The translations under genes were made by a program, and so were the position numbers. A stretch of 64,000 nt of DNA from the NCBI GenBank assembly GCA_021234155.1, contig JAJEKV010000025.1:12749654-12813653 (forward strand), in the 5' to 3' direction. The notes under the pieces were generated by a model. The model saw only the letters and a program-made list of their open reading frames with translations, made no database searches and was not told the DNA's origin. The DNA comes from Isoetes taiwanensis (taxonomy: Eukaryota > Streptophyta > Lycopodiopsida > Isoetales > Isoetaceae). Numbering within the stretch: position 1 is the stretch's first letter; each line of letters starts with the position of its first letter. Shown here one piece after another: positions 1 through 64,000 of this stretch.

Positions 1-599
1 TTTTCATTTAGCAGCAGGTTGGTTGTCATGGACTATCTGAAAAAGACGGAAACAAGTAGTCTCCAAAGGTCTGGATGTGGCAGATGACCATGTTCTCTAA
101 TATGCTCAAGGTAGCATCTCTAACTCTTATTATTGATCTTCACTTGCCCCTCGTAAGAGGCGCTTGATCTTTGAGGAGTACTTAGATGTGCACTCTTATA
201 CATAGACATGTTGTTTCACTCAATGAATCCACGCTTATCCTTTGAGATTTTATTCATTTGCATCTTTACTTGTACTTGACTTCTGATTAAATAAAGACTG
301 ACGTCCTTCAACCAAAAAGAAGAAAAGTTTTTGCAATAATGATTAATATTCACCTTTAAATTCTTTTGAGATTTGCTAGAGATTCGTCAAATTTGCTATT
401 CCCTCTTAATAGTTATTCGCCAAATATCCTACATCTTTCAAGACTAGAAAAAAATTAGAGATAACACAATTATGAGAATAGAATAGAATAAAAGATTTTC
501 GGGGGAAAACTGCGACAGGAATAAGATTGATGTCAAACTGTGACATCTATTATGAGGGGAAAGAAATATGTACATATATCAGGCAAGTGCCTGAGGACC
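1..599. other. gene-free stretch, nothing recognised
   Basis: No long reading frame or known motif is visible. The stretch at about 200-300 reads like a 3' untranslated region (T-rich with an AATAAAG at about 289), but no coding partner is seen inside the window. Confidence 0.4.
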
Positions 600-1078
600 G
601 AGCTAATCCCCGCGATCCATGACCTCTTGAATGTATGATCTGTACTGAGGCCGTGCTCAACATCTCATGCAGGAGCTAGCCAGGACGGACTAGCTCAACA
701 TAGTATGTCCAAATGTCATCATATGCCAGACAGCTTTGAAGGGTATGCCATTCGTCTTCCATATCTCCAACTTGGAAACATTAACAAAGCCTCTCCTGGC
801 GCGGCTTCCCAATCTATCTCTCCATATCAATCCGGAGATGGTGTGTGCCTGTGCGAATAAAGGCAATGGTTCTGCGCTTTTTCATGGGTAGATGAGTGTA
901 AGTAGCATTGCGGGCCTCGCGCCAGCATGGGATTTATATGGCATTGGTAATGTGCTGTCTTGACCTGTTCAACGGTGCTGGCATCCCATAACTTGCTGAG
1001 GAAGCATGTATCAAGGTATTGTCTGAGGCTATAGTGATCTGCCTCCGTTTGCACTCGGATGCACCTGTGCTCCTGCAC
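600..1078 (-). pseudogene. LINE reverse transcriptase C-terminal relic
   Basis: On the minus strand two adjoining frames spell the C-terminal zinc-finger-like region of non-LTR reverse transcriptases: RTGTHHLRIDMER, then KPRQERLC, then GDMEDEWHT, then after a frame change CLAYDDIW. This order (TGxHxLRI, RxCxxC, DExH, CPAYxxIR) is the usual end of a LINE ORF2. A stop replaces the expected Trp after MER, another stop follows ERLC, and one frameshift lies near the end, so it is dead. No endonuclease or catalytic RT block remains nearby. The recognition rests on motif order and is moderately secure. Confidence 0.5.
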
Positions 1079-1229
1079 GTTCCATCTGGCCAGCCACTGG
1101 GCACTCTTTTCCCGCCATCAGGTCTTTAGGCGCTGAGGCCCCATTGCCACAGTGTAAACGAGGTTAGAGAGGCGAGTATCGTCCATACTGACCACCTTCT
1201 AGAAGCAGATGATGTGTCTTCAAGGGCCC

Positions 1230-1800
1230 CCCTCTGAAGAGGCAATAAACCTATCTCCTGCAAGAGAAATGATTGCACCTCCTCGGAGGAATTTCTTTGT
1301 CTTGACTTTTGATTCTTTCTTTCGAGCAGTATCTATTGGCATGCCCATTCCAAATCCACTTTCTCAACTACTTTTATTATGTTCTTCACATTGTTGTACG
1401 AGCTTGACAGACGCCGAAGTAGTGCTTCAACAACCAAGTCGCCATTAATTCCTTTGTTTATTCCCTTGCAAATGTTTGTATACTTGTTGGATAATTCTAA
1501 TGTACTCACCTACACTCATTCCTTCTTTGAGTTTGGTATTGAAAACCACATCATACAAGTTTACTTGAATTGTAAAGTGTTTAGGCAGATATGCCCTTTC
1601 TGATTCATCCTAGGCTTCCTTGGTAGGTGACGCTTTAGCTATCTAAGCGAATAAAGTACCATTTAATAACCTCAATATCATGCTCTGGGTTGTCTAATAT
1701 TTTTGAATCCATCTTTGGCACTGCTTGCCTTTCTTCTTCATTTTATCTGAACTCGATTTTTAATGAATAGATATGAGAAGTGAGCTCCTCAAGCATAAGG
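1230..1800 (-). pseudogene. Ty1/copia gag relic (UBN2-like)
   Basis: Minus-strand frames read SPTKEA-stop-DESERAY, then NLYDVVFNTKLKEGMSVGEY, then after a frameshift DLVVEALLRRLSSSYNN. This is the order seen in the copia gag UBN2 region (TAKEAWxxLxxxY, then LxxxKxxEGxSVxEYI, then AL-R-LPxSYxx). The Trp codon of the first motif is now TAG. No zinc knuckle, protease or pol follows, so this is a short broken fragment. It lies next to the LINE relic at 600-1078, suggesting an old repeat graveyard. Confidence 0.5.
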
Positions 1801-3970
1801 GGCATCGCTAAATCACTGCATTCTCCATTCCTAGGTTCAAGAATTGGATGACAATTCCTCAAATGTCGCTCTAAACATGGTTTTTCTGTTTTAGGTTTTT
1901 GACATAATGGTTATTTTATCTAGATAATTATCACGATGCAGCTAGAAAAGATTTTGGCTTGTCCTTGCATGCTAATGCTTGCCTGATGTGTTGGACGTGC
2001 CTCAAGCAATTGGACGTGAGCAGTGGTTGCAGTGTCCAGCTTTAGCTTGCTTTTGCATGCTAATGTTTGCCTGTCATGATAGATGTGTCTTAGGCAGCTG
2101 AACATGGGCGGTATCCATATTAGCCTTCAATGCTTAGAACTAAGAATTTAGCTCTTGGTGCCTCACACTCCATTTCTCCAATTCTCACGTGCAATGGCAC
2201 AATTGCTCATGAGCATCGGCATGGAGCCCCTTACCCTGCAAAGGAATTGTTTTGTGCAGCTCATATATCATGATCTCGGCTAGAGGAGCCTTCTTCAAAC
2301 CTCTGAAGCTTGGAGGTCATGTCCATGTCCTTGGCAGAGTTTGCCTTATCCAAAGTGTTGATCTTGTGCAAGCAATTATTTATTAGGTAATACAGGGTTG
2401 GAGCTTATAATTAAGGTTAGTAAGAGTTTTTCATTATTTTCTAGTGGCAATTGCATGTTATTACTACCGTTTGTTTGGCAGGGGCTTCAAATCCCCAAGC
2501 CCATGGTTTTCTTGTTCTTCGTTCTGTTGCAGTCCCAGAGGAAGAAAATTTGATATGTTTGGTACCTCTTGTATTTGTGAACCTATTAGATATGTCTGAT
2601 AACGCTTTAATGAAATGTTTGAACATCGGAGGAGAAATTTATCTAGCAAAAAAGAAAGAAAATGATTCAAATCCATTTAAGGGGCGGGCACAACTATTTC
2701 GGTTGCACAATTACTGTGCACGTGAACTAGGATAATGTCTGTTGAAATCCTACCACCAGAATCACCACATCCAGGGTAGGAATATTTTAAGTTGAAGTGG
2801 TGTATGAGAAACTTTGAGATGAACTCCATCGACCATATAAGCCAAATCCTTAAGATATGACCACCATCTTAAAACACTTCCTTTGCAGTGACATGGCATT
2901 TCGTCACATTTTTTATTACCGTGTATCAAAATGATGACAACAAAGACATTTGTTGATAAGCTAAACGCAACCTTAGAACAATAATGAAGCATTTGTCATC
3001 AGTTATAAAATAAATTTTTTTAAATAATCTGGTTTAAATTGTTAGTATTAAAAGTTACCTTGAAATTACTGTTAAATTCTGTCTATTTTATAGAGCAGAA
3101 AATCTTCTAAGTTTCGGGGAGCGGCACCGCTAAGTTTCTCGCCAGCAAAGCTTTCATGCCCCTGTTGCGAGCGCATCCCCTGCTTTGAAAGCAACACTCT
3201 GCTTTGATTCTGGCACTACTCTCACAATTTTTGCTTCTTCAATCGAAAACAATGCTGCAGTTTCGTTGCCTCCTGTAGATGGGGTTTCCTAGATCCGCCA
3301 ATCATCCTTCTCTGTTCCAGTCCCAAATCTTGAGACATAGCGTCTACCATTATCGGAATAGCTTCTTGCTACGATGTTGGATTTTCCTAACCATTTGTTC
3401 CCAAAAATCTAAGACATCTCAGAGCCTCTTGAAACAGTTTTTACAAGGCAAAATGTTCCGTAAATCGGAATTGATTTTCTCAATGCTTGCCGTATCATAA
3501 ATCTGCCCTGTACTTAAAGTTACGGGCTCCTGCATAAGCACCAAACTTCGGCATTGGAAATACTACGAAATTCTTCGCCATAGCTGAACCGAGAGATCCA
3601 AAAACATAGAAGCAAGTTTTCCTTGTCATCACCAGCCATAGCCATTCAACAGGATCCGCCGTTCAACAAAATCTTCCGTCGGAAATTTTTCTCCCTTACG
3701 TAATTTCAGCTAACGTTTTTTACGTTTGATATTTTCAAGCGGTCAGGATTCTGCCTGAAAATTTTTTTGGCTGCCCGGCCAGCCTTGGCAAAGCGCTCGC
3801 GGCGCTGCCTCAAAATTTTCAGGCGGAATCCCTCCCCCTTGAAAATGATCTAATACAAATAACTATAAATGGGACACAAATATATTTTAAGGCACGTTTT
3901 CGATATTTAAAACATACTGAATTGATTGTTTGATTTTACCGATAATAATCCTCACCACGGTCTAGATTTT
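1801..3970. other. gene-free stretch
   Basis: Only short open frames occur, including overlapping ones on both strands at 2441-2735, none with a recognisable domain. 1930-2110 holds an imperfect direct repeat of about 85 bp (ATGCTAATGYTTGCCTG motif at about 1968 and 2057). I see no exon structure I can defend. Confidence 0.4.
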
Positions 3971-3976
3971 CTAAAC

Positions 3977-4099
3977 ATATATAAGCCAGCTTCCTTTTTT
4001 GTTTGATGGAATATTTCCGTTCCAAGAAAAAACCTGAGCGCACCACGTGTACTTAAAAATATAGTTAAAAAAATTAGAAGGAATGACAGCCTGACGTCA
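3977..4099 (+). promoter_or_regulatory. promoter-like motif cluster upstream of the NUP1-like exon
   Basis: A TATA-like ATATATAA (3977-3984), a perfect G-box CACGTG (4044-4049) and a perfect TGACGTCA element (4092-4099) lie within 125 bp, 490-610 bp upstream of the ATG at 4589. The two palindromes are classic plant bZIP binding cores. The spacing of TATA upstream of both boxes is not canonical for the 4589 ORF, so the role is only a suggestion. Confidence 0.3.
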
Positions 4100-4417
4100 T
4101 GATATACCATGCGGGTCTGCTGGGTCTGCTATGATCTCAAGTTCAGACACAGGCTAGGCTTTCCGGCTTTGAACGCTCTGTACTAGGATCAAGAATGCAA
4201 AGGCGCTCTCTGCTAAGATCAGGGAATGCAAATAGAAAAATAGCGCCCCAAATATGGATTCATACAGGATTTAGGTCGGATTTATGGTCTCAATTACTAG
4301 GGTGGGTACGGTGTACATGCCCAAAAGAGGGCACCGGAGCTGCCTGCGCCATGCTTCCTCCTACGGCTTTTGCACCCATGACACAAAACAAATGGCGTCA
4401 TTGCATACAACAGCACT

Positions 4418-4486
4418 ATAACTGCCGGATTTGCTTGGCAGCTAGCACGCCAAGCAAATCAGTTATAACTGCCGGATTTGCTTGGC
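4418..4486. repeat. hairpin plus direct repeat
   Basis: GATTTGCTTGGC (4428-4439) and GCCAAGCAAATC (4449-4460) form a perfect 12-bp stem with a 9-nt loop. The left arm and its flank (TATAACTGCCGGATTTGC...) recur directly at about 4464-4486. It lies 100 bp upstream of the NUP1-like ATG. Confidence 0.6.
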
Positions 4487-4588
4487 TTTTTCTCAGCTAG
4501 GGTTTAAATCAGTCGACATCGAATTTCATCAATGCCTTGGCCCAGTACAGTTTTGGGCTTGATTTGGTAGCTTGCTTTTCATTGTATA

Positions 4589-4915
4589 ATGGCCAAAGAT
4601 GTGGAAGAAGGTAGAGAACCATATGAAGCAGGTAATGTTGGTGGCAAACTGAAATCTAGAAAAGCAGGTCATAACAGTCGTGGCACCACTACTCCTTATA
4701 GTCGGCCAAGCTCGGGAAGGCATGCCTCTGCTGGGCCGCAGAGTGCTTTGATGCTTAATAAACTGGCCGTAGCAGGAGACAATGAAAATAGATGGATAGG
4801 ATCGGGTTTAATGGATTCTGCTTCAAAAATTATAACGAAAGGGGCATCTTTTCTTTTCTCTTCTTTGCTCGGGAGGCGTCAGCAACATCGCCTTCCGCCA
4901 ATTCTCTGGACGTAG
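4589..4915 (+). CDS. NUP1/NUP136-like N-terminal exon (partial)
   Basis: The 108-residue frame resembles the N-terminus of plant nucleoporin NUP1/NUP136, a nuclear-basket protein: a GGK basic patch (GGKLKSRKAG), a TPYSRP motif, and a W-containing block followed by LMDSASKIITKGASFLFSSL and GRR. These correspond to the order GGKFRK, TPYDRP, W-L-x-x-L-V-D-P-A-x-x-L-I-x-x-x-A-x-x-L-F-x-S known in that family, where the last part is an amphipathic helix. The FG-repeat body is not found downstream, so this is either a first exon whose partners are unrecognisable here or an orphan fragment. Start chosen as the first ATG in frame. The match is from memory and short. Confidence 0.4.
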   Translation: MAKDVEEGREPYEAGNVGGKLKSRKAGHNSRGTTTPYSRPSSGRHASAGPQSALMLNKLAVAGDNENRWIGSGLMDSASKIITKGASFLFSSLLGRRQQHRLPPILWT

Positions 4916-5960
4916 TGTCTTAATGTGATCTGTAACAAAGTATACAGTATGGCGGAAGCCTTTGAGCTCTTGGATCACTATTTTGCCATGTACATGCCTA
5001 TTGCAGAGGATAAACAGCTCAAAATCATTTTGGATTTGCCTATTGCAGCATGGAACTGGGCCATGGCCGATATTTGGGTCTGTACGACTATGATTTCTTG
5101 CTCTACAAGCAAGCAATTCCTTACTTTGTCTTCTTTATTATGAGCTGCTTCAGCGTTTGCTACATCTTCCTGGGAGGCTGGGATGGCTTGGACCTAGAAG
5201 CTTTCTACTGCCGCAAGTTCACAAGCTCTAATAAAATCCATGTCTGAAATATTTTTATTATTATTTCAGATGGTGGTATTATTACTGGGTTCCATTTGTC
5301 CAGGGATGCTTTCTTTTTTATAGTAAAATGATCTGTAAACATAGTGGATAAATAAAGAAACTATTATCTGTTTCAACTTCTAAGTCTGCCTTTGGAGTTC
5401 CTTTTTTTTTGGAAGAGACAGTTTCAATTTGCAAATGCTCATATTTTCTAAGCCATAAAGGGTAATGATTCAGATACATAAAAGGTAATGATTCAGATAA
5501 ATTGATTTTGGTTGTGTGGAAATGGCGTTTTATCAGCAATATGGAACTCAGGAAATCTTACAATTAAAGGTTGAACAGCTTAGGGATGCTCAGGCTTGGA
5601 TTACACGTGCTCAAGAGTTGGATGCATGCCGTATCACTACCAATAATTGTTTGCATGGTGACTTCGTGATCGCACAGATCAAATGAACCATCTCTAGTTG
5701 ACTCATCAGCGGCAGGTAAGGCGCTCTATCATGTAGAATTATTATTGCCCATGTAAGACATAGCCCAGGTAAGACATAGCCCACTCAAAAGACATAGCCC
5801 ACTCTTATAGCCAGCAAGCTATTCTCTCATTTGTTTTCTTACGATATATAAGGTTAATTGACAATGGCATACAAGTTCTACTTTTTCTCTTTTGCAATTG
5901 TGTAGAGTATGGGAGTAATATATGATTTCTTCATCAATCATGCTCAATGTTCATATCCTG
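4916..5960. other. no convincing gene; short ORFs only
   Basis: ORFs at 4925-5143 and 5050-5247 overlap and show no known domain. The second contains a hydrophobic run (AIPYFVFFIMSCFSVCYIFL). A short direct repeat, AAAGGTAATGATTCAGATA, occurs at about 5457 and 5481. A candidate splice acceptor TTTTTCAG lies at about 5988-5995, just before the next entry. Confidence 0.35.
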
Positions 5961-6231
5961 AGAAGGCGATATGCTTATGGCATATGGGTTTTTCAGGTTG
6001 AACATGCTACCGGTCTCCCTGTACTTGCCAACACCATTGATGGGAATATCTCCAGTTATACCACCTTCTAGAAACATGGCTCCCTTGCATCAATTTAGCA
6101 TGCAGCAACAGGCATTGTCTTCAGCAATCCAACCACCTTTGCAGTTCCCACATCCAGCATTGGGTCAGCTGCAGACGATGCCCCCAGTGATATTGTCGCA
6201 GCAGCACCTGGCATCGTTGAAGCATCAATAG
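5961..6231 (+). other. Pro/Gln/Met-rich exon-like ORF, function unknown
   Basis: After a TTTTTCAG acceptor-like site, an open frame encodes a Pro-, Met- and Gln-rich stretch (MLPVSLYLPTPLMGISPVIP, then HQFSMQQQ, then PPVILSQQHLASLKHQ) ending in TAG. Composition resembles the disordered activation regions of plant transcription factors, for example the tails of some bHLH proteins, but no DNA-binding domain is present. It could be a final exon of a decayed gene. The upstream ORFs do not join to it convincingly. Confidence 0.25.
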
Positions 6232-7319
6232 GTTATTGTGAATGACTTTATGAAAAGCTTTTTTGCTCCATTGGAATAAGAAAGTGTGGTCCCACTCTCC
6301 GGATTCTTGAAGTCAGAGGGCAGCAAGAATGGTCCCCATTCTGTTCTCATTACATCATTGTCATCTCCTAGGGCTCAACCTTAAAATGTTTCAGGCTGAC
6401 AGAAATACTAGGTTTAGCCAGGTTCAACCTTCAAACATTTGAAGATGACAGCAAATTCTCATCAATAGTCAGCCATCTCCACTTTGATGTCTCATGAACC
6501 TATGTTGATGTACACTTAGAAAATTTGTGTTTCAATTGATTTGTTGAAGTAGATTCTCATTATGGTAGAGGAAACGTGCTCATTGTAGACATTTATTTCG
6601 GTGTATGCATATGAAAACAACATGATATATTTTTCTTTCTTCTATTGGGTTTCACACCATTCCAAGATATACAAACCCCCTTTTGCAGGAGTAAGTCGGG
6701 GAAGAGAAATGTTCGCGGCGGCCTTGGCCGCCGCGATAAATTTCTTGTATAGATAAAAGAACGGCGTGTCTGTTCATATCGGAAAGGGTGAGTCTGCATT
6801 TGAATATTCTTGATATTACCAATATTGTGCTGTTTTGAGTTCTTGGAATCCTTGTCGATGCTTATCTAGTCTCCTGAGAGATGTAGTCTTCCACAGTTAT
6901 ACCTGTTTCAAATAGAGAAATTTTAACTATTTTTTTAGTAGCATCGCCCTGCTAGGCCGAGCTGACTTTCCTCAAATTCTTAATGACTCTACTCACTTTT
7001 CAATTTGATACAATTCTCACACTTTAGAGGCCAAGTTTATTCCAAGAACCCCAGCATGTACTTGTAATGAACATAAACTATGTGGTGTTTGTAGCTCTTG
7101 CGCTTACCTTACATTGAAGGAGAGAATATCTTTGACATGCAAATTAACTTATAGAGCTTTAACGTTGTGTCCGTTGATGTGAATTTGACTTTTTGGTTTC
7201 GGTCTGATAGAAATCTCAGAAAACACAAATAATGTTTTCCAAAATCAAAGATTGGCAAACAATGTTACAGGACATATTGATTGACTGTCCAGCAAGAAAA
7301 GCGCTGCATCAACTGATTT
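6232..7319. other. gene-free stretch with a perfect GC-rich palindrome
   Basis: No coding evidence. CGCGGCGGCC-TT-GGCCGCCGCG (6714-6735) is a perfect 10-bp-arm palindrome in otherwise AT-rich DNA. The 3' flank of the B3 gene occupies the right end. Confidence 0.5.
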
Positions 7320-8354
7320 TTAACTCCTGAAATTCTTAAGTTTGAAGATGGAGACCTTGAGAGTATCCTTACTCACTGCTTCAAAAAGACATGAATCTCC
7401 CACTTCCAGCTCATGCTTCTTCACAAAACGTATCCAAGTAATTCTTGATCCTAGTTTAAATGGGAAGACCCATTTCTCACCATCGCAATCTTCTAAAGTG
7501 AGCTGATCATCCAGACTTAAATGTTCAGTTGCAAAGACTCTGTTTATGGTCTGCAAGAAAGAATAGCATGTGAATCTGCTGACCAAGATAATAAGAATAC
7601 AAGAGTAGACAGAAGTTTGATGAAGGTGCTTACAAAAATGCGCATATGTGACTTTCGAAGAACAATCACGAAGCCTGGACGATTAGTTATATGGCTCTTG
7701 GCTATCATTCTCATCATTTTTGATGTTGCATTAAAATCAACTTGGCTATCATCTGAATCTCCCTCAAAAAAAATTTTCTCCTGAAGCAATTTCTCTTGTT
7801 CTGTATTCTGCTGATGGGCACTCACCTTCTGAATCTTAGATGACTTTTTGGTGACATGTTTGTTACCATCTTCATCTTGAAGGGGCTCAGATGTTTCCCC
7901 CGTATTATTATCCCCATATTTATCTTGATCATCTTCGGGCGTTTCTCCTTTATTGTACATAGGAACTGTGCTTTGCCTCAGACATTTATTGCTTCCAAAT
8001 ACTTCTATGCAGAACTGTGACTTTTCCACCAGCCTGAAAACCACCATATCGCCTTCTGTTATTGCATAATGAGCTGCCATAGTCTTCCAGCCAAAGCCCC
8101 CTAACTTAAATGTATTGTTTTCAGCCTCTTGTATGGTCATTATCCAGTCCATGTCATCTGCTTTGATAGTGATTTTGCCCTCCAGTTGAGCTGAATGCGC
8201 TTCATAAAAAGCATTTGGAATAAGCTACAACAAACAAACCATCTAAGCAAAACTCGTATTAAAATGTGCAATCTTTCATGTTAGAGATGCTTACTAAATC
8301 CTCCTTCAGACTCGTTATAACCTTACAAAAGGATGGGGTGTTGCGTACAAACAT
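7320..8354 (-). CDS. two-domain B3 (REM-like) transcription factor
   Basis: Three exons on the minus strand give about 293 residues: 8354-8295, 8224-7634 and 7550-7320, with GT-AG introns of 70 and 83 bp (donors GTAAGC; acceptors TTGTAG and TTGCAG), both in phase 0. The first B3 domain starts PSFCKVITSLKEDL, crosses intron 1 into LIPNAFYEAH, and continues to GDMVVFRLVEKSQFCIEVF. The second holds SHMRIF, crosses intron 2 into TINRVFATEHL, and ends with FVKKHELEVGDSCLFEAV and a short tail. The linker is acidic and Ser/Lys-rich. B3 domains bind DNA through a beta-barrel; plants use them in development. The start is the first ATG after an in-frame TGA; an extra upstream exon cannot be excluded. 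A young LTR element begins 206 bp upstream, in the likely promoter. Confidence 0.85.
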
Positions 8355-8559
8355 GGTTCGGGATTGCTGCAAGCATCAGAAATCGATTGCAGCTGAACGA
8401 AAACAAGAAGAAGACAACTCTAAAAGTGTTTTTTTTTTTCCCTTCCCCTGGAGGTAATGCTGAGCTTCAACAAACGGGAAGAAAGAAAGGAAGAAACTTA
8501 CATTTGATCCGCCCAAAAAAAGGCGTTGAAAAGCCCGCTCTAAGCAAACTTGATATGAC

Positions 8560-8766
8560 TGTTGGAATATATCAAGAAGATAACATTATTGTATTAGTTG
8601 TTGTGCTAGCCGTTATCACTAGGTTGCAGGTCAGCATCTATTAGTGGCAAGGATTTACTAGTCATTATTAGTGGTTCCGATATTTCAGGAACTGCTACAT
8701 ATGTACGAGATCCAATTGTGAATCGATACACTGTTGTTCATGATTTCTTCACTTCGTTTTCTAATA
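8560..8766 (+). repeat. 5' LTR of the non-autonomous element
   Basis: Starts TGTTGGAATATATC and ends TTTTCTAATA; matches 12536-12742 without a difference that I can see. It is preceded by ATGAC. Confidence 0.93.
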
Positions 8767-8796
8767 TGGTATCAGAGCGGGTGGCTCTTGAGACCA
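8767..8796 (+). promoter_or_regulatory. primer-binding site and adjacent palindrome
   Basis: TGGTATCAGAGC (8767-8778) is complementary to the 3' end of plant initiator methionine tRNA. Right after it, GGCTCTTG-AGAC-CAAGAGCC forms a perfect 8-bp hairpin, a position where retroelement RNAs often carry dimerisation or packaging signals. Confidence 0.8.
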
Positions 8797-8884
8797 AGAG
8801 CCTTAGGGAGTGAAGGAAAGAGTGGCAACCTGGAGGTCGAGATTTCGTCTATGGCCTTGAAAGAATGCTCGTGAACGACCATGA

Positions 8885-9485
8885 AAAGTGTTAGGAACTG
8901 CATGTTCCTTATTTGGTGCGTCTTATGGGAAGCTGCCACCATGGATATGGCATGCAGGCTCGGGATGCATGTAGTATGGCAGGCTATAGGAACCCGAAAC
9001 GATCCCTGGTGTGCCTTATGGAAAGGGGCCACCGTGGATATGGCATGGAAGCTCCGGATGCATGTCGCAAGGCAGGCTATAGGAAGCCGGAAAGACCCCG
9101 TGAAGAAGGTGATGGCAACAAGAAAACCGAGACACCGTGATGGATGATCCGCATGGATGGCAAGATTGCAGCGGTGCACGAGGCCATAGGCCAAGATGAG
9201 ATCAGTGGCGAGAAGAATCGAAACGAGATCCGTGAAGAAGCTGATGGCAACAAGAATGCTAGAGACACTGGTGATGGATTTTCACAGTGGATGGCAAGAT
9301 TGCAAGCAGGTGCATGAGGCCATAGGCCAAGATGAGATCATGCTCCTGAGAAGAAACAGAAAAGATCACGTGAAGAAGCTGATGGCAACAAGAATGCTAG
9401 AGACACTGTGGATGGAAATCTTCAGTGGAAGGCAAGTCTGCAACCAGGTGCCTGAGGCTATAGGCAAAGACGAAATCAGTTCAAG
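8885..9485 (+). repeat. two families of degenerate tandem repeats
   Basis: About 8925-9100 has two units of roughly 95 bp (GTGCCTTATGG..., ATGGCATG...AGGCTATAGGAA). About 9100-9480 has three units of roughly 125 bp sharing GTGAAGAAGCTGATGGCAAC, AGAATGCTAGAGACACTG and GAGGCCATAGGCCAAGATGA. They lie inside the LTR element, and the spanning frames look fortuitous. Confidence 0.7.
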
Positions 9486-9999
9486 GGGAGAATTAAACAA
9501 GAAGTGGGAAAATGCCATGGCATCTACAATGATTGTGGTCATAAGTAATGGATGGCTATGCTGTATCAGATTGCCTAAAAGTGGTAGCAGAGTGGAGGCT
9601 GATCAATGTCGGTCAGTTATGGATTGAGGATGATTGCTGTCATTGCTAAAGTCTGACATCCACGCACTTACGGTTTCACACACGGAGATTTCTGAGGACT
9701 CCCCCAGATGCTTGTGCATTTGCAATAAGTAGAGACCTAATGATGAGAAGAGAAGCAATTAAAATAGTTATTATTGAAACCCAAGAAGCACAATGTCATG
9801 GCAAGGCGCGGGAAAGGCTAATGGAGTTGTTGGGGAGGCAAAGGCGGGGAGTCTTAAAAGTAACACCCGAGGGCATTGAGAAAGCCTTTGATTGTGCGAG
9901 TTGAGGATGGCATCCGCTATAGGGACTCAAAGGTGTCAAATGCCAAATGGGAGGAAGTAGGACTTTCTTTGCAAAGGGAGCAAGAAAAGGGAATCAAAG

Positions 10000-10965
10000 A
10001 TGCTGGAAACAAGATGTCAGATGGTCACTTTCGAAGGATATGCTCAACAAGGAAATGGAAAAGATGCAAGGTGCATTCGTGCATGTAATCTGACAGCAAG
10101 CAACATGTACGGGGCTACAACCATACCAAGTTATTTTTGTGAGAAAGTTATTTTTGTGAGGGGTCTGATTGCATGCATCAAGGTAGCAGTGTATGAAGGT
10201 GGGATACATGTGCACTATGGCATCCTTAGAAGGGAATATGTTGTAGAGTACATTGATGGGAATAGTCTTATGGATGTGTATTTTCAATGTGGGAGCAGAG
10301 GAGGTGCTTATCAAAATTTCGACCAAATTCGTGCAAGGGATGATGTCTGGAATATGAAGCTTGCAGGAACCACACAACATGAAGCTAGCAGAGATGTATT
10401 GGTCATATTCCAAATGCAACTTCAAACTTGTACTCAATCTGGAAATGGTATTGGAGGTCTTGGTCTCTATTGGCAAATGCAGCAGACCGGTGTAAAGCTA
10501 AGCCAAGGAACTTTTGACATGCTTCTTAGTATGTGCTCCACCATAGCAGCCCTCAACCGAGGAAAATGGATTCATGCTAAGATGCACAAGGAGATATGTA
10601 AGAATGGGAGCACACAACTGCAGCAAAAATGTCTCTTCTTGCAGCATGTGGAGGCGTTAGCAGCATATGTGAATGATGCTTCAAATATGAGGAATGCTGC
10701 ACCAGTCGGGTTTTCTGAGACACATAGTTTAGGAGGGTCTACACTCTACATTTGTTGTGTCTTCAAATATGATGCCATGCATGCAGCAGCAGTAGGGAAG
10801 CAACAGCTAGAACAGGTGAACTTGGGAGCTTTCCTTATGAAGGGTCTACAATCTGCTTTTCTTAAATCCAATCTGGAGATCCTTGAATTGGGCATGGGTG
10901 AGACACTTCTGCTCGTTCCAGACCAAGATTTCTTAACAGGTGGTGGTTGCACTAATAGATGCTGA
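10000..10965 (+). pseudogene. captured PPR-protein fragment
   Basis: The 321-residue frame contains PLS-type pentatricopeptide repeat signatures: GNSLMDVYFQCGS, AYQNFDQIRARDDVWN, LAGTTQHEASRDVLVIFQMQ, then GLYWQMQQTGVKLSQGTFDM and ALNRGKWIHAKMHKEI. In plants such proteins act in organelle RNA editing and processing. The repeats are incomplete, out of register and separated by unrelated sequence, and there is no E or DYW domain, so this is a rearranged gene fragment, not a working PPR gene. It sits between the element's LTRs, which indicates transduplication. The C-terminal residues run into the inverted LTR copy. Confidence 0.65.
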
Positions 10966-11169
10966 CCTGCAACCTAGTGATAACGGCTAGCACAACAACT
11001 AATACAATAATGTTATCTTCTTGATATATTCCAACACTCCCCCTCAAGAAGATGACTATTTAGAAGTTACAGAAACCAATCTCCTGTCCTTCACTAATAC
11101 TCATCAAGATAAACTCCCAATCTGTCAAAGACTTTCCAATGAAGTAACGCTCCCCCTTAGCTAGCTGTC
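10951..11169 (-). repeat. inverted copy of the element's 3' end
   Basis: This block is the reverse complement of about 12401-12619: the first ~84 bp of the LTR, the polypurine tract and ~135 bp of the upstream 3' region. Because both copies lie in one element, RNA from 10951-12619 could fold back with a stem of roughly 218 bp and a loop of roughly 1.2 kb. Confidence 0.88.
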
Positions 11170-11215
11170 ATATGCGAAGCATGCACAAGGTCAGGCAAAG
11201 GGATCACTAGCTACG

Positions 11216-12400
11216 ATGCATGGTGGTGATCCACAAGAGACAATTCTAAGTGAAACATATGTATGCAGTTTACAATTCTGTGCTTTGAGAACTTTTGCTT
11301 GCTGTGGCAGCACAATTGCACTAACAAGAATTGGTCAGATACCTCCACATAACAGATTTGACAGGGTAAAGTTTGATGTTAATGCATATGAAGCACAGAT
11401 GGATGTCAGATCCCACAATCAAGTTGTAGGAGTTGTATCTTCTACATACTATCCCATGGCACACTGGAAGCATGTCATTGAGGAGCATGAGCAAATTAAG
11501 CAAGAGAAATCATTCTGGATACAAGATGGGTCTGAAGTTTTTCTCATAGTGCACAAGCCAAGAGCAGGTTTGGCTACGGCTATGGTCAGGCAGTACGAGA
11601 GTCTGTTCAGGATGGATAGGACTATATTTGGATTGAAAAATTTGCCAGAGACTTCTAATGCATGTGGCGCTGATAAAGCAAACAATGGATCACCTAGGTG
11701 GGGACATCATAGTAATTGGGTCCGAACTCATAACGATTGTAAGAAAGGACCCTGGGAACAGAATATAACATGTATTAACAGTCCAGAAGCAAGTAAGGAA
11801 GAGAAGACGTCATTATACTTCAAGATGCAAGGGGGAGAATATAGCAACATGTCCAGGTACAGTAGTATTATGCATCATGAAGTAGAGAAAAAGAGGTACT
11901 TTGATGTCAGGCTTAAGATCGCAACAATATTATGTACTGAGACAAACCAGCAAAGGCCCATTGAAGTGATCTGGTTGCAACATCTCAGCAATTCGCATGC
12001 GCACTGGAAAAGGGCACAGATTCACATTTTAAAGCAAGTGGACAGTCATGCCAACAAGTGGGATTTTTGTGTTAATCGTTCAACAAAGTGGACAGTTACT
12101 AGGAAACAGGAGTTTTGCAATCATCATATGGCAAAGGGAATTTTGCATTCTAAAGCAAAGCAGAGACAGGTGGACAGATTTTCTTTATTCTCTTGTTGCC
12201 TCCTTAACAGTCTGAATCTGCATGGCAGGCTGATACTGTCTCATAATGCAAGGGATAATTCATTTTGGATGGGCATTTTTAGAGACATTATATCTCTGGC
12301 AGGGTCTTTGACATTGATGGCAGTTACTGGCAAGTGTGAATTCATGTTATATTTAAAGGGAGCCTTAGATACATTACAGTTAGCTAAGGGGGAGCATTAG
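11216..12400 (+). CDS. 394-residue open frame of unknown function in the element
   Basis: The frame is uninterrupted but matches no domain I know. It lies between the inverted 3'-end copy and the true 3' end and ends inside the CTAAGGGGGAGC repeat next to the polypurine tract. The motif AAGTGGACAG recurs near 12040-12180, as in the untranslated 3' regions of many plant LTR elements. It may be chance or a decayed element gene. Confidence 0.25.
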   Translation: MHGGDPQETILSETYVCSLQFCALRTFACCGSTIALTRIGQIPPHNRFDRVKFDVNAYEAQMDVRSHNQVVGVVSSTYYPMAHWKHVIEEHEQIKQEKSFWIQDGSEVFLIVHKPRAGLATAMVRQYESLFRMDRTIFGLKNLPETSNACGADKANNGSPRWGHHSNWVRTHNDCKKGPWEQNITCINSPEASKEEKTSLYFKMQGGEYSNMSRYSSIMHHEVEKKRYFDVRLKIATILCTETNQQRPIEVIWLQHLSNSHAHWKRAQIHILKQVDSHANKWDFCVNRSTKWTVTRKQEFCNHHMAKGILHSKAKQRQVDRFSLFSCCLLNSLNLHGRLILSHNARDNSFWMGIFRDIISLAGSLTLMAVTGKCEFMLYLKGALDTLQLAKGEH

Positions 12401-12520
12401 CTGACAGCTAGCTAAGGGGGAGCGTTACTTCATTGGAAAGTCTTTGACAGATTGGGAGTTTATCTTGATGAGTATTAGTGAAGGACAGGAGATTGGTTTC
12501 TGTAACTTCTAAATAGTCAT

Positions 12521-12535
12521 CTTCTTGAGGGGGAG
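12521..12535 (+). promoter_or_regulatory. polypurine tract of the non-autonomous element
   Basis: CTTCTTGAGGGGGAG directly precedes the TG of the 3' LTR, the standard place for plus-strand priming. Confidence 0.85.
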
Positions 12536-12742
12536 TGTTGGAATATATCAAGAAGATAACATTATTGTATTAGTTGTTGTGCTAGCCGTTATCACTAGGT
12601 TGCAGGTCAGCATCTATTAGTGGCAAGGATTTACTAGTCATTATTAGTGGTTCCGATATTTCAGGAACTGCTACATATGTACGAGATCCAATTGTGAATC
12701 GATACACTGTTGTTCATGATTTCTTCACTTCGTTTTCTAATA
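12536..12742 (+). repeat. 3' LTR of the non-autonomous element
   Basis: Same 207 bp as 8560-8766; followed by the target duplication ATGAC (12743-12747). Confidence 0.93.
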
Positions 12743-12747
12743 ATGAC

Positions 12748-13660
12748 AAGGGAGAAGAGCAGGTCCGTGAAGGCCAGAATACCTTATTTGCACGGATTGT
12801 AACAATAGAGGCAGAAATAGGAATGCATAGCTCCGTACCAACGAAACCATGGCCGCGTCCTTGTGTTCGGAGCAAAATTTTAGGGTTTGCATCTTCTTAT
12901 CGTTGTATATGGGATATATCTAAGGTGTAGTTTGTGCACGCAGAATCACACTACAAACTAAATAAATACGTGGCGGGTGTTACCCCAAAAATGGTTCTGC
13001 CAGTTGCCCATATCATACTATCATGTCCAAATAATTAATCATCTGTCATGCAAGGCGCCATCTGGCAGTTTTTTTTTATCAGATCTAAACAAAATTGCTT
13101 GTAATTATCCTTCTTGAAGCATCGATCATATATATGATAGCTAAGATGCAAAAAAAACTTACATGAAACCCTACAAGATTTTGAAAGCGGTTAGAGCCTT
13201 TTTTATATGGGATCGTTTGAACGGCGCATCGAGGGACGCACCACCTGCCGCCCAGGGCTCTGCCCTAGGCCAGCCGTTCATGCTCGCAAGCCCTGGCCTG
13301 CCCATCGGTCTACAATGGATTCTGTGGATCCGGATCTTAGAGACTTCAAGCTTTTGTGGATCTAGAGAAGGACGAAACTTTCTGAGGGATTGGTCAAGGG
13401 CAAGACTTTTAGTTTGTGGCCAGGCAAAGGGATTTCTTCTGCTTTGATTCTCAGGCAAGGATCTATGGCTTCATCCAGGTGATCGACATCTAAATCTTTT
13501 GATATATAATCTGACATAAAGGTTCTTTCCTTTTCTTTCCCATTTCTTATATGCAGAAGTACATAGAACAAGTAGATGGAGGCAACAGGGTTTGTTTCTT
13601 TCAGTAGCCATGGCAGTGTGATGAGTCAATTTTCAAAAAAAAAAAAGATTTTTGTTAGGT
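12748..13660. other. no recognised gene
   Basis: Short frames only. A minus-strand frame at 13362-13571 contains DYISKDLDVDHLDEAIDPCL, loosely like the C-terminal lobe of a plant receptor kinase (LxExIDPxL), but nothing else supports a kinase. 13230-13330 is locally GC-rich. Confidence 0.3.
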
Positions 13661-13664
13661 GCCT

Positions 13665-13980
13665 TTTGATTTGGCCTGGGTGCCTGGGGTATGGGATAAA
13701 GCCTTGTAGAGATTGGGGCTCATGAGGGATTCGCCTTTTTGGTGCGTTGGTTATCACTAGAGGTGCTAGTGCGTAACATTTGGTATAGCCAAAGTTCAAT
13801 TCCTCCTGGCAATATTGGTGTGTTTCACATGCTTGAAGGTAAGCATCTCGAGGAAGGGGAGGAATTGATATAGCCTGAGTGCCTGGGGTATACGATAAAG
13901 CCTCGTAGAGGCTAAGGCTCATGAAAGATTCACTCTTTTGGTGCATTGGTTATCACTAGAGGGGCTAGTGTAACACCACA
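13665..13980 (+). repeat. direct duplication of about 110 bp, possibly SINE-like
   Basis: 13668-13778 and 13873-13980 share GAGTGCCTGGGGTAT, GATAAAGCC-CGTAGAG, GGCTCATGA and TTGGTTATCACTAGAGG. Between them, AAAGTTCAATTCC resembles a Pol III B box, with a possible A box in TGGTGCGTTGGTTATCAC, so a tRNA-derived SINE dimer is possible but not shown. Confidence 0.45.
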
Positions 13981-13989
13981 AGAGAATGG

Positions 13990-15040
13990 GGGCTATAGTG
14001 TCTAGCATATTGGCAAACAATTTGACACTATGTGAACCTTCAATATTCCTAAAATGGTCAAAATCCCGACACTATACTAGACGTCATCATTGGTCACTGG
14101 GGTGGCCACCATTCATTCAAGATTGTGACCAAATTTTTTTGACACTAGTAGAGTTTTCAACAAGTTTGCAACCTGTATTGTTGTGACAAGTTAGCATCAC
14201 ATATAATAGTAGTTTAGTGCCAAGAATATCAACAAGCATTGTGTTGATACATCAAGTTTTAAGAATGATTTGTGCTAAAACTACAAATATGTAGTGACAA
14301 GCTTCAAATTACATATTGTGTCAAAACTACACCAAGCATTTTGTTGAGTTGCAGTATGGTTTATGACAAGCTTGCGTCGACTTTAAGTATATTTTATCCC
14401 AAAACCACAAATATATAGTGACAAGCTTTGAATTAGATTTAGTATGGTTTATGACAAGCTTGCGTCGACTTTAAGTATATTTTATCCCAATATATAGTGA
14501 CAAGCTTTGAATTAGATTTTGTATCAAAATTACATAAGGTAATAGCAGACTTACAAGGGCACCCTAGACTACCATAGTCGTCGGATTCGTCGATCCTACG
14601 GCCCAAATCGTATGTTGGGACCTGTGAGCACCTCTCGTTTCGCTTATAGTCATTTATGATTGGAGGCGCCTATGATTTTGAAATATGAAATACGCTTTCG
14701 TCTAAGGTTTTGAGGGAATATCGAACCTCTATACGGCTTTGCCTAAGATTTTAGAATATGAAATACGGGGGTCAAACCTCTACCAAAATAACTCAATGTC
14801 CTAATAAGACTACTTTAACCAATATAACCAGTGAGCTAATGTGATCTATGTTTTTTTTTTTTTTATAACAACCCATTAAATTGTTTGAGTGATATATAGT
14901 CTATGGTTTCAGGAATTGTTATTTTTTAAATCCATATCAAATCCCCCTGGAACCCCCTATTATTTTGCTACATATTGTAATAGTGTCAACTTAGCAACAA
15001 ACCTCCAAAACACAATCTCTTCATAAAGCATTGCTAACGA
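13990..15040. repeat. AT-rich repeat region with an 80-bp direct repeat
   Basis: TATGGTTTATGACAAGCTTG...TTTTATCCCA occurs at about 14353-14402 and 14443-14490, each followed by ATATATAGTGACAAGCTTTG. Shorter GTGACAAGC copies occur from 14190. No coding sequence; this may be the decayed non-coding part of the element that contains the next entry. Confidence 0.5.
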
Positions 15041-15041
15041 G

Positions 15042-16282
15042 AGCTAGTGGCAAGTATTGCCTAGAAATGATGAAGCATCTCAGTTCAAGCCTTTGCCTAA
15101 AGTTCTACTGCTACAGGTTGATAATTGTGTGTCAGAAAATAAGAATAGATATGTTTTAGCATATTCGGCATTGCTTCTGGCCATAGGTCATTTCAAAGAA
15201 GTTAACATGGCATTTCTTATGGTTGGGCATACGCATGAAGATATTGATGCCTTTTTTAGCAGATTTGGAGAAAGCTTATGAAAAAACCATGCTCACACAT
15301 TGTCCCAGTTATTTGAAATATTTGAAAAGTGTTCCGAATCTGTAAAAAATGTTCCACATCTGATACAAGAAGTACCAGACTCTAAAAGATTTTTACATGG
15401 TTATATAGAAGAAGATGGTCAGGAAAAGTGATTGGTCATACTAAGCCATTGCATTTTAGATTGTACATGGATGGGAATGTTCCAAAGTTTCGGTACAAAA
15501 TTCATGCAAGGGAAACTAGCTGGAAGCCAAAAGAAGGGCCTAAACTATTCAAAAAAGATAAAGATAGAAATGTATTGTTGCCAATGGGTGCACTAGAACC
15601 ATTTCCTCTAGTTGAACGGATGAGAGAACATGATAACATTGTATCAGGCATATCTAAATACTTAGACTTTTGGAAAATTGGCTTAGGTCGTTTTGGACTG
15701 GCTTCTAGTCATGATGACCTAATGAGACCTATAATTGAATATTGGGAGGATGTTCTAAAAGCACTTCAACAAAGCCCTATGAGATATTAGGTGCTACATG
15801 AGGGGTTTTGGCCTCATTCCCAATGGAATTCTGCAGAACCAAATGTTCAAGAAGTACATGAAGAAGCAAACAACTTAGGGGACGAAGAAGAAGATGAGCA
15901 TTATTGTGGCCCTGCTAGTGGTCGACCTAAAGAAGTTTTTAGGTCCGAGAAACATATTTCACAAGGAATGTTTCTTATAGTGAGGCATGAGAATGCAAAT
16001 AAGACACCTTTTTGGTTGGGCGTAGCATTAACAGGTCCAAAACAACACCCCAATGGGGTTACAAAAGGCTTACATGTACACGTTCAGAGGTGGAATCCGT
16101 TATGTCGAGGTACGAAAACAATTCAAGCCCAGTACTGTGAATGTTGGACCAAAAGCTGGAAATGTAATCCACAAGATGAACAACAATGGTTGGATGTTTT
16201 GTCAGTCATTCATGCTTGGAAACCTAAAAAGTCTGCTGTGACAATAAAGTGCCTTCAACATAAAAAATTCCAGAATATATAG
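15042..16282 (+). pseudogene. DUF7869-like transposon-associated protein, broken
   Basis: The first frame reads LPKVLLLQVDN, ENKNRYVLAY, then VGHTHEDIDAFFSRF: the signature of the DUF7869 family, found in many plants and lower eukaryotes and thought to be an RNase-H-like, transposon-derived domain. An in-frame TGA at 15279-15281, a stop at 15429-15431 and frameshifts break it. The next frames (15428-15790, 15791-16282) keep the family's C-terminal order: GHTKPLHFRLY, YKIHARETSWKP, then an acidic stretch and PFWLGVALTG. The upstream N-terminal part is missing. Family recognition is from memory; catalytic activity is unproven. Confidence 0.5.
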
Positions 16283-18950
16283 TTAAAATTGTACGAGACC
16301 ACCTTGAATTATGTAATCATTAAAAGGTGTCAATGTAATTTCATGCCCATTAATACAATAGCATGTGTCATTCTCACTTTCAAAGGATTTTTGTTTACTG
16401 TCATAAGCATTTTTTTTAAGTTAATCTTCATATTTTATGATGCGTTGTCATATTTTGCTCCATTTTTTTCTAAATAAAACATGAAAGTAGAGCCACATGT
16501 TAGAACATTCAAGTATCAAAATAACGAATAAGTCCCACTTTTCTTGAATATGTGATTTAATGGAAAGATCGCAAGAGCAGAACTGTTGGTAAGTAATGCC
16601 ACCAGATAAATTGTTCTCAGAACCCACAATTAAGCAACAACAATTCCCACTTTGCTAAACCTTACAATATCTATGAATAGAATAAAACAAAGAATCCTTT
16701 TACTCAAAGTAACTTATAAACGAACGTTACCCAATTTGATTGCCGCATGATGAAATTTGCTTCCTCCTTTCTCATAAGCACATGCCCATTCAAAGGCAAA
16801 AAGTATTTATACTTCCAGATACTAAGAAACTAATTATGACTTCAATAATACCCAAACCTACACAAATATACAAAACAGCGTACTGCATTTCTCTTATGCA
16901 CGAACAAAATCTTAAAGAGAGCAAGTAGAGCTACCAATTATTAAAAAACAAAGACGTGGACAACTTATAACAAATGCCCATATGGCCTCGATCTAAACAG
17001 ACTGCTTCAACAACAACAAACTTTAGGGTTATAGAGGAAGCTTAAGATTTGCCTACAATAATGCTTGTAAAGCCCCTTACCATTGTCCCCTGGGCGGGGA
17101 GGGGGGTTCACTAGAAAAAAAATAGAAACCATGTGAGTGTAAGGGAGGGTTTTGTTTTCGCCCAATTGTACCGTATAAGTATGGAATAAGTTTTTTTTCT
17201 TGCTTGAATTCCATATAATTTATATGAGAAATATGGTAAGGGTATATGAAATATGGGAAAAATTTTTAAGGAAAATTCTGTATAAGGGTTAATTTCTCTT
17301 GACCCTATGCATGCACACGCCCTATGTCTCTTACATTAGTTGCACCACTTGGGATCACTGTGCTGTGCACTCCTTCACAGGTCCCTAAATATGTAGGTAC
17401 ACCAAAGTCAGTTAAATGTCAATCAAAGAAAAACAACTCCAAACTTGTTTATTAATATGCAAAAATATGGAGCAGAACTTGGAGTACTTGAAAGAAAGAG
17501 TACGAACAATTTAAGAAACTTAGAAGAAGATAACATTGTCAAATGTACAATCAAGGGACTTTGATCCTATAGTTAGATTACCATTCTCAGGGAGACTGCA
17601 GCTCTGCTGCATTCCCCGTATTAAGTATTTCTGAGGTCAGAGTTTTATCTTTACTTGTTTCTTCTCCTGTTAGAGAAAAGGGTTAGGCGGCTTTTGGAAG
17701 GGGGCCTGTGCAAATTTGTGGTAAGATGGCTCACTGCAGAGAGAAAAAAAATACATGTTGCCACTGTTTTTTGCAGTGTGTAGACACTTGTATTTTAATT
17801 ATACTATGTAAGCAACTTTTTAAGATACATTATACTGCATGGAGAAGGGCAATGCCTTCGCTGGATCTTATTGTGAATAAGTAGATCCAATACTCACGTG
17901 AAAGATAAACTCCATATGATGCAAGAATCCTGCAAAAGTGTAACATAACATCAAAGACAAAGTTGTAAATTATAGCCATACCTGAGAAAGTGAAAAGAAC
18001 AAACCCTTAATCATACGTTAGGCATATCATGTGCACATCTAGATAACTCAAATGCATTCAGTCAAATTGCTTTATGAACACATGAACAGAGACAAAATGA
18101 ACATTAATTGGGGTGTAAGAAGTATGAGGCATCGCAAAAGAAAGGGAGATGAGATTCCTGTGTCTCTAGCAAAGACATGTACAACAATTAGCTCCCTAGC
18201 AAAGACATATACAGTAATTAGCTGGTTTGCCTACTTTTCACTTATAATAGGTAGTTGGCCAAACATCCTAATTTAATATACTCAGGCAAGAACCTGTGTA
18301 ATGTTATTAATGCCAACAAATCAAAACTTGCCTTTGAGAGCAATTTTCTACATGATAAATCTTCCCAAGCAGAGATAGATGTAGTCTAAACTTGAAGACA
18401 AATTGTTTCAATTGGCTAAAATAAAACAGAGGAAAGACACACCTTATCATCGGATGCAATAGAAGAGATGCCTGCTTACTTGCATGATGATTATAGTTGG
18501 TCGAGAGAAAACTAAATGGACGTGCTTCTGCTGCTTCTGGAAGTCTCTGTAAGCAAAGGATCCCCACTTTGTTGAACAAATATGGCATAGCGACATTTGT
18601 TTCTTTAGCTTGCCTCAAAGAATTCAACCCCGAATGTGACAAATCTATAAACCGGGATAACCATCTAAGCCGCTCAGAGTTAAGACTAATGGCTTGTATT
18701 GTAATGCAAAATTGCTTCTAGACGCGTCTTCCATGTGGCATACATGCCCTTAATCGCCAGAAAAAAGAAATAATCCATCGAAATAAAACCTCTGCCGAAA
18801 TCATGCATAATAAAATTCATGGTATTTCGTAATCAGAAATATTTTCGGTGGAAAAAAATCCCCCAAACCTTAGCCAAAGTAGCCTATAAAAAAATCTAAA
18901 AAGTTTCTAACCAAATTAAAACAATAGATCTAAAATTATTAATTATTAAT
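16283..18950. other. AT-rich stretch; candidate minus-strand mitochondrial exon
   Basis: Mostly non-coding. One minus-strand frame (18642-18480) reads MPYLFNKVGILCLQRLPEAA and then SFLSTNYNHHA before a GTAAGCAG donor-like site, basic and hydroxylated like a mitochondrial presequence. Possible downstream exons on the same strand follow TTTTGCAG (about 17937) and TCTCTGCAG (about 17738), but I cannot join them into a known protein. 17085-17110 is a G-rich run. Confidence 0.25.
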
Positions 18951-18954
18951 TGTT

Positions 18955-20390
18955 AATTCTTAAGGCTTTTCTATCAAAAGAAATTTAAATATTTAAATTT
19001 TTTCTTTTGATAATGTTTTTGCTTCGTATTATAATTATTTTGCTAATGTTTGAAATTGAATCTTAAATTACATAAAATATCAAGTATTTTTAATAATATA
19101 TAGTACATATGTATTATAGTATTATAAAGACTAATATAAAGTCATGATAGATAATAAAAATTAAATGTGAATTTTAAGCATATTTTTTAGACATTTTAAT
19201 CTTTTTTATTTTAGAAATATTTATTCTAGACGTTTTAAACAGATTAAATTTTATATTGGCAAGGTCATATCGCCAATGGTGAATCTAAGAATAGGCAAAT
19301 AATAAAAATATAGAAGTGCCTTACTCTTAAGCAATATTAGGATAGTGTAGTTGTAATAAAAATTTGGATCATCAAATCCAAGTGTGGAGCTTAATCTGGA
19401 TTGATGGGGAGAATAGAATAGAATAGTTTTTAATAGAATAGAAGACAATGTAAGAACATCCCAATAAAAACAAGTTTTGTGTAATAATGATATATATTTG
19501 TCCCATGCGTAATATTTTATAACCATTCATTCCTCCATTGAAACTAATTCTATAGTCAAAAGTAACAAATGATGAATCCTCTTTTGTGTGAAAGACCAGC
19601 ATGTCTTTGATCACTATAATCTTCACACTTTCTTGATTGCATAATTTTTATTATTTTGACATCTATCATCGGTTGTGCACGTGGTATTTTCTACACTTTA
19701 TTAGATCTTGTCAAAAGCTTGAATTGCAGTATACTTGATTTGTTTTGTATGACTAGTCGCCTTCTATATTTTTGCATAAGCTATCTCTATGTTGTCAAGG
19801 TCCCTCTTTCTATAATAAGCTTTAATAGATATTTTTAAGTTCTACCCAAAACATCAACAAATGACGAGCTACGATCTAATTAGGTTCTTTTTGCGTGATA
19901 GTTTAATTAACCAACAAACTTGAATTGAAATTCAAGTGGCACTTCTTTAGAACCCCAAACCTCAAAGAGATAAACCCCAACGTGATATGTGAGATTTGCC
20001 GAGCTAGAGCGTGTTTCTTAGCGATCTGCAATGTAGATCCAGAAACAAACAAAATAAATCAGATTATGAAGACATTATGGCTCATATTATCAAATTACCT
20101 CAAATTGAATTTTTTACTGCAGGATGGTTTTGAAGCTGGCTCTACGCCTTTAAATTAACTTTAATATAGTCAATTTCAAAAGTCTAGAACTATCAACTGA
20201 GAAATCTCAATCCGGAACCAAATTTCATCATTTTTAAGGTGAAAGGGAGCATTTTAGGAGCAGAAAAAAAAGCAAGCAAAGGAGGCAATGAGCCATATGC
20301 GAAGGGGTGAAGATTATGAATGAGAGGAGAAGGAAGGCAAGGTTTAAAACAAAGGGGAGATAATAAAGGATATGCAAGTCTTTACTTATA
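18955..20390. repeat. AT-rich repeat, copy 1
   Basis: Shares an ordered series of blocks with 20675-21030 plus 22358-22960: TTCTATCAAAAG, ATAAAGTCATG, TCTTAAGCA-TAT-A-GATAGTGTAGT, AGAACAT, AACTAATTC-ATAG, AGCATGTCTTTGA, CCCTCTT-CTATAATAA, GAAGCTGGCT. The unit is therefore at least about 1.2 kb. No coding capacity is seen. Confidence 0.6.
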
Positions 20391-20674
20391 GATTAACATC
20401 ATTTATATTTGGATATTTATATTGATTAATGAAAATATTATTTAATTTTAATTTGTCAAATCTCTTGCATTATAAGAAGTCCAATTTCAAATATAATATT
20501 ATTAATAGATCTTGTTATACTACCATTTTTGTTTTTTGATGTCGTTATATAGGTATATTATATATTCATATAAATTATGTTTGTGAAATCTTTAGAATTT
20601 TAATTTTATAATATTAGCCATAAATTTATTTTTTATAAAGTTTATTTATCAAACATTAAAAACTATTGGTTGTC

Positions 20675-22960
20675 AAATGCTTAAGACTATTCTATCAAAA
20701 GCAACTTTATATTCTAAATGTTTTTTAATTAAGAACTAAAGTATGGAGAATATCCAGTGATTCTTTTAGTTTTTTATCGTATTGTAGTCCTTTTGTCAAT
20801 GTCTAAAAATAAAAAGGGTAATTACTTTTATAATTATTCATAGTACATACTTATCATGGAATTTTTAAACTAATATAAAGTCATGGTAAAGAATTGATAA
20901 ATAAATATGAATTTTAGACTTTTTTATTTTTAACATATTTATTTTAGACATTTAATTTTTTATATTAGAGAAATAATAAGAGTGTGAATGTGCCTTATTC
21001 TTAAGCATTATCATGATAGTGTAGTCATAACAAAAATTAGGATGTGCTTGCCTCCCTATTAAAAGTGGTAAACCTGCATCTATTTAGGGCCTCTCTGCCA
21101 AAAAGTTTAAAGATATTTTAGGTGCCAGTTGGAAATCTTATTCATGTCCTAAAATTAAGGTCTTCTCTTGGCTTGTTTTCCATAATGCCCTTCTTAGTAA
21201 TTCTAATATGATCGAGGAATTTCAAATCTGCTTAGAGCTCCACTTGCCCTCTCTGTAAGTCCCAGGATGAGACTGTTACTCACGTCTTTACCTGTACTTC
21301 TATCTGTAGCTTCTGGGATTGGCTGATTCGGTTAGGCCCTAATCTTAAGCTACCTGATCTGGACTTGATTACTTCTAGCACTCAATTCTTCCAATTTCGA
21401 GATTCTGCAGTTAGTACCTCTGTCGTCCAGTTGGCATTATGGATTTCCTGGACGTATAGAAACAATGTGGCTATATCAGAGAAGAAATGTGATCTTACCT
21501 GGATGAAATTAAACTTCCAATTTGAACTCATTTGGTGTGCCTAGGCCCACAAGGTTGTTAAGAAAGAAAAATTTGACTCCGAATGGCTGCGTTGGGGAGA
21601 GTTCAAATCTAGTTTTTTATGTGCTATGATTCATTGATTGATCATAATTCATTTCTGGATTGCAGCATTCTTGAACAGTGTGGTACAGGTATTCAGAGAG
21701 TCAGGCTTCCTGATGATGTTCCCAATCAACACTCAGGCACTCCTAACCAAGCAGCTCGAGCCACTTTTCGGCTAAAGTTTTTGCTCCGGGAGGCTTTTAA
21801 TGCGTTCATTCTTCACAAATATATTGGGTCTCATAACCGGCTTCTCACAGATAGACAATTCTGTTGTCTGCATTCGATGTACTACTACCATAAAGGGAGA
21901 TGTGAAGCGTGTGTGGATGTTTTATCGGATATCCTACAGGTTTCAATCAATGAATTAATGGTGGAAGGCAAGATCCTTCCGTTTCTCCAGAATGGTCGGA
22001 AATTGACTGGCTCGCTTCTCCTTCATATAATATGCCCCCTCATATCACCCATTCCTTCTCAGATCTCCCAGCGTCCCATCATCCTTGCAATAAGCCTGTT
22101 TTTCCCTTTTCCTCTTGTTCTGATCCATCTTACCTCATCTACAGTTTTTTCCGTTGTCCTCTCATTGTGATCTGTCATCCATGGTACACTGGTTCTTGGT
22201 TGATAATTTCTGTGGTCTTCTTGATTTCGTGGTTTCGGTTGTATTTAGTCCAAGTTCTTTGGACTTTTGCTACTGTAAAGACTTCAGGCCGTATTTATGT
22301 AATTCTAGTTTATGATTAATATAAAATCCTTCTTTTCTTTAAAAAAAAAAAAAAAAGGGATTATCAAATCACAGTGTGAACTTTGATCTAAATTGGGGAA
22401 ATGTTAGAACATTCCATTCAAATCAAGTTGCTTTACAAGTGATAGTGATATTTTGTCCCATCCCTAATACTTCGTCATCATTTCTTCTTCTATTGGAACT
22501 AATTCATAGCCAAATATAGGGATAAATCATCTTTTATATCAAAGATCAGCGTGTCTTTGAGAAATATAATCCACCTCTTATAGCCACTACTATATCCATG
22601 TAGTGTATTGCTGCATAAGCAATCACTTGCTATCCAATGTTATTGAGATCCCTCTTATCTATAATAATCTACAGATAAATATTTCTAGGCCTTATCCAAA
22701 CAGCCATGCATTCTTCTTAGCGGTCTACAAGCAGATCTATAGATAGCAAAAAAGAAATCATGTCGTGAAAATAAAATCAGGCTATAAAGCTTTGTCGCAT
22801 GATGACTTTAAAGCTGGCTTCAATATATGATCAATTTCTACAATGATAAGGCCAAAATTCCATTAGCGGCTTTTGATGTCTGAGCAATAGCAGTTTTTAT
22901 GCCTGCTTGATAGAATTAAAGAGAGAGAGAATTAAATCAAAGAACAGGAGAATTAAAAAT
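20675..22960. repeat. AT-rich repeat, copy 2, split by a LINE
   Basis: The two arms 20675-21030 and 22358-22960 continue the same block order as copy 1. Copy 1 reads through the point where copy 2 is interrupted (AATTTGGATCATCAAATC versus ATTAGGAT[LINE]GGATTATCAAATC), which dates the LINE as later than the duplication. Confidence 0.6.
21041..22357 (+). mobile_element. 5'-truncated LINE with poly(A) tail
   Basis: Plus-strand frames encode the zf-RVT region of plant LINEs: CPKIKVFSWLVFHNALLSN, then after frameshifts CPLCKSQDETVTHVFTCTSI and FWDWLIRLG, then LALWISWTYRNN. A 16-nt A tract at 22341-22356 ends the element. The left end lies in the middle of ORF2, the usual 5' truncation. The flanking repeat is interrupted with a short shared GGAT. 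A 183-residue frame (21619-22170) continues the 3' part without a known domain. Confidence 0.7.
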
Positions 22961-24054
22961 AATGAAAAGAACATCCACGCCGTGTGTTATTCATCCACAG
23001 AGTAAATTCGCAATCGGGACGGATGGTTGAGATTAAATAAATTGTAAGTTTCCACAAGTACAAAAATGGAGATGATCAACAGAAAGGGACATGGATTGTG
23101 AACTGTCAAAAATGTAGAGGATCAAAGTGTCCCCCTAAAAAGGGTCAAAATAAGCCCTTTTGGAAGTGAGATGTAAAGGAGATGGTAAAGTATACATCAT
23201 GGTGGTAAAGCATGCATCATCATCAAACAATTTTGAGTCGAAACTTGAGGGTTCCATTGCTCCATACTTTTAGTGCTATTTAGATTATGGGCCATTATCT
23301 TTCCTATCGTGCACTATCGGTGCCTAACTGGCATTTCCTCACTAGCTTTCCTAATATTAGATTGTCCTTTAAGCACCCTTAATACGAAGATTTCCAGGAA
23401 CCTTACACGTAGGCTCTATTAGATTCTAAGAGAACCTCTGGAGTGCTTGTCCAATTCAATGAAATGACCTTAACTTTTAACTTCTAGTGCATCTTTGACT
23501 TTACATTCGATGCAACTTAAGCTTGATTCTTCAAGTTGGCTTCTTGACTATCTGAGTTGATCTTACCCACTGATCACATACACAGTATGAAAATGTAATT
23601 TAGCCATATACTTAATATCAATATGAAATTTTACTCTTTTACAATTGAGCTTCATATGTGCCCAATCCTTAATTGAGTGAGGCCATCTCATTTTACAAGA
23701 TCAAGTGCAACTTTTGGAACATACTTGTTCATGATAATGCAAAGCATTGATGACGAATATGACCTATGTCATGTCATATAACATGTAATGGCAATATCTG
23801 ACATAAATGACACAGATGACATATAATTGCTGTAAGTGGAACACGTGACATATGTCAAATTTGTTATTATTGTTTTATATTTTTAAATGTTATTTCATAT
23901 TTCCAAGGAGAACTTAGATATATCATATGACACGTGTCCTAGACTACTTATAAATAAACAACACGAATATGACGAGAGACAAATCCCAAAATGCCATATG
24001 AGAGAGTATAAACTATTATTATCATCATACTAAAGAGATAATCAAAGTCGAGAA
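22961..24054. other. AT-rich gene-free stretch
   Basis: No coding frame or splice-consistent exon recognised. ATGACATATG-like words (TGACATA, ATGTCATAT) recur between about 23750 and 23950. Confidence 0.5.
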
Positions 24055-24226
24055 AAACTAAACTATTGAGAATAATGGATTTTTGAGTCTTTGATTCGTA
24101 TTGTAGCTATTTTTCTAATGATTAGAAACTAAACCTTAAACTATAAAAAATTTGATTACTTTTATAGTAGCAAATAATATAAATGTATTTTGAAATTATT
24201 GCACTACTATAAAGTCGTTGTAAAGA
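24055..24226. repeat. AT-rich repeat, partial copy 3
   Basis: GATTCGTATTGTAGC-ATTTTTCTAATG and TATAAAGTCGTTGTAAAGAAT match the same blocks of copies 1 and 2 (about 19020-19150 and 20765-20900). Confidence 0.5.
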
Positions 24227-24268
<42 letters not shown>

Positions 24269-24319
24269 ATCTATAATAATCTTCTATAATAATTCTTATC
24301 TTATCTTATCTTATCTTAT
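24227..24319. repeat. (ATCT)n and (TTATC)n microsatellites
   Basis: About ten ATCT units from 24227, then a short AT spacer and about five TTATC units to 24319. Confidence 0.95.
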
Positions 24320-24320
24320 A

Positions 24321-24394
24321 TCTAGTAATAAAAGCAAAATTATAGTTTGTGCAGAGCATCTCGGCCGTTAAATTAAACCGACGGTCGAGATGCT
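24321..24394 (+). repeat. Helitron-type 5' end (solitary)
   Basis: TCTAGTAATAAAAGC...GTGCAGAGCATCTCG-CCGTTAAATT aligns with the 5' end of the Helitron at 27687 (TAGTAATAAAGG...GTGCGCAAAATCTCG-CGTTGAATT). AGCATCTCG (24356-24364) and CGAGATGCT pair as arms of a hairpin with one mismatch in a longer stem. No matching 3' end was found nearby. Confidence 0.5.
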
Positions 24395-25159
24395 TTCAAA
24401 ATTGTTTTTATTGCAGTTATTGAGGAGTCGTGGTCGATTTGTGGCATGCACCATTCCAGTTTTCTTCATGTCAGGACAAGCTTTTTCGTTGTTTTTCCTT
24501 CTGCCGTGCGACCTTCTGCTTTCTTTACACCAGTGCCACTTCTTCTATTTCTTCTATTGCCGCTTTTTCAATTCGTTTTGCCCTCTGCCTGCTTGAGGCG
24601 TTTGTTACAAGGGTTTGGCTGTCTGCGATTTGTCTACTCCATTTTTATCTTTGGCCCTATCAAGGGTTTTCCTGGTGAAGCACACTCAAGAAGGCTTCGC
24701 TAACCCCCTGGGAATTCGTGGCAGTGAAGGGGACTTCTTATTTAAGAAGCCCAATTAGCAACAATAGACCTGCAGAAGTAAGCAGTTCTGGGACTTGCAG
24801 CCATTCGATGGGTATCAGAAGCAAGCTTCTTCAGTATCATGTTCAGATGAGGATAAAGTTGATACGATCGCGCCATTAAAATTGATATCCCTGGGAAAGA
24901 TGTCATCAGTGATTTGGAATAAATATGAGCTGCTGTAGAACTGACACCACTTCCAATTTCTTTTTTACAGAAATCCCAAAATATGAAGCCTTTTAGTTTC
25001 ATGGGATTAGCCTAGAAAATCTAAATATAAGCTGCTGTAGAACTGACAATGACTGCCATGCAAGAATAATATCTCGGGTCCAAGCTCTTTGGCAAAGTTT
25101 ACATACCGTAAGAAATATAGTTAAGAATTTAGCTAACTTTTTTAACCAAAAACACTAAC
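24395..25159. other. no recognised gene; small direct repeat
   Basis: A minus-strand frame at 24742-25002 is open (contains SSTAAHIYSKSLMTSFPG) but unrecognised. AGCTGCTGTAGAACTGACA recurs at about 24928 and 25029. Confidence 0.3.
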
Positions 25160-25496
25160 TAAACTTGTCTTCGCACCTTGTTCAGTTAAGTTAGCAAAAT
25201 TAACTAAAAGTTAACTAAATTAAAAATTAGCACTACAAATTAAATGACCTCATAGAGGTCACTTTAAGTTTAGTTAAATGTGCTTATAACTTTTTATGCC
25301 TTTGGCTAATTTAACTAGACATGTTCGAAAGCATTTAGTTAGCTAGTTAAGTTATTTTTTAACCAAATTTTTAACTAAACGAGTGTGAAATGGTTTTCCG
25401 TTAAGTTAGCCTAACTAAATTTTTTATTAGTATTAACTTAACTTAACGGTAAAAATTAACTTAACTAAACTTAACCATGGGTGCGAATAGGCCCTA
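25160..25496. mobile_element. MITE-like TTAA-rich palindromic insertion
   Basis: Left end CTTCGCACC-TTGTTCAGTTAAG (about 25173-25195) mirrors the right end CTTAACCATGGGTGCGAA (about 25471-25488). The interior is crowded with TTAAGTTAG/CTAACTTAA words in both orientations. The right end abuts the point where the gypsy integrase frame is lost. Target duplication not resolved. Confidence 0.4.
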
Positions 25497-25499
25497 ATG

Positions 25500-26276
25500 C
25501 CGATAGTGTTCCTGTGTTCGGTGAAGATGATGCTGAAGATCCGATTGAAGAGCCTGGAGTTTCTCAAGTCGAGACTCGGCACTAGGATTGACCGAGTCAC
25601 TGCCAGTGATGCTAAGGGACCAACGAGGATGCTGGCCAGAGTTTAGAAAGAACGGAGTCTGGCCAGTGGAAGCATATACTGAGTTATTATAGGCAAACTC
25701 AGCTAGTGGAAGATAATCGACCTAATCATCCTGCTGATAACTGATAAAGCACCTTAAATATTGCTCCAGAGTCTTATTAGTGCGATCCGCCTGCCCATTA
25801 CTTTCTAGATGATGACCAGATGTCAGTGAGCGGTCAATATACAATAATTCCAAACGCCGCTTCCAAAAACCTGCAACGAACTGTGATCCACGATCGATGA
25901 CGATAGTATCGGGCAAGCCGTGAAGTCTGACTACTTCACGAAGAAGAAGATCCGTTGTTCCCTCACTGGTGATGGTGATGTTGCAGGGAATAAAATGAGT
26001 CATCTTAGAGAAACGATCAACGACAACCATGATGGCATCATAACCCCGAGAGACTGGCAACTCCGGGATAAAGTCTATAGAAATGCTCTTCCAAGATCCA
26101 TCTGGTACCGGCAGTGGCTGAAGAAGGCCATGAGGAAGATGCCTTGGAACCTTGGCTCGATAGCAGATGTCACAGGATCGAATAAAAGCTTCAACAGAGC
26201 GACGAAGCCTAGGCCACCAATACTCTCGACTAATAAGTTCAAGAGTCTTGGCTACTCCAAAATGTCCGGCCATAGG
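25500..26276 (-). pseudogene. gypsy C integrase
   Basis: The frame shows the zinc-binding end (GHFGVAKT, YWWPRLR, SCDICYRAK), then the core: SISIDFIPELPVS, VIDRGSQFVAGFW and SNGQADRTNKTLEQY. The two catalytic Asp residues are present, but the Glu of the usual GQTERTN motif reads Asp. A stop interrupts the frame after YQQDD (about 25723); LPLAEFAYNNS, GQTPFF and HPRWS continue beyond it. The frame is lost where the MITE-like insertion begins. Confidence 0.85.
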
Positions 26277-26863
26277 TGAAAACCATCATTCATTTAAACT
26301 GGGTTTATGTCTGTTCCAAAAGCACGCCACTTTTGCATACCCCTTTCTTAATGTTGCTTTGTGGTGTATGAGATGTTGTTATACAAGAATACATTTTTTA
26401 TTATATATTTAGCAGGTATTTTAATTACTACTTTGATTATCGAGAGAAAAGTGATGTTTGATTAGCATATGTAGACAACAACACATTGCTATGTACAAAA
26501 CACTTTTTACATTATATTGACTGGATACTTACATCACGGAGGACCTAATGTCTTTTTAGTCAAATGAGACCCAAGATAGGGGTCCATGTCCTTACTTCTA
26601 TCCAACCCTGGATGCACTTTGACAACATCTGCTACTGTCATACCAGTAGCATAAGACAAACCAAGCATTCATAGTGTTGCATATAAAAGCTCAATAAAAT
26701 CCAACATAATGTTTCAAAGTGGTTCCACTAAGATTAAATATAGAGCATACTGGACGTATGTTAGACACTCCATAACAACTTTAACATTGGAATTGTCCTA
26801 AAATACATGTGCCTGCAAATGTAAAAAACTCATAGAAAAATTGTATATAAAACTTTAGCAAAT

Positions 26864-27521
26864 CACGCTTGGCGTGAATTGAAGTCAATGGGCAATGCAT
26901 TTAGGAAAGGAATTACCTATTTCTATTCACTGTAAAAATCTCCACTGAATAAGTAACAATAAGAAAGCTAGAAGGATAGACGGACACCTTATATTGAACA
27001 GGAATATGTTATATAAGATACTAAGAACACATAAAGCAAACAATCCTTTGTGCAAATGCAAGGATTAGAAACTAAAAAGCATATAATGAAGATATATATG
27101 AGGGCTAAAATAAAACAAGCGTTTTGGAAATAAAGTAAACTAATAGTATCATGTTTATTCAGCAAATCGCGCTTGGCGTGAATTGAAGTCAATGGGAAAT
27201 GAATGCATTTAGGAAAGGTATTACCTATTTCTATTCACTTTAAAAATCTCCATTGAATAAGTAACAATAAGAAAGCTAGAAGGATAGACGGACAACTTAT
27301 ATTGAACAGGAAGACTAGAAGAATATGTTATATAAGATAATAAGAACACATAAAGCAAACAATCCTCTGTGCAAATGCAAAGATTAGAAACTAAAAAGCA
27401 TATATTGAAGATATATATGAAGGCTAAAATAAAACAAGCGTTTTGGAAATAAAGTAAACTAATAGCATCATGTTTATTCAAATTTAGGGATTTGCTCTTC
27501 TTACAAATCACGCTTGGCGTG
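26864..27521. repeat. tandem duplication of about 300 bp with palindromic heads
   Basis: Units starting at 26864 and 27168 are nearly identical for about 300 bp, and a partial third head lies at 27509. Each begins with a CRCGCTTGGCGTG palindrome. A reverse-orientation version, GCACGCCAAGCGTGC, lies at 35418-35432 in the right part of the same TIR element. Confidence 0.8.
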
Positions 27522-27978
27522 CTTTACAACTTGAGAATGCGTAAAACCAAAGCCCTTGTTGGCAATAATAATTCCCCAAGCACCTGCCTCCAAATGGAAC
27601 TTCTGTACTAAAAAATGTCTTAAAATCATTAAACTGTAGAGCAGGATGTCCTACTACTTATGAAATTCAAAAGCATCATTCATGAATCTATCTATCTATA
27701 TATATATAGTAATAAAGGAGTTTTAGGATAATCTGTGCGCAAAATCTCGCGCGTTGAATTTTTTTAGGGTTTTTTTTTGTCGTTGATTTGCATTCACGTT
27801 AGAGAAACCGTTTCGGGTGTTTTTTTCATGAAACGGGTGCAGAATGCTCTAGATACCACCGTGAAGAATTTTGTTGTTCGACTGCACCATTCAATGAAGT
27901 GGGCAGCAGAGTAGCAGATCAACTGAGCCTTCCCTTCCAGAGCAGGTACTTTTCTCGATCAACCAGTTACATATAAAC

Positions 27979-28247
27979 ATGGCAAATCCAAAAGTTTTCT
28001 TTGACGTCGCAATTGGAGGATCTAAAGCAGGCCGAGTTGTGATGGAACTGTATGCAGATACCACGCCACGAACTGCAGAGAATTTCAGGACACTTTGCAC
28101 TGGAGAGAAGGGAGTGGGAAGGTCTGGTGTGCCACTGCATTACAAGGGTTCATCCTTCCACGGGGTCATCCCCCAATTCATGTGCCAGGGAGGAGATTTT
28201 ACCATGGGCGATGGCACTGGTGGTGAGTCCATATATAGTGCCAAATT
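27979..28247 (+). pseudogene. cyclophilin A-type 5' fragment
   Basis: [61 protein letters not shown] and GGESIYSAK match about the first 88 residues of plant cytosolic cyclophilins, peptidyl-prolyl isomerases. The catalytic Arg of FHRVIP is Gly here. The frame diverges after SIYSAK and stops at 28258-28260. The missing middle is replaced by RPN5 exons, and a 3' piece appears at 29545. Confidence 0.9.
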
Positions 28248-28577
28248 GTGCTTCTCTTGAAGTGCCGTAGTCAGCTTAAACAGGTTAGATTATTAAGTAT
28301 ATTCAAGGAATAACGGAGGCGTTTCTCTTTCTTAGCCATTTTTTAGATTTTGCCCCAACATAAAAATCTTAAATTGCTTCTCGATACGCATTGCTTTTGG
28401 CTGCAGCGCTTACTTCCATGGTTCAACAAGCAATGCGGTATGTTGATGAGGCTTCCGACCTTGAACAAACGAATGGAGCTAATTAAGACTACGCAATAAT
28501 GTTTCAAATTGGAAAGGTAAAAGTACACACCCACAGAATCTACTTCATGAAGTTGTCTTGACGCGACCGGGTACGAG

Positions 28578-29551
28578 ATATATGTGGAAATAGAACGGGC
28601 GAGATTGATAAAGAAGTTGCCAAGATCAAGGAAGAACAGGGTTTAATTGCAGAGGCTGCTGAGTTGATGCAGGAAGTTGCTATAAGTGTTTCTTGCATAA
28701 TACCATGGGGATGCACGTAAAAACAAGCAACATCTTTGTTTTATAATAAGGAGCATTGCCAAGACTGCATGGTGTTCTTTATTGAAGAAAATTGTTGTCT
28801 AGGTTGGAAATAGATGGTGCCTGATTGGTACTGCTTGGTGCAGGTTGAAACTTTTGGAGCAATGGCGAAGACTGAAAAAATTGCATTTATCCTTGAACAA
28901 GTATGTATCTGATATGTTCATAAGAGTGGATTTATGAGAGTGTTAGGGATTATCATTTGCATCAATTATTTCATTTCAATATGCACCCTAAATTATTTCA
29001 TATGCGTGTCAGGTTCGTTTATGCCTTAATAGGAAAGATTACATGCGGGCGCAAATTCTTTCGAGGACAAAATCAATCCTCGTGCATTTGTAACAGATGC
29101 GAAGGAGAAGAAGCCAAAGGAGGGAGAAACTGCTGTTGAACCACCTGCTTCAGATGTTCCTTCACCTTTGGAATTAAAAAGATTGTATTATGAACTGATG
29201 ATCAGGTTCGCTCATATATGGCAACATGTAATGTTATGCATGACTAAATCTTGGTACTCAGCTCATGGTGCGGTACTACTCACCACGCCTACGAATACAC
29301 TGAAATATGCCACCGCATTCGCGTAATATATGAGACGCCAGGCTATTAATGAAGACCCTTCACAAAGGATACCCGTATGTATATTTATCATTGTTGGAAA
29401 GAATGTTGCACAAAATATTTGCTAAATACGATTGTCTTGTATTTGTGGTTCTTAGATATCTTTGGTACCTTGTTTTAGCCCCTCATGACAGCATGAGATC
29501 TAGCCTCCTAAATAGCAAGCCTGAGGATAAGAAGCTTGTGGAGCTGCACCG
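28578..29551 (+). pseudogene. RPN5: RPN5 (26S proteasome lid subunit) gene fragment with introns
   Basis: Exon-like blocks match plant RPN5: EIERARLIKK then after a frame change KIKEEQGLIAEAAELMQE (28590-28681); VETFGAMAKTEKIAFILEQ (28844-28900, flanked by CAG and GTATGT); [18 protein letters not shown] and, after a frameshift, [20 protein letters not shown] with [10 protein letters not shown] (29013-29204); RYYS...YETPG (29268-29340); and [20 protein letters not shown] (29456-29551). RPN5 is a PCI-domain lid subunit; the PCI part is absent. Frameshifts and joining to cyclophilin sequence show a captured, non-functional segment. Confidence 0.82.
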
Positions 29552-29653
29552 TGCCTTGCCCCTGGCTTGATGGTAAGCATGTTGTGTTTGGGAAGGTTAT
29601 TGAAGGCATGAATGTGATTAAGGCCATTGAAGCGGTTGGTAGCTCGTGTGGCA
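29545..29653 (+). pseudogene. cyclophilin 3' fragment
   Basis: [20 protein letters not shown] and [11 protein letters not shown] match the C-terminal third of cyclophilin A, lacking the last strand. It starts a few bases inside the end of the RPN5 piece, so the two captured genes are fused at about 29545-29551. Confidence 0.88.
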
Positions 29654-30589
29654 AAATCCAAGCCCATGGTTATCTCGTTCCGGCCAGCTTTATCTTGTTG
29701 CTTCTTTCTCTTTTCTGCTGACTTTCCATAATTAAAAGTACCGCCCTATAGAACCTTTTCCTGTTTTCTTATATCGATATCAAATTGTCTTATGATAAAT
29801 TCTACACAGCCTTTGTTGGTATTTCTATGTTTTGACAATTTGATCATCTGAGATGCGATTTCAGAGACCCCTTTTGTTGGTTGTTTCATATGGAATGTAT
29901 CCTGTTGCTCCACAATTTCTCCAAAAAAAAAAAAAAAGAAAGAAAGATTGTGGGCTGGGATGGGATGTCTTCTGTGAGGCCTCAATCTACACCGCGGTCC
30001 AGATCCGGCAGCCATTAGCATGGAGCTATTCTATAAGAAGGAGCTATTTACAGCTTACCTCATCCAAGCTCTACAGGATAAAAAATAGTGCATATAGGAG
30101 AATAGGAAGATTTAATCCCTTCCTGCGTTAGGGAATTCCACTTATTTCTTTCACAGTTTTCGGTGCTTTCGGTGCTTTTGGACTAGGTCACCTCAAACAA
30201 ATTTCCATTCAATATGGAATTTTTTAAAAGAAAGTTTATCTAGACTTGGAAGCTTGAGGATCATGTATGACTTTCTAAGGACAGAAAATTGCTTGCCTAT
30301 GTTGATGTGCAGGAAAGATGTATCTGAAGCTTGTGATGAACATGACTGGGAGGTTATTGATGACAAGAAAGCTCGACCTTGAAGCTAAGTTAAAGGTCAA
30401 TCACGTTTTCATTTTTCTCTGATTAGAGTATTTCGATGCTTCTGCTCTCTCTCAAGCTCAATTGTAGAATATGGAACATATCCTTGTAAGAGGAGGTCCA
30501 GTATTGATAACATTTTAAGTATGTTCAGCCTATAAGCCTTGCCTTCACCTTAGAAAACGTTTTAACAACTGCTAACTATTTAAGGATGG
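29654..30589. other. Helitron interior, no recognised gene
   Basis: Contains an A15 tract at about 29922-29936. An exon-like stretch after a TGTGCAG at about 30312 reads KDVSEACDEHDWEVIDDKKA before a stop; its source gene is not recognised. Confidence 0.35.
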
Positions 30590-31040
30590 GTTATCAAAGA
30601 CCTCTGTGCAGATCCTACAATTATTACAGGGAACGCTGCTCAGCTTGTTGTTCACACAAAGGACTTGCTTATTAGGTTGTGATATGGGTTTTACACCCTA
30701 TTGTTTAGATCTTGATTTTTGGCAAACTTCTGCATTACATCGTACTTGGCAGAAGTATATTTGAGAAATTCTAGAAAAGCTTCATATGGCAGATTGCAAG
30801 CCATCACCTTTACTTTGTGACGTAGTCAGAATCTTGCTCTTGAGTCTGATCATCAAGATGCAAATCCTACCTTGTATAAGCTTGTTGGAACATTATTGTA
30901 TCCTACTCATACAGTGTTACGATATTTGCAAGGCACTAAAATAGAAGGACTTGTCTATATCAAAGTCACCGATCCTAAGCTGGTTCTGTTCTCAGACTCT
31001 GATACGGCTTCTACAGACCTTGGGCATAGTACCTAAGGAA
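30590..31040 (+). pseudogene. Ty1/copia RT-RNase H fragment
   Basis: Frames give QKYI-stop-EILEKLHMADCKPSP, then TVLRYLQGTKIEGLVYIKV, and LVLFSDSDTAS. These are the copia landmarks KYIxDLLxKFxMxxCKP, ILRYLKGTxxxGLxY and LxGYSDSDWAxD. The segment between them is shortened and frameshifted. It lies within the Helitron. Confidence 0.65.
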
Positions 31041-33600
31041 AATGCAAACAATGGAATTATAGCATGATGTATAGTGCATGTTACCCGATAGGCCTGGTAA
31101 AATGAAGCAGGTTGATGTTTGCAGTCCATATAATTTGCAGTTAACCTCCCTATCCAGGGACACATTTATCATGCAATTTGCCCTCTTGCTTTATTATTCC
31201 ATTGCTTTGTCTTTTCTTTTCAAAAATGCAAGTATTTTCAAGACAAGTATGGCTCTGGATGAATGGGATACTGACAGTGGATTGATCTTGATGTTGAACT
31301 AGATTTCAGCAAGTAGGCTTTCTAAATTGTAGGTAGTATACAACTCATTAGCTGCAACTTACCACTTTTTTAGTATATTATCTGGCTTAGAGCAGACAGA
31401 AAGGAACTTGAATCCCTTTTCCAGTTGGGTTAATTGTTCTTGAGAGGGACAAACTATTATTGCTTGTGAGAAATGGTGAGACCACCCAAGTACAGTTGAA
31501 TAGTGATGACCTAATGTACATGTATTGGTACATGGAAAGAGGACATAGCTTGCTTTGCAGCTTCAAGGAAGGAAATTTTTCCTATGCCCAAAGATTTTGA
31601 CCAGTTTCTTCTGGCATTAGATGATGGACGTACAAATGGTTATTTTGCAAGATATTGTAAGTAACAGAATAATGTACTATGCATTCTATGTTTTTCAGAT
31701 ATATGGACTTACGCCAAGATTTTGCATCACATCCTTTTGAAGGCAAGGACCTCCAATCATGATCTTTTGTCTTTTGATACAGTGAGCATCCAGTTAATTG
31801 ACTTTTATGTTTGACAATTTGCATATTTTTTTTACATTTTGAACATCCAGCAAACATGATTGAGAAATGCCCTTCTAGCCCTGTATGCTAATCTTCTCTC
31901 TCTATGATTTTGTCTGTTTAGCATAATTATTACATGCTCTTCAAAAAGTTTTAGCAAGACAGAAACAAAAACTGATAATTAATTCAGGCTGTTTTATTAT
32001 GTCCATTAATGTGTAAGTAAATGTATTTCATGCCTGACTATATAGTATGGTTGCTTCCTTTGCTCTAATCCTTTCCTTTCACAACAACAGTTGTCTATGA
32101 CGTTTTCTTTTTAACAGCCTACAGAAAGCTGGCTAACATGGACGAGGAGGCTGGCTAACATGGACGTGAATTAGTGAGCTATGAAAATCGGTAGAGTTTG
32201 TTGGGAAGATACAATGGTCTTCTTTTGTGGAAGTGACCAATAAATGTATAGTGCTTAGATGAATAAGCAGTCGTGGGGATACGGGCTGCAGACTTGAGAG
32301 CGAGCAGATAAAGATAAAATCTTCTGTGCCTTTGTCGTACTTCCATAATTTCATTTTGAAAATAAGCATATTTTCAACCATATGAGCCATGTGTATGGTT
32401 GTCGAGCAAGACGAAGGACTAAAAAGGGCATAAGCCTTACAAACACCTTACTAATGCATGTAGTCAAATGCATAACATCTTACAACGTAAGCCATGCACC
32501 TTTGGAAACTTGTTCTCTCAACATGGCTCTAACATACAATATTTCAACACAAAATTATCTCTCTAAACATTTAGTTTGTTGTTTAAAATGGAATAGTAAT
32601 GACATCTTAACATTTAAACCATCTTATACATTTAAGATCATTTCAATAATGCAATATATCTCAACATGACAACGCATCAAGGGTAGTTAGAAGCAAAGGA
32701 CTAGGGAACTAAAATGAGTATGTAGCCTTAATAGCATTCTACCATTTCAAGTTTCCCTTAGAGCCTTGCAATATTGGATTTACAAGTTTCCCTTACCACC
32801 ATGCAATGCTGGGTTTGGTTCGCATTAAAATGTACAATTTCCTAAAACGTACAGTTTCCCTTACAATGTACACGTTTAAGGGGCATTGCTTGGGCTTGCA
32901 AATAAAGAATGAACCCTTCGACTACGATTGTTAAATACTAATGTGAGCATAAACAGTGCATGCAAATTGGATAACACGTACTCCAAAATTAAGTGACGAC
33001 CATCTTCATCATATAAAAACTTTACCTGGACATCGGAATAATGGAATATGTTACGTTCAGTGAAATTGCCATAGTTAAATGAGCCTATTTGAAGGTCATT
33101 TTATTTTTAATTTTTTGCTCAACATGTTCCTTATCATATATCATAAGTGCAACTTCTTCTCCGTATCAACGTACTCTTGGTATGTTCACTAATGTAATCG
33201 AATGTTATAGAATGGCCTATCAATATATGTTCACGACAAATTAATAATAATAACGACGACGATCGAAAAAATAAGAATTATGTGCAATCTCACTTGCAAC
33301 ACGTAGATATCCACTCAAAATGACATAGTTCATTATCACCATTGCAATTGCTCTTAGACATTAGAGGCACTAGCCATAACACACGCAAAAAGTTTTACAT
33401 TCGGCAACGCTTACCAACTAAACAAGCTTGCCGACTTACAGACATCTATTTTCAAGATACAGAGCTTATGGAAGGCTTAAGAATGCTATAGACTATACTT
33501 TAGTGGTGTTTATAGTTTTTAAACTTATACAATTTTTGGCTCTTTAGATGCTGTAAAGTTAAATCCATCAATTTTATTAGTTTTTAATATGTGCCCGACA
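31041..33600. other. Helitron interior, gene-free
   Basis: AT-rich with short frames only; a small direct repeat GAGGCTGGCTAACATGGACG at about 32125-32163. Nothing else is recognised. Confidence 0.45.
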
Positions 33601-34139
33601 AAAAGCCCAGCAACGCTGGGCACTTTTTCTAGTATATCTATAGTACCATTATAGGTTGGGCAGTTCCCCGACATTTACAGTTTGCAAGTTGCAGGCATAT
33701 GCAATCGGCTTGCTGAATGCTTCGATTAAATAAATAAAGGGCAATAACTTTAGCAGGAGGCTGGCAACAAAATCATGCTTATTACCTGGCTGTCTCTTGA
33801 ATCAAACTGACTTGTGCCGCTGACGGAGCTCCACGAAAAATAGTGTCATGTGCAATGCTTCAAATCTACAAGCAGAGGTATGCTTCAAATAGAATGTCAT
33901 GTGCAATGCTTCGTTAGGCGCCTTTGTCCGCCACCAGGCAGTTTCACATCCTCGGCTCTATAAGGCTACGGCATAAACAAACTTGCCGGATCCGCTCACC
34001 TATACAGATGCATACAGAGAGATTATATGAAGAGAGATGGCATTATAGGGCTGGGCATTTTATGAAGAGAGATGGCATGCTGTCAGGGGGATGCCAAGAA
34101 TCCAAGAAGCCCTTGATTTCTTTCATGACGAATCGAAGA

Positions 34140-35265
34140 AGCACACCTGCAGCAAGAAAGGATGAAAGGAGAAGTCAGGGATCGATCAAGAACCCGCAAG
34201 AGGAAGCACAAACTGTGGGCGCAGATTTTTCAAAAAGAAGATTTTTAGAGAAGCAATCTTCCGCTTGTGTGCATTTTGAATCTTATTTTTTGAGAAGCAA
34301 TCGGATAATATGAATCAAAGCAGGCATGATGAATCCAATCTGCAGCAGAAAAGATGAAAGGAGAAATCAGGGATTGAGCAAGAAGTTCCAGCAAAAAACA
34401 CAAAAAAGAAGCACAAACTCGGAATTTTGAATTTTGAATTCAGGAAGCCCATTTTGAATTTTGAATTCAGGAAGCCCATTTTTGCAGGATAGCGGATTAG
34501 AGATTCAAAACCAATGGACTTTAGAGATTTTTGGGCACAGATTGGACAACATACCAAATCAGGTACCTCCTTTTCCTTTATGCTGCATTCAATCATTTAG
34601 TACAATTCAAACTTACGGCTATGGTGAATGTGATTTCATGGGCAGTTTCGCAGGACTCAGATTTCGTCATCTGCAAGATAGAAAGCACAAAATTAGTGCA
34701 TCTTGTGCTAATGTCTTCTTGTGGGCATAAGCAATCCAAGGAATACATCTGCAACATAAACGGATGAAGAGGGAAGCCAGGGATCGATGAAGAGGCTGCA
34801 GAAGGAAGCACAAAAAAGAAGCACAAGATAGGCACAGAATGAAACAAACCCTAAGAATCTGGGGATTAATCTCACCTTGGTTGGCCGTATGGAACAGGGG
34901 ATGCCTTGGACATGAAGAACATGGTAGAATTCATATGATCGAAAGAACAGAAATATCCTGAAAGGATAAGATTGCATTCATATGATTGGAAGAATGGAAA
35001 TATCCAAAGCCAGCAGCTGCAGTGGAAGTACCGATTTGTTTCCACCTGCGCTCATGTTATCTCTGTTTGCTTTTTCATGGGCGAGGCTAGGAACGATGCT
35101 CCTAAACCCATGAGAACATGAGAAGAAGCCTGAGAAACAGGATCAGCCGAGCAAGCATAAAACATGAATCTGGCGTTACTAGTCTGGCGTTACGAATTAA
35201 GGAGCACAGTTCCACCACGAAATAAAATGAAAGGGGAAGCCAAAGATCGACCAAGAAGAAGCATA
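34140..35265. repeat. four diverged copies of a 60-80-bp motif
   Basis: GATGAAAGGAGAAGTCAGGG-TCGATCAAGAA followed by GAAGCACAA recurs, diverged, at about 34160, 34343, 34765 and 35226. At 34418-34480 a 32-bp unit (GGAATTTTGAATTTTGAATTCA...) is doubled. All lie in the right arm of the TIR element. Confidence 0.6.
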
Positions 35266-35417
35266 GAAGTTTCGAATTTAGGATTCAAAATTAGATACAG
35301 ATTGCCGATATTAACAGGATCAACTAATTCCAGCTTCACGGAAGAGCATTGAAGCTAAAAAAATTCCACATTGGAGCAAAATTTTGAAAAACGTAAGTCT
35401 GATTTCTGAATTTTTAG

Positions 35418-35600
35418 GCACGCCAAGCGTGCATTCATTTTGACATATTGTGCTTTTTTCCTCAAAATTTGAGTTAATGGGAGTTTGACATATTTTATGC
35501 ATTTTGATGGAGGAAACCGCAATGGGGAGGGGGTTTCCTGAAATAAACCCCCTGGCGGCCGCCGCGAGGCGCCGCCCGAGGGGTTTATTCGAAACCCCGA
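35418..35600. repeat. palindrome and GC-rich hairpin in the TIR element
   Basis: GCACGCCAAGCGTGC (35418-35432) is the inverted form of the CRCGCTTGGCGTG heads in the left arm. AAATAAACCCC (about 35541) pairs with GGGGTTTATT (about 35580) across a GC-rich loop of GGCGGCCGCCGCG type. Confidence 0.6.
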
Positions 35601-35729
35601 ATCCATTAATTAGCAAATAAATAACGGGTCCATTGGGAGGAAAATTTTGCTAGGCAAAAAAATTTGTTCTACTCGGTTCCGCCGGTTCTTTCTGCTCCAA
35701 ATCACCGGACTTGCCCGCACGGATCAGCG

Positions 35730-35995
35730 GGCTAAGGCTAAAGCTAAGGCTTTGAGCTTAGAGCTATGGCTATGGCTTCAAATAGTTAAAAATCCGGCTT
35801 TGAGCTTAAGGCGTCCGAGCTATGGCTATGGCTTCGAATAGTTAAAAATCCGGCTTTCGAGCTTACAGTGCGATCGGATGAAAATCCGGCTTTAGAGCTT
35901 CCGCTAAGGCTTTCGTGAGCTTAGAGCTATGGCTATGTCTTACGGCTATGGCTTTCAGCGGGCTTCAAAGCTTAGGCTATGGCTTAAAAAAAAAC
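35730..35995. repeat. degenerate GCTATGGCT / GCTAAGGCT array
   Basis: Dozens of 6- and 9-bp words (GCTATG, GCTAAG, GAGCTTAGAGC, AAAATCCGGCTTT) succeed each other. The block GAGCTATGGCTATGGCTTC-AATAGTTAAAAATCCG occurs twice. Confidence 0.75.
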
Positions 35996-36169
35996 CTTCT
36001 AGAGGTTTCTTGGCAGAGCATTGGCGGCGCCGCCTGAGCTCGAACCTGGCTGGTTTCTTGTTTTGAACAAAAGCATAAAAAACAAGAAATTTCCTCCCTG
36101 TGGACGTTTACGTTTTCAAATTTGAGTTAAATAGGCATTTTGGGCTTAAATTTTATGGTCAAATAGTTA

Positions 36170-36335
36170 CACCGCTCACTATTCTACTATCTGCAAAATG
36201 TGCATGCTTTTGGCTTATTTGTGGAAGCATTTTGAGACTTATATTTTTTTGGTGAAATTGCTCACTATTCTAGTATCCGCAAAACGTGCATACTTTTGGT
36301 TCGTTTTGTGGGAACATTTTAGCCTTATATTTAGA
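36170..36335. repeat. tandem duplication of about 85 bp
   Basis: CTCACTATTCTACTATCTGC-AAATGTGCATGCTTTTGG...TTGTGGAAGCATTTTGAGACTTATATTT at about 36175 recurs diverged at about 36252 near the right terminus of the TIR element. Confidence 0.65.
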
Positions 36336-36778
36336 CCCATTCAAAGCACATGGAACTTTTGTTTGGAATATGAAACCATGCTTGGCATAGCATTATAGCT
36401 TCGGGTTCGTAATGCAATTTAAAAAATGTGATATGATACTGACTTTGAGGTTTCTGTTTTTCTTTTTTGCAGCTCACACTTCTTACAACCAACTTTTATT
36501 ATGAGTCTCATCATGGCAAGTAGGGTGGGGGTCTTTGAGAAATAGTTGGCAATATGGTTGAAGAGATACATATGCAAAATATTTTCTATATTAACGCAAT
36601 CAAGAAGTGCTATTATAAAAAAAAGTCACATTCTCGATGCAAATTTACTAACCTGGGAAAAAGTTGCAGTGCCAAAATGGTCCAAAATCCTGGCATAAAT
36701 CCAATTTAAATGAATGATGGTTTGAATCATGGCAAGCCTGGAGAACCCGAAGCCTACAAGCACCAAGGGGGGTGCACC

Positions 36779-37247
36779 TAGAGTACACGTATTGATCAAG
36801 TGAGTGCACGGTTAGGGTTTTTTTATTGCCTTAGTCGTAGGTATACGGTCGGGAGCTCATATGGGCGGGAAGGAGAGATTCCGTAGATGATCAATTTGGG
36901 GAGCTGATCCATCTGACGGAAGGAGCGTCGTATATTTATATTTCCAGCTTCATTTTTACCTTTCTAGCAGATTCATCTCAGCACTGTCCATTCCAGCTAT
37001 TGCACAGGTATTACCCTATTCCAGGAATTCCAGGTATTCCAGGAACCCTAGACCTATGTCCTCACAAAAGGTACAAAGTCGGAAAGGGATTATATATTTT
37101 GGCACAACCAATCGTAAATCTATGGATAGGGACTATAATGTATGTTAGTTCGAAACTCGTATGGTATGGGTTTTTCTACTCCAAAAAGCCATATACGGGG
37201 TTTTTCTGTGACCCCTCGAATGCACGTGTCATCTGTCCATATATAGA
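36779..37247. mobile_element. 469-bp insertion flanked by GGTGCACC
   Basis: GGTGCACC lies on each side (36771-36778 and 37248-37255). Joining the gypsy C flanks over one copy restores the integrase frame from the YVPDG motif to the zinc-binding end. An 8-bp duplication suits a hAT element, but I see no clear terminal inverted repeat, so the class stays open. Internally, TTCCAGGAATTCCAGGTATTCCAGG is a short tandem. Confidence 0.65.
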
Positions 37248-37255
37248 GGTGCACC

Positions 37256-38100
37256 CCCTGGGAGAAGCACCATCTGGCACATACAGAAGCCCATCATGGA
37301 ACAGGAATCCATCTCAAACCTCAAAACGATCATAATCTGATTGCATTTGCTGAGAAGATCATGCAGAGTCAAGGTGTGAGAATACATCTTGAGCCAATGG
37401 ATCGAAAGGCAGAGATGCTCGAACAAACTCCAACAAGGCCGTATCATGAGGCCTCTTGAACAAAGTGAGGGCCATAAGCTGGAACCGATCAGGCCCTAGA
37501 ATAACCTGTGATGGCTGGTCAAATGCATGATGACCTTGGGCTCAAGATAGGAGCGTCGAGACAAGGCATCAGACTTCTCTTGGAGGGATCCAGGATGGTA
37601 CTTGATCACAAAATCAATCCGGGATAATACTTGAGTATGTCACCGGGCCTGGCGACGATTGAGCACTCGAGCAGACTGAAAATACTCTAGATTTTGATGA
37701 TCTGTGTAGACTGTGATCTTATAAGGAGATCCTTCCAGAGAATGTCTCCATTCATCGAAAGAATCCACTATCGCCAACAACTCCTTGTCATAAATGAGAT
37801 AGTTGATTTCGACAGCCTGAAACTTCCGTGAGTGATAAGCAATTGGATGCAATTCATGGTCATCCCCCTCCTGTGACAGGATCCCACCAAGCGCAAAATC
37901 AGAAGCATCTACTTCGACAACATATGGGCGCAAAGGATCTTCATGAGCAAGAACTGGCGCCGTGGTGAAAGCATGCTTCAGGGTAACGAAAGCTGATTCC
38001 GCTTCCATAGTCCATTCAAATGGCACGTCTTTAACCGTAAGGCATGTCAAAGGAAGGGAAATCTCTGAATAATCCCGAATGACTCTCAAAAAACATCATT
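37256..38100 (-). pseudogene. gypsy C RNase H and RNase H-integrase linker
   Basis: Landmarks in order: EWTMEAESAFVTLKHAF, LRPYVVEVDASDFALGGILS, HPIAYHSRKF, INYLIYDKELLAIV, FDEWRHSLEG, TVYTDHQNLEYFQSARVLNR, then HPGSLQEKSDALSRR and YVPDGA. These are the Ty3 RNase H motifs with the catalytic acidic residues visible (VDAS, DKELLA, TDHQNL). Small frameshifts follow the 37640 stop. Confidence 0.85.
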
Positions 38101-38981
38101 GGCCATATGCTGCAATACTGTCGGAGCATTGATAAGTTCAAAAGGCATAACTGTGTACTCAAAATGGCCATACTGAGTACGAAAGGTTGTTTTCCACTCA
38201 TTACTCTCCCGGATCTGAATAAGATTGTAGGCACCCCGAAGATCAATCTTCGTAAAATAATGCGCACCTTGGAGTCATTCCAACAACTCTGGGATCAGAG
38301 GAAGCGGATACCGATTCGGCATTGTGATTTTATTGAGGCCGCGATAATCAACGATCAGACGCAGCGAATCATCCTTCTTTTTGATAAAGAAGATAGGCGC
38401 TTCAGCCAGTGGCTAGATTTCAATATAATCCCGCAAAACCTTCAACTCAGCGGGAGATAGACGGGTGAAAGCATGCTACGGTGTACCACTTTTGGAACCC
38501 TCAAAAGTACCTTCACTGGGTACTTTTAAAACTGGTACTTTCTATTTTTTCTTCCCATTAAAATCAATCTAAAACTTTTGAATTGAAGATCAATAACATG
38601 TCAATATATAGTATGAGAGGATAACAATACTATTAGAGACTAAAATTAATGAATCAACTCTCAAACTTATTGTTTATTGAGACATTTATGCAAGTTCCTA
38701 GTACCCAGTGCTGGGTACTTTTTTGGGTAGTTTTGCACTCCCTAAAAAGAACTTTAGATGGTACACCCTAGCATGCTTTCACCCAGACCATATATCGGAC
38801 CATATGGCGGCGTTGTCCCCGGCTGCAAATCAATAGGACAATCATATGGACGATGCTCTGGGAGTTTGTTGGCCTTGACTTTGTCAAAACCATCACAGAA
38901 GTCGCCATATTTATTTGGGAGCATTGGAGCAGACTTCGCTGGTGCCGAGCTAGCCGATGGGTGAACCTGGATTGCAAACAC
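38101..38981 (-). pseudogene. gypsy C reverse transcriptase, interrupted
   Basis: The N-terminal part (LPEHRPYDCPIDLQPGTTPP) precedes the MITE at 38463-38784. The frame then continues with [56 protein letters not shown] and [15 protein letters not shown]. The YxDD catalytic box expected after the [14 protein letters not shown] region is missing because of a deletion, so the enzyme is dead. Confidence 0.85.
38463..38784. mobile_element. 322-bp MITE inside the RT
   Basis: GGGTGAAAGCATGCTA opens it and its reverse complement closes it; the TIR extends to about 26 bp with one or two mismatches (then CGGTGTACCA). AGAC flanks both ends (38459-38462 and 38785-38788). Excising it with one AGAC restores the RT frame exactly. 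The subterminal region repeats GGGTACTTTT / AAAGTACC in both orientations. No coding sequence. Superfamily not assigned (4-bp TSD). Confidence 0.85.
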
Positions 38982-39044
38982 TGAACTTGGATCTTGGCTA
39001 CAAGATTAATCAAACTCGCGAAGAGAAATCTTCGAGATACGAAA

Positions 39045-39800
39045 CTAAGGGCATGAAGAAGCCTCTACAAAAGCAGGAGCAGGAACATGAGCAGGAACAT
39101 GAACGTGAGCAGGAGCAACTGGAACATGAACTGGAGCAAGTACTGGAGCAGGAACAGGGACTGGAGCAAGAACTAGAACAGGAGCAGAAACCAAAACTGG
39201 AGTAGGAGCAGAAACTGGAGCTGGAGCCGGGACATCATCAAGAATATGGTCAGAATCTAGGGCATGAACTAGAGCAGAGGCAAGAGTCGAATTAGAACAT
39301 GGAACAGAAACAGGAACAGCAAGGATGGAATCAGGGGCCCACGATACTGCACGGATCGAAGTCGATGTTGGTGTAGAGACCTGATCTGCAGATGAACTGG
39401 AACTAGAGCTAGAACCAGCAAATCGAAATGATCTAGTACGCCAATCAATCTGCAGGTTATGTAACTCGAGCCAGGGCAGATCCAAGACTATTGACGCATG
39501 AGGGCTAGCAATGAGATTGAAGGAAATACTACAAGAAACTCCCTCGAACAAAATCTGAAGAGGCACAATACATTCTGTGACTGCACCCCAGGAGATCTCC
39601 CGTCCATCAATCACTTCGACAGAACCAGGATGCTCAACCTTACTTCTAGAAATGGCGTGCTTACTGGCGAATGCACTATCGATAAAGCAAGCATTTGCAC
39701 CACAATCAAGTTGCGTCAACACTTGCAATCCTCCAACTTCTGATTTCAATGATATAGGGATGAAGAATGTCTTGCTGACCTTATCCGATGGAATAAACAT
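39045..39800 (-). pseudogene. gypsy C aspartic protease and Pro-Ala-Val linker
   Basis: LTQLDCGANACFIDSAFA is the retropepsin-type active site (Asp-x-Gly-Ala), followed by ISFNLIASPHASIVLDLPWL, the ILGxxWL-like flap end. The last third is a hexamer-encoded linker of PAPV/PVPA repeats (39075-39235), a slippage-prone repeat. The frame is open for 251 residues. No start is implied: it is part of a gag-pol polyprotein. Confidence 0.8.
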
Positions 39801-40014
39801 GTCAAGAAATGTGGAAGGAGTCTGAGAAAAGGTGGCCAGCTGACGAGAGACTCCTACTACTCAGACCAGCCCCTGAAATTTTCCACTGATTTGGGCACTT
39901 CACCGGGCATCCACGACGCTGCTTCTTGGCGGCAGATAAAGGTTAGCCTCTCTCGGACGCTGCTTCTTGGCGGCAGATAAAGGTCCTCGAACTGCCCGAT
40001 CAATCTGCATAGGC

Positions 40015-40659
40015 TTAGGTCCTGATCTGCTGGATTCTACTGATGCCACTGGGGATGGCTTCTTCCAAACTCTGGGGATCCTCCATAGACAACAACAATA
40101 TATCTTTCACATCCTCTTGCAACTCCATTCGAAAACAATCTCGAAGTGCAACATCATCCCAGGCAGTATCTACCGCAATTTGACGAAATTCTGATGCATA
40201 TACTGAAGCTGGACAAGAGCCTTGCCTTAGATTGTAAAGTTTTGTGTCTGATGTGCACTGCCGATCGGTGTCTCCAAAGCATGCCTCAAGCTCTGCAGTG
40301 AAAGCAGCAAAATCTTGCAACTCCGGAGCTCCTTTCTCCTATAAAGGAGCAAACCAACTTAGAGCTGGCCTTGTGATGAGAGAACCAATCAACCCAACTT
40401 GTTCCTGGGTCGTGGGATATCTATGAGAATGGAGCTGAATCACAAGCCTGATCTGATTCAAAAAACCACGGAGCTTGGACCGAGTGCCTTCAAACTTCTC
40501 TGGCAGGCTGATCTTAGGCTCTGATAGCCTCAATCCCAAGCTAGACGCAGATTCATGTGAAGCAACACGTTCCTTAAGCTCTTTATTGTCCAACTGCAAC
40601 TGCTGGCATACTTGAACAAGCTGCTGGACCTGCTGTAATAAAGTCGAAACCTCCTCCAT
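40015..40659 (-). pseudogene. gypsy C gag
   Basis: Starts MEEVSTLLQQVQQLVQVCQQ, a coiled coil, then PEKFEGTRSKLRGFLNQI and LITRPALSWFAPL, then after a stop LQDFAAFTAELEACFGD, YNLRQGSCPASVYASEFRQI and AWDDVALRDCFRMEL: the standard order of plant gypsy capsid domains. A stop sits at about 40337. No zinc knuckle is visible in the decayed stretch before the protease. Confidence 0.8.
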
Positions 40660-40719
40660 AGATATAAAATCACCAAATATGAGCAAAAAAATGCTTAGGA
40701 TCAGAGCAGGCAAGAACCG

Positions 40720-41244
40720 GTAAGGGATTCCGGTTCAAACTCTCATGAACCTACGCGAAAACAAGGAAAATACGTGGAAAATATGCAAGAAATACGCCAA
40801 GATCGGCAAAGAATCTGATATGTGAACAGGAATCAAGAGTACAATGGCCCGAAGGCAAGCAGGAACACGAGACAGATGCCTAGAAGGCTCAAGACTGGCG
40901 TTGAACCGGAATGGTTCGACAAGAAGGAGATGCCTCCTTATATATGTAGGCCAACGGTCAGGATCACGCCACTCTGGATGAGATCATGCCAAGTGTCGCG
41001 CATGCATGTAGGCTCTAGAATATTCTAGAACCTCCTGGAAATAGCCTTGTATATGAGAAAGACATGAGAGAATGTCTTTAATAAATATTGGTAGGGCACT
41101 TGACAAAGGTGTATGACTTGCAAATGAAAGGTTGCGAGTTCAAACTTTGCTCCGTGCAACTACCCTTTTGCATCCATGTGATGATCGTCTTTTGTACATA
41201 TGGGTATAATGTTCGTATGATACGAATATCCGTATGGTCGTCAC
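40720..41244 (-). repeat. probable 5' LTR/leader remnant of gypsy C
   Basis: On the minus strand, TATATAAGGAGG (about 40940) and the following pyrimidine-rich stretch upstream of gag look like an LTR promoter and leader. GAATATTC and TCTAGAATATTCTAGA occur at about 41027. The boundary toward 41244 is cut by element A. Confidence 0.4.
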
Positions 41245-42780
41245 TGTGACGTTCCAAGACAATATATCTGAGTCCGGGGCATTATCTTTATCTTTGCCAC
41301 GGTAATCCGCCACCCCGACCGTGGCGATAATGCGCCGGCGTGTAGCAGTGGGGGGTAGCCCTATTAATGTGCACATTTATTAAGGTGCACACCTTTCCAT
41401 GTGGGCACATTTTGCCACCTAGCCATTAAAGGCAAGTGGGCCCATTCCCAATTATCCCACATGCCTAAAGGGATAATTGGAAACTCTAGCCTAACCCCCT
41501 TGTCTATTTAGGTAGGAGAAACCCTAATTTAGCCATTTTCGTTCCTAGGGTTTTAGAGCTCTGTTTTGGTCGCCTTCAAGAGCCAAAATCGCCCTCCCGA
41601 GACTGCCTGCGGCGGGTTGCACCGTTAGTTTCCCTTGATTCGAGCAGTTCAGCAGGATGGTCGAACTCAGGTCAGGAGGAGCAACTCAAGGATCAGGTAT
41701 TTAGTCAATGAAATAGTCTAAACCATCTTCTAGTCATCGAATCAGTAGGTTTAGCCTATTAAATTGCCCATAGCAGCCCTCTAGATCTCTAGATACCAAA
41801 CTCTAACTAAAGAACCTAACTCTATGATATAGATTAGATCTAGTTCTTTAGTTCTTCCTGATGTATATGGATGATCTATCTCTATGAACTCCATGTATTG
41901 GGAAGGGGGTAGAGACCTAAAGCTTGGTAGTAGATGCTCCTAGATTAGCCTCTCTAGCACACTTGTAGATTCGCCTTTGTGTACAAGAACCACACACGGT
42001 TGTGGGTGAAGGGGCCGACCGGCTAAGAAAGAGGTTCGTGTTCTCGACTCTGAGCGATCCCTCCGAGTGTGTAAGGCCTACAGGGATCATTGTGACTAGG
42101 TCTAATGGCTTACCACCGAGTGCGGGTAAGGCATGGGCTCGACACCCGTGAAGTGGTGTACACTTTCCGATGGGTTCAACAACAAGGGCGGTGGCCCTCT
42201 AGTCACCTTGAGTCAACATGTAGACCTCTCACGGAGGGAGAGATCCCTACCTGCCCCCATCGAACCGGGGAGATGCAACCCGAGAATAGCCCCTTTGGCT
42301 ATGCATCCCGCTGGCTACAGTCAGTCCCAACACTTTTCAGCCTACTACGCAAAGTGTGCACGGGGAGGGGCGGATGGAGTGGACAACCCAATGCCATGTT
42401 CTTATGCCAGCCAAATCCATTGCCATGAATTACCTGCGCAATGAACTCGAGACCCAAGCTATCGGGTCATCCCTTCGAAGTCCGAAAGCCATGAGTAGGA
42501 CCCCTATGTATGATCGCTGATCATTGTCTATGCAGATGTTGATGCACCACCCTTCGAGGTGGATATGTGATTATGTTGTATCTTGACATGTATGTTTACG
42601 CTTCCGCAGACTAGGTAGGCCCCGGAGGGAGACGGGTAAATGACCCCTTCACTCTTCCCACCGGAGACCCAAGACGGTCCGCGATGATATGTGGAGGGCC
42701 CAGACGATATGGAGCTGGTATGGGGATGAACTCCTGTTTGTATACAGTGCAGGCATCGTATACGGGTAGGGGACGTCACA
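41245..42780 (+). repeat. 5' LTR of element A
   Basis: Starts TGTGACG and ends CGTCACA, an inverted terminal repeat shared with B. Internal blocks such as GTATTGGGAAGGGGG-TAGAGACCTA, GGGGAGATGCAACCC and ATGTGTATTC-type ends also occur in B's LTRs in the same order, but diverged. The boundary is set by the PBS-like sequence one base downstream. Confidence 0.8.
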
Positions 42781-42781
42781 G

Positions 42782-42816
42782 TAGTATCAGAGCAATGTTC
42801 TTGGTGACCAAGAGCA
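42782..42816 (+). promoter_or_regulatory. primer-binding site of A with adjacent palindrome
   Basis: TAGTATCAGAGC (one mismatch from the initiator-Met PBS TGGTATCAGAGC), then TCTTGGT-G-ACCAAGA, a 7-bp palindrome matching the similarly placed one in B. Confidence 0.7.
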
Positions 42817-42984
42817 AAGCACTGACCATGCTCCCAGTAGTACTAACTTGATAGGATTCTCAAACCTCGAAAAATGGGAAATTTTTTTCTCATTTTTGTA
42901 GTATATGCTAAGCTAGTAACAGTTAAAATGAATGGAAACATAAAAAGATTAAAATTAGTGAGCCAACCTTCAAAAAGTAGGATG

Positions 42985-43259
42985 GTCTCACACGTCCGCC
43001 GTGACGATAATGAGAATCTCATTTTCGGCTGGGCTAACGCAGAGACATTCACCAAAACACCCTAAAAAGTCATGAACTTCAGAGAAATAACTTGATAATT
43101 CTAATTTTAAGCTAGGATTTAGTTAGAATTGGCATATTATATTCCTAGAAACATGCTTAGAAAATATAAAATTTAGCATCAGAATCTGCCATGTCTCACA
43201 CGTCGCGCCAGGACAGAAAATGAACTTTTCATTATCGGTCTGGGCGCAACGTGTGAGAC
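42985..43259 (+). repeat. two long hairpins upstream of the H3-like ORF
   Basis: 43193-43259: GTCTCACACGTCGCGCC pairs with GGGCGCAACGTGTGAGAC, and inside it AATGAA-CTT-TTCATT forms a second stem. 42985-43046 is a diverged copy (GTCTCACACGTCCGCC... AATGAG-AAT-CTCATT ...). The inner stem changes AATGAA/TTCATT to AATGAG/CTCATT, a compensatory pair, suggesting the fold matters. Confidence 0.8.
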
Positions 43260-43446
43260 CATGCTTGAATTTAGGTATTCTAGGTGTTCCAGATGACCCA
43301 AAAAGATAGTTTGAAATTTGACCTAAAATCGGCCGCCTATAAATAGACTTAGGCCCCCCCATTTCCGCGTCCCTTCCTTAGAAAATTGCTCTCCCTCTGC
43401 TAAGGCGATTTTCCGTCGCCGACATCGCATTGACGAGCCGTCGAAT

Positions 43447-44118
43447 ATGGCGAGGACCAAACAGACTGCTAGGAAGCCCCGCCCGGCCCGAATCCTCCAA
43501 ATTTCCATGATCCCCCCCCTCATACGAGGGATATCGCAAGAACGCCTTTTCAGGCAAGGCAAATCTTCATCGAGTGAGGAGGCAAACTCGGACCAAAGCG
43601 ACGAGACAGAGGTCCTAGACGACGAGCGCCCAGACATCATGCACCAAATCCTCGAAGAAGTCGCCGAGGAGAAAAGGAGGAGGAAGGAGGAACGGGAACA
43701 GCACAGACAGCCGACCATCGAGGAGCAACTCGAAGCTTGGGCTCATCTGAAGGAGGCTGAGGAGAGAGAGGAGCAACAGCAGCCGAGGCTTGACCCTGCT
43801 GAAGAAGAAGACCTCGTGGCGTTCATCAGGAAGAACAAAGCCAAAGAGCGCCACCGAGAGAGGAAGAGAAAGAGACAGGAGGGGAAGCCCAACACAGCCG
43901 AGGAGCCGAAGAAGAAGAAGGCGAAGGGGAAGGGCAAGATGGTGGGCAAGAGAAAAGTCGTACAGGTTAAGCGGGTAAAGGGTTTAGTCATCAACGAGTC
44001 GACAGCCGACCAGACCCCGCCCTCCACCGACGACTCCGACGAAGATTACGTCCCCAACACTGAGGGGGCAAGCTCTTCAAAACCCCCGGTTGTGGGAGCA
44101 GGTAGTACCGAGCAGTAG
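43447..44118 (+). CDS. H3-tail-like N-terminus and charged linker of the element A histone-like protein
   Basis: The frame begins MARTKQTARK, identical to histone H3 through Lys9 (H3 numbering after Met removal), then Pro instead of Ser10. After about 20 further residues it becomes a long charged linker: acidic (SDQSDETEVLDDERPD), a predicted coiled coil rich in Glu/Arg/Gln (residues about 75-140), then basic clusters EPKKKKAKGKGKMVGKRKV, which look like nuclear localisation signals, and a final acidic-Ser stretch. A TAG stops it at 44116-44118; the next two blocks of the same region lie in the other frames. The ATG has A at -3 and G at +4. The histone fold at 44432-44696 argues that the H3 tail is not a coincidence. 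Confidence 0.8.
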   Translation: MARTKQTARKPRPARILQISMIPPLIRGISQERLFRQGKSSSSEEANSDQSDETEVLDDERPDIMHQILEEVAEEKRRRKEEREQHRQPTIEEQLEAWAHLKEAEEREEQQQPRLDPAEEEDLVAFIRKNKAKERHRERKRKRQEGKPNTAEEPKKKKAKGKGKMVGKRKVVQVKRVKGLVINESTADQTPPSTDDSDEDYVPNTEGASSSKPPVVGAGSTEQ

Positions 44119-44164
44119 CACATGAGCGGTATGGCGGCAGGCACCGGCCCCACCCTACCCGACG

Positions 44165-44430
44165 TGGGACAGGGTCAAAGCCCAGCGGCCACAACGGGAG
44201 GCATATGTGATAGACCCCGTAAAGGTCTATCAAAAGAAGATGAAGGAACACAACGCCTTCATGGCGAAGTGGGAAGCATATAACGCATACTATCAGGAGA
44301 ACAGGGTACGGACTATCGAGGGCGGACATCCGACAAAGAGCCAGACCCTAAAGCCGCCACCACCAAAGCCCAAGCCTCCCGTGAGCACCGGGAAGAAGCG
44401 GACCGGGAGGAAGGAGATGGAGAGGAGAGC
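44165..44430 (+). CDS. linker segment between H3-like tail and fold (element A)
   Basis: Second frame of the H3-like region: DPVKVYQKKMKEHNAFMA, KWEAYNAYYQENR, then PPPPKPKPPV, KKRTGRKEMER. Element B has a decayed counterpart (RWTRYNDWYRPQKRP at about 54800-54850), so this block is a conserved part of the element protein. The PKP/KKR portion occupies the place of the PHRYRPGT neck before the H3 alpha-N helix. It needs frameshifts to join both neighbours; no enzyme motif is visible. Confidence 0.55.
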
Positions 44431-44431
44431 C

Positions 44432-44696
44432 CTCAAGAAATCCGCACTTCCAAATGGGTTACGGATTTTTAATCCCCCGTGCCCCGTTCCAGCGCCTAGT
44501 CCGAGAGGTCATCCAGGAGTACAACACGGACATGAGGGTGACCGACGAAATGTTGCTGTGCATACAAGAGGCAGCAGAGCATAAACTGGTGCAGCACTTT
44601 GAAGATTCGACGGCCTGCACAGTTCACGCGAAGAGAGTCACACTCATGAGGCAAGACATGCATCTTGCTAGGCACATTAAGGGAGAATGCCCTTAA
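44432..44696 (+). CDS. histone H3-like fold domain (element A)
   Basis: Third frame: a degraded alpha-N segment, then PRAPFQRLVREVIQEYN (alpha 1), TDMRVTDEMLLCIQEAAEH (loop 1 and alpha 2), LVQHFEDSTACTVHAKRV (rest of alpha 2, loop 2), TLMRQDMHLARHIKGE (alpha 3) and a stop two residues later, just where canonical H3 ends. By eye about half of 74 aligned residues match canonical H3 without gaps. Loop 1 has canonical length, unlike the longer loop of plant CENH3, although TLMRxD resembles CENH3. H3 pairs with H4 in nucleosomes; whether this version does is unknown. Small indels in alpha-N break the frame. Confidence 0.88.
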
Positions 44697-44841
44697 ACCT
44701 TTTGTAAATAATAGAAAATTTTTGTTAATATAAAGAATTTTTGGGTAAATAATATGTTTAATCTTGCTTAATTAGGTTAAGATATTGAATTCTGGCGTTT
44801 GTTTTGGTAAAATTGGACTTTTTGAGCAAAATTGAGACGAT

Positions 44842-45109
44842 GTCTCACACGTCGCGCCAGGACAGAAAATGAACTTTTCATTTTTCGGGCTGGGCGCAAC
44901 GTGTGAGACCATGCCCCAAAAATGCCCAAAACAGCTCCAAATTGACCAAATAAGGGGTCAATTCTGCCTAACTCGACGAGTCCAGTGGAATTAGACCCTT
45001 AGATCACCCAAATTGATCAAGTTCAGCCCATTTAGAGCCCATGTCTCACACGTTGCGCCAGGACAGAAAATGAACCTTTCATTATCGGTCTGGGCGCAAT
45101 GTGTGAGAC
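44842..45109 (+). repeat. two long hairpins downstream of the H3-like ORF
   Basis: 44842-44909 and 45043-45109 repeat the 67-nt hairpin of 43193-43259 (outer arms GTCTCACACGTYGCGCC and GGGCGCAAYGTGTGAGAC, inner AATGAA/TTCATT). The unit is thus present on both sides of the H3-like region. Confidence 0.85.
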
Positions 45110-45421
45110 CTCTCAGCATTTTCTTCACCATGCCATATCCAAATGATCTCCAGTTGTTGCAATAGGTTCATTAGTTGATCTTAGCATGCTCAAACCCTAA
45201 AAGTAGTCTTCAAATTCTCATTAGCACCTCCTAATAGGTCAGAATTGTTCAACCCCAGTAAAATTCTAGGTCATCCAAAAATTAGGGTTTTCCCCTTTCC
45301 TATAAATAGTCCCCCATTTCTCATTTAGCACCCTACAAGTTTGCTCTCGACTGCTTAGGCGATCTTCCAGCTCCCTGAGGCGCTTCTGCATCTGTTTGCT
45401 AGTCTCTTCTTCGTTAGATCA

Positions 45422-46932
45422 ATGGCCACTGCTGACTTCAGGCGATGGTACAGCGCCAGTGCCCATGCTGCCGAAGCTGATGTCAACGACATCTTCTGAG
45501 TCTTTGGGAAAGAAATAGATGTCCAAGCCACTTTGAATGCAACCCCAGCATATAGACAAGTTTTAGCACAGTTCCAAGCTAGGATAGGACCCTCCCTCGT
45601 TCAGCTCCCCCCTTGCATAGGCTATTTCGTTCCCCGCCCATCCCTTCAAGCAGCCTTGGGTGATGTCCCGAACATCGCCAAATACTTGACCAACAAGGCA
45701 CAGAGGCTGCCAGATTACATGGTCCTGACAGTTGACAGGACCAAGTATTTCTCCTACACCGCCGCCCTAGCTATTTTCCTATCCCACCGTGCCGAAAACC
45801 CAATGGGGGCAACCTCTATCCCTCCCATGGAGGTGGACCCCATAGCAGCACAAGCAGAAGAGCAGATGCTTTTGCAGTACCAGCAGGAGCAAGAAGGAAG
45901 AGAAGAAGAAGAGGAGTCGGACGACGAAGAGTACACGGAGCTCGACTCAGAGGAAGAACGGCGGCAAGCAGAGGAGGAGCTGGCCAACATCGAGCGGAGC
46001 CGGCAGACCCTCAGAGTCGCTCCCCCACTTGGGCTAGGCATCACAAGCCTAGCCCCCATCATCATCAACGGAGAGGAGTATCTACTCCTCAGTGACATCC
46101 AGAATCTTCCTGAATGCAGGGAGAGGGAGCTCCGGCTTGATGAGTTGCTGCACCAACAGCAACCAGATTTGGATGACTTCATCGTCCGGGGAGCCTCAGA
46201 CTTCCCGCTTCAAGTGCGAGAAGCCAGGGGAGTCAACTTCCGACATCCAGGCCTACAGCAACATAAGACAGGTTATGGAGGCCGGAGAATTGCCATCTGA
46301 AGAAGAGTTCCTCGCCATTGTGAACGGATGGGGATCGAGGCAAGACCACCAAAGATCTTGATGCCGAGCCCCTCGACACCACCTCCAAAGAAGAGGGAGC
46401 AGAATCGACATCGAGAGTCGACGCCGACAATTGCGCATCACCGGTGAACCGACCGAGGTAGAAGTTGACGAAGCACGGACGCATAGAGCCGGAAAGCCAA
46501 GCAAGTGGGGAATCATCTGCGACACACAACGGCAAAAGTCATTTGAGGTACTACACCCCTCGCCGCCGGATGGGAGAATAGCGGTGATAATAATAACAAA
46601 TTTAGCCCCCAGGGCTTAAGAGGGAGTGTTCATGCTCATTGCACTCTCTGGCTTTGGCAGGCATGCTCGAATAGCTGCAAATGTCGACTATGATGTCTTA
46701 GTCAAGAGAGCGATGGCGCTCGACCTCTTCGACTTCGCCGTGCCCTACCGACGCGGGGAAGATTGAGCGAATCAGCGGCCTACACCTCCCCATCGCAGTA
46801 GAGGAGTTGGTGACGGCACTACAGGGTGGGACGTCAACCAATGTCCTTAGGAACTTGGGACGCTCCATAGGAATGGCCCAAGTTAAGAAGTTCCTTGAGG
46901 ATAACCCATCTTACCGGCGATTTCAAGATTAG
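45422..46932 (+). CDS. element A second ORF, unknown function (broken)
   Basis: From MATADFRRWYSASAHAAEAD the frame runs, with one TGA at 45497-45499, through LVQLPPCIGYFVPRPSLQAA, YLTNKAQRLPDYMVLTVDRT and a strongly acidic Glu-rich stretch (residues about 140-195 of the frame). Then frame changes lead through QVMEAGELPSEEEFLAIVNG, SKWGIICDTQRQKSFEVL to LSGFGRHARIAANVDYDVLV and SIGMAQVKKFLEDNPSYRRF and a stop at 46930-46932. No family recognised. It lies between the H3-like region and gag, where autonomous gypsy elements normally have nothing. The YTAALAIFLSHRAENP block could be globular. Confidence 0.45.
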
Positions 46933-46992
46933 TAGACTCTTGATCCCGGAGATTTTGTACTAAAATATTATATAATATAAATATAATTTCTT

Positions 46993-48412
46993 TTGCACTT
47001 TAAATGTTTTGTCGATGTATTTCGTTCCCCAACTATACCAACAAACATAAATAATGCAAGAGAACATGAATTACTTGTGTATGCAGCTAGAGGCTTAGGC
47101 TCAGGGGAACGACAACGCCGAGACCATATGGAAGAACAGAGTCCGCCCAGGCCACCCCCGGCAAGGAACCTGTATGAGGAATTTGGACCCATGACCCCAG
47201 AAGAGGAAATATCACAGATGAGGACGGACCTTGAGCTGATAAAGGCTTTGCTAGCCGCACAAGCAGGAGTGGGTTCGGAGGGCAACGCTCAGTTGCCACA
47301 AGCATCAGCTCGGAAAACAGGAAGGGACAAGAAGAGGAGCAAGAGAAGGAGATCCTCCAGCTCGGAATCCTCCGACTCAAGCTCAGATTCGGACTTCGAC
47401 TCCGAGAAAGAGGAAGAGCAGGCCCAGGACCGAACAGATGGAAGGCAAAGGAACACTGCAGATGGAAGGCAGAGGGATACCACAGATGGACGACAAAGGG
47501 ACACAAGAGCCTCTGACTACCAGAAAAAGGTAGACTCTGCATTGGGAAACGTATGGAAGGCCAGGAAGCTCGAGCAATTCTCAAAGCGAGAACGGGTCGC
47601 ATGGAGGCAGAGGCTTGGCTCGATGAAATGAGTGAATACGGCAACGCCTATGGTATGAAGGACAAGGATAAAGGCAGGGTGGCAACAGCCAACCTGAAAG
47701 GAGCAGCACGCATTTGGTGGAAGGGGTATGCAAAGGCCCATGGCTTGAGCAGGGATGCTTGCAGGTTCAGAAAGTTTGCTAAAGCCTTCAAGCGCCATTA
47801 CGTCCCAAGAGAGCACAAGTCCAAAGATGATGCAAAGAAGGTTCTACAAAGGTTGCGGCAAAGGCAACAAATCAGTCCAGAAGTATACAGAGGAATTCAT
47901 GAGGCTGAGGCTAGTTGGGTGAAAAGCATGCAGTAGAGAGCTACATTGAGGGGCTGAATGATGAGATCCGCAAGCTTGTAAGGGCAGACAGTATCAGAAG
48001 CAGAGTCCAAGGCAATAAGTTTGCAAGGAACAGGGCCTCAGAATAGCGGGAAGAGGCAGCAGTATTATCAGGACAAAGGCAAGGCAATCGAGGAGTTATA
48101 GCCCTAGGGCAGCCAGCCCGTGCCCAAATAAGAGCCCCATATGGTGGCAACCCGTGGGAAGCGGCGGGGAGAAGAAGCGGGTGTCCTTCAAGGACAAGCG
48201 GGAGGGTCAAACTACTCCAAAGCAAAGACGATCCTTTTGCAGGCTATGCCCAAGGAAAGAGAGACAGAGTGCATAGAAAAAGCAGCCTTTGCTTCGGGTG
48301 CTTCCAAAATGGCCATAGGGACGAAAACTGCCCCTACGCCATGAGTGCGGCACTAGCGGAGTTGGGAGATTGGGACACTCTCCGGGACGACGATGGCGAG
48401 GCAGCCCGCTGA
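46993..48412 (+). CDS. element A gag with zinc knuckle (frameshifted)
   Basis: The first frame (to 47631) has MEEQSPPRPPPARNLYEEFG, then a Ser-Asp-rich stretch and a 24-bp tandem repeat encoding DGRQRDT units (47443-47506). The next frame (47553-47936) has the retrotransposon capsid core: AEAWLDEMSEYGNAYGM, ANLKGAARIWWKGYAKAHG, FKRHYVP. Further on, CFGCFQNGHRDENC (48290-48331) is a perfect CX2CX4HX4C nucleic-acid-binding knuckle. Two frameshifts separate the blocks. Confidence 0.8.
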
Positions 48413-48849
48413 CTACATTCGTGGTGAGAGTGTCATATCTTTGCCGCAATAGATCAGAGCAAGCTGGAGAGCCAAAGATAAAGTAATTTCCACAAGTAGG
48501 GAAGGCCAAGGCCAAGTCCTTCATAGTCCCCGATAGACTTCGAAGTAGCCATTACTTTGCATCCCCCAGAATGGTTGAAATGTTGAAGTTGAAACCATTA
48601 AAGTCGAAGCCAAGGCCCGCCGCCTTAGCAAAGTGGAGCGAAGAAGGCGGGGGCAGCAAGAGAATTAACCGACATCGACTTGCCGGATTAATATCCGTGA
48701 TGGGGCGAGGGTAATGGGCATTGGCAAGTATGACCTGATCATAGGAATGGAGTATCTTGGACCAGCAGGGCCATCATCGATTAATAGGAAGCGGAAGGTG
48801 ACCTTCCCAACGCCGGACGACAAGATCATCGAGATCACGCGGTAAATGT
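48413..48849 (+). pseudogene. element A protease relic
   Basis: Heavily shifted, but GKYDLIIGMEYLGPAG (about 48725-48770) corresponds to the YDIILGMDWL motif after the retropepsin core. The DSGA active site is not recognisable. Confidence 0.5.
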
Positions 48850-49720
48850 ATGTCTTTTAAGCGGCTGTTCAAGTGCATCAAGAGCGAGCAGGTAGCATAC
48901 ATCTTCAAGCTTGAGATTGAAGAGCCGGAGTTGGAAGAAAGCAAAGAAGACAAGATGCTCAGCAAGTTGCCGAAGCAAATAGCTAAGTTGATCACGAAAT
49001 TCCACGATCTCTTTCCAGATGAGATCGAGCACCTCCCTCCTTACAGGGGAGTCGAATGTGAGAGATAGCACTCAACCGAACGGCCAATCGGGTAAGACCC
49101 CATACAGAATGACGACGCAGGAGTTGACGGAGCTAAAGAAGCAATTGCAGGAGTTGCTCGACCTAGGCTTCATTAGACCTAGTGTCTCACCATTTGGGGC
49201 GCCCATTCTTTTTGTCAAGAAGAAGGATGGCAGCTTGAGGATGTGCATAGACTATAGGCAGTTGAATAAGCACACCATCAAGAACAAGTATGCGCTTCCC
49301 GTCGGATGACTTGATGGACCAGCTCCAAGGGCAAAGGTCTTCTCAAAATTGACTTAAGGTCAGGCTATCATCAAATCGGATTAAGGAAGAAGATATCCAT
49401 AAAACCCTTCGAGCAGCGGTATGGGCATTATGAGATCACGGTAATGCCTTTTCGCTTATCGAACGCCCCCACGGCGCTCATGAGGCTCATGAAACGACAT
49501 CTTCGAGGGAGTTCTTAGACACCTTTGTGATTGTATTCTTTGATCTATATTTTGGTGTATAGCACGCATACAACACTTAAGGAGAGTGCTAGAGAAGTTG
49601 AAGAGGCACCAGTTATGCCAAGTTGTCGGGCGCCACCGCAAAACGAAGAAGGTGGAATACCCGGTCATGTGATCTCGCCAGAAGGAATTTCGACGGACCC
49701 CCGCCAAGATTGAAGCAGCT
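48850..49720 (+). pseudogene. element A reverse transcriptase
   Basis: Blocks in order: [79 protein letters not shown], then after frameshifts KIDLRSGYHQIGLRKK, QRYGHYEITVMPFRLSNAPT, FVIVFFD and HVISPEGISTD. The second Asp of the YxDD catalytic box and its context are lost, so the enzyme is inactive in this copy. Confidence 0.85.
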
Positions 49721-50026
49721 GATCCAAAGGGCCGGGCGAAGAATGTGCATGAGGTCAGGTTTCCTTGGCCTAGCGGGGTACTACGAGGAAGTTCGTGAAG
49801 AACTTTGCTAAGATAGCAGCCCCACTAATGCACTTGACGAGGGCGAGAAGGTGAAAGATTGGGCGCAGCATTGGCACAAGAAAGCCCAAGCGGGGTTTGA
49901 ATTGTTGAAGGAAGCTCGGACGGCCGGCCCCAGCCTTTAACCCCGCCGGACCCGTGAGAAAGATAAGTTTGTAGCCACGATGCGAGTAAGATAGCTACAG
50001 CGCAAAGCTCATGCAAGAAGAGCGCG

Positions 50027-51427
50027 GTGGTAGCGTATGATTCCGTGAAGATGAACGACGCCGAACGCCGCTTCCGACCCATGATCGAATTGCTTGCGGT
50101 TGTCAGGGCATTAAGAATTTGGAGACACTACCTCTTGGTAAGGAAGTTCCAATTGGATACCGACCATCAGAGCCTCCAGTATGTATTCACGCAACCACAC
50201 CTTAATCTGAGGCAGCGAAGGTGGATGGAGTTCCTCGAGGAATATGACTTTGATATAGTCTACAAGCCGGGGAAGCTCAATGTGGCAGCGGATGCGCTTT
50301 CAAGGCATCCCCTGACAACTAGAGTGCATTGCAATGCAATTTCGACGCTCTCCAGTGACTTTGGTAAGAAGATTGAAGAGTCCTTGTCAACGGATGTGGA
50401 TTTCAGGGAAATATGGGCAAGCCTCTCTAGGGAGGCTAGAATAGATAAGGAACGGGAAGCCTTCAAACATTATAAGAAGGAAGGAAACCTGTTATACCAT
50501 AAGAATAAGTTGTGCGTGCCCGAATCAGCAGGTGTAAGGAAATTGATCCTCCATGACACGCACAACAGCCCAATAGCTGGCCATGCGGGATTCATGAAAA
50601 CATATTTCAAAGTGCGCAGCAGCTATTATTGGCCAGGAATGAAGAAGCAGGTAGCTCGCTACATCAAGGAATGTCAGCTATGTCTGCAAACGAAGGCAGA
50701 GCAGCTTCGAATTCCAGGGGCATTGGAGCCATTAGCGGTGCCAAACGCCAAGTGGGAGGTCATCAGCATGGATTTCATCACAGGGCTCCCAAGGACCGTA
50801 AGAGGGAAGGACGCTTTGATGGTAGTGGTCGACAAGTTGTCGAAGATGGCACATTTTGTGCCTTGCAGGACCACAGACACCGCTATGGATACAGCGAAGC
50901 TCTTCACCAAAGAGATCTTCAGGCTTCACGGCATGCCAAGGGAGATTATCTCCGACAGGGATCCGAAATTCATGAGCGCCTTTTGGCAAGACCTCTTCGC
51001 GACAATTCAGACGAAGTTATCCATGAGCACGGCATATCATCCTCAGACGGATGGCCAAACGGAGCGGACCAACAGGATTCTAGAGGACATGCTACGGAAC
51101 TATGTCTGGAACAAGCAAGGTATGTGGGAAGAATTTATTCACTTGGTGGAGTTTGCCTACAATAGCACCAAGCAAGAATCATCCCAAATGTCAGCCGTTT
51201 ATGATCAATTACGGCTATCAATGTTTAACTCCGCACACTTTGGCACAACCCAAAGGTCAAAAGTAGAGGTTTCGCAGCGGATGTTGTCCCATGCGGCAGC
51301 TTCGTGGAAGAAGTTCGAGGATATCTGCTTGCGAAGAAGGAGTCGACGAGAAGAGCATTGCCGACAAGCATCAAACGAAATCGAGAGTTCCAAGTTGGAG
51401 ATGATGTATGGCTCAAGATCAAGGTAA
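50027..51427 (+). CDS. element A RNase H and integrase
   Basis: 466 open residues. RNase H: FRPMIELLAVVRALRIWRHY, FQLDTDHQSLQYVFTQP, LNVAADALSRHP. Integrase zinc-binding domain: HDTHNSPIAGHAG with YYWPGMKKQV and CQLCLQTK, giving HHCC. Core: WEVISMDFITGLP, IISDRDPKFMSAFW and HPQTDGQTERTNRILEDMLR, so the D,D,E catalytic triad is intact. The frame ends in the region before the GPY/F module, which is read in other frames (KLAPRW at about 51463). Integrase inserts the element cDNA. Upstream, RNase H is truncated by a frameshift. Confidence 0.9.
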   Translation: MVAYDSVKMNDAERRFRPMIELLAVVRALRIWRHYLLVRKFQLDTDHQSLQYVFTQPHLNLRQRRWMEFLEEYDFDIVYKPGKLNVAADALSRHPLTTRVHCNAISTLSSDFGKKIEESLSTDVDFREIWASLSREARIDKEREAFKHYKKEGNLLYHKNKLCVPESAGVRKLILHDTHNSPIAGHAGFMKTYFKVRSSYYWPGMKKQVARYIKECQLCLQTKAEQLRIPGALEPLAVPNAKWEVISMDFITGLPRTVRGKDALMVVVDKLSKMAHFVPCRTTDTAMDTAKLFTKEIFRLHGMPREIISDRDPKFMSAFWQDLFATIQTKLSMSTAYHPQTDGQTERTNRILEDMLRNYVWNKQGMWEEFIHLVEFAYNSTKQESSQMSAVYDQLRLSMFNSAHFGTTQRSKVEVSQRMLSHAAASWKKFEDICLRRRSRREEHCRQASNEIESSKLEMMYGSRSR

Positions 51428-51639
51428 AGCGGTGAAGCTCCGCGATCGGTAATTGCAAGAAGCTTGCTCCAAGGTGGGCTGACCTTCGGAATAGTCAAGA
51501 GAATAGGTAATCAATCCTACAGATTGGATCTACCAAAGACACCTAAAGATTCATAAGGTCTTCCACGTGAGTTTGTTGAAGAAGCACACTCCAAATCGGC
51601 ACGGTCTTGGACACTCCAACGTTGTTGGAAATGATCGAG

Positions 51640-51866
51640 GAGCAAAATGGAAGTAGTTCGAGTTGATTCTTGATAAAGCCTTCAAGAAAACAAGGAGATC
51701 AGAGTTTCTCCAATATTTGGTCAAGTGGAAACACTTGCCAGTGGAAGACGCGACATGGGTACTTAAGAAAGATCTAGTAAAGCAGTACCCACAGTTTATG
51801 GAGCAATGGGACGGCAAGGTCATCTCCGAAGAAATCGGCTCAGGCATGTCGATTTGTGTAGATTAA
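51640..51866 (+). CDS. element A chromodomain at the integrase C-terminus
   Basis: ILDKAFKKTRRSEFLQYLVK, WKHLPVEDATW and a helix LVKQYPQF match the chromodomain of plant chromoviruses (YLVKWKGxPxxEATWE). In related elements this domain is thought to target integration to chromatin carrying methylated H3. The first aromatic cage residue is not evident, as in group II chromodomains. A frameshift separates it from the integrase core. Element B keeps the same domain at 60616-60840. Confidence 0.82.
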
Positions 51867-51898
51867 TTCTATGTGTAGTTAAGATTAATCTACGCATG

Positions 51899-51903
51899 CA
51901 ACC
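51899..51903. repeat. target-site duplication of element B (left)
   Basis: CAACC here and at 63360-63364. Confidence 0.92.
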
Positions 51904-53545
51904 TGTGACGGTCCAGGGGAATATACGCCATAAATACGTATATTCCGGGATCCGTCACTATACAAGTCTATCTTCATAGCCTTGTATACCATAGATTGTG
52001 GCACTAGGGGGCATGGCCAAGTTATTCTCATAACTTAGCCAACCATAGGTTAGACCATTATCCACGTGGCCTTAACCTATTGGGGGCACCCGCCACACAG
52101 GACTCACCCGATTGGTGCCACGTGGCATCCTAGGTGGACCTAACTTATATAGGCTGGAACCCTAACCCTAGGCCTCTTTCCAGCCCTAGCACCCAGAGAC
52201 TCACCTACTCGTTCGAAACTCCGTTTCGAACATCGTTTGCTGTGGCATAGACTGGCGCAGCAGCCCCAGCAGGGTAGACTCGTTCTTGGAGCAGGAGCAG
52301 CATCACGTGGGTCGAAGACCATGGAGGCACACGGATCTGGAGGGAGAGCATCAGGAGCAGGTATGTAGGGTAGTAGTTGTGATAGCCCATCTGGAATTAG
52401 CATTCCAGATGTGCTAGTATCTTGTATCTAGAGTAGAGCCATCCTAGAACCCGTATTCAACATCTTGAACCCTAATCAATGAACCCTAACCATTAGTTAG
52501 ATTGTATGATTAGGTTAAGATGTTCTTCTTATGATCATTCTTAGGATATGATGATTATGTGATGTTGGTTGATCATGTTTGCTCCTCTTGTATTGGGAAG
52601 GGGGGTAGAGACCTAGGGCCATATGTAGTATGCTCCTAGAGTAGATCCCTTAGTTCCTATTAGTTGCGGCCTGTGCATAGGAGCCCACCAGGCTATCGAG
52701 GCTATGATGTGACTCAGCACCACATAACGGGGCTAGAGGGAATGTGGAGGGAGGATCCCCGCCGAAAGGGGGGGGCTTCGGGATCCCATAGTGGGCTAGG
52801 CCTATGGTCGGTCACTTCGCAGGGGCGAGCATGGGTCCGACACCTCCTGGGGCAATGGTGTCGCCGCCTCTCCTCGAGAGCCGCAAGTGTTGGCTTGGCT
52901 CTCGCTTTGGGGGGTTAAGTCGGCACGACCGTGTGTCGCCACGCATTCTCTAGCCGCCACGGAACCTCTAGACCCCAGGAAGGGGAGATGCAACCCTTCC
53001 TGCCTCATCGGACCGGGGGAGATGCAACCCGGAGTAGTCCCGATGGGTGATGCCATGGGATTGCGTGATCCGAAGGCTAGAGTCATGCCAGAGCCTGATT
53101 TAGCCCATCCGCAAAGTATGCAGGAGGGCGGATGGAGTGGTCAACCCTAGCCATTGTCTATAGCCAGCCCGCCATTGTTATGACTCGGTCTGCTCTATCT
53201 TGAGGCCTAGCCAGCTCGGTCACCCTCCTACGCAGTGGAGCCATGGGTAGGAGCTCTTATGTTTTATGGCTTAGGATTATCTTCTTTGCAGTTGTGGATA
53301 TGTGATGGACTACCCTTCGAGGTAGTATGTTGTATTGTTATTGCTAGTTCTGACGTTGTTTATGCTTCCGCTGTGATAGGAGCCCATAGGGGAAGGGCGC
53401 GCAAGACACCTTTTCAGTGTCCCCCGCCCGCACTAGGATTCTCTCAGAGTGGGGTTAGACGGAGGGCCCATGCGGTTGATGGACCGGATGGGGGATTTCT
53501 ACCCGAAAGTGCGGCGGGCCGTGATATTTAGCGAGGAGCGTCACA
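51904..53545 (+). repeat. 5' LTR of element B
   Basis: Starts TGTGACGG, ends GTCACA; nearly the same as 61722-63359, with scattered substitutions and small indels, many at G/C runs. TATA-like ACTTATATAGG at about 52143 precedes the likely transcription start. Confidence 0.93.
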
Positions 53546-53546
53546 A

Positions 53547-53558
53547 TGGTATCAGAGC
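53547..53558 (+). promoter_or_regulatory. primer-binding site of element B
   Basis: TGGTATCAGAGC, initiator Met tRNA type, one base after the LTR; GTTCTTGGTTGACCAGG follows, like the palindrome after the PBS of A. Confidence 0.9.
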
Positions 53559-54123
53559 GATGTTCTTGGTTGACCAGGAACTAGCACTGACCATGACCAT
53601 GAAAGTAGTCTAACAGGCCTATAGGGGTGTGAAATAAAAATTTCCACCATTGAACCGCGAAAATAGGGGAAAATTTTTTCTCCTAGGTAGTGGGTCCGGA
53701 ATTAGGTTGTGTGTTAGACGAAGAAATAAATGAGTCAAATTTACCTTCTAGTAAATTTTGAGTGAAAATTATGCATCTGCATCAAATTTCACCTAAAATG
53801 GGTCGAAGAATCATGCCAATCTGAGACCCGAGTGAAAAATGGCGCAAATCCATAATTAACACTTCAAACACTTAGGAAATTTGAAATTTTAAAGGTATAA
53901 TAGGAATTTTAGTATGTGTATTAGAAATTTAATATATATTAATAATAAGGGTACTATGGTGTAATTAATAAGGGGGCTAATAAGTAGGCCTATTAATGGT
54001 AGGGAAAATTCCCAGGGACCCTCCTTTTTAAATATCCCTGACACCTCATTTTCCCTCCAACCTTTTCCTCCACCATCTCTCTCTTGACCAGCCTATCCCC
54101 ACCCGTTTTCTAGACCGTTAAGT

Positions 54124-55258
54124 ATGGGCTTAACCAAACGTACTCCACAGAAGCCGTGATGCCCCACACTCGATGGATGGCTAACCTAGCAAAATGGACG
54201 CCATGTGAAGAAGATCCCGGAGCACCTCCACCCAAGAAGGGGAAGAGGAGCTCTACCAAAGAAGCAAAGCAGCAGTGACGCACCTATCAATGCATGCCGA
54301 GCAGCCCCCCTCGGCCGGGCGTAGAACGCAAAGAACCGACGAATCTCGCCACTTCGGGCCACGACAATCGGGCGGAAGAGCGCAGAGGAAGAGCAGTCCA
54401 AAGAATGTGTGGACGGCTGGCCTTCGCCAAGGAAGAAAGGCAAGGAGAAGGTTGGGGAGTGGCCGTAAGAGAGGGCCGCAAGGAGGAAGAGGGAGCGAGG
54501 AGGAGCCGCGGCGCAGTGAGCGGAGGACGAAGAGAAGAACGACGTCCCCGCCGCCGAACCGCCGCGGATAGAGGAGCCTCCCCGCGCGAGGAGGAGCACG
54601 CGGAAGGAGAGGAGCCTCCCCGCGCCAGGAGGAGCACGTGGAAGAAGAAGAGCAGGAGGAAGAAGATGAGCAGGGGAAGGGGCGAACCAAGACCACATTA
54701 CCCAAGCAGGGCCTAAGCCACCTAAGGTGGTAAAGAAGCGAATGGGCGAAGGGGCCTTCGCTTTGAAGGAGGACCGCCTCTACCGGGCCGGCCAAGGCAT
54801 ACCAAGAATACCTTCGCCGGTGGACGAGGTATAATGATTGGTACCGGCCGCAAAAACGCCCCAACAGACCGCGGGAGGGAGGCCGGGCCGCCAAAGAACC
54901 AGCCTGCCCGCCAGCCACAGCCCGAGAAGCCAAAGAAGGTCCACCATGGGCCTAATTCGCACACTCCTCGCAGTTCCCGAGATTAGACACTTTCAACAAA
55001 GCACTAATCTCCTGATTAGGAAGGCACCTTTGAGCCACTCATGCGGAGGTGATGCAAAATAGCCGTCACCCACTACAGAGTGACGCCGGCCACAACTCCT
55101 GGGTGTTGCAAGCAGTCACGAGGCCGAGGCTCACCCGCTTGTTTGAGGAAGGAACCTCTGGGCGATCCACGAAGAGGGTGACTTTGATGCCCAAGGATAT
55201 ATACTTGGCGTCGCATCCGCAAGGAATACCCTTGAGGATGCATTTTTGTCCAAAGTAA
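54124..55258 (+). pseudogene. H3-like protein gene of element B (decayed)
   Basis: The start reads MGLTKRTPQKP before a TGA, aligning codon by codon with A's MARTKQTARKP (Thr3, Lys4, Thr6 and Lys9 kept). A GC-rich, Arg/Glu-rich linker follows (54290-54720), then RWTRYNDWYRPQKRP (counterpart of A's 44165-44430). EIRHFQQSTNLLIRKAP (54979-55029) is an H3 alpha-N helix, better preserved than in A. After a frame change come SDAGHNSWVLQAV, LTRLFEE, STKRVTLMPKDIYLASHPQG (55085-55246), the H3 alpha 2-alpha 3 region; RVTLMPKD is nearer canonical H3 than A's version. Alpha 1 is mostly lost. Confidence 0.75.
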
Positions 55259-58200
55259 TGTAATTATTAAGTCTCCCATAAATATAAAATTTTTGTTGTA
55301 AAGTGACTTCAATTTTTGTATAAAAATGTGTTTGGGTTGCTCAAATTTTAGTTTAGTTGTAGCCATCATGACTTGTAAGCATCCAAATAGAATAATTTAG
55401 TAAGAGTACTATAGGCAAATTAGTCAAATTTAAAATTAAAATAAATCGAAATCGGAAGGGTGTCTTGAAAATAGCCTTTCCGCCCTTGACGGAAGGCCCA
55501 AATTAGCATAGCCATCCGATTTCACCATATCCGAGCCAAATTTTGCCCAATTAGCCCGAGAAAAGTTCCAAATTAGGTTAGAAATTCCCAAATAAGTATG
55601 TTAGGATCTTTAAATTCTCTAAAACTCTTGATAGAAGCCCCAAAGATCCGAAATCGGAAGGCTATCCTCTGCAAATTGGCCTCTGCCCATTTGCCCCTTG
55701 ACCACCAGGTTTCATGGAAGGCCCATTTTCGCACAGAACCACCCGGTTTCATGTGCATCTGTCTGAAAATTTGGCAAAATTGCAATGAAGAGTTCTGAGT
55801 GCATATCCTAGCCTTTTCCATGCATTCTAGTATCTTGCGGCACTCTATTCTAGCTTTTCAATCTATTTGAACCTCATCTTAAAAGAATTCCCACAGTAGC
55901 AGGAATCGAACCTCCCACCCACAAGGTTGAACCCCTCCAAACCCCCCCGTGCCAACCACTGAGGGCGGGCATCGTTTGTGTTTAAATTAGGATTCTTAAT
56001 TAAATTTAAGCTTTAATAATGTTAAATAATATTAATGGCCAAGCCTTAGATTTAGAACCAAGAACCTTAAGCTAGATAGAGACAGCACCTGCACTCATCA
56101 TAGCTCTCTTGTCGTCTTATCTTGCTAAGTGTCTTCTTTCTACATGTAGGTAGTATAATTAAACCTTTTTCATAGAAACCCAGCTAGTTGCCAAGGCCTT
56201 AGAAATTGTTGTCACCGTTGGTAGGGTACACCAACACCGCTATAGGTGCACTATCATCAAGTGTCTTCAGCCATGCCTTGTATCATAGATAATTATCTAG
56301 GAATTCATTCTATTTAAGTAATTTAGTCTTAGCACACCAAGTACACTCAGTGAATAAATCTCCTTCTACCACCCCCACGATAGTAAATAAGTACCTTTCT
56401 CGATTACTAGTAGAGTGCCATATGCCAAGTGGGTCATTTGAGGTAGAGTGGATAAAGGTATAAAAATTAGGGTTTGTAGAGTAAGTAAACGTAAATAATT
56501 GTTCTTGCGGTAGTATTAATTGCCTTGTGGTAGGGCAGTAAAATAGGTCAGGAGAACCTTCGTCACAGATCCTCGAGCCTCGACATTGGAGAGACTCGAC
56601 AACATCAACGAATTGAAAGAAGAGGGCAAACTATGGAGGAAACTTCAACAAATCAAAGGCCAAGATGGTGTATAGGGAAGCCCGAACATGAAAAATAAAG
56701 GAGAGCCTATAGGAAGAACGATTGCGACATCAAGATTAGACATAAGAATTTCCAAGAGGGCTATGCAACAGCCAATGGGCATCGTGGCACTTACAAAATT
56801 GATCACATTAAGGGAGGAACATCTCCTAGTCAAGTATACTCTCCAAGTGCCATATTGTCTCGAGGAAGGGCCGACATCGATGACTAACGCCACAGCTACA
56901 CCACCAACAAGTATACTTCATCGACTTATGATATCAAGAGCCCTAAAAGATGAGACTGGATATACCTCCGAGGAAGGGCAACTATCGCAGATATACAGGA
57001 CATAGTAGTATCAGATCTAGATTCCAAGCAGACATGCTTTGACTAAGGAGGTATTGCAAGCCAGCAAGGGTAGGCTCCTCGGAAATAGGAATATGGCGAG
57101 ACTGCAACAAATTTCTTCCTCATCAGCCCCGATACTTCAGAGCGCCTACATCAACCTCGGCAACACCATCGCAATCTCATGATGATCGACAATCTTCTAC
57201 CTTAGAGATTGGAGGTCAAACACCATCAAGAAGAGGCATCATGGGGGACAAAATACCAGCATTATTAATTGATCAGTCAAGATTAGTCCCTGCAGATGGA
57301 TGCACATAAACTCCTCTCAGCAAGAGAAGTTGCACAGTTAGAAGGGGTAAAGCACTCAACATTGTCATCAGCCTTATAACAACAACATGCAACCAGCAAG
57401 ACGAAGAATAGAATCGACAAGGTCAAGCACAACAATAGCAATTCAGGAGTTGGAAGAATCATCCTCGAATCTCGTAACCTCCAAGGCAGATGAGCGACAT
57501 GAAAGATTCTAGAATGTGAAGAACATTATCTTCAAGCTCTTGGGATGCGACACCGAGCGTTATGTTATCTACATCAGCAAGTCCACTAATAGGGATAATG
57601 TTAATGAAGGTAGTCAGCATCAACATTAAGGACGAGCAGAGTCAAAATATGTTCAATAAAAGAAAGCAGGGCACTTGAAGGACCATACAGCAACTCCAAG
57701 GATACCAGATTCTTTTCAACAAATTATGGATCATCGCCTTGCTACTCCAACGACTAATGTCTACACCAGCTTTGAGCAAGCTAGGGGACCTATCAGATAG
57801 TTGAGTTTCTTAGAATTATGGGTGATAACATCCATGATGGGATGGGGACGAAATTTCGAGTAGAATTTTTTTGTCTTTTCCTTTAGAAAGATGGACCCAA
57901 GAATGGAGCAAAGCTTCAAGTATTGGAAAGAAAATGTATGGAGTACAATAATTGTATACATTGCTGGCAGATATCCAACATATTGGAACCTCTTCGTGAA
58001 CTTGATCACCTCGCTAAGAAGGATTCAATAATAATAGGATAACCGTCGACCATGTATATGACGAGTACTTCCGCAGCATAAGGAATAATCCGACCAAATG
58101 AAGGGAAGCAATCTAATAAGTCCGGCCAACTTCTTAGATGGCATCAACTCAAAGGTGGGACTATTTCAAGAGGGCAATAAGTAAGAAAGGGGAGATCCTA

Positions 58201-58630
58201 GACTATAGATTAGATCTGAAACAAGAATAATTATCTAACCATATAGTTTTCTATGTGTGCCCAAAAGTAATGTCATGCCGACTAAATTTGTGGCCATAGG
58301 ATTTATGTAAGTAGTTCTTTAACTTGTAATTTTGCACCTCCTAGATGACGGACATCTTTAAGAGCAAGACTCTTAAGTCTAAATCTAGGCCGATGAATAA
58401 GGCAAGGTCGAGTAATTAGCAAAGACCAACGGAACAAGAGTCAAGTCGACATCAACCTCAAGCATAGCTAAGTAAAGCATCGCAACCAACTTATGTACAT
58501 TGGCAGCCATGACCTCAGAATAGACATGCAATATTAAAGCCGGCTAAGGCAATAATTTATTATCATAAGCAAGAGATACTTATCCCAAACCAAAGGGCAA
58601 GTACCTTATAATTTAAGTTAAGTAATTCCA
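55259..58630. other. element B interior, no recognisable gag
   Basis: Short frames only. ATCGGAAGG and its complement recur: GAAATCGGA (about 55447) pairs with TCCGATTTC (about 55525), and CGAAATCGGAAGG occurs again at about 55646; this parallels the hairpins beside the H3-like gene in A. The frame 56688-57005 is unrecognised. This is where gag and ORF2 should lie, so they are lost or unrecognisable. Confidence 0.4.
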
Positions 58631-59250
58631 ATGCGTTACAGCATGTCGTCAAAACAATTACTTAAGTACATCATGAGGAATGAGGTCGTACATAAGCTAC
58701 AAGTTGTCAACCCCGACTACAAGAGTAAGAAGGAACATGCTACTTCGAAACAGTTGCCTTGGCCAATTTCTAAGTTAATTAAGAAGTCCCATGATATATC
58801 CCCTGATGAAATTTGAGAGCTTGTGCTCTATAGAGGCGTAGAGTCTAAAATCACTCTTGCACGGATTAGCAAGGCTCTTTATAGAATGAGCACTTCCAAG
58901 CTAGCGAGCTCAAGGAACACAAGGAACAGTTGTAAGAGTTGACCGACTTGGGGATCCTTTCGCCAAGGTGGAATTCCAAAGATGTATATCAACCATGGGA
59001 AGCTCGGCAAGTAAACGACATAATGGATCAGCCCCAAGCGAGGATTCTTCTACAAAATCGACTTAAGCTCGGGCAATCAAAGGCAAATAAGGATGAAGGG
59101 GAAAATAATTATAAGACTCCTTGAACTTGGTATGGGCACTATCATTTCACGTTGATGCCCTTGAGTCTATGGAATGCTCCACCAATTTGTATGCATTCGA
59201 GGACGACATCTTCGAAGATTCCTTGGATGATTTCTTCATCAATATCTCTT
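58631..59250 (+). pseudogene. element B reverse transcriptase relic
   Basis: SKQLLKYIMRNEVVHKLQVV, PWPISKLIKKSHDISPDEI, LYRGVESKITLA, LTDLGILSPRWNSK, then fragments such as KIDLS and YHFTLMPLSLWNAPP parallel A's RT blocks with many stops. No active-site box remains. Confidence 0.7.
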
Positions 59251-59529
59251 CAACAACAGCGTGATCTACAGCAAATTAATGGAAGAGCATGTAGCCCAAT
59301 TGAGGGAAGCCATGGAGATGCTAAGACGCCGCCACTCATTGGCAAGCCTTTGAAGCATCAATTTGCAATCTCCACTTCGGCAAGTGAATTCGGCAAGAAG
59401 ATAGAAGAAGCCATCTACTCCAACATGGACTTCAAGCACATAATGGGCTAGTCGTTGCAAGAGTGCAAGGACGGATTAAGAAATAGAAACCTTCAAATAG
59501 TTTAAAAAGGAAGGCAATCTCTAATAGCA

Positions 59530-60230
59530 AAGAACAATTATGCGTACCCAAAGTATAAGAAGTAAGAACAATCTTCCATGACACGCATAATAGCCCTATT
59601 TCCAGCCATGCAAAATTTATAAAGGCCTACTTCAAGATTAGAAGTAGCTACGTCTGGCCGGGTATGAAGAAGTAGATAATCAGATATATCCAAGAATGTC
59701 AGTGGAGCCAGCGGACAAGGGCGGAACAACTTCGGATTCCAGGAGTTTTGGAACCTTGGGCAGTGCCAGACACCAAGTGGGAAGTCATCAGCATGGGCTT
59801 TATAGTTGGCCTTCAAGGACAACAAGAAGCTTCAAAGCCTTGATAGTTGTGGTATATAGCTTATCAAAAGGGCACATACTTGCCATGCCACACCATAGAC
59901 ACCGCCTTGGATCTAGCCGTGTGGTTTACATAAGAGTTCTTTTTAGGCGCATGGAATGCACAGTCGATCATCACCAAAACAAATCCGAAGTTCTTTAGCG
60001 GCGTTTAGCAAGACTTCTTCAACACGAGCTGCACCAACTTGTTGATGAGTTTTGCTTATCAATTCCAAATAATCGGCAAAGGGACCGCACCAACACAATT
60101 TTGGAGAGCACGTTGAGAAGCTATGATTGGAACAAGTAATCCAAATGGGCCGAGTACATCCACCTGGTCAATTACGTACAATAATATAAAGCAAGAGTCA
60201 TCGAAGATGTCTTCCCCATGATCGATTCTG
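59530..60230 (+). pseudogene. element B integrase relic
   Basis: HDTHNSPISSHAKFIKAYFK, YVWPGMKK-stop-IIRYIQECQ, RTRAEQLRIPGVLEPWAVPD, KWEVISMGFIVGL and HTIDTALDLAV correspond to A's integrase. The first catalytic Asp reads Gly (SMGFI), and the zinc finger has lost residues. Confidence 0.8.
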
Positions 60231-60615
60231 ATTATCAATGTGTGACCATAGTTATGTGGCATAATTTAGTGCCCAAGGTGGAAGTTTCTCAACAACGACA
60301 ACATATATCACGATAACTTTTGGTAGAAGTGTGAGAGTATCTTCAACAAAGATGGGCATATTTGAAGAGTCTAGCGGATAGACATAAAACTCCTCGAGAG
60401 TTGTTTTGTTGTGGCGCATAAAGTTGGCTAAAGTAAAGGTTAAGCAAGGGAAGCTTAAGATCGGCAATTGTAGGAAGCTTCGCCCTAGGTGGGCCGGTCC
60501 GTTCAAGATCTTGGAGAAGAGTGGGCTCTCAAGCACATAAGTTGGATCTCTTGACCCACCTTAAGGTCTTCCATGTGAGTTTATTAAAAGGCACGATCCT
60601 AACCCCGAGGAGGGT

Positions 60616-60957
60616 TTGGATACTCCAACTTTGTTGGAAATGACGGAGGATGAAGTTAAAATTGTGCCCGAATTGCTTCTTGATAAGTCATTCAAGAGGA
60701 CTAGGTGGTCCCAATTCCTCCAATATTTGGTCAAGTGGAAGCACTTGCCCGTGGAAGACGTGACATGGGTATTGAAGCAAGATTTGGAGAAGCAATACCC
60801 AGAGTTTATGAAGGAGTTTGATGGGCGAGTCGTCCCCGACTTGGTCGACCCGACTTGCCGGTGGTTAGCTAGTATGTTGTTAGTTAGCCTTAGACCGGGC
60901 GCATGCATTCTAGTTAGTAGGGTGCATGTGCGGAACCTTGGATCGTGTGGGCGATGA
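60616..60957 (+). CDS. element B chromodomain segment
   Basis: 113 open residues: PTLLEMTEDEVKIVPELLLD, FLQYLVKWKHLPVEDVTWVL, LEKQYPEFMKEFDGRVVPDL. The sequence is close to A's and is the best preserved coding piece of B. It is isolated by stops from the upstream integrase. Confidence 0.75.
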   Translation: MDTPTLLEMTEDEVKIVPELLLDKSFKRTRWSQFLQYLVKWKHLPVEDVTWVLKQDLEKQYPEFMKEFDGRVVPDLVDPTCRWLASMLLVSLRPGACILVSRVHVRNLGSCGR

Positions 60958-61270
60958 TGGGATACGCCTTTAGGGCATTCTCTAGGCCACACGCACCAAG
61001 AGGTGCGCATGACCATTAGGGTCATGTGAGTGAGGAATGAGGCATGGTGGGCGATGATGGGACATCGATCGGATGCTCTCTATGCCACGATGCGGGGGCC
61101 TTTTACCGGCCGTAGGAGGGTCATGGTGAAGGTTAAAGTGATCATCTTGGCGATGATGGGATCGTGAGATGTTCCCTAGCTTGAAACCCTCGGGGCATGA
61201 TGCCCGGGGTGTACTCGATCTGGGCGTCGTGTGCAGTAGCACTCGATCATGGGCGATGATGGGAGCATCT
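60945..61270 (+). repeat. GGGCGATGATGGGA repeats in B's 3' region
   Basis: TGGGCGATGATGGGA-type words occur at about 60949, 61049, 61149 and 61252, spaced about 100 bp. A related CGGCGATGATGAGACCAC lies in A's 3' region at about 63398, so this is part of the family's 3' untranslated region. Confidence 0.75.
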
Positions 61271-61709
61271 TAAATGATCCTTAAGCTCAAATCCGGAAAG
61301 GGCCATGATCTTGTGCAAGGTAGTAGGACAACCTTGAGCGATGGTTCGGCTCAAGGAGGTAAGGGGGTGGTCCCCTAAAACCACAAATTATTAACTAAAC
61401 TAACGTAATGTGCTCCTTTTTGCGTGCAAGTAGAAGGGGGACTTCAACGAGGAGCATTACACGAAGATAGGGGAGCCATAATTTAGATTATGAACCCTAA
61501 TAACACTTATAATAGTATTTTGTATTATCGTAAGAAATAACGGTGTTAAGGCTATATAATTTTGTATAAGTACAAATATAACCTAAATTTTGACTTTTTA
61601 CTAATAAAACTTGATTGCTAAAGTAAATTAAAGGTTATGACATGTTGTTGTTTTTTTTTGCATAAGGTAGGTTCGTCACCTTAGCGCAATCTTTGAGAAC
61701 GACATTGTC

Positions 61710-61721
61710 CTAAGGGGAGAA
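61710..61721 (+). promoter_or_regulatory. polypurine tract of element B
   Basis: CTAAGGGGAGAA directly precedes the TG of the 3' LTR. Confidence 0.85.
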
Positions 61722-63359
61722 TGTGGCGGTCCGGGGAATATCGCCATAAATCACGTATATTCCGGGATCCAAAATCACTATACAAGTCTATCTTCATAGC
61801 CTTGTATACCATAGATTGTGGCACTAGGGGCATGGCCAAGTTATTCTCATAACTTAGCCAACCATAGGTTAGACCATTATCCACGTGGCCTTAACCTATT
61901 GGGGGCACCGCCACCACGGGACTCACCCGATTGGTGCCACGTGGCATCCTAGGTGGACCTAACTTATATAGGCCTGGAACCCCTAACCCTAGGCCTTTTT
62001 CCAGCCCTAGCACCCAGAGACTCACCTACTGCTCGAAACCGTTTTCAACATCGCTTGCTGTGGCATAGACTGGGCGCAAAGAGAGCCCGGGTAGACTCGT
62101 TCTTGGAGCGGGCAGCATCATCCGTGGGTCGAAGACCATGGAGGCACACGGATCTGGAGGGAGAGCATCAGGAGCAGGTATGTAGGGTAGTAGTTGTGAT
62201 AGCCCATCTGGAATTAGCATTCCAGATGTGCTAGTATCTTGTATCTAGAGTAGAGCCATCCTAGAACCCGTATTCAACATCTTGAACCCTAATCAATGAA
62301 CCCTAACCATTAGTTAGATTGTATGATTAGGTTAAGATGTTCTTCTTATGATCATTCTTAGGATATGATGATTATGTGATGTTGGTTGATCATGTTTGCT
62401 CCTCTTGTATTGGGAAGGGGGGTAGAGACCTAGGGCCATATGTAGTATGCTCCTAGAGTAGATCCCTTAGTTCCTATTAGTTGCGGCCTGTGCATAGGAG
62501 CCCACCAGGCTATCGAGGTTATGATGTGACTCAGCACCACATAACGGGGCTAGAGGGAATGTGGAGGGAGGATCCCCCCGAGGGGGGCTTCGGGATCCCA
62601 TAGTGGGCTAGGCCTATGGTGGGTCACTTAGTGTGGGCGAGCATGGGTCCCACACCTCCCGGGCAATGGTGTCGCCACGCCTCTCGAGCTGCAAGTGTTG
62701 GCTTGGCTCTCGCTTTGGGGTTAAGTCGGCACGATGGGTGTGTCGCCACGATTCTCTAGCGCCCACGGAACCTCTAGACCACGGGAAGGGGAGATGCAAC
62801 CCTTCCCCGCCTCATCGGACCGTGGGGAGATGCAACCTCGAGTAGTCCCGATGGGTGATGCCATGGGATTGCGATCCGGAAGGCTAGAGTCATGCCGAGG
62901 CTCGATTTAGCCCATCCGCAAAGTATGCACAGGGGGGCGGATGGAGTGGTCAACCCTAGCCATTGTCTATAGCCAGCCCCGGCCATTGTTATGACTCCTG
63001 GTCCGCTCTATCTTGAGGCCTAGCCACGGTCCACCCTCCCACGGTAGTCGGAGCCATGGGTAGGAGCTCTTATGTTTTATGGCTTAGGATTATCTTCTTT
63101 GCGCCAGTGGATATGTGATGGACTACCCTTCGAGGTAGTATGTTGTATTGTTATTGCTAGTTCGACGTTGTTTATGCTTCCTCCGTGATAGGAGCCCATA
63201 GGGAAGGGCGCATAAGACACCTTCAGTGTCCCCAGCCCGCATCTAGGATTCTCTCGAGTGCGGGTTAGACGGAGGGCCCATGCGGTTGATGGACCGGATG
63301 GGGATTTCCTCGCCGAAAGTGTACGGTACGGGCGCCGTATATTTAGCGGTGGAGCCACA
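61722..63359 (+). repeat. 3' LTR of element B
   Basis: Starts TGTGGCGG, ends GCCACA; matches 51904-53545 closely. Followed by the TSD CAACC (63360-63364). Confidence 0.93.
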
Positions 63360-63364
63360 CAACC

Positions 63365-64000
63365 TATGCTAGGTATGGGGTCGCATGCGTTGTTACCGGC
63401 GATGATGAGACCACTACGGTGATCTCTAGGGCGGGTGTAATGTCAATGTAGGCATGACCGCATTTCGCTTTGGACGAGTGGAAGGTAGATCAGAAAAGTC
63501 TACTGTCCCCACGGTAAGCAGACCCACCTCGAGAGAAAGGAGGTCATTGAGGAATGCATTGATAGGAAAGGCACTTTTAGCCCCATATATGCTTTGATAG
63601 GAGGAATCTATCCTTCACGCCCCATATACGGGAAGGATATCCTCCACGCTGGGCAACTAAAGGTGTAGGCATGAGCGGCATATAGGCATATAGGCGTTGT
63701 CTCCACGACCATAATGGAAGATTCACCCTCTTCCTACACCGGGAGATTAGCCATGCATCCATGTAGATAGGTGGGGTGGTCACCATATAACCAAAATTTT
63801 ATTAATAATTAAAATGGTACTAACGTAGTGTCGACGCCAAGCAGCTAATAGAGCTCCGGAGGGCAAGGAGGTCGAGCTACGAAGACTTGCAACACAAATT
63901 TTGTTGGAATGTGTTGCAAGGAATGAAGAGTACCTCGAACAATAATTATAGATATGAAATGTTAAAATTTTGATAAACTTAATTGTCGTGATAAGTAAAA
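63365..64000 (+). other. 3' region of element A resumed, non-coding
   Basis: Contains CGGCGATGATGAGACCAC and a doubled 25-bp block around 63588-63650 (GCCCCATATA, GGAAGGATA/GGAATCTATCC). AT-rich at the end. No LTR start is seen before the window ends. Confidence 0.5.

Follow-up and report, generated by a model that had tools for sequence, protein, structure and literature searches.

A chromovirus lineage (Ty3/gypsy) in the genome of Isoetes taiwanensis carries a gene derived from histone H3 as the first long open reading frame (ORF) after the primer-binding site (PBS). This gene has been under purifying selection and was amplified with the elements, and we regard the element anatomy together with the selection on the H3-like gene as close to certain. 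In both types of family described below, the H3 core is separated from the first few tail residues by a long module. Our main reading, to which we give a probability of roughly 0.45, is that the H3 variant made by the element enters nucleosomes with host H4 and alters chromatin for the element.

The H3-like ORF and the elements that carry it

The window analysed here is a stretch of 64,000 nucleotides (contig JAJEKV010000025.1), and it contains a Ty3/gypsy element, designated element A, in which an H3-like coding region (43447-44696, plus strand) sits between the PBS and gag. The first piece of this ORF (43447..44118, plus strand; start MARTKQTARKPRPAR) encodes the exact H3 tail MARTKQTARK and a charged linker, and its frame closes with a TAG at 44116-44118. 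A middle piece in a second frame (44126..44581, plus strand; YVIDPVKVYQKKMKEHNAFMAKWEAYNAYYQEN) is a segment also present in uninterrupted copies, and the H3 histone fold lies in a third frame (44385..44696, plus strand) and stops at the H3 C-terminus. The fold ORF (44454-44693) matched PF00125 with 74.8 bits (E 9.1e-21; cut-off 26.4 bits) and was aligned to residues 61-134 of an H3.3 chain in the PDB (E 5e-21), H3 being the best PDB match. The alphaN helix was found just upstream of the fold in another reading frame (EIRTSKWVTDF). The H3 part of this copy extends from about residue 47 to the C-terminus and is interrupted by a stop and by frame changes. When six-frame pieces of the whole window were scanned at E values up to 10, the sole further match was the decayed counterpart in a second element, B (17 bits, E 6e-4), and the H3 match in the window is therefore beyond chance. 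The window fold was modelled with AlphaFold2 together with six homologues and no H4. The model was helical (pLDDT 73, pTM 0.42), and among PDB structures it matched nucleosomal H3 chains best, though at an rmsd close to 13 A; it is of moderate confidence and adds little to the sequence evidence.

The window protein and its relatives have the H3 core fold from alphaN to the C-terminus, as judged by Pfam and PDB matches. The tail ARTKQTARKS is not joined directly to the core in a protein of about 136 aa, an insert of 200-300 aa lying between them. Judged by its predicted sequence, the A-type protein is an H3-derived fusion and not plain H3. The sequence-only reading of this DNA had described a gypsy element encoding an H3 tail, a charged linker of more than 200 residues and an H3 fold, in a frame that is broken in this copy. 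That description agrees with the PF00125 match (E 9e-21), the exact MARTKQTARK, the length of the insert in relatives and the position of the TAG with the remainder in other frames. Its account of a fold that stops at the H3 C-terminus was correct, with the amendment that alphaN is also present upstream.

Element A opens with a 5' LTR (41245..42780, plus strand) whose ends read TGTGACG...CGTCACA and which distantly resembles the LTR of B; the matching 3' LTR of A, preceded by a purine tract, begins just past the window (L054:267) and is itself interrupted. The PBS (42782..42800, plus strand; AGTATCAGAGC...) carries a motif that we take to be of the initiator-Met type, and 17 of 20 A-type copies fetched at about 10 kb have a similar motif upstream. 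A TATA-like box (43338..43347, plus strand) is placed 109 nt before the H3 start codon. A palindromic repeat upstream of the H3-like ORF (43193..43259) has further copies at 44842-44909 and 45043-45109; the three palindromes, about 67 bp long and 90-96% identical, flank the H3-like ORF and precede ORF2, and are possible regulatory hairpins.

ORF2, a second accessory ORF (45422..46297, plus strand; MATADFRRWY...), is located between the H3-like ORF and gag, with a stop at 45497-45499 after which it is open to 46297. It has a TATA-like box of its own about 120 nt upstream and gave no Pfam match above cut-off. A counterpart was present in 18 of 20 A-type copies. The similarity of the window ORF2 to that of the sister families described below is weak (E 1e-4 to 0.009), and among sister-family copies ORF2 is 42-58% identical over parts (L051:2987-3862; L053:2828-4200, two frames). 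Downstream are gag, in pieces (46987..47936, plus strand; PF03732, E 6e-6, on 47553-47933), and pol, also in pieces (RT start, RNase H and integrase; 49019..51424, plus strand), for which a similarity search gave plant gypsy matches. PF17917, PF17921 and PF00665 were matched on 50027-51424. The RT piece (49019-49306) had no Pfam match in the window and aligns with the pol of sister elements and copies. A chromodomain-like stretch at the integrase C-terminus (51702..51812, plus strand; EFLQYLVKWKHLPVEDATWVLKKDL) was recognised by eye, and the homologous stretch of the sister element L053 scored 34.2 bits against PF00385 (cut-off 25.1 bits).

Element B, a related chromovirus (51904..63359, plus strand), is nested in the 3' part of A with a target-site duplication, CAACC, and its LTRs (51904-53545 and 61722-63359) are 92.4% identical. 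A decayed H3-like ORF occupies the same place as in A (54126..55255, plus strand; MGLTKRTPQKP stop ... EIRHFQQSTNLLIRKAPL ... TKRVTLMPKDIYLAS); its last stretch is the one that scored 17 bits, the rest being recognised by eye. The pol sequences of A and B are 66% identical over 1473 aligned columns and the H3 ORF is in both elements, so that the ORF predates the split of the families or was acquired twice. The marks of a Ty3/gypsy chromovirus were found here, namely TG...CA LTRs, the order gag-RT-RNase H-integrase and an integrase C-terminal chromodomain, with the target-site duplication in B. Elsewhere in the window we noted pieces like another gypsy-type gag and pol (37640-40713, minus strand) and an ORF like the integrase zinc-binding region of another retroelement (25725-26285, minus strand), both by eye, and a 221-bp inverted repeat (10950-11170 and 12402-12622) with arms 100% identical.

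Copies, constraint and putative promoter in the A family

The I. taiwanensis assembly (1,658,258,908 bases, 1110 contigs) was searched with the DNA of the H3 region. Of 2101 candidates, 40 places were scored, the window and 39 others, the latter 79-90% identical to the window over all or part of the region, so that the genome has at least 39 further copies; 30 A-type copies were read (the window and 29 of the 39 others). Three of the 30 have an uninterrupted frame from MARTK to the end of the fold (420, 437 and 433 aa), and 27 are broken, the window's included. Two uninterrupted copies scored 85.5 and 89.1 bits against PF00125. The sequence-only reading had named other copies without the H3-like region as a refutation and a look for intact copies as a check; these places carry the region, and three copies have tail and fold in one frame. 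A protein search with the fold of one A-type copy gave 8972 candidates, the best 150 of which were all at least 90% identical; open frames of at least 400 aa without a stop were found at 37 of these, and at 2 more with a stop.

Downstream of the H3-like ORF in 20 A-type copies we found gag in 15, RT in 13 and RNase H-integrase in 12, two of the gag matches being displaced. The 40 best pol copies (of 7840 candidates) were compared with the listed A-type H3 places. For 15 of them, the window's own among these, such a place was on the same strand at 4.9-5.8 kb upstream; for 2 it was at 18-20 kb, and 23 had no H3 place among the matches listed. At one of these 23 the expected place was occupied by gag and protease-like sequence, by eye; nothing there matched window 42700-47000, which indicates that the spacing differs in that copy. 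H3 and pol distances were weakly correlated over 11 copies (Mantel r 0.36, with 202 of 2000 permutations as high).

Selection was measured as pooled Nei-Gojobori dN/dS over the 30 A-type copies with a codon bootstrap, the intervals of which are approximate because codons are taken as independent and pairs share ancestry. The tail gave 0.089 (0.029-0.194) and the fold 0.158 (0.101-0.240), an interval that overlaps that of the tail. Values of 0.231 (upper bound 0.297) and 0.230 (upper bound 0.339) were obtained for the linker and for residues 263-345, respectively. Wrong-frame controls on the same columns, in two frames, gave 1.1-1.9. For the core of eight fusion ORFs from the sister families the pooled dN/dS was 0.041, a rough value, with silent sites nearly saturated in many pairs. 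The purifying selection that the sequence-only reading had named as a check is thus present in both tail and fold. Most copies read are broken, and we infer that the constraint acted on replicating lineages. Purifying selection on the H3-like gene leaves the selected function unspecified.

At the level of single residues, all 27 A-type copies with sequence at K4 retain this lysine, and 26 of the 28 with sequence at K9 do so. In H3, R69, R72, R83, H113, R116 and D123 make DNA contacts or belong to H3-H3/H3-H4 interfaces; among the 30 A-type copies these residues were kept in 30, 29, 29, 27, 30 and 30, respectively. Replacements were found at R63 (P in 30 of 30) and at R129 (H in 29, Y in 1).

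Nineteen of 21 A-type copies examined keep the ATG, and 18 of these have the TATA-like box at 106-112 nt before the start; the exception, L009, has no near TATA-like box. An upstream box also occurs in the two copies that lack the ATG. The leader of the window ORF contains 14 upstream ATGs. The nearest upstream ATG is at least 131 nt from the start in all 19 copies, and in 18 of them none lies between the box and the start. This arrangement suggests that the H3-like gene of the A family may have an internal promoter. The box was rejected as a general feature of H3-like ORFs, there being no TATA box at a consistent place in ten fusion ORFs; 7 of these ten are free of ATG for at least 250 nt before the start, and the others have an ATG at 3, 66 and 95 nt.

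Sister families and the origin of the H3 part

A search of the genome with PF00125 gave 8704 candidates; among the best 150, the top 15 scored 164-165 bits and the rest 144-155 bits. Three of the top 15 places were read, and all were canonical 136-aa H3. Open frames of at least 400 aa occurred at 36 of the 150, and ten fusion proteins were picked from the PF00125 places for their long frames. All ten are 413-459 aa from the chosen start and share one layout: the N-terminus has K where H3 has K4 and is followed by a module of about 200 aa, then by a linker and an H3 core, with the H3 part running from about STGGK/KPHR to the C-terminus. The N-terminal module is a conserved domain of about 200 aa that differs from the N-terminal part of the A-type protein, and it gave no Pfam match at E up to 1 in the four proteins scanned. 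PF00125 scores of four fusion proteins were 126-149 bits. ORF2 was considered as a source of the fusion N-terminal domain and rejected (BLAST E 0.36 or worse; no similarity by HHalign). In all three sister contexts fetched, an LTR-like end was followed by the H3-fusion ORF, then by ORF2 and then by gag; two had a PBS-like motif, and in two (not L051) pol matched that of the window.

The tail of the fusion proteins has been rebuilt. K is present at the K4 position in 10 of 10 and exactly at the K9 position in 0 of 10; the H3-like protein of L053 (read as L046), for instance, starts MARTKGTKSY and is without K9. The residue before an STGGK-like stretch, which may stand for H3 10-14, is P in all ten, and RKPR is found near the ARK place in two (L038 and L039). 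The alignment of the pre-core residues with the H3 tail is ambiguous, either 10-27 or 26-34.

Identity to host H3 is 84-89% for the ten fusion cores and 53-54% for three A-type cores. Capture of a host H3 gene, as proposed in the sequence-only reading, is supported by the identity of the sister cores. In an 89-column tree, built without a CENH3 row, the ten fusion cores formed one clade (98/89) beside canonical H3, and the A-type sequences formed a separate clade (97/91) on a long branch; a joint clade of the two was not the best tree and was not rejected (p-AU 0.20).

Plant CENH3 is, like the A-type protein, H3-derived with a long variable N-terminal region, and the A-type motifs ALKEIRHFQ, LIP and VTLMR-D are presumably as in Arabidopsis CENH3. 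CENH3 has a lengthened loop 1. The A-type loop 1, in contrast, has the H3 length, alignment with host H3 showing no inserted residues, and the A-type tail is exactly that of H3 through K9. A genome search with a CENH3 fold yielded 6771 candidates, among the best 150 of which no CENH3 gene stood out; the top rows were canonical H3 places, and many others were inside long open frames.

A protein search with the 80-aa window fold returned six distant H3-like proteins, one from the fern Adiantum. The Adiantum nelumboides protein (P0005) is a diverged H3-like protein of 140 aa that has DMR and CIQEA in common with the window fold. No relatives of the A-type C-terminal region outside the Isoetes genome were found among 257 candidates, and viral contigs scanned with the fold and with the fusion N-terminal domain gave no matches.

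Proposed nucleosome entry and its alternatives

In our main reading the conserved core of the H3-like protein would pair with host H4, and the protein would be deposited in nucleosomes as a 'Trojan' H3 variant. Its N-terminal module and free K4-bearing tail could then shift local chromatin in favour of the element, through less silencing or through a state permissive for element expression and integration. In the window's family, transcription of the gene probably starts from a TATA promoter of its own within the element. Of the roles put forward earlier, namely docking of chromatin readers, entry into nucleosomes and compaction of cDNA, nucleosome entry appears to fit the sequences best. Copies in one frame, low dN/dS, kept contact residues, K4 and K9, the TATA box with its ATG-free leader and the same gene order in all three sister contexts would be consistent with it. 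Against it are the 27 broken copies of 30, the A-type fold with its 53-54% identity to host H3, the replacement of R63 and R129, the moderate AlphaFold2 model, the weak H3/pol distance correlation and the fact that purifying selection names no function. Among the parts scanned with Pfam there was no recognisable partner histone.

The nearest functional parallel is the H4 of a bracovirus (PMC5423620). CpBV-H4, from the wasp polydnavirus Cotesia plutellae bracovirus, joins host nucleosomes and alters expression; it has a 38-residue N-terminal extension, and the effect is lost without it (PMC5423620). As in Isoetes, a core histone with an extra N-terminal part is encoded by a mobile or viral genome, whereas here the histone is H3, the insert is 200-300 residues long, the carrier is a plant retrotransposon and the function is a predicted one (compared with passages of PMC5423620).

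A soluble decoy would need no nucleosome entry, its tail and core occupying histone chaperones, K4/K9 methyltransferases or readers and so blunting silencing. We consider this unlikely, though not implausible. The tail has the lowest dN/dS in the A family (0.089) though the fold has diverged, with the reservation that the fold interval overlaps; K4 and K9 are conserved there, and the long acidic and basic linker is unlike plain nucleosomal H3. In the fusion families, however, conservation is highest over the H3 core as a whole, DNA-contact arginines included, for which a decoy would have no use, and K is exactly at the K9 position in none of the ten proteins read.

The same tails raise the rather unlikely possibility that the fusion H3 is a silencing-resistant variant, an anti-silencing histone encoded by a retrotransposon. 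K4 is kept, K is missing at K9 and P precedes the STGGK-like stretch; ordinary K9 methylation of nucleosomes with these proteins could then be barred, and the element copies or the chromatin they target would escape the plant K9me2 pathway. The RKPR of L038 and L039, the ambiguous alignment of STGGK and the K9 kept in the A family argue against this; the A family would then be a diverged branch with a decoy-like tail.

It is quite improbable that the captured host gene is a passenger of no benefit to the element. The 27 broken copies would suit a passenger, as would a transposon of the fungus Pyrenophora tritici-repentis that carries a host H3-like gene, for which the passages at hand show no function (PMC3538342). 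The passenger reading is opposed by the low dN/dS of tail, linker and fold, where the wrong-frame controls exceed 1, and by the presence of the gene across diverged families and in element B. The Pyrenophora element is a hAT DNA transposon whose H3-like gene, H3L, is represented by 26 very similar genes, adjoins the transposon's own genes and was amplified with it; ESTs exist (PMC3538342). There, as here, a mobile element carries and amplifies an H3-like gene, whereas the Isoetes carriers are an LTR retrotransposon lineage with several diverged families, and their gene has a long N-terminal module and measurable purifying selection (set against the portions of PMC3538342 available to us). Transduplication of the hAT H3L kind was considered and rejected, LTRs and gypsy pol being found here in place of terminal inverted repeats and a hAT transposase.

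Self-docking, in which the tail of the element H3, placed in chromatin near the element's copies and methylated at K9, is bound by the element's own integrase chromodomain and steers insertions, is very improbable. The A family does combine a K9-bearing H3 tail with a chromodomain-like integrase end, and the MAGGY chromodomain binds H3K9me2/3 (PMC3350952). By eye, however, the chromodomains of A, B and L053 keep W45, but the Y48 place is taken by L and Y24 is not evident, and L053 combines its chromodomain with the H3-like protein that lacks K9. The docking by the element's own reader proposed in the sequence-only reading is weakened because two of the three cage aromatics are missing by eye. 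Plant group II chromodomains are without Y24 and usually without Y48 (PMC3350952). The elements described here resemble plant group II chromoviruses in their gypsy gag and pol and integrase C-terminal chromodomain, but in the passages of the source at hand no histone gene or extra pre-gag ORF is mentioned for the latter (PMC3350952).

Still less credible is a particle protein, an H3-like protein that would sit in the virus-like particle and compact cDNA or bridge gag and nucleic acid. An affinity for nucleic acid would be in keeping with its first-ORF position and with the basic segments KKKKAKGKGK and GKKRTGRK. The H3 fold, however, depends on H4, and no partner histone was seen in the parts scanned; a separate gag with PF03732 is also present. 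The cDNA compaction raised earlier has little in its favour. Finally, a host H3 gene that came to lie next to the element, or fused with it, through an assembly error or a single local insertion can be dismissed, since the 39 other dispersed copies, 79-90% identical, are incompatible with an assembly join and with two unrelated late insertions in the window copy, and 15 of the 40 best pol copies have H3 4.9-5.8 kb upstream.

In a paper on transposon-mediated amplification of a fungal housekeeping gene the words 'captured histone H3' occur once in the text available (PMC6710886), and 'retrotranspos' is absent from the accessible text of a 2022 review of viral histones (PMC9145170). No LTR retrotransposon with a histone gene was among the literature matches listed, a scope outside which most subscription papers and all preprints fall. 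The nearest kinds are the H3-like gene of the fungal hAT transposon and the bracovirus H4. Histones of mobile elements are thus already known, and the Isoetes gene, with its rebuilt tail and clear selection, is the first that we could find in a lineage of retrotransposons.

Transposons are silenced through modifications of histone H3. If the main reading is true, a selected H3 variant encoded by the element would be a direct genetic counter-move against H3-based silencing, or a use of it. The families of Isoetes would also constitute a natural experiment in the extent to which an H3 tail tolerates rebuilding, and they may be a possible source of new histone variants for their hosts.
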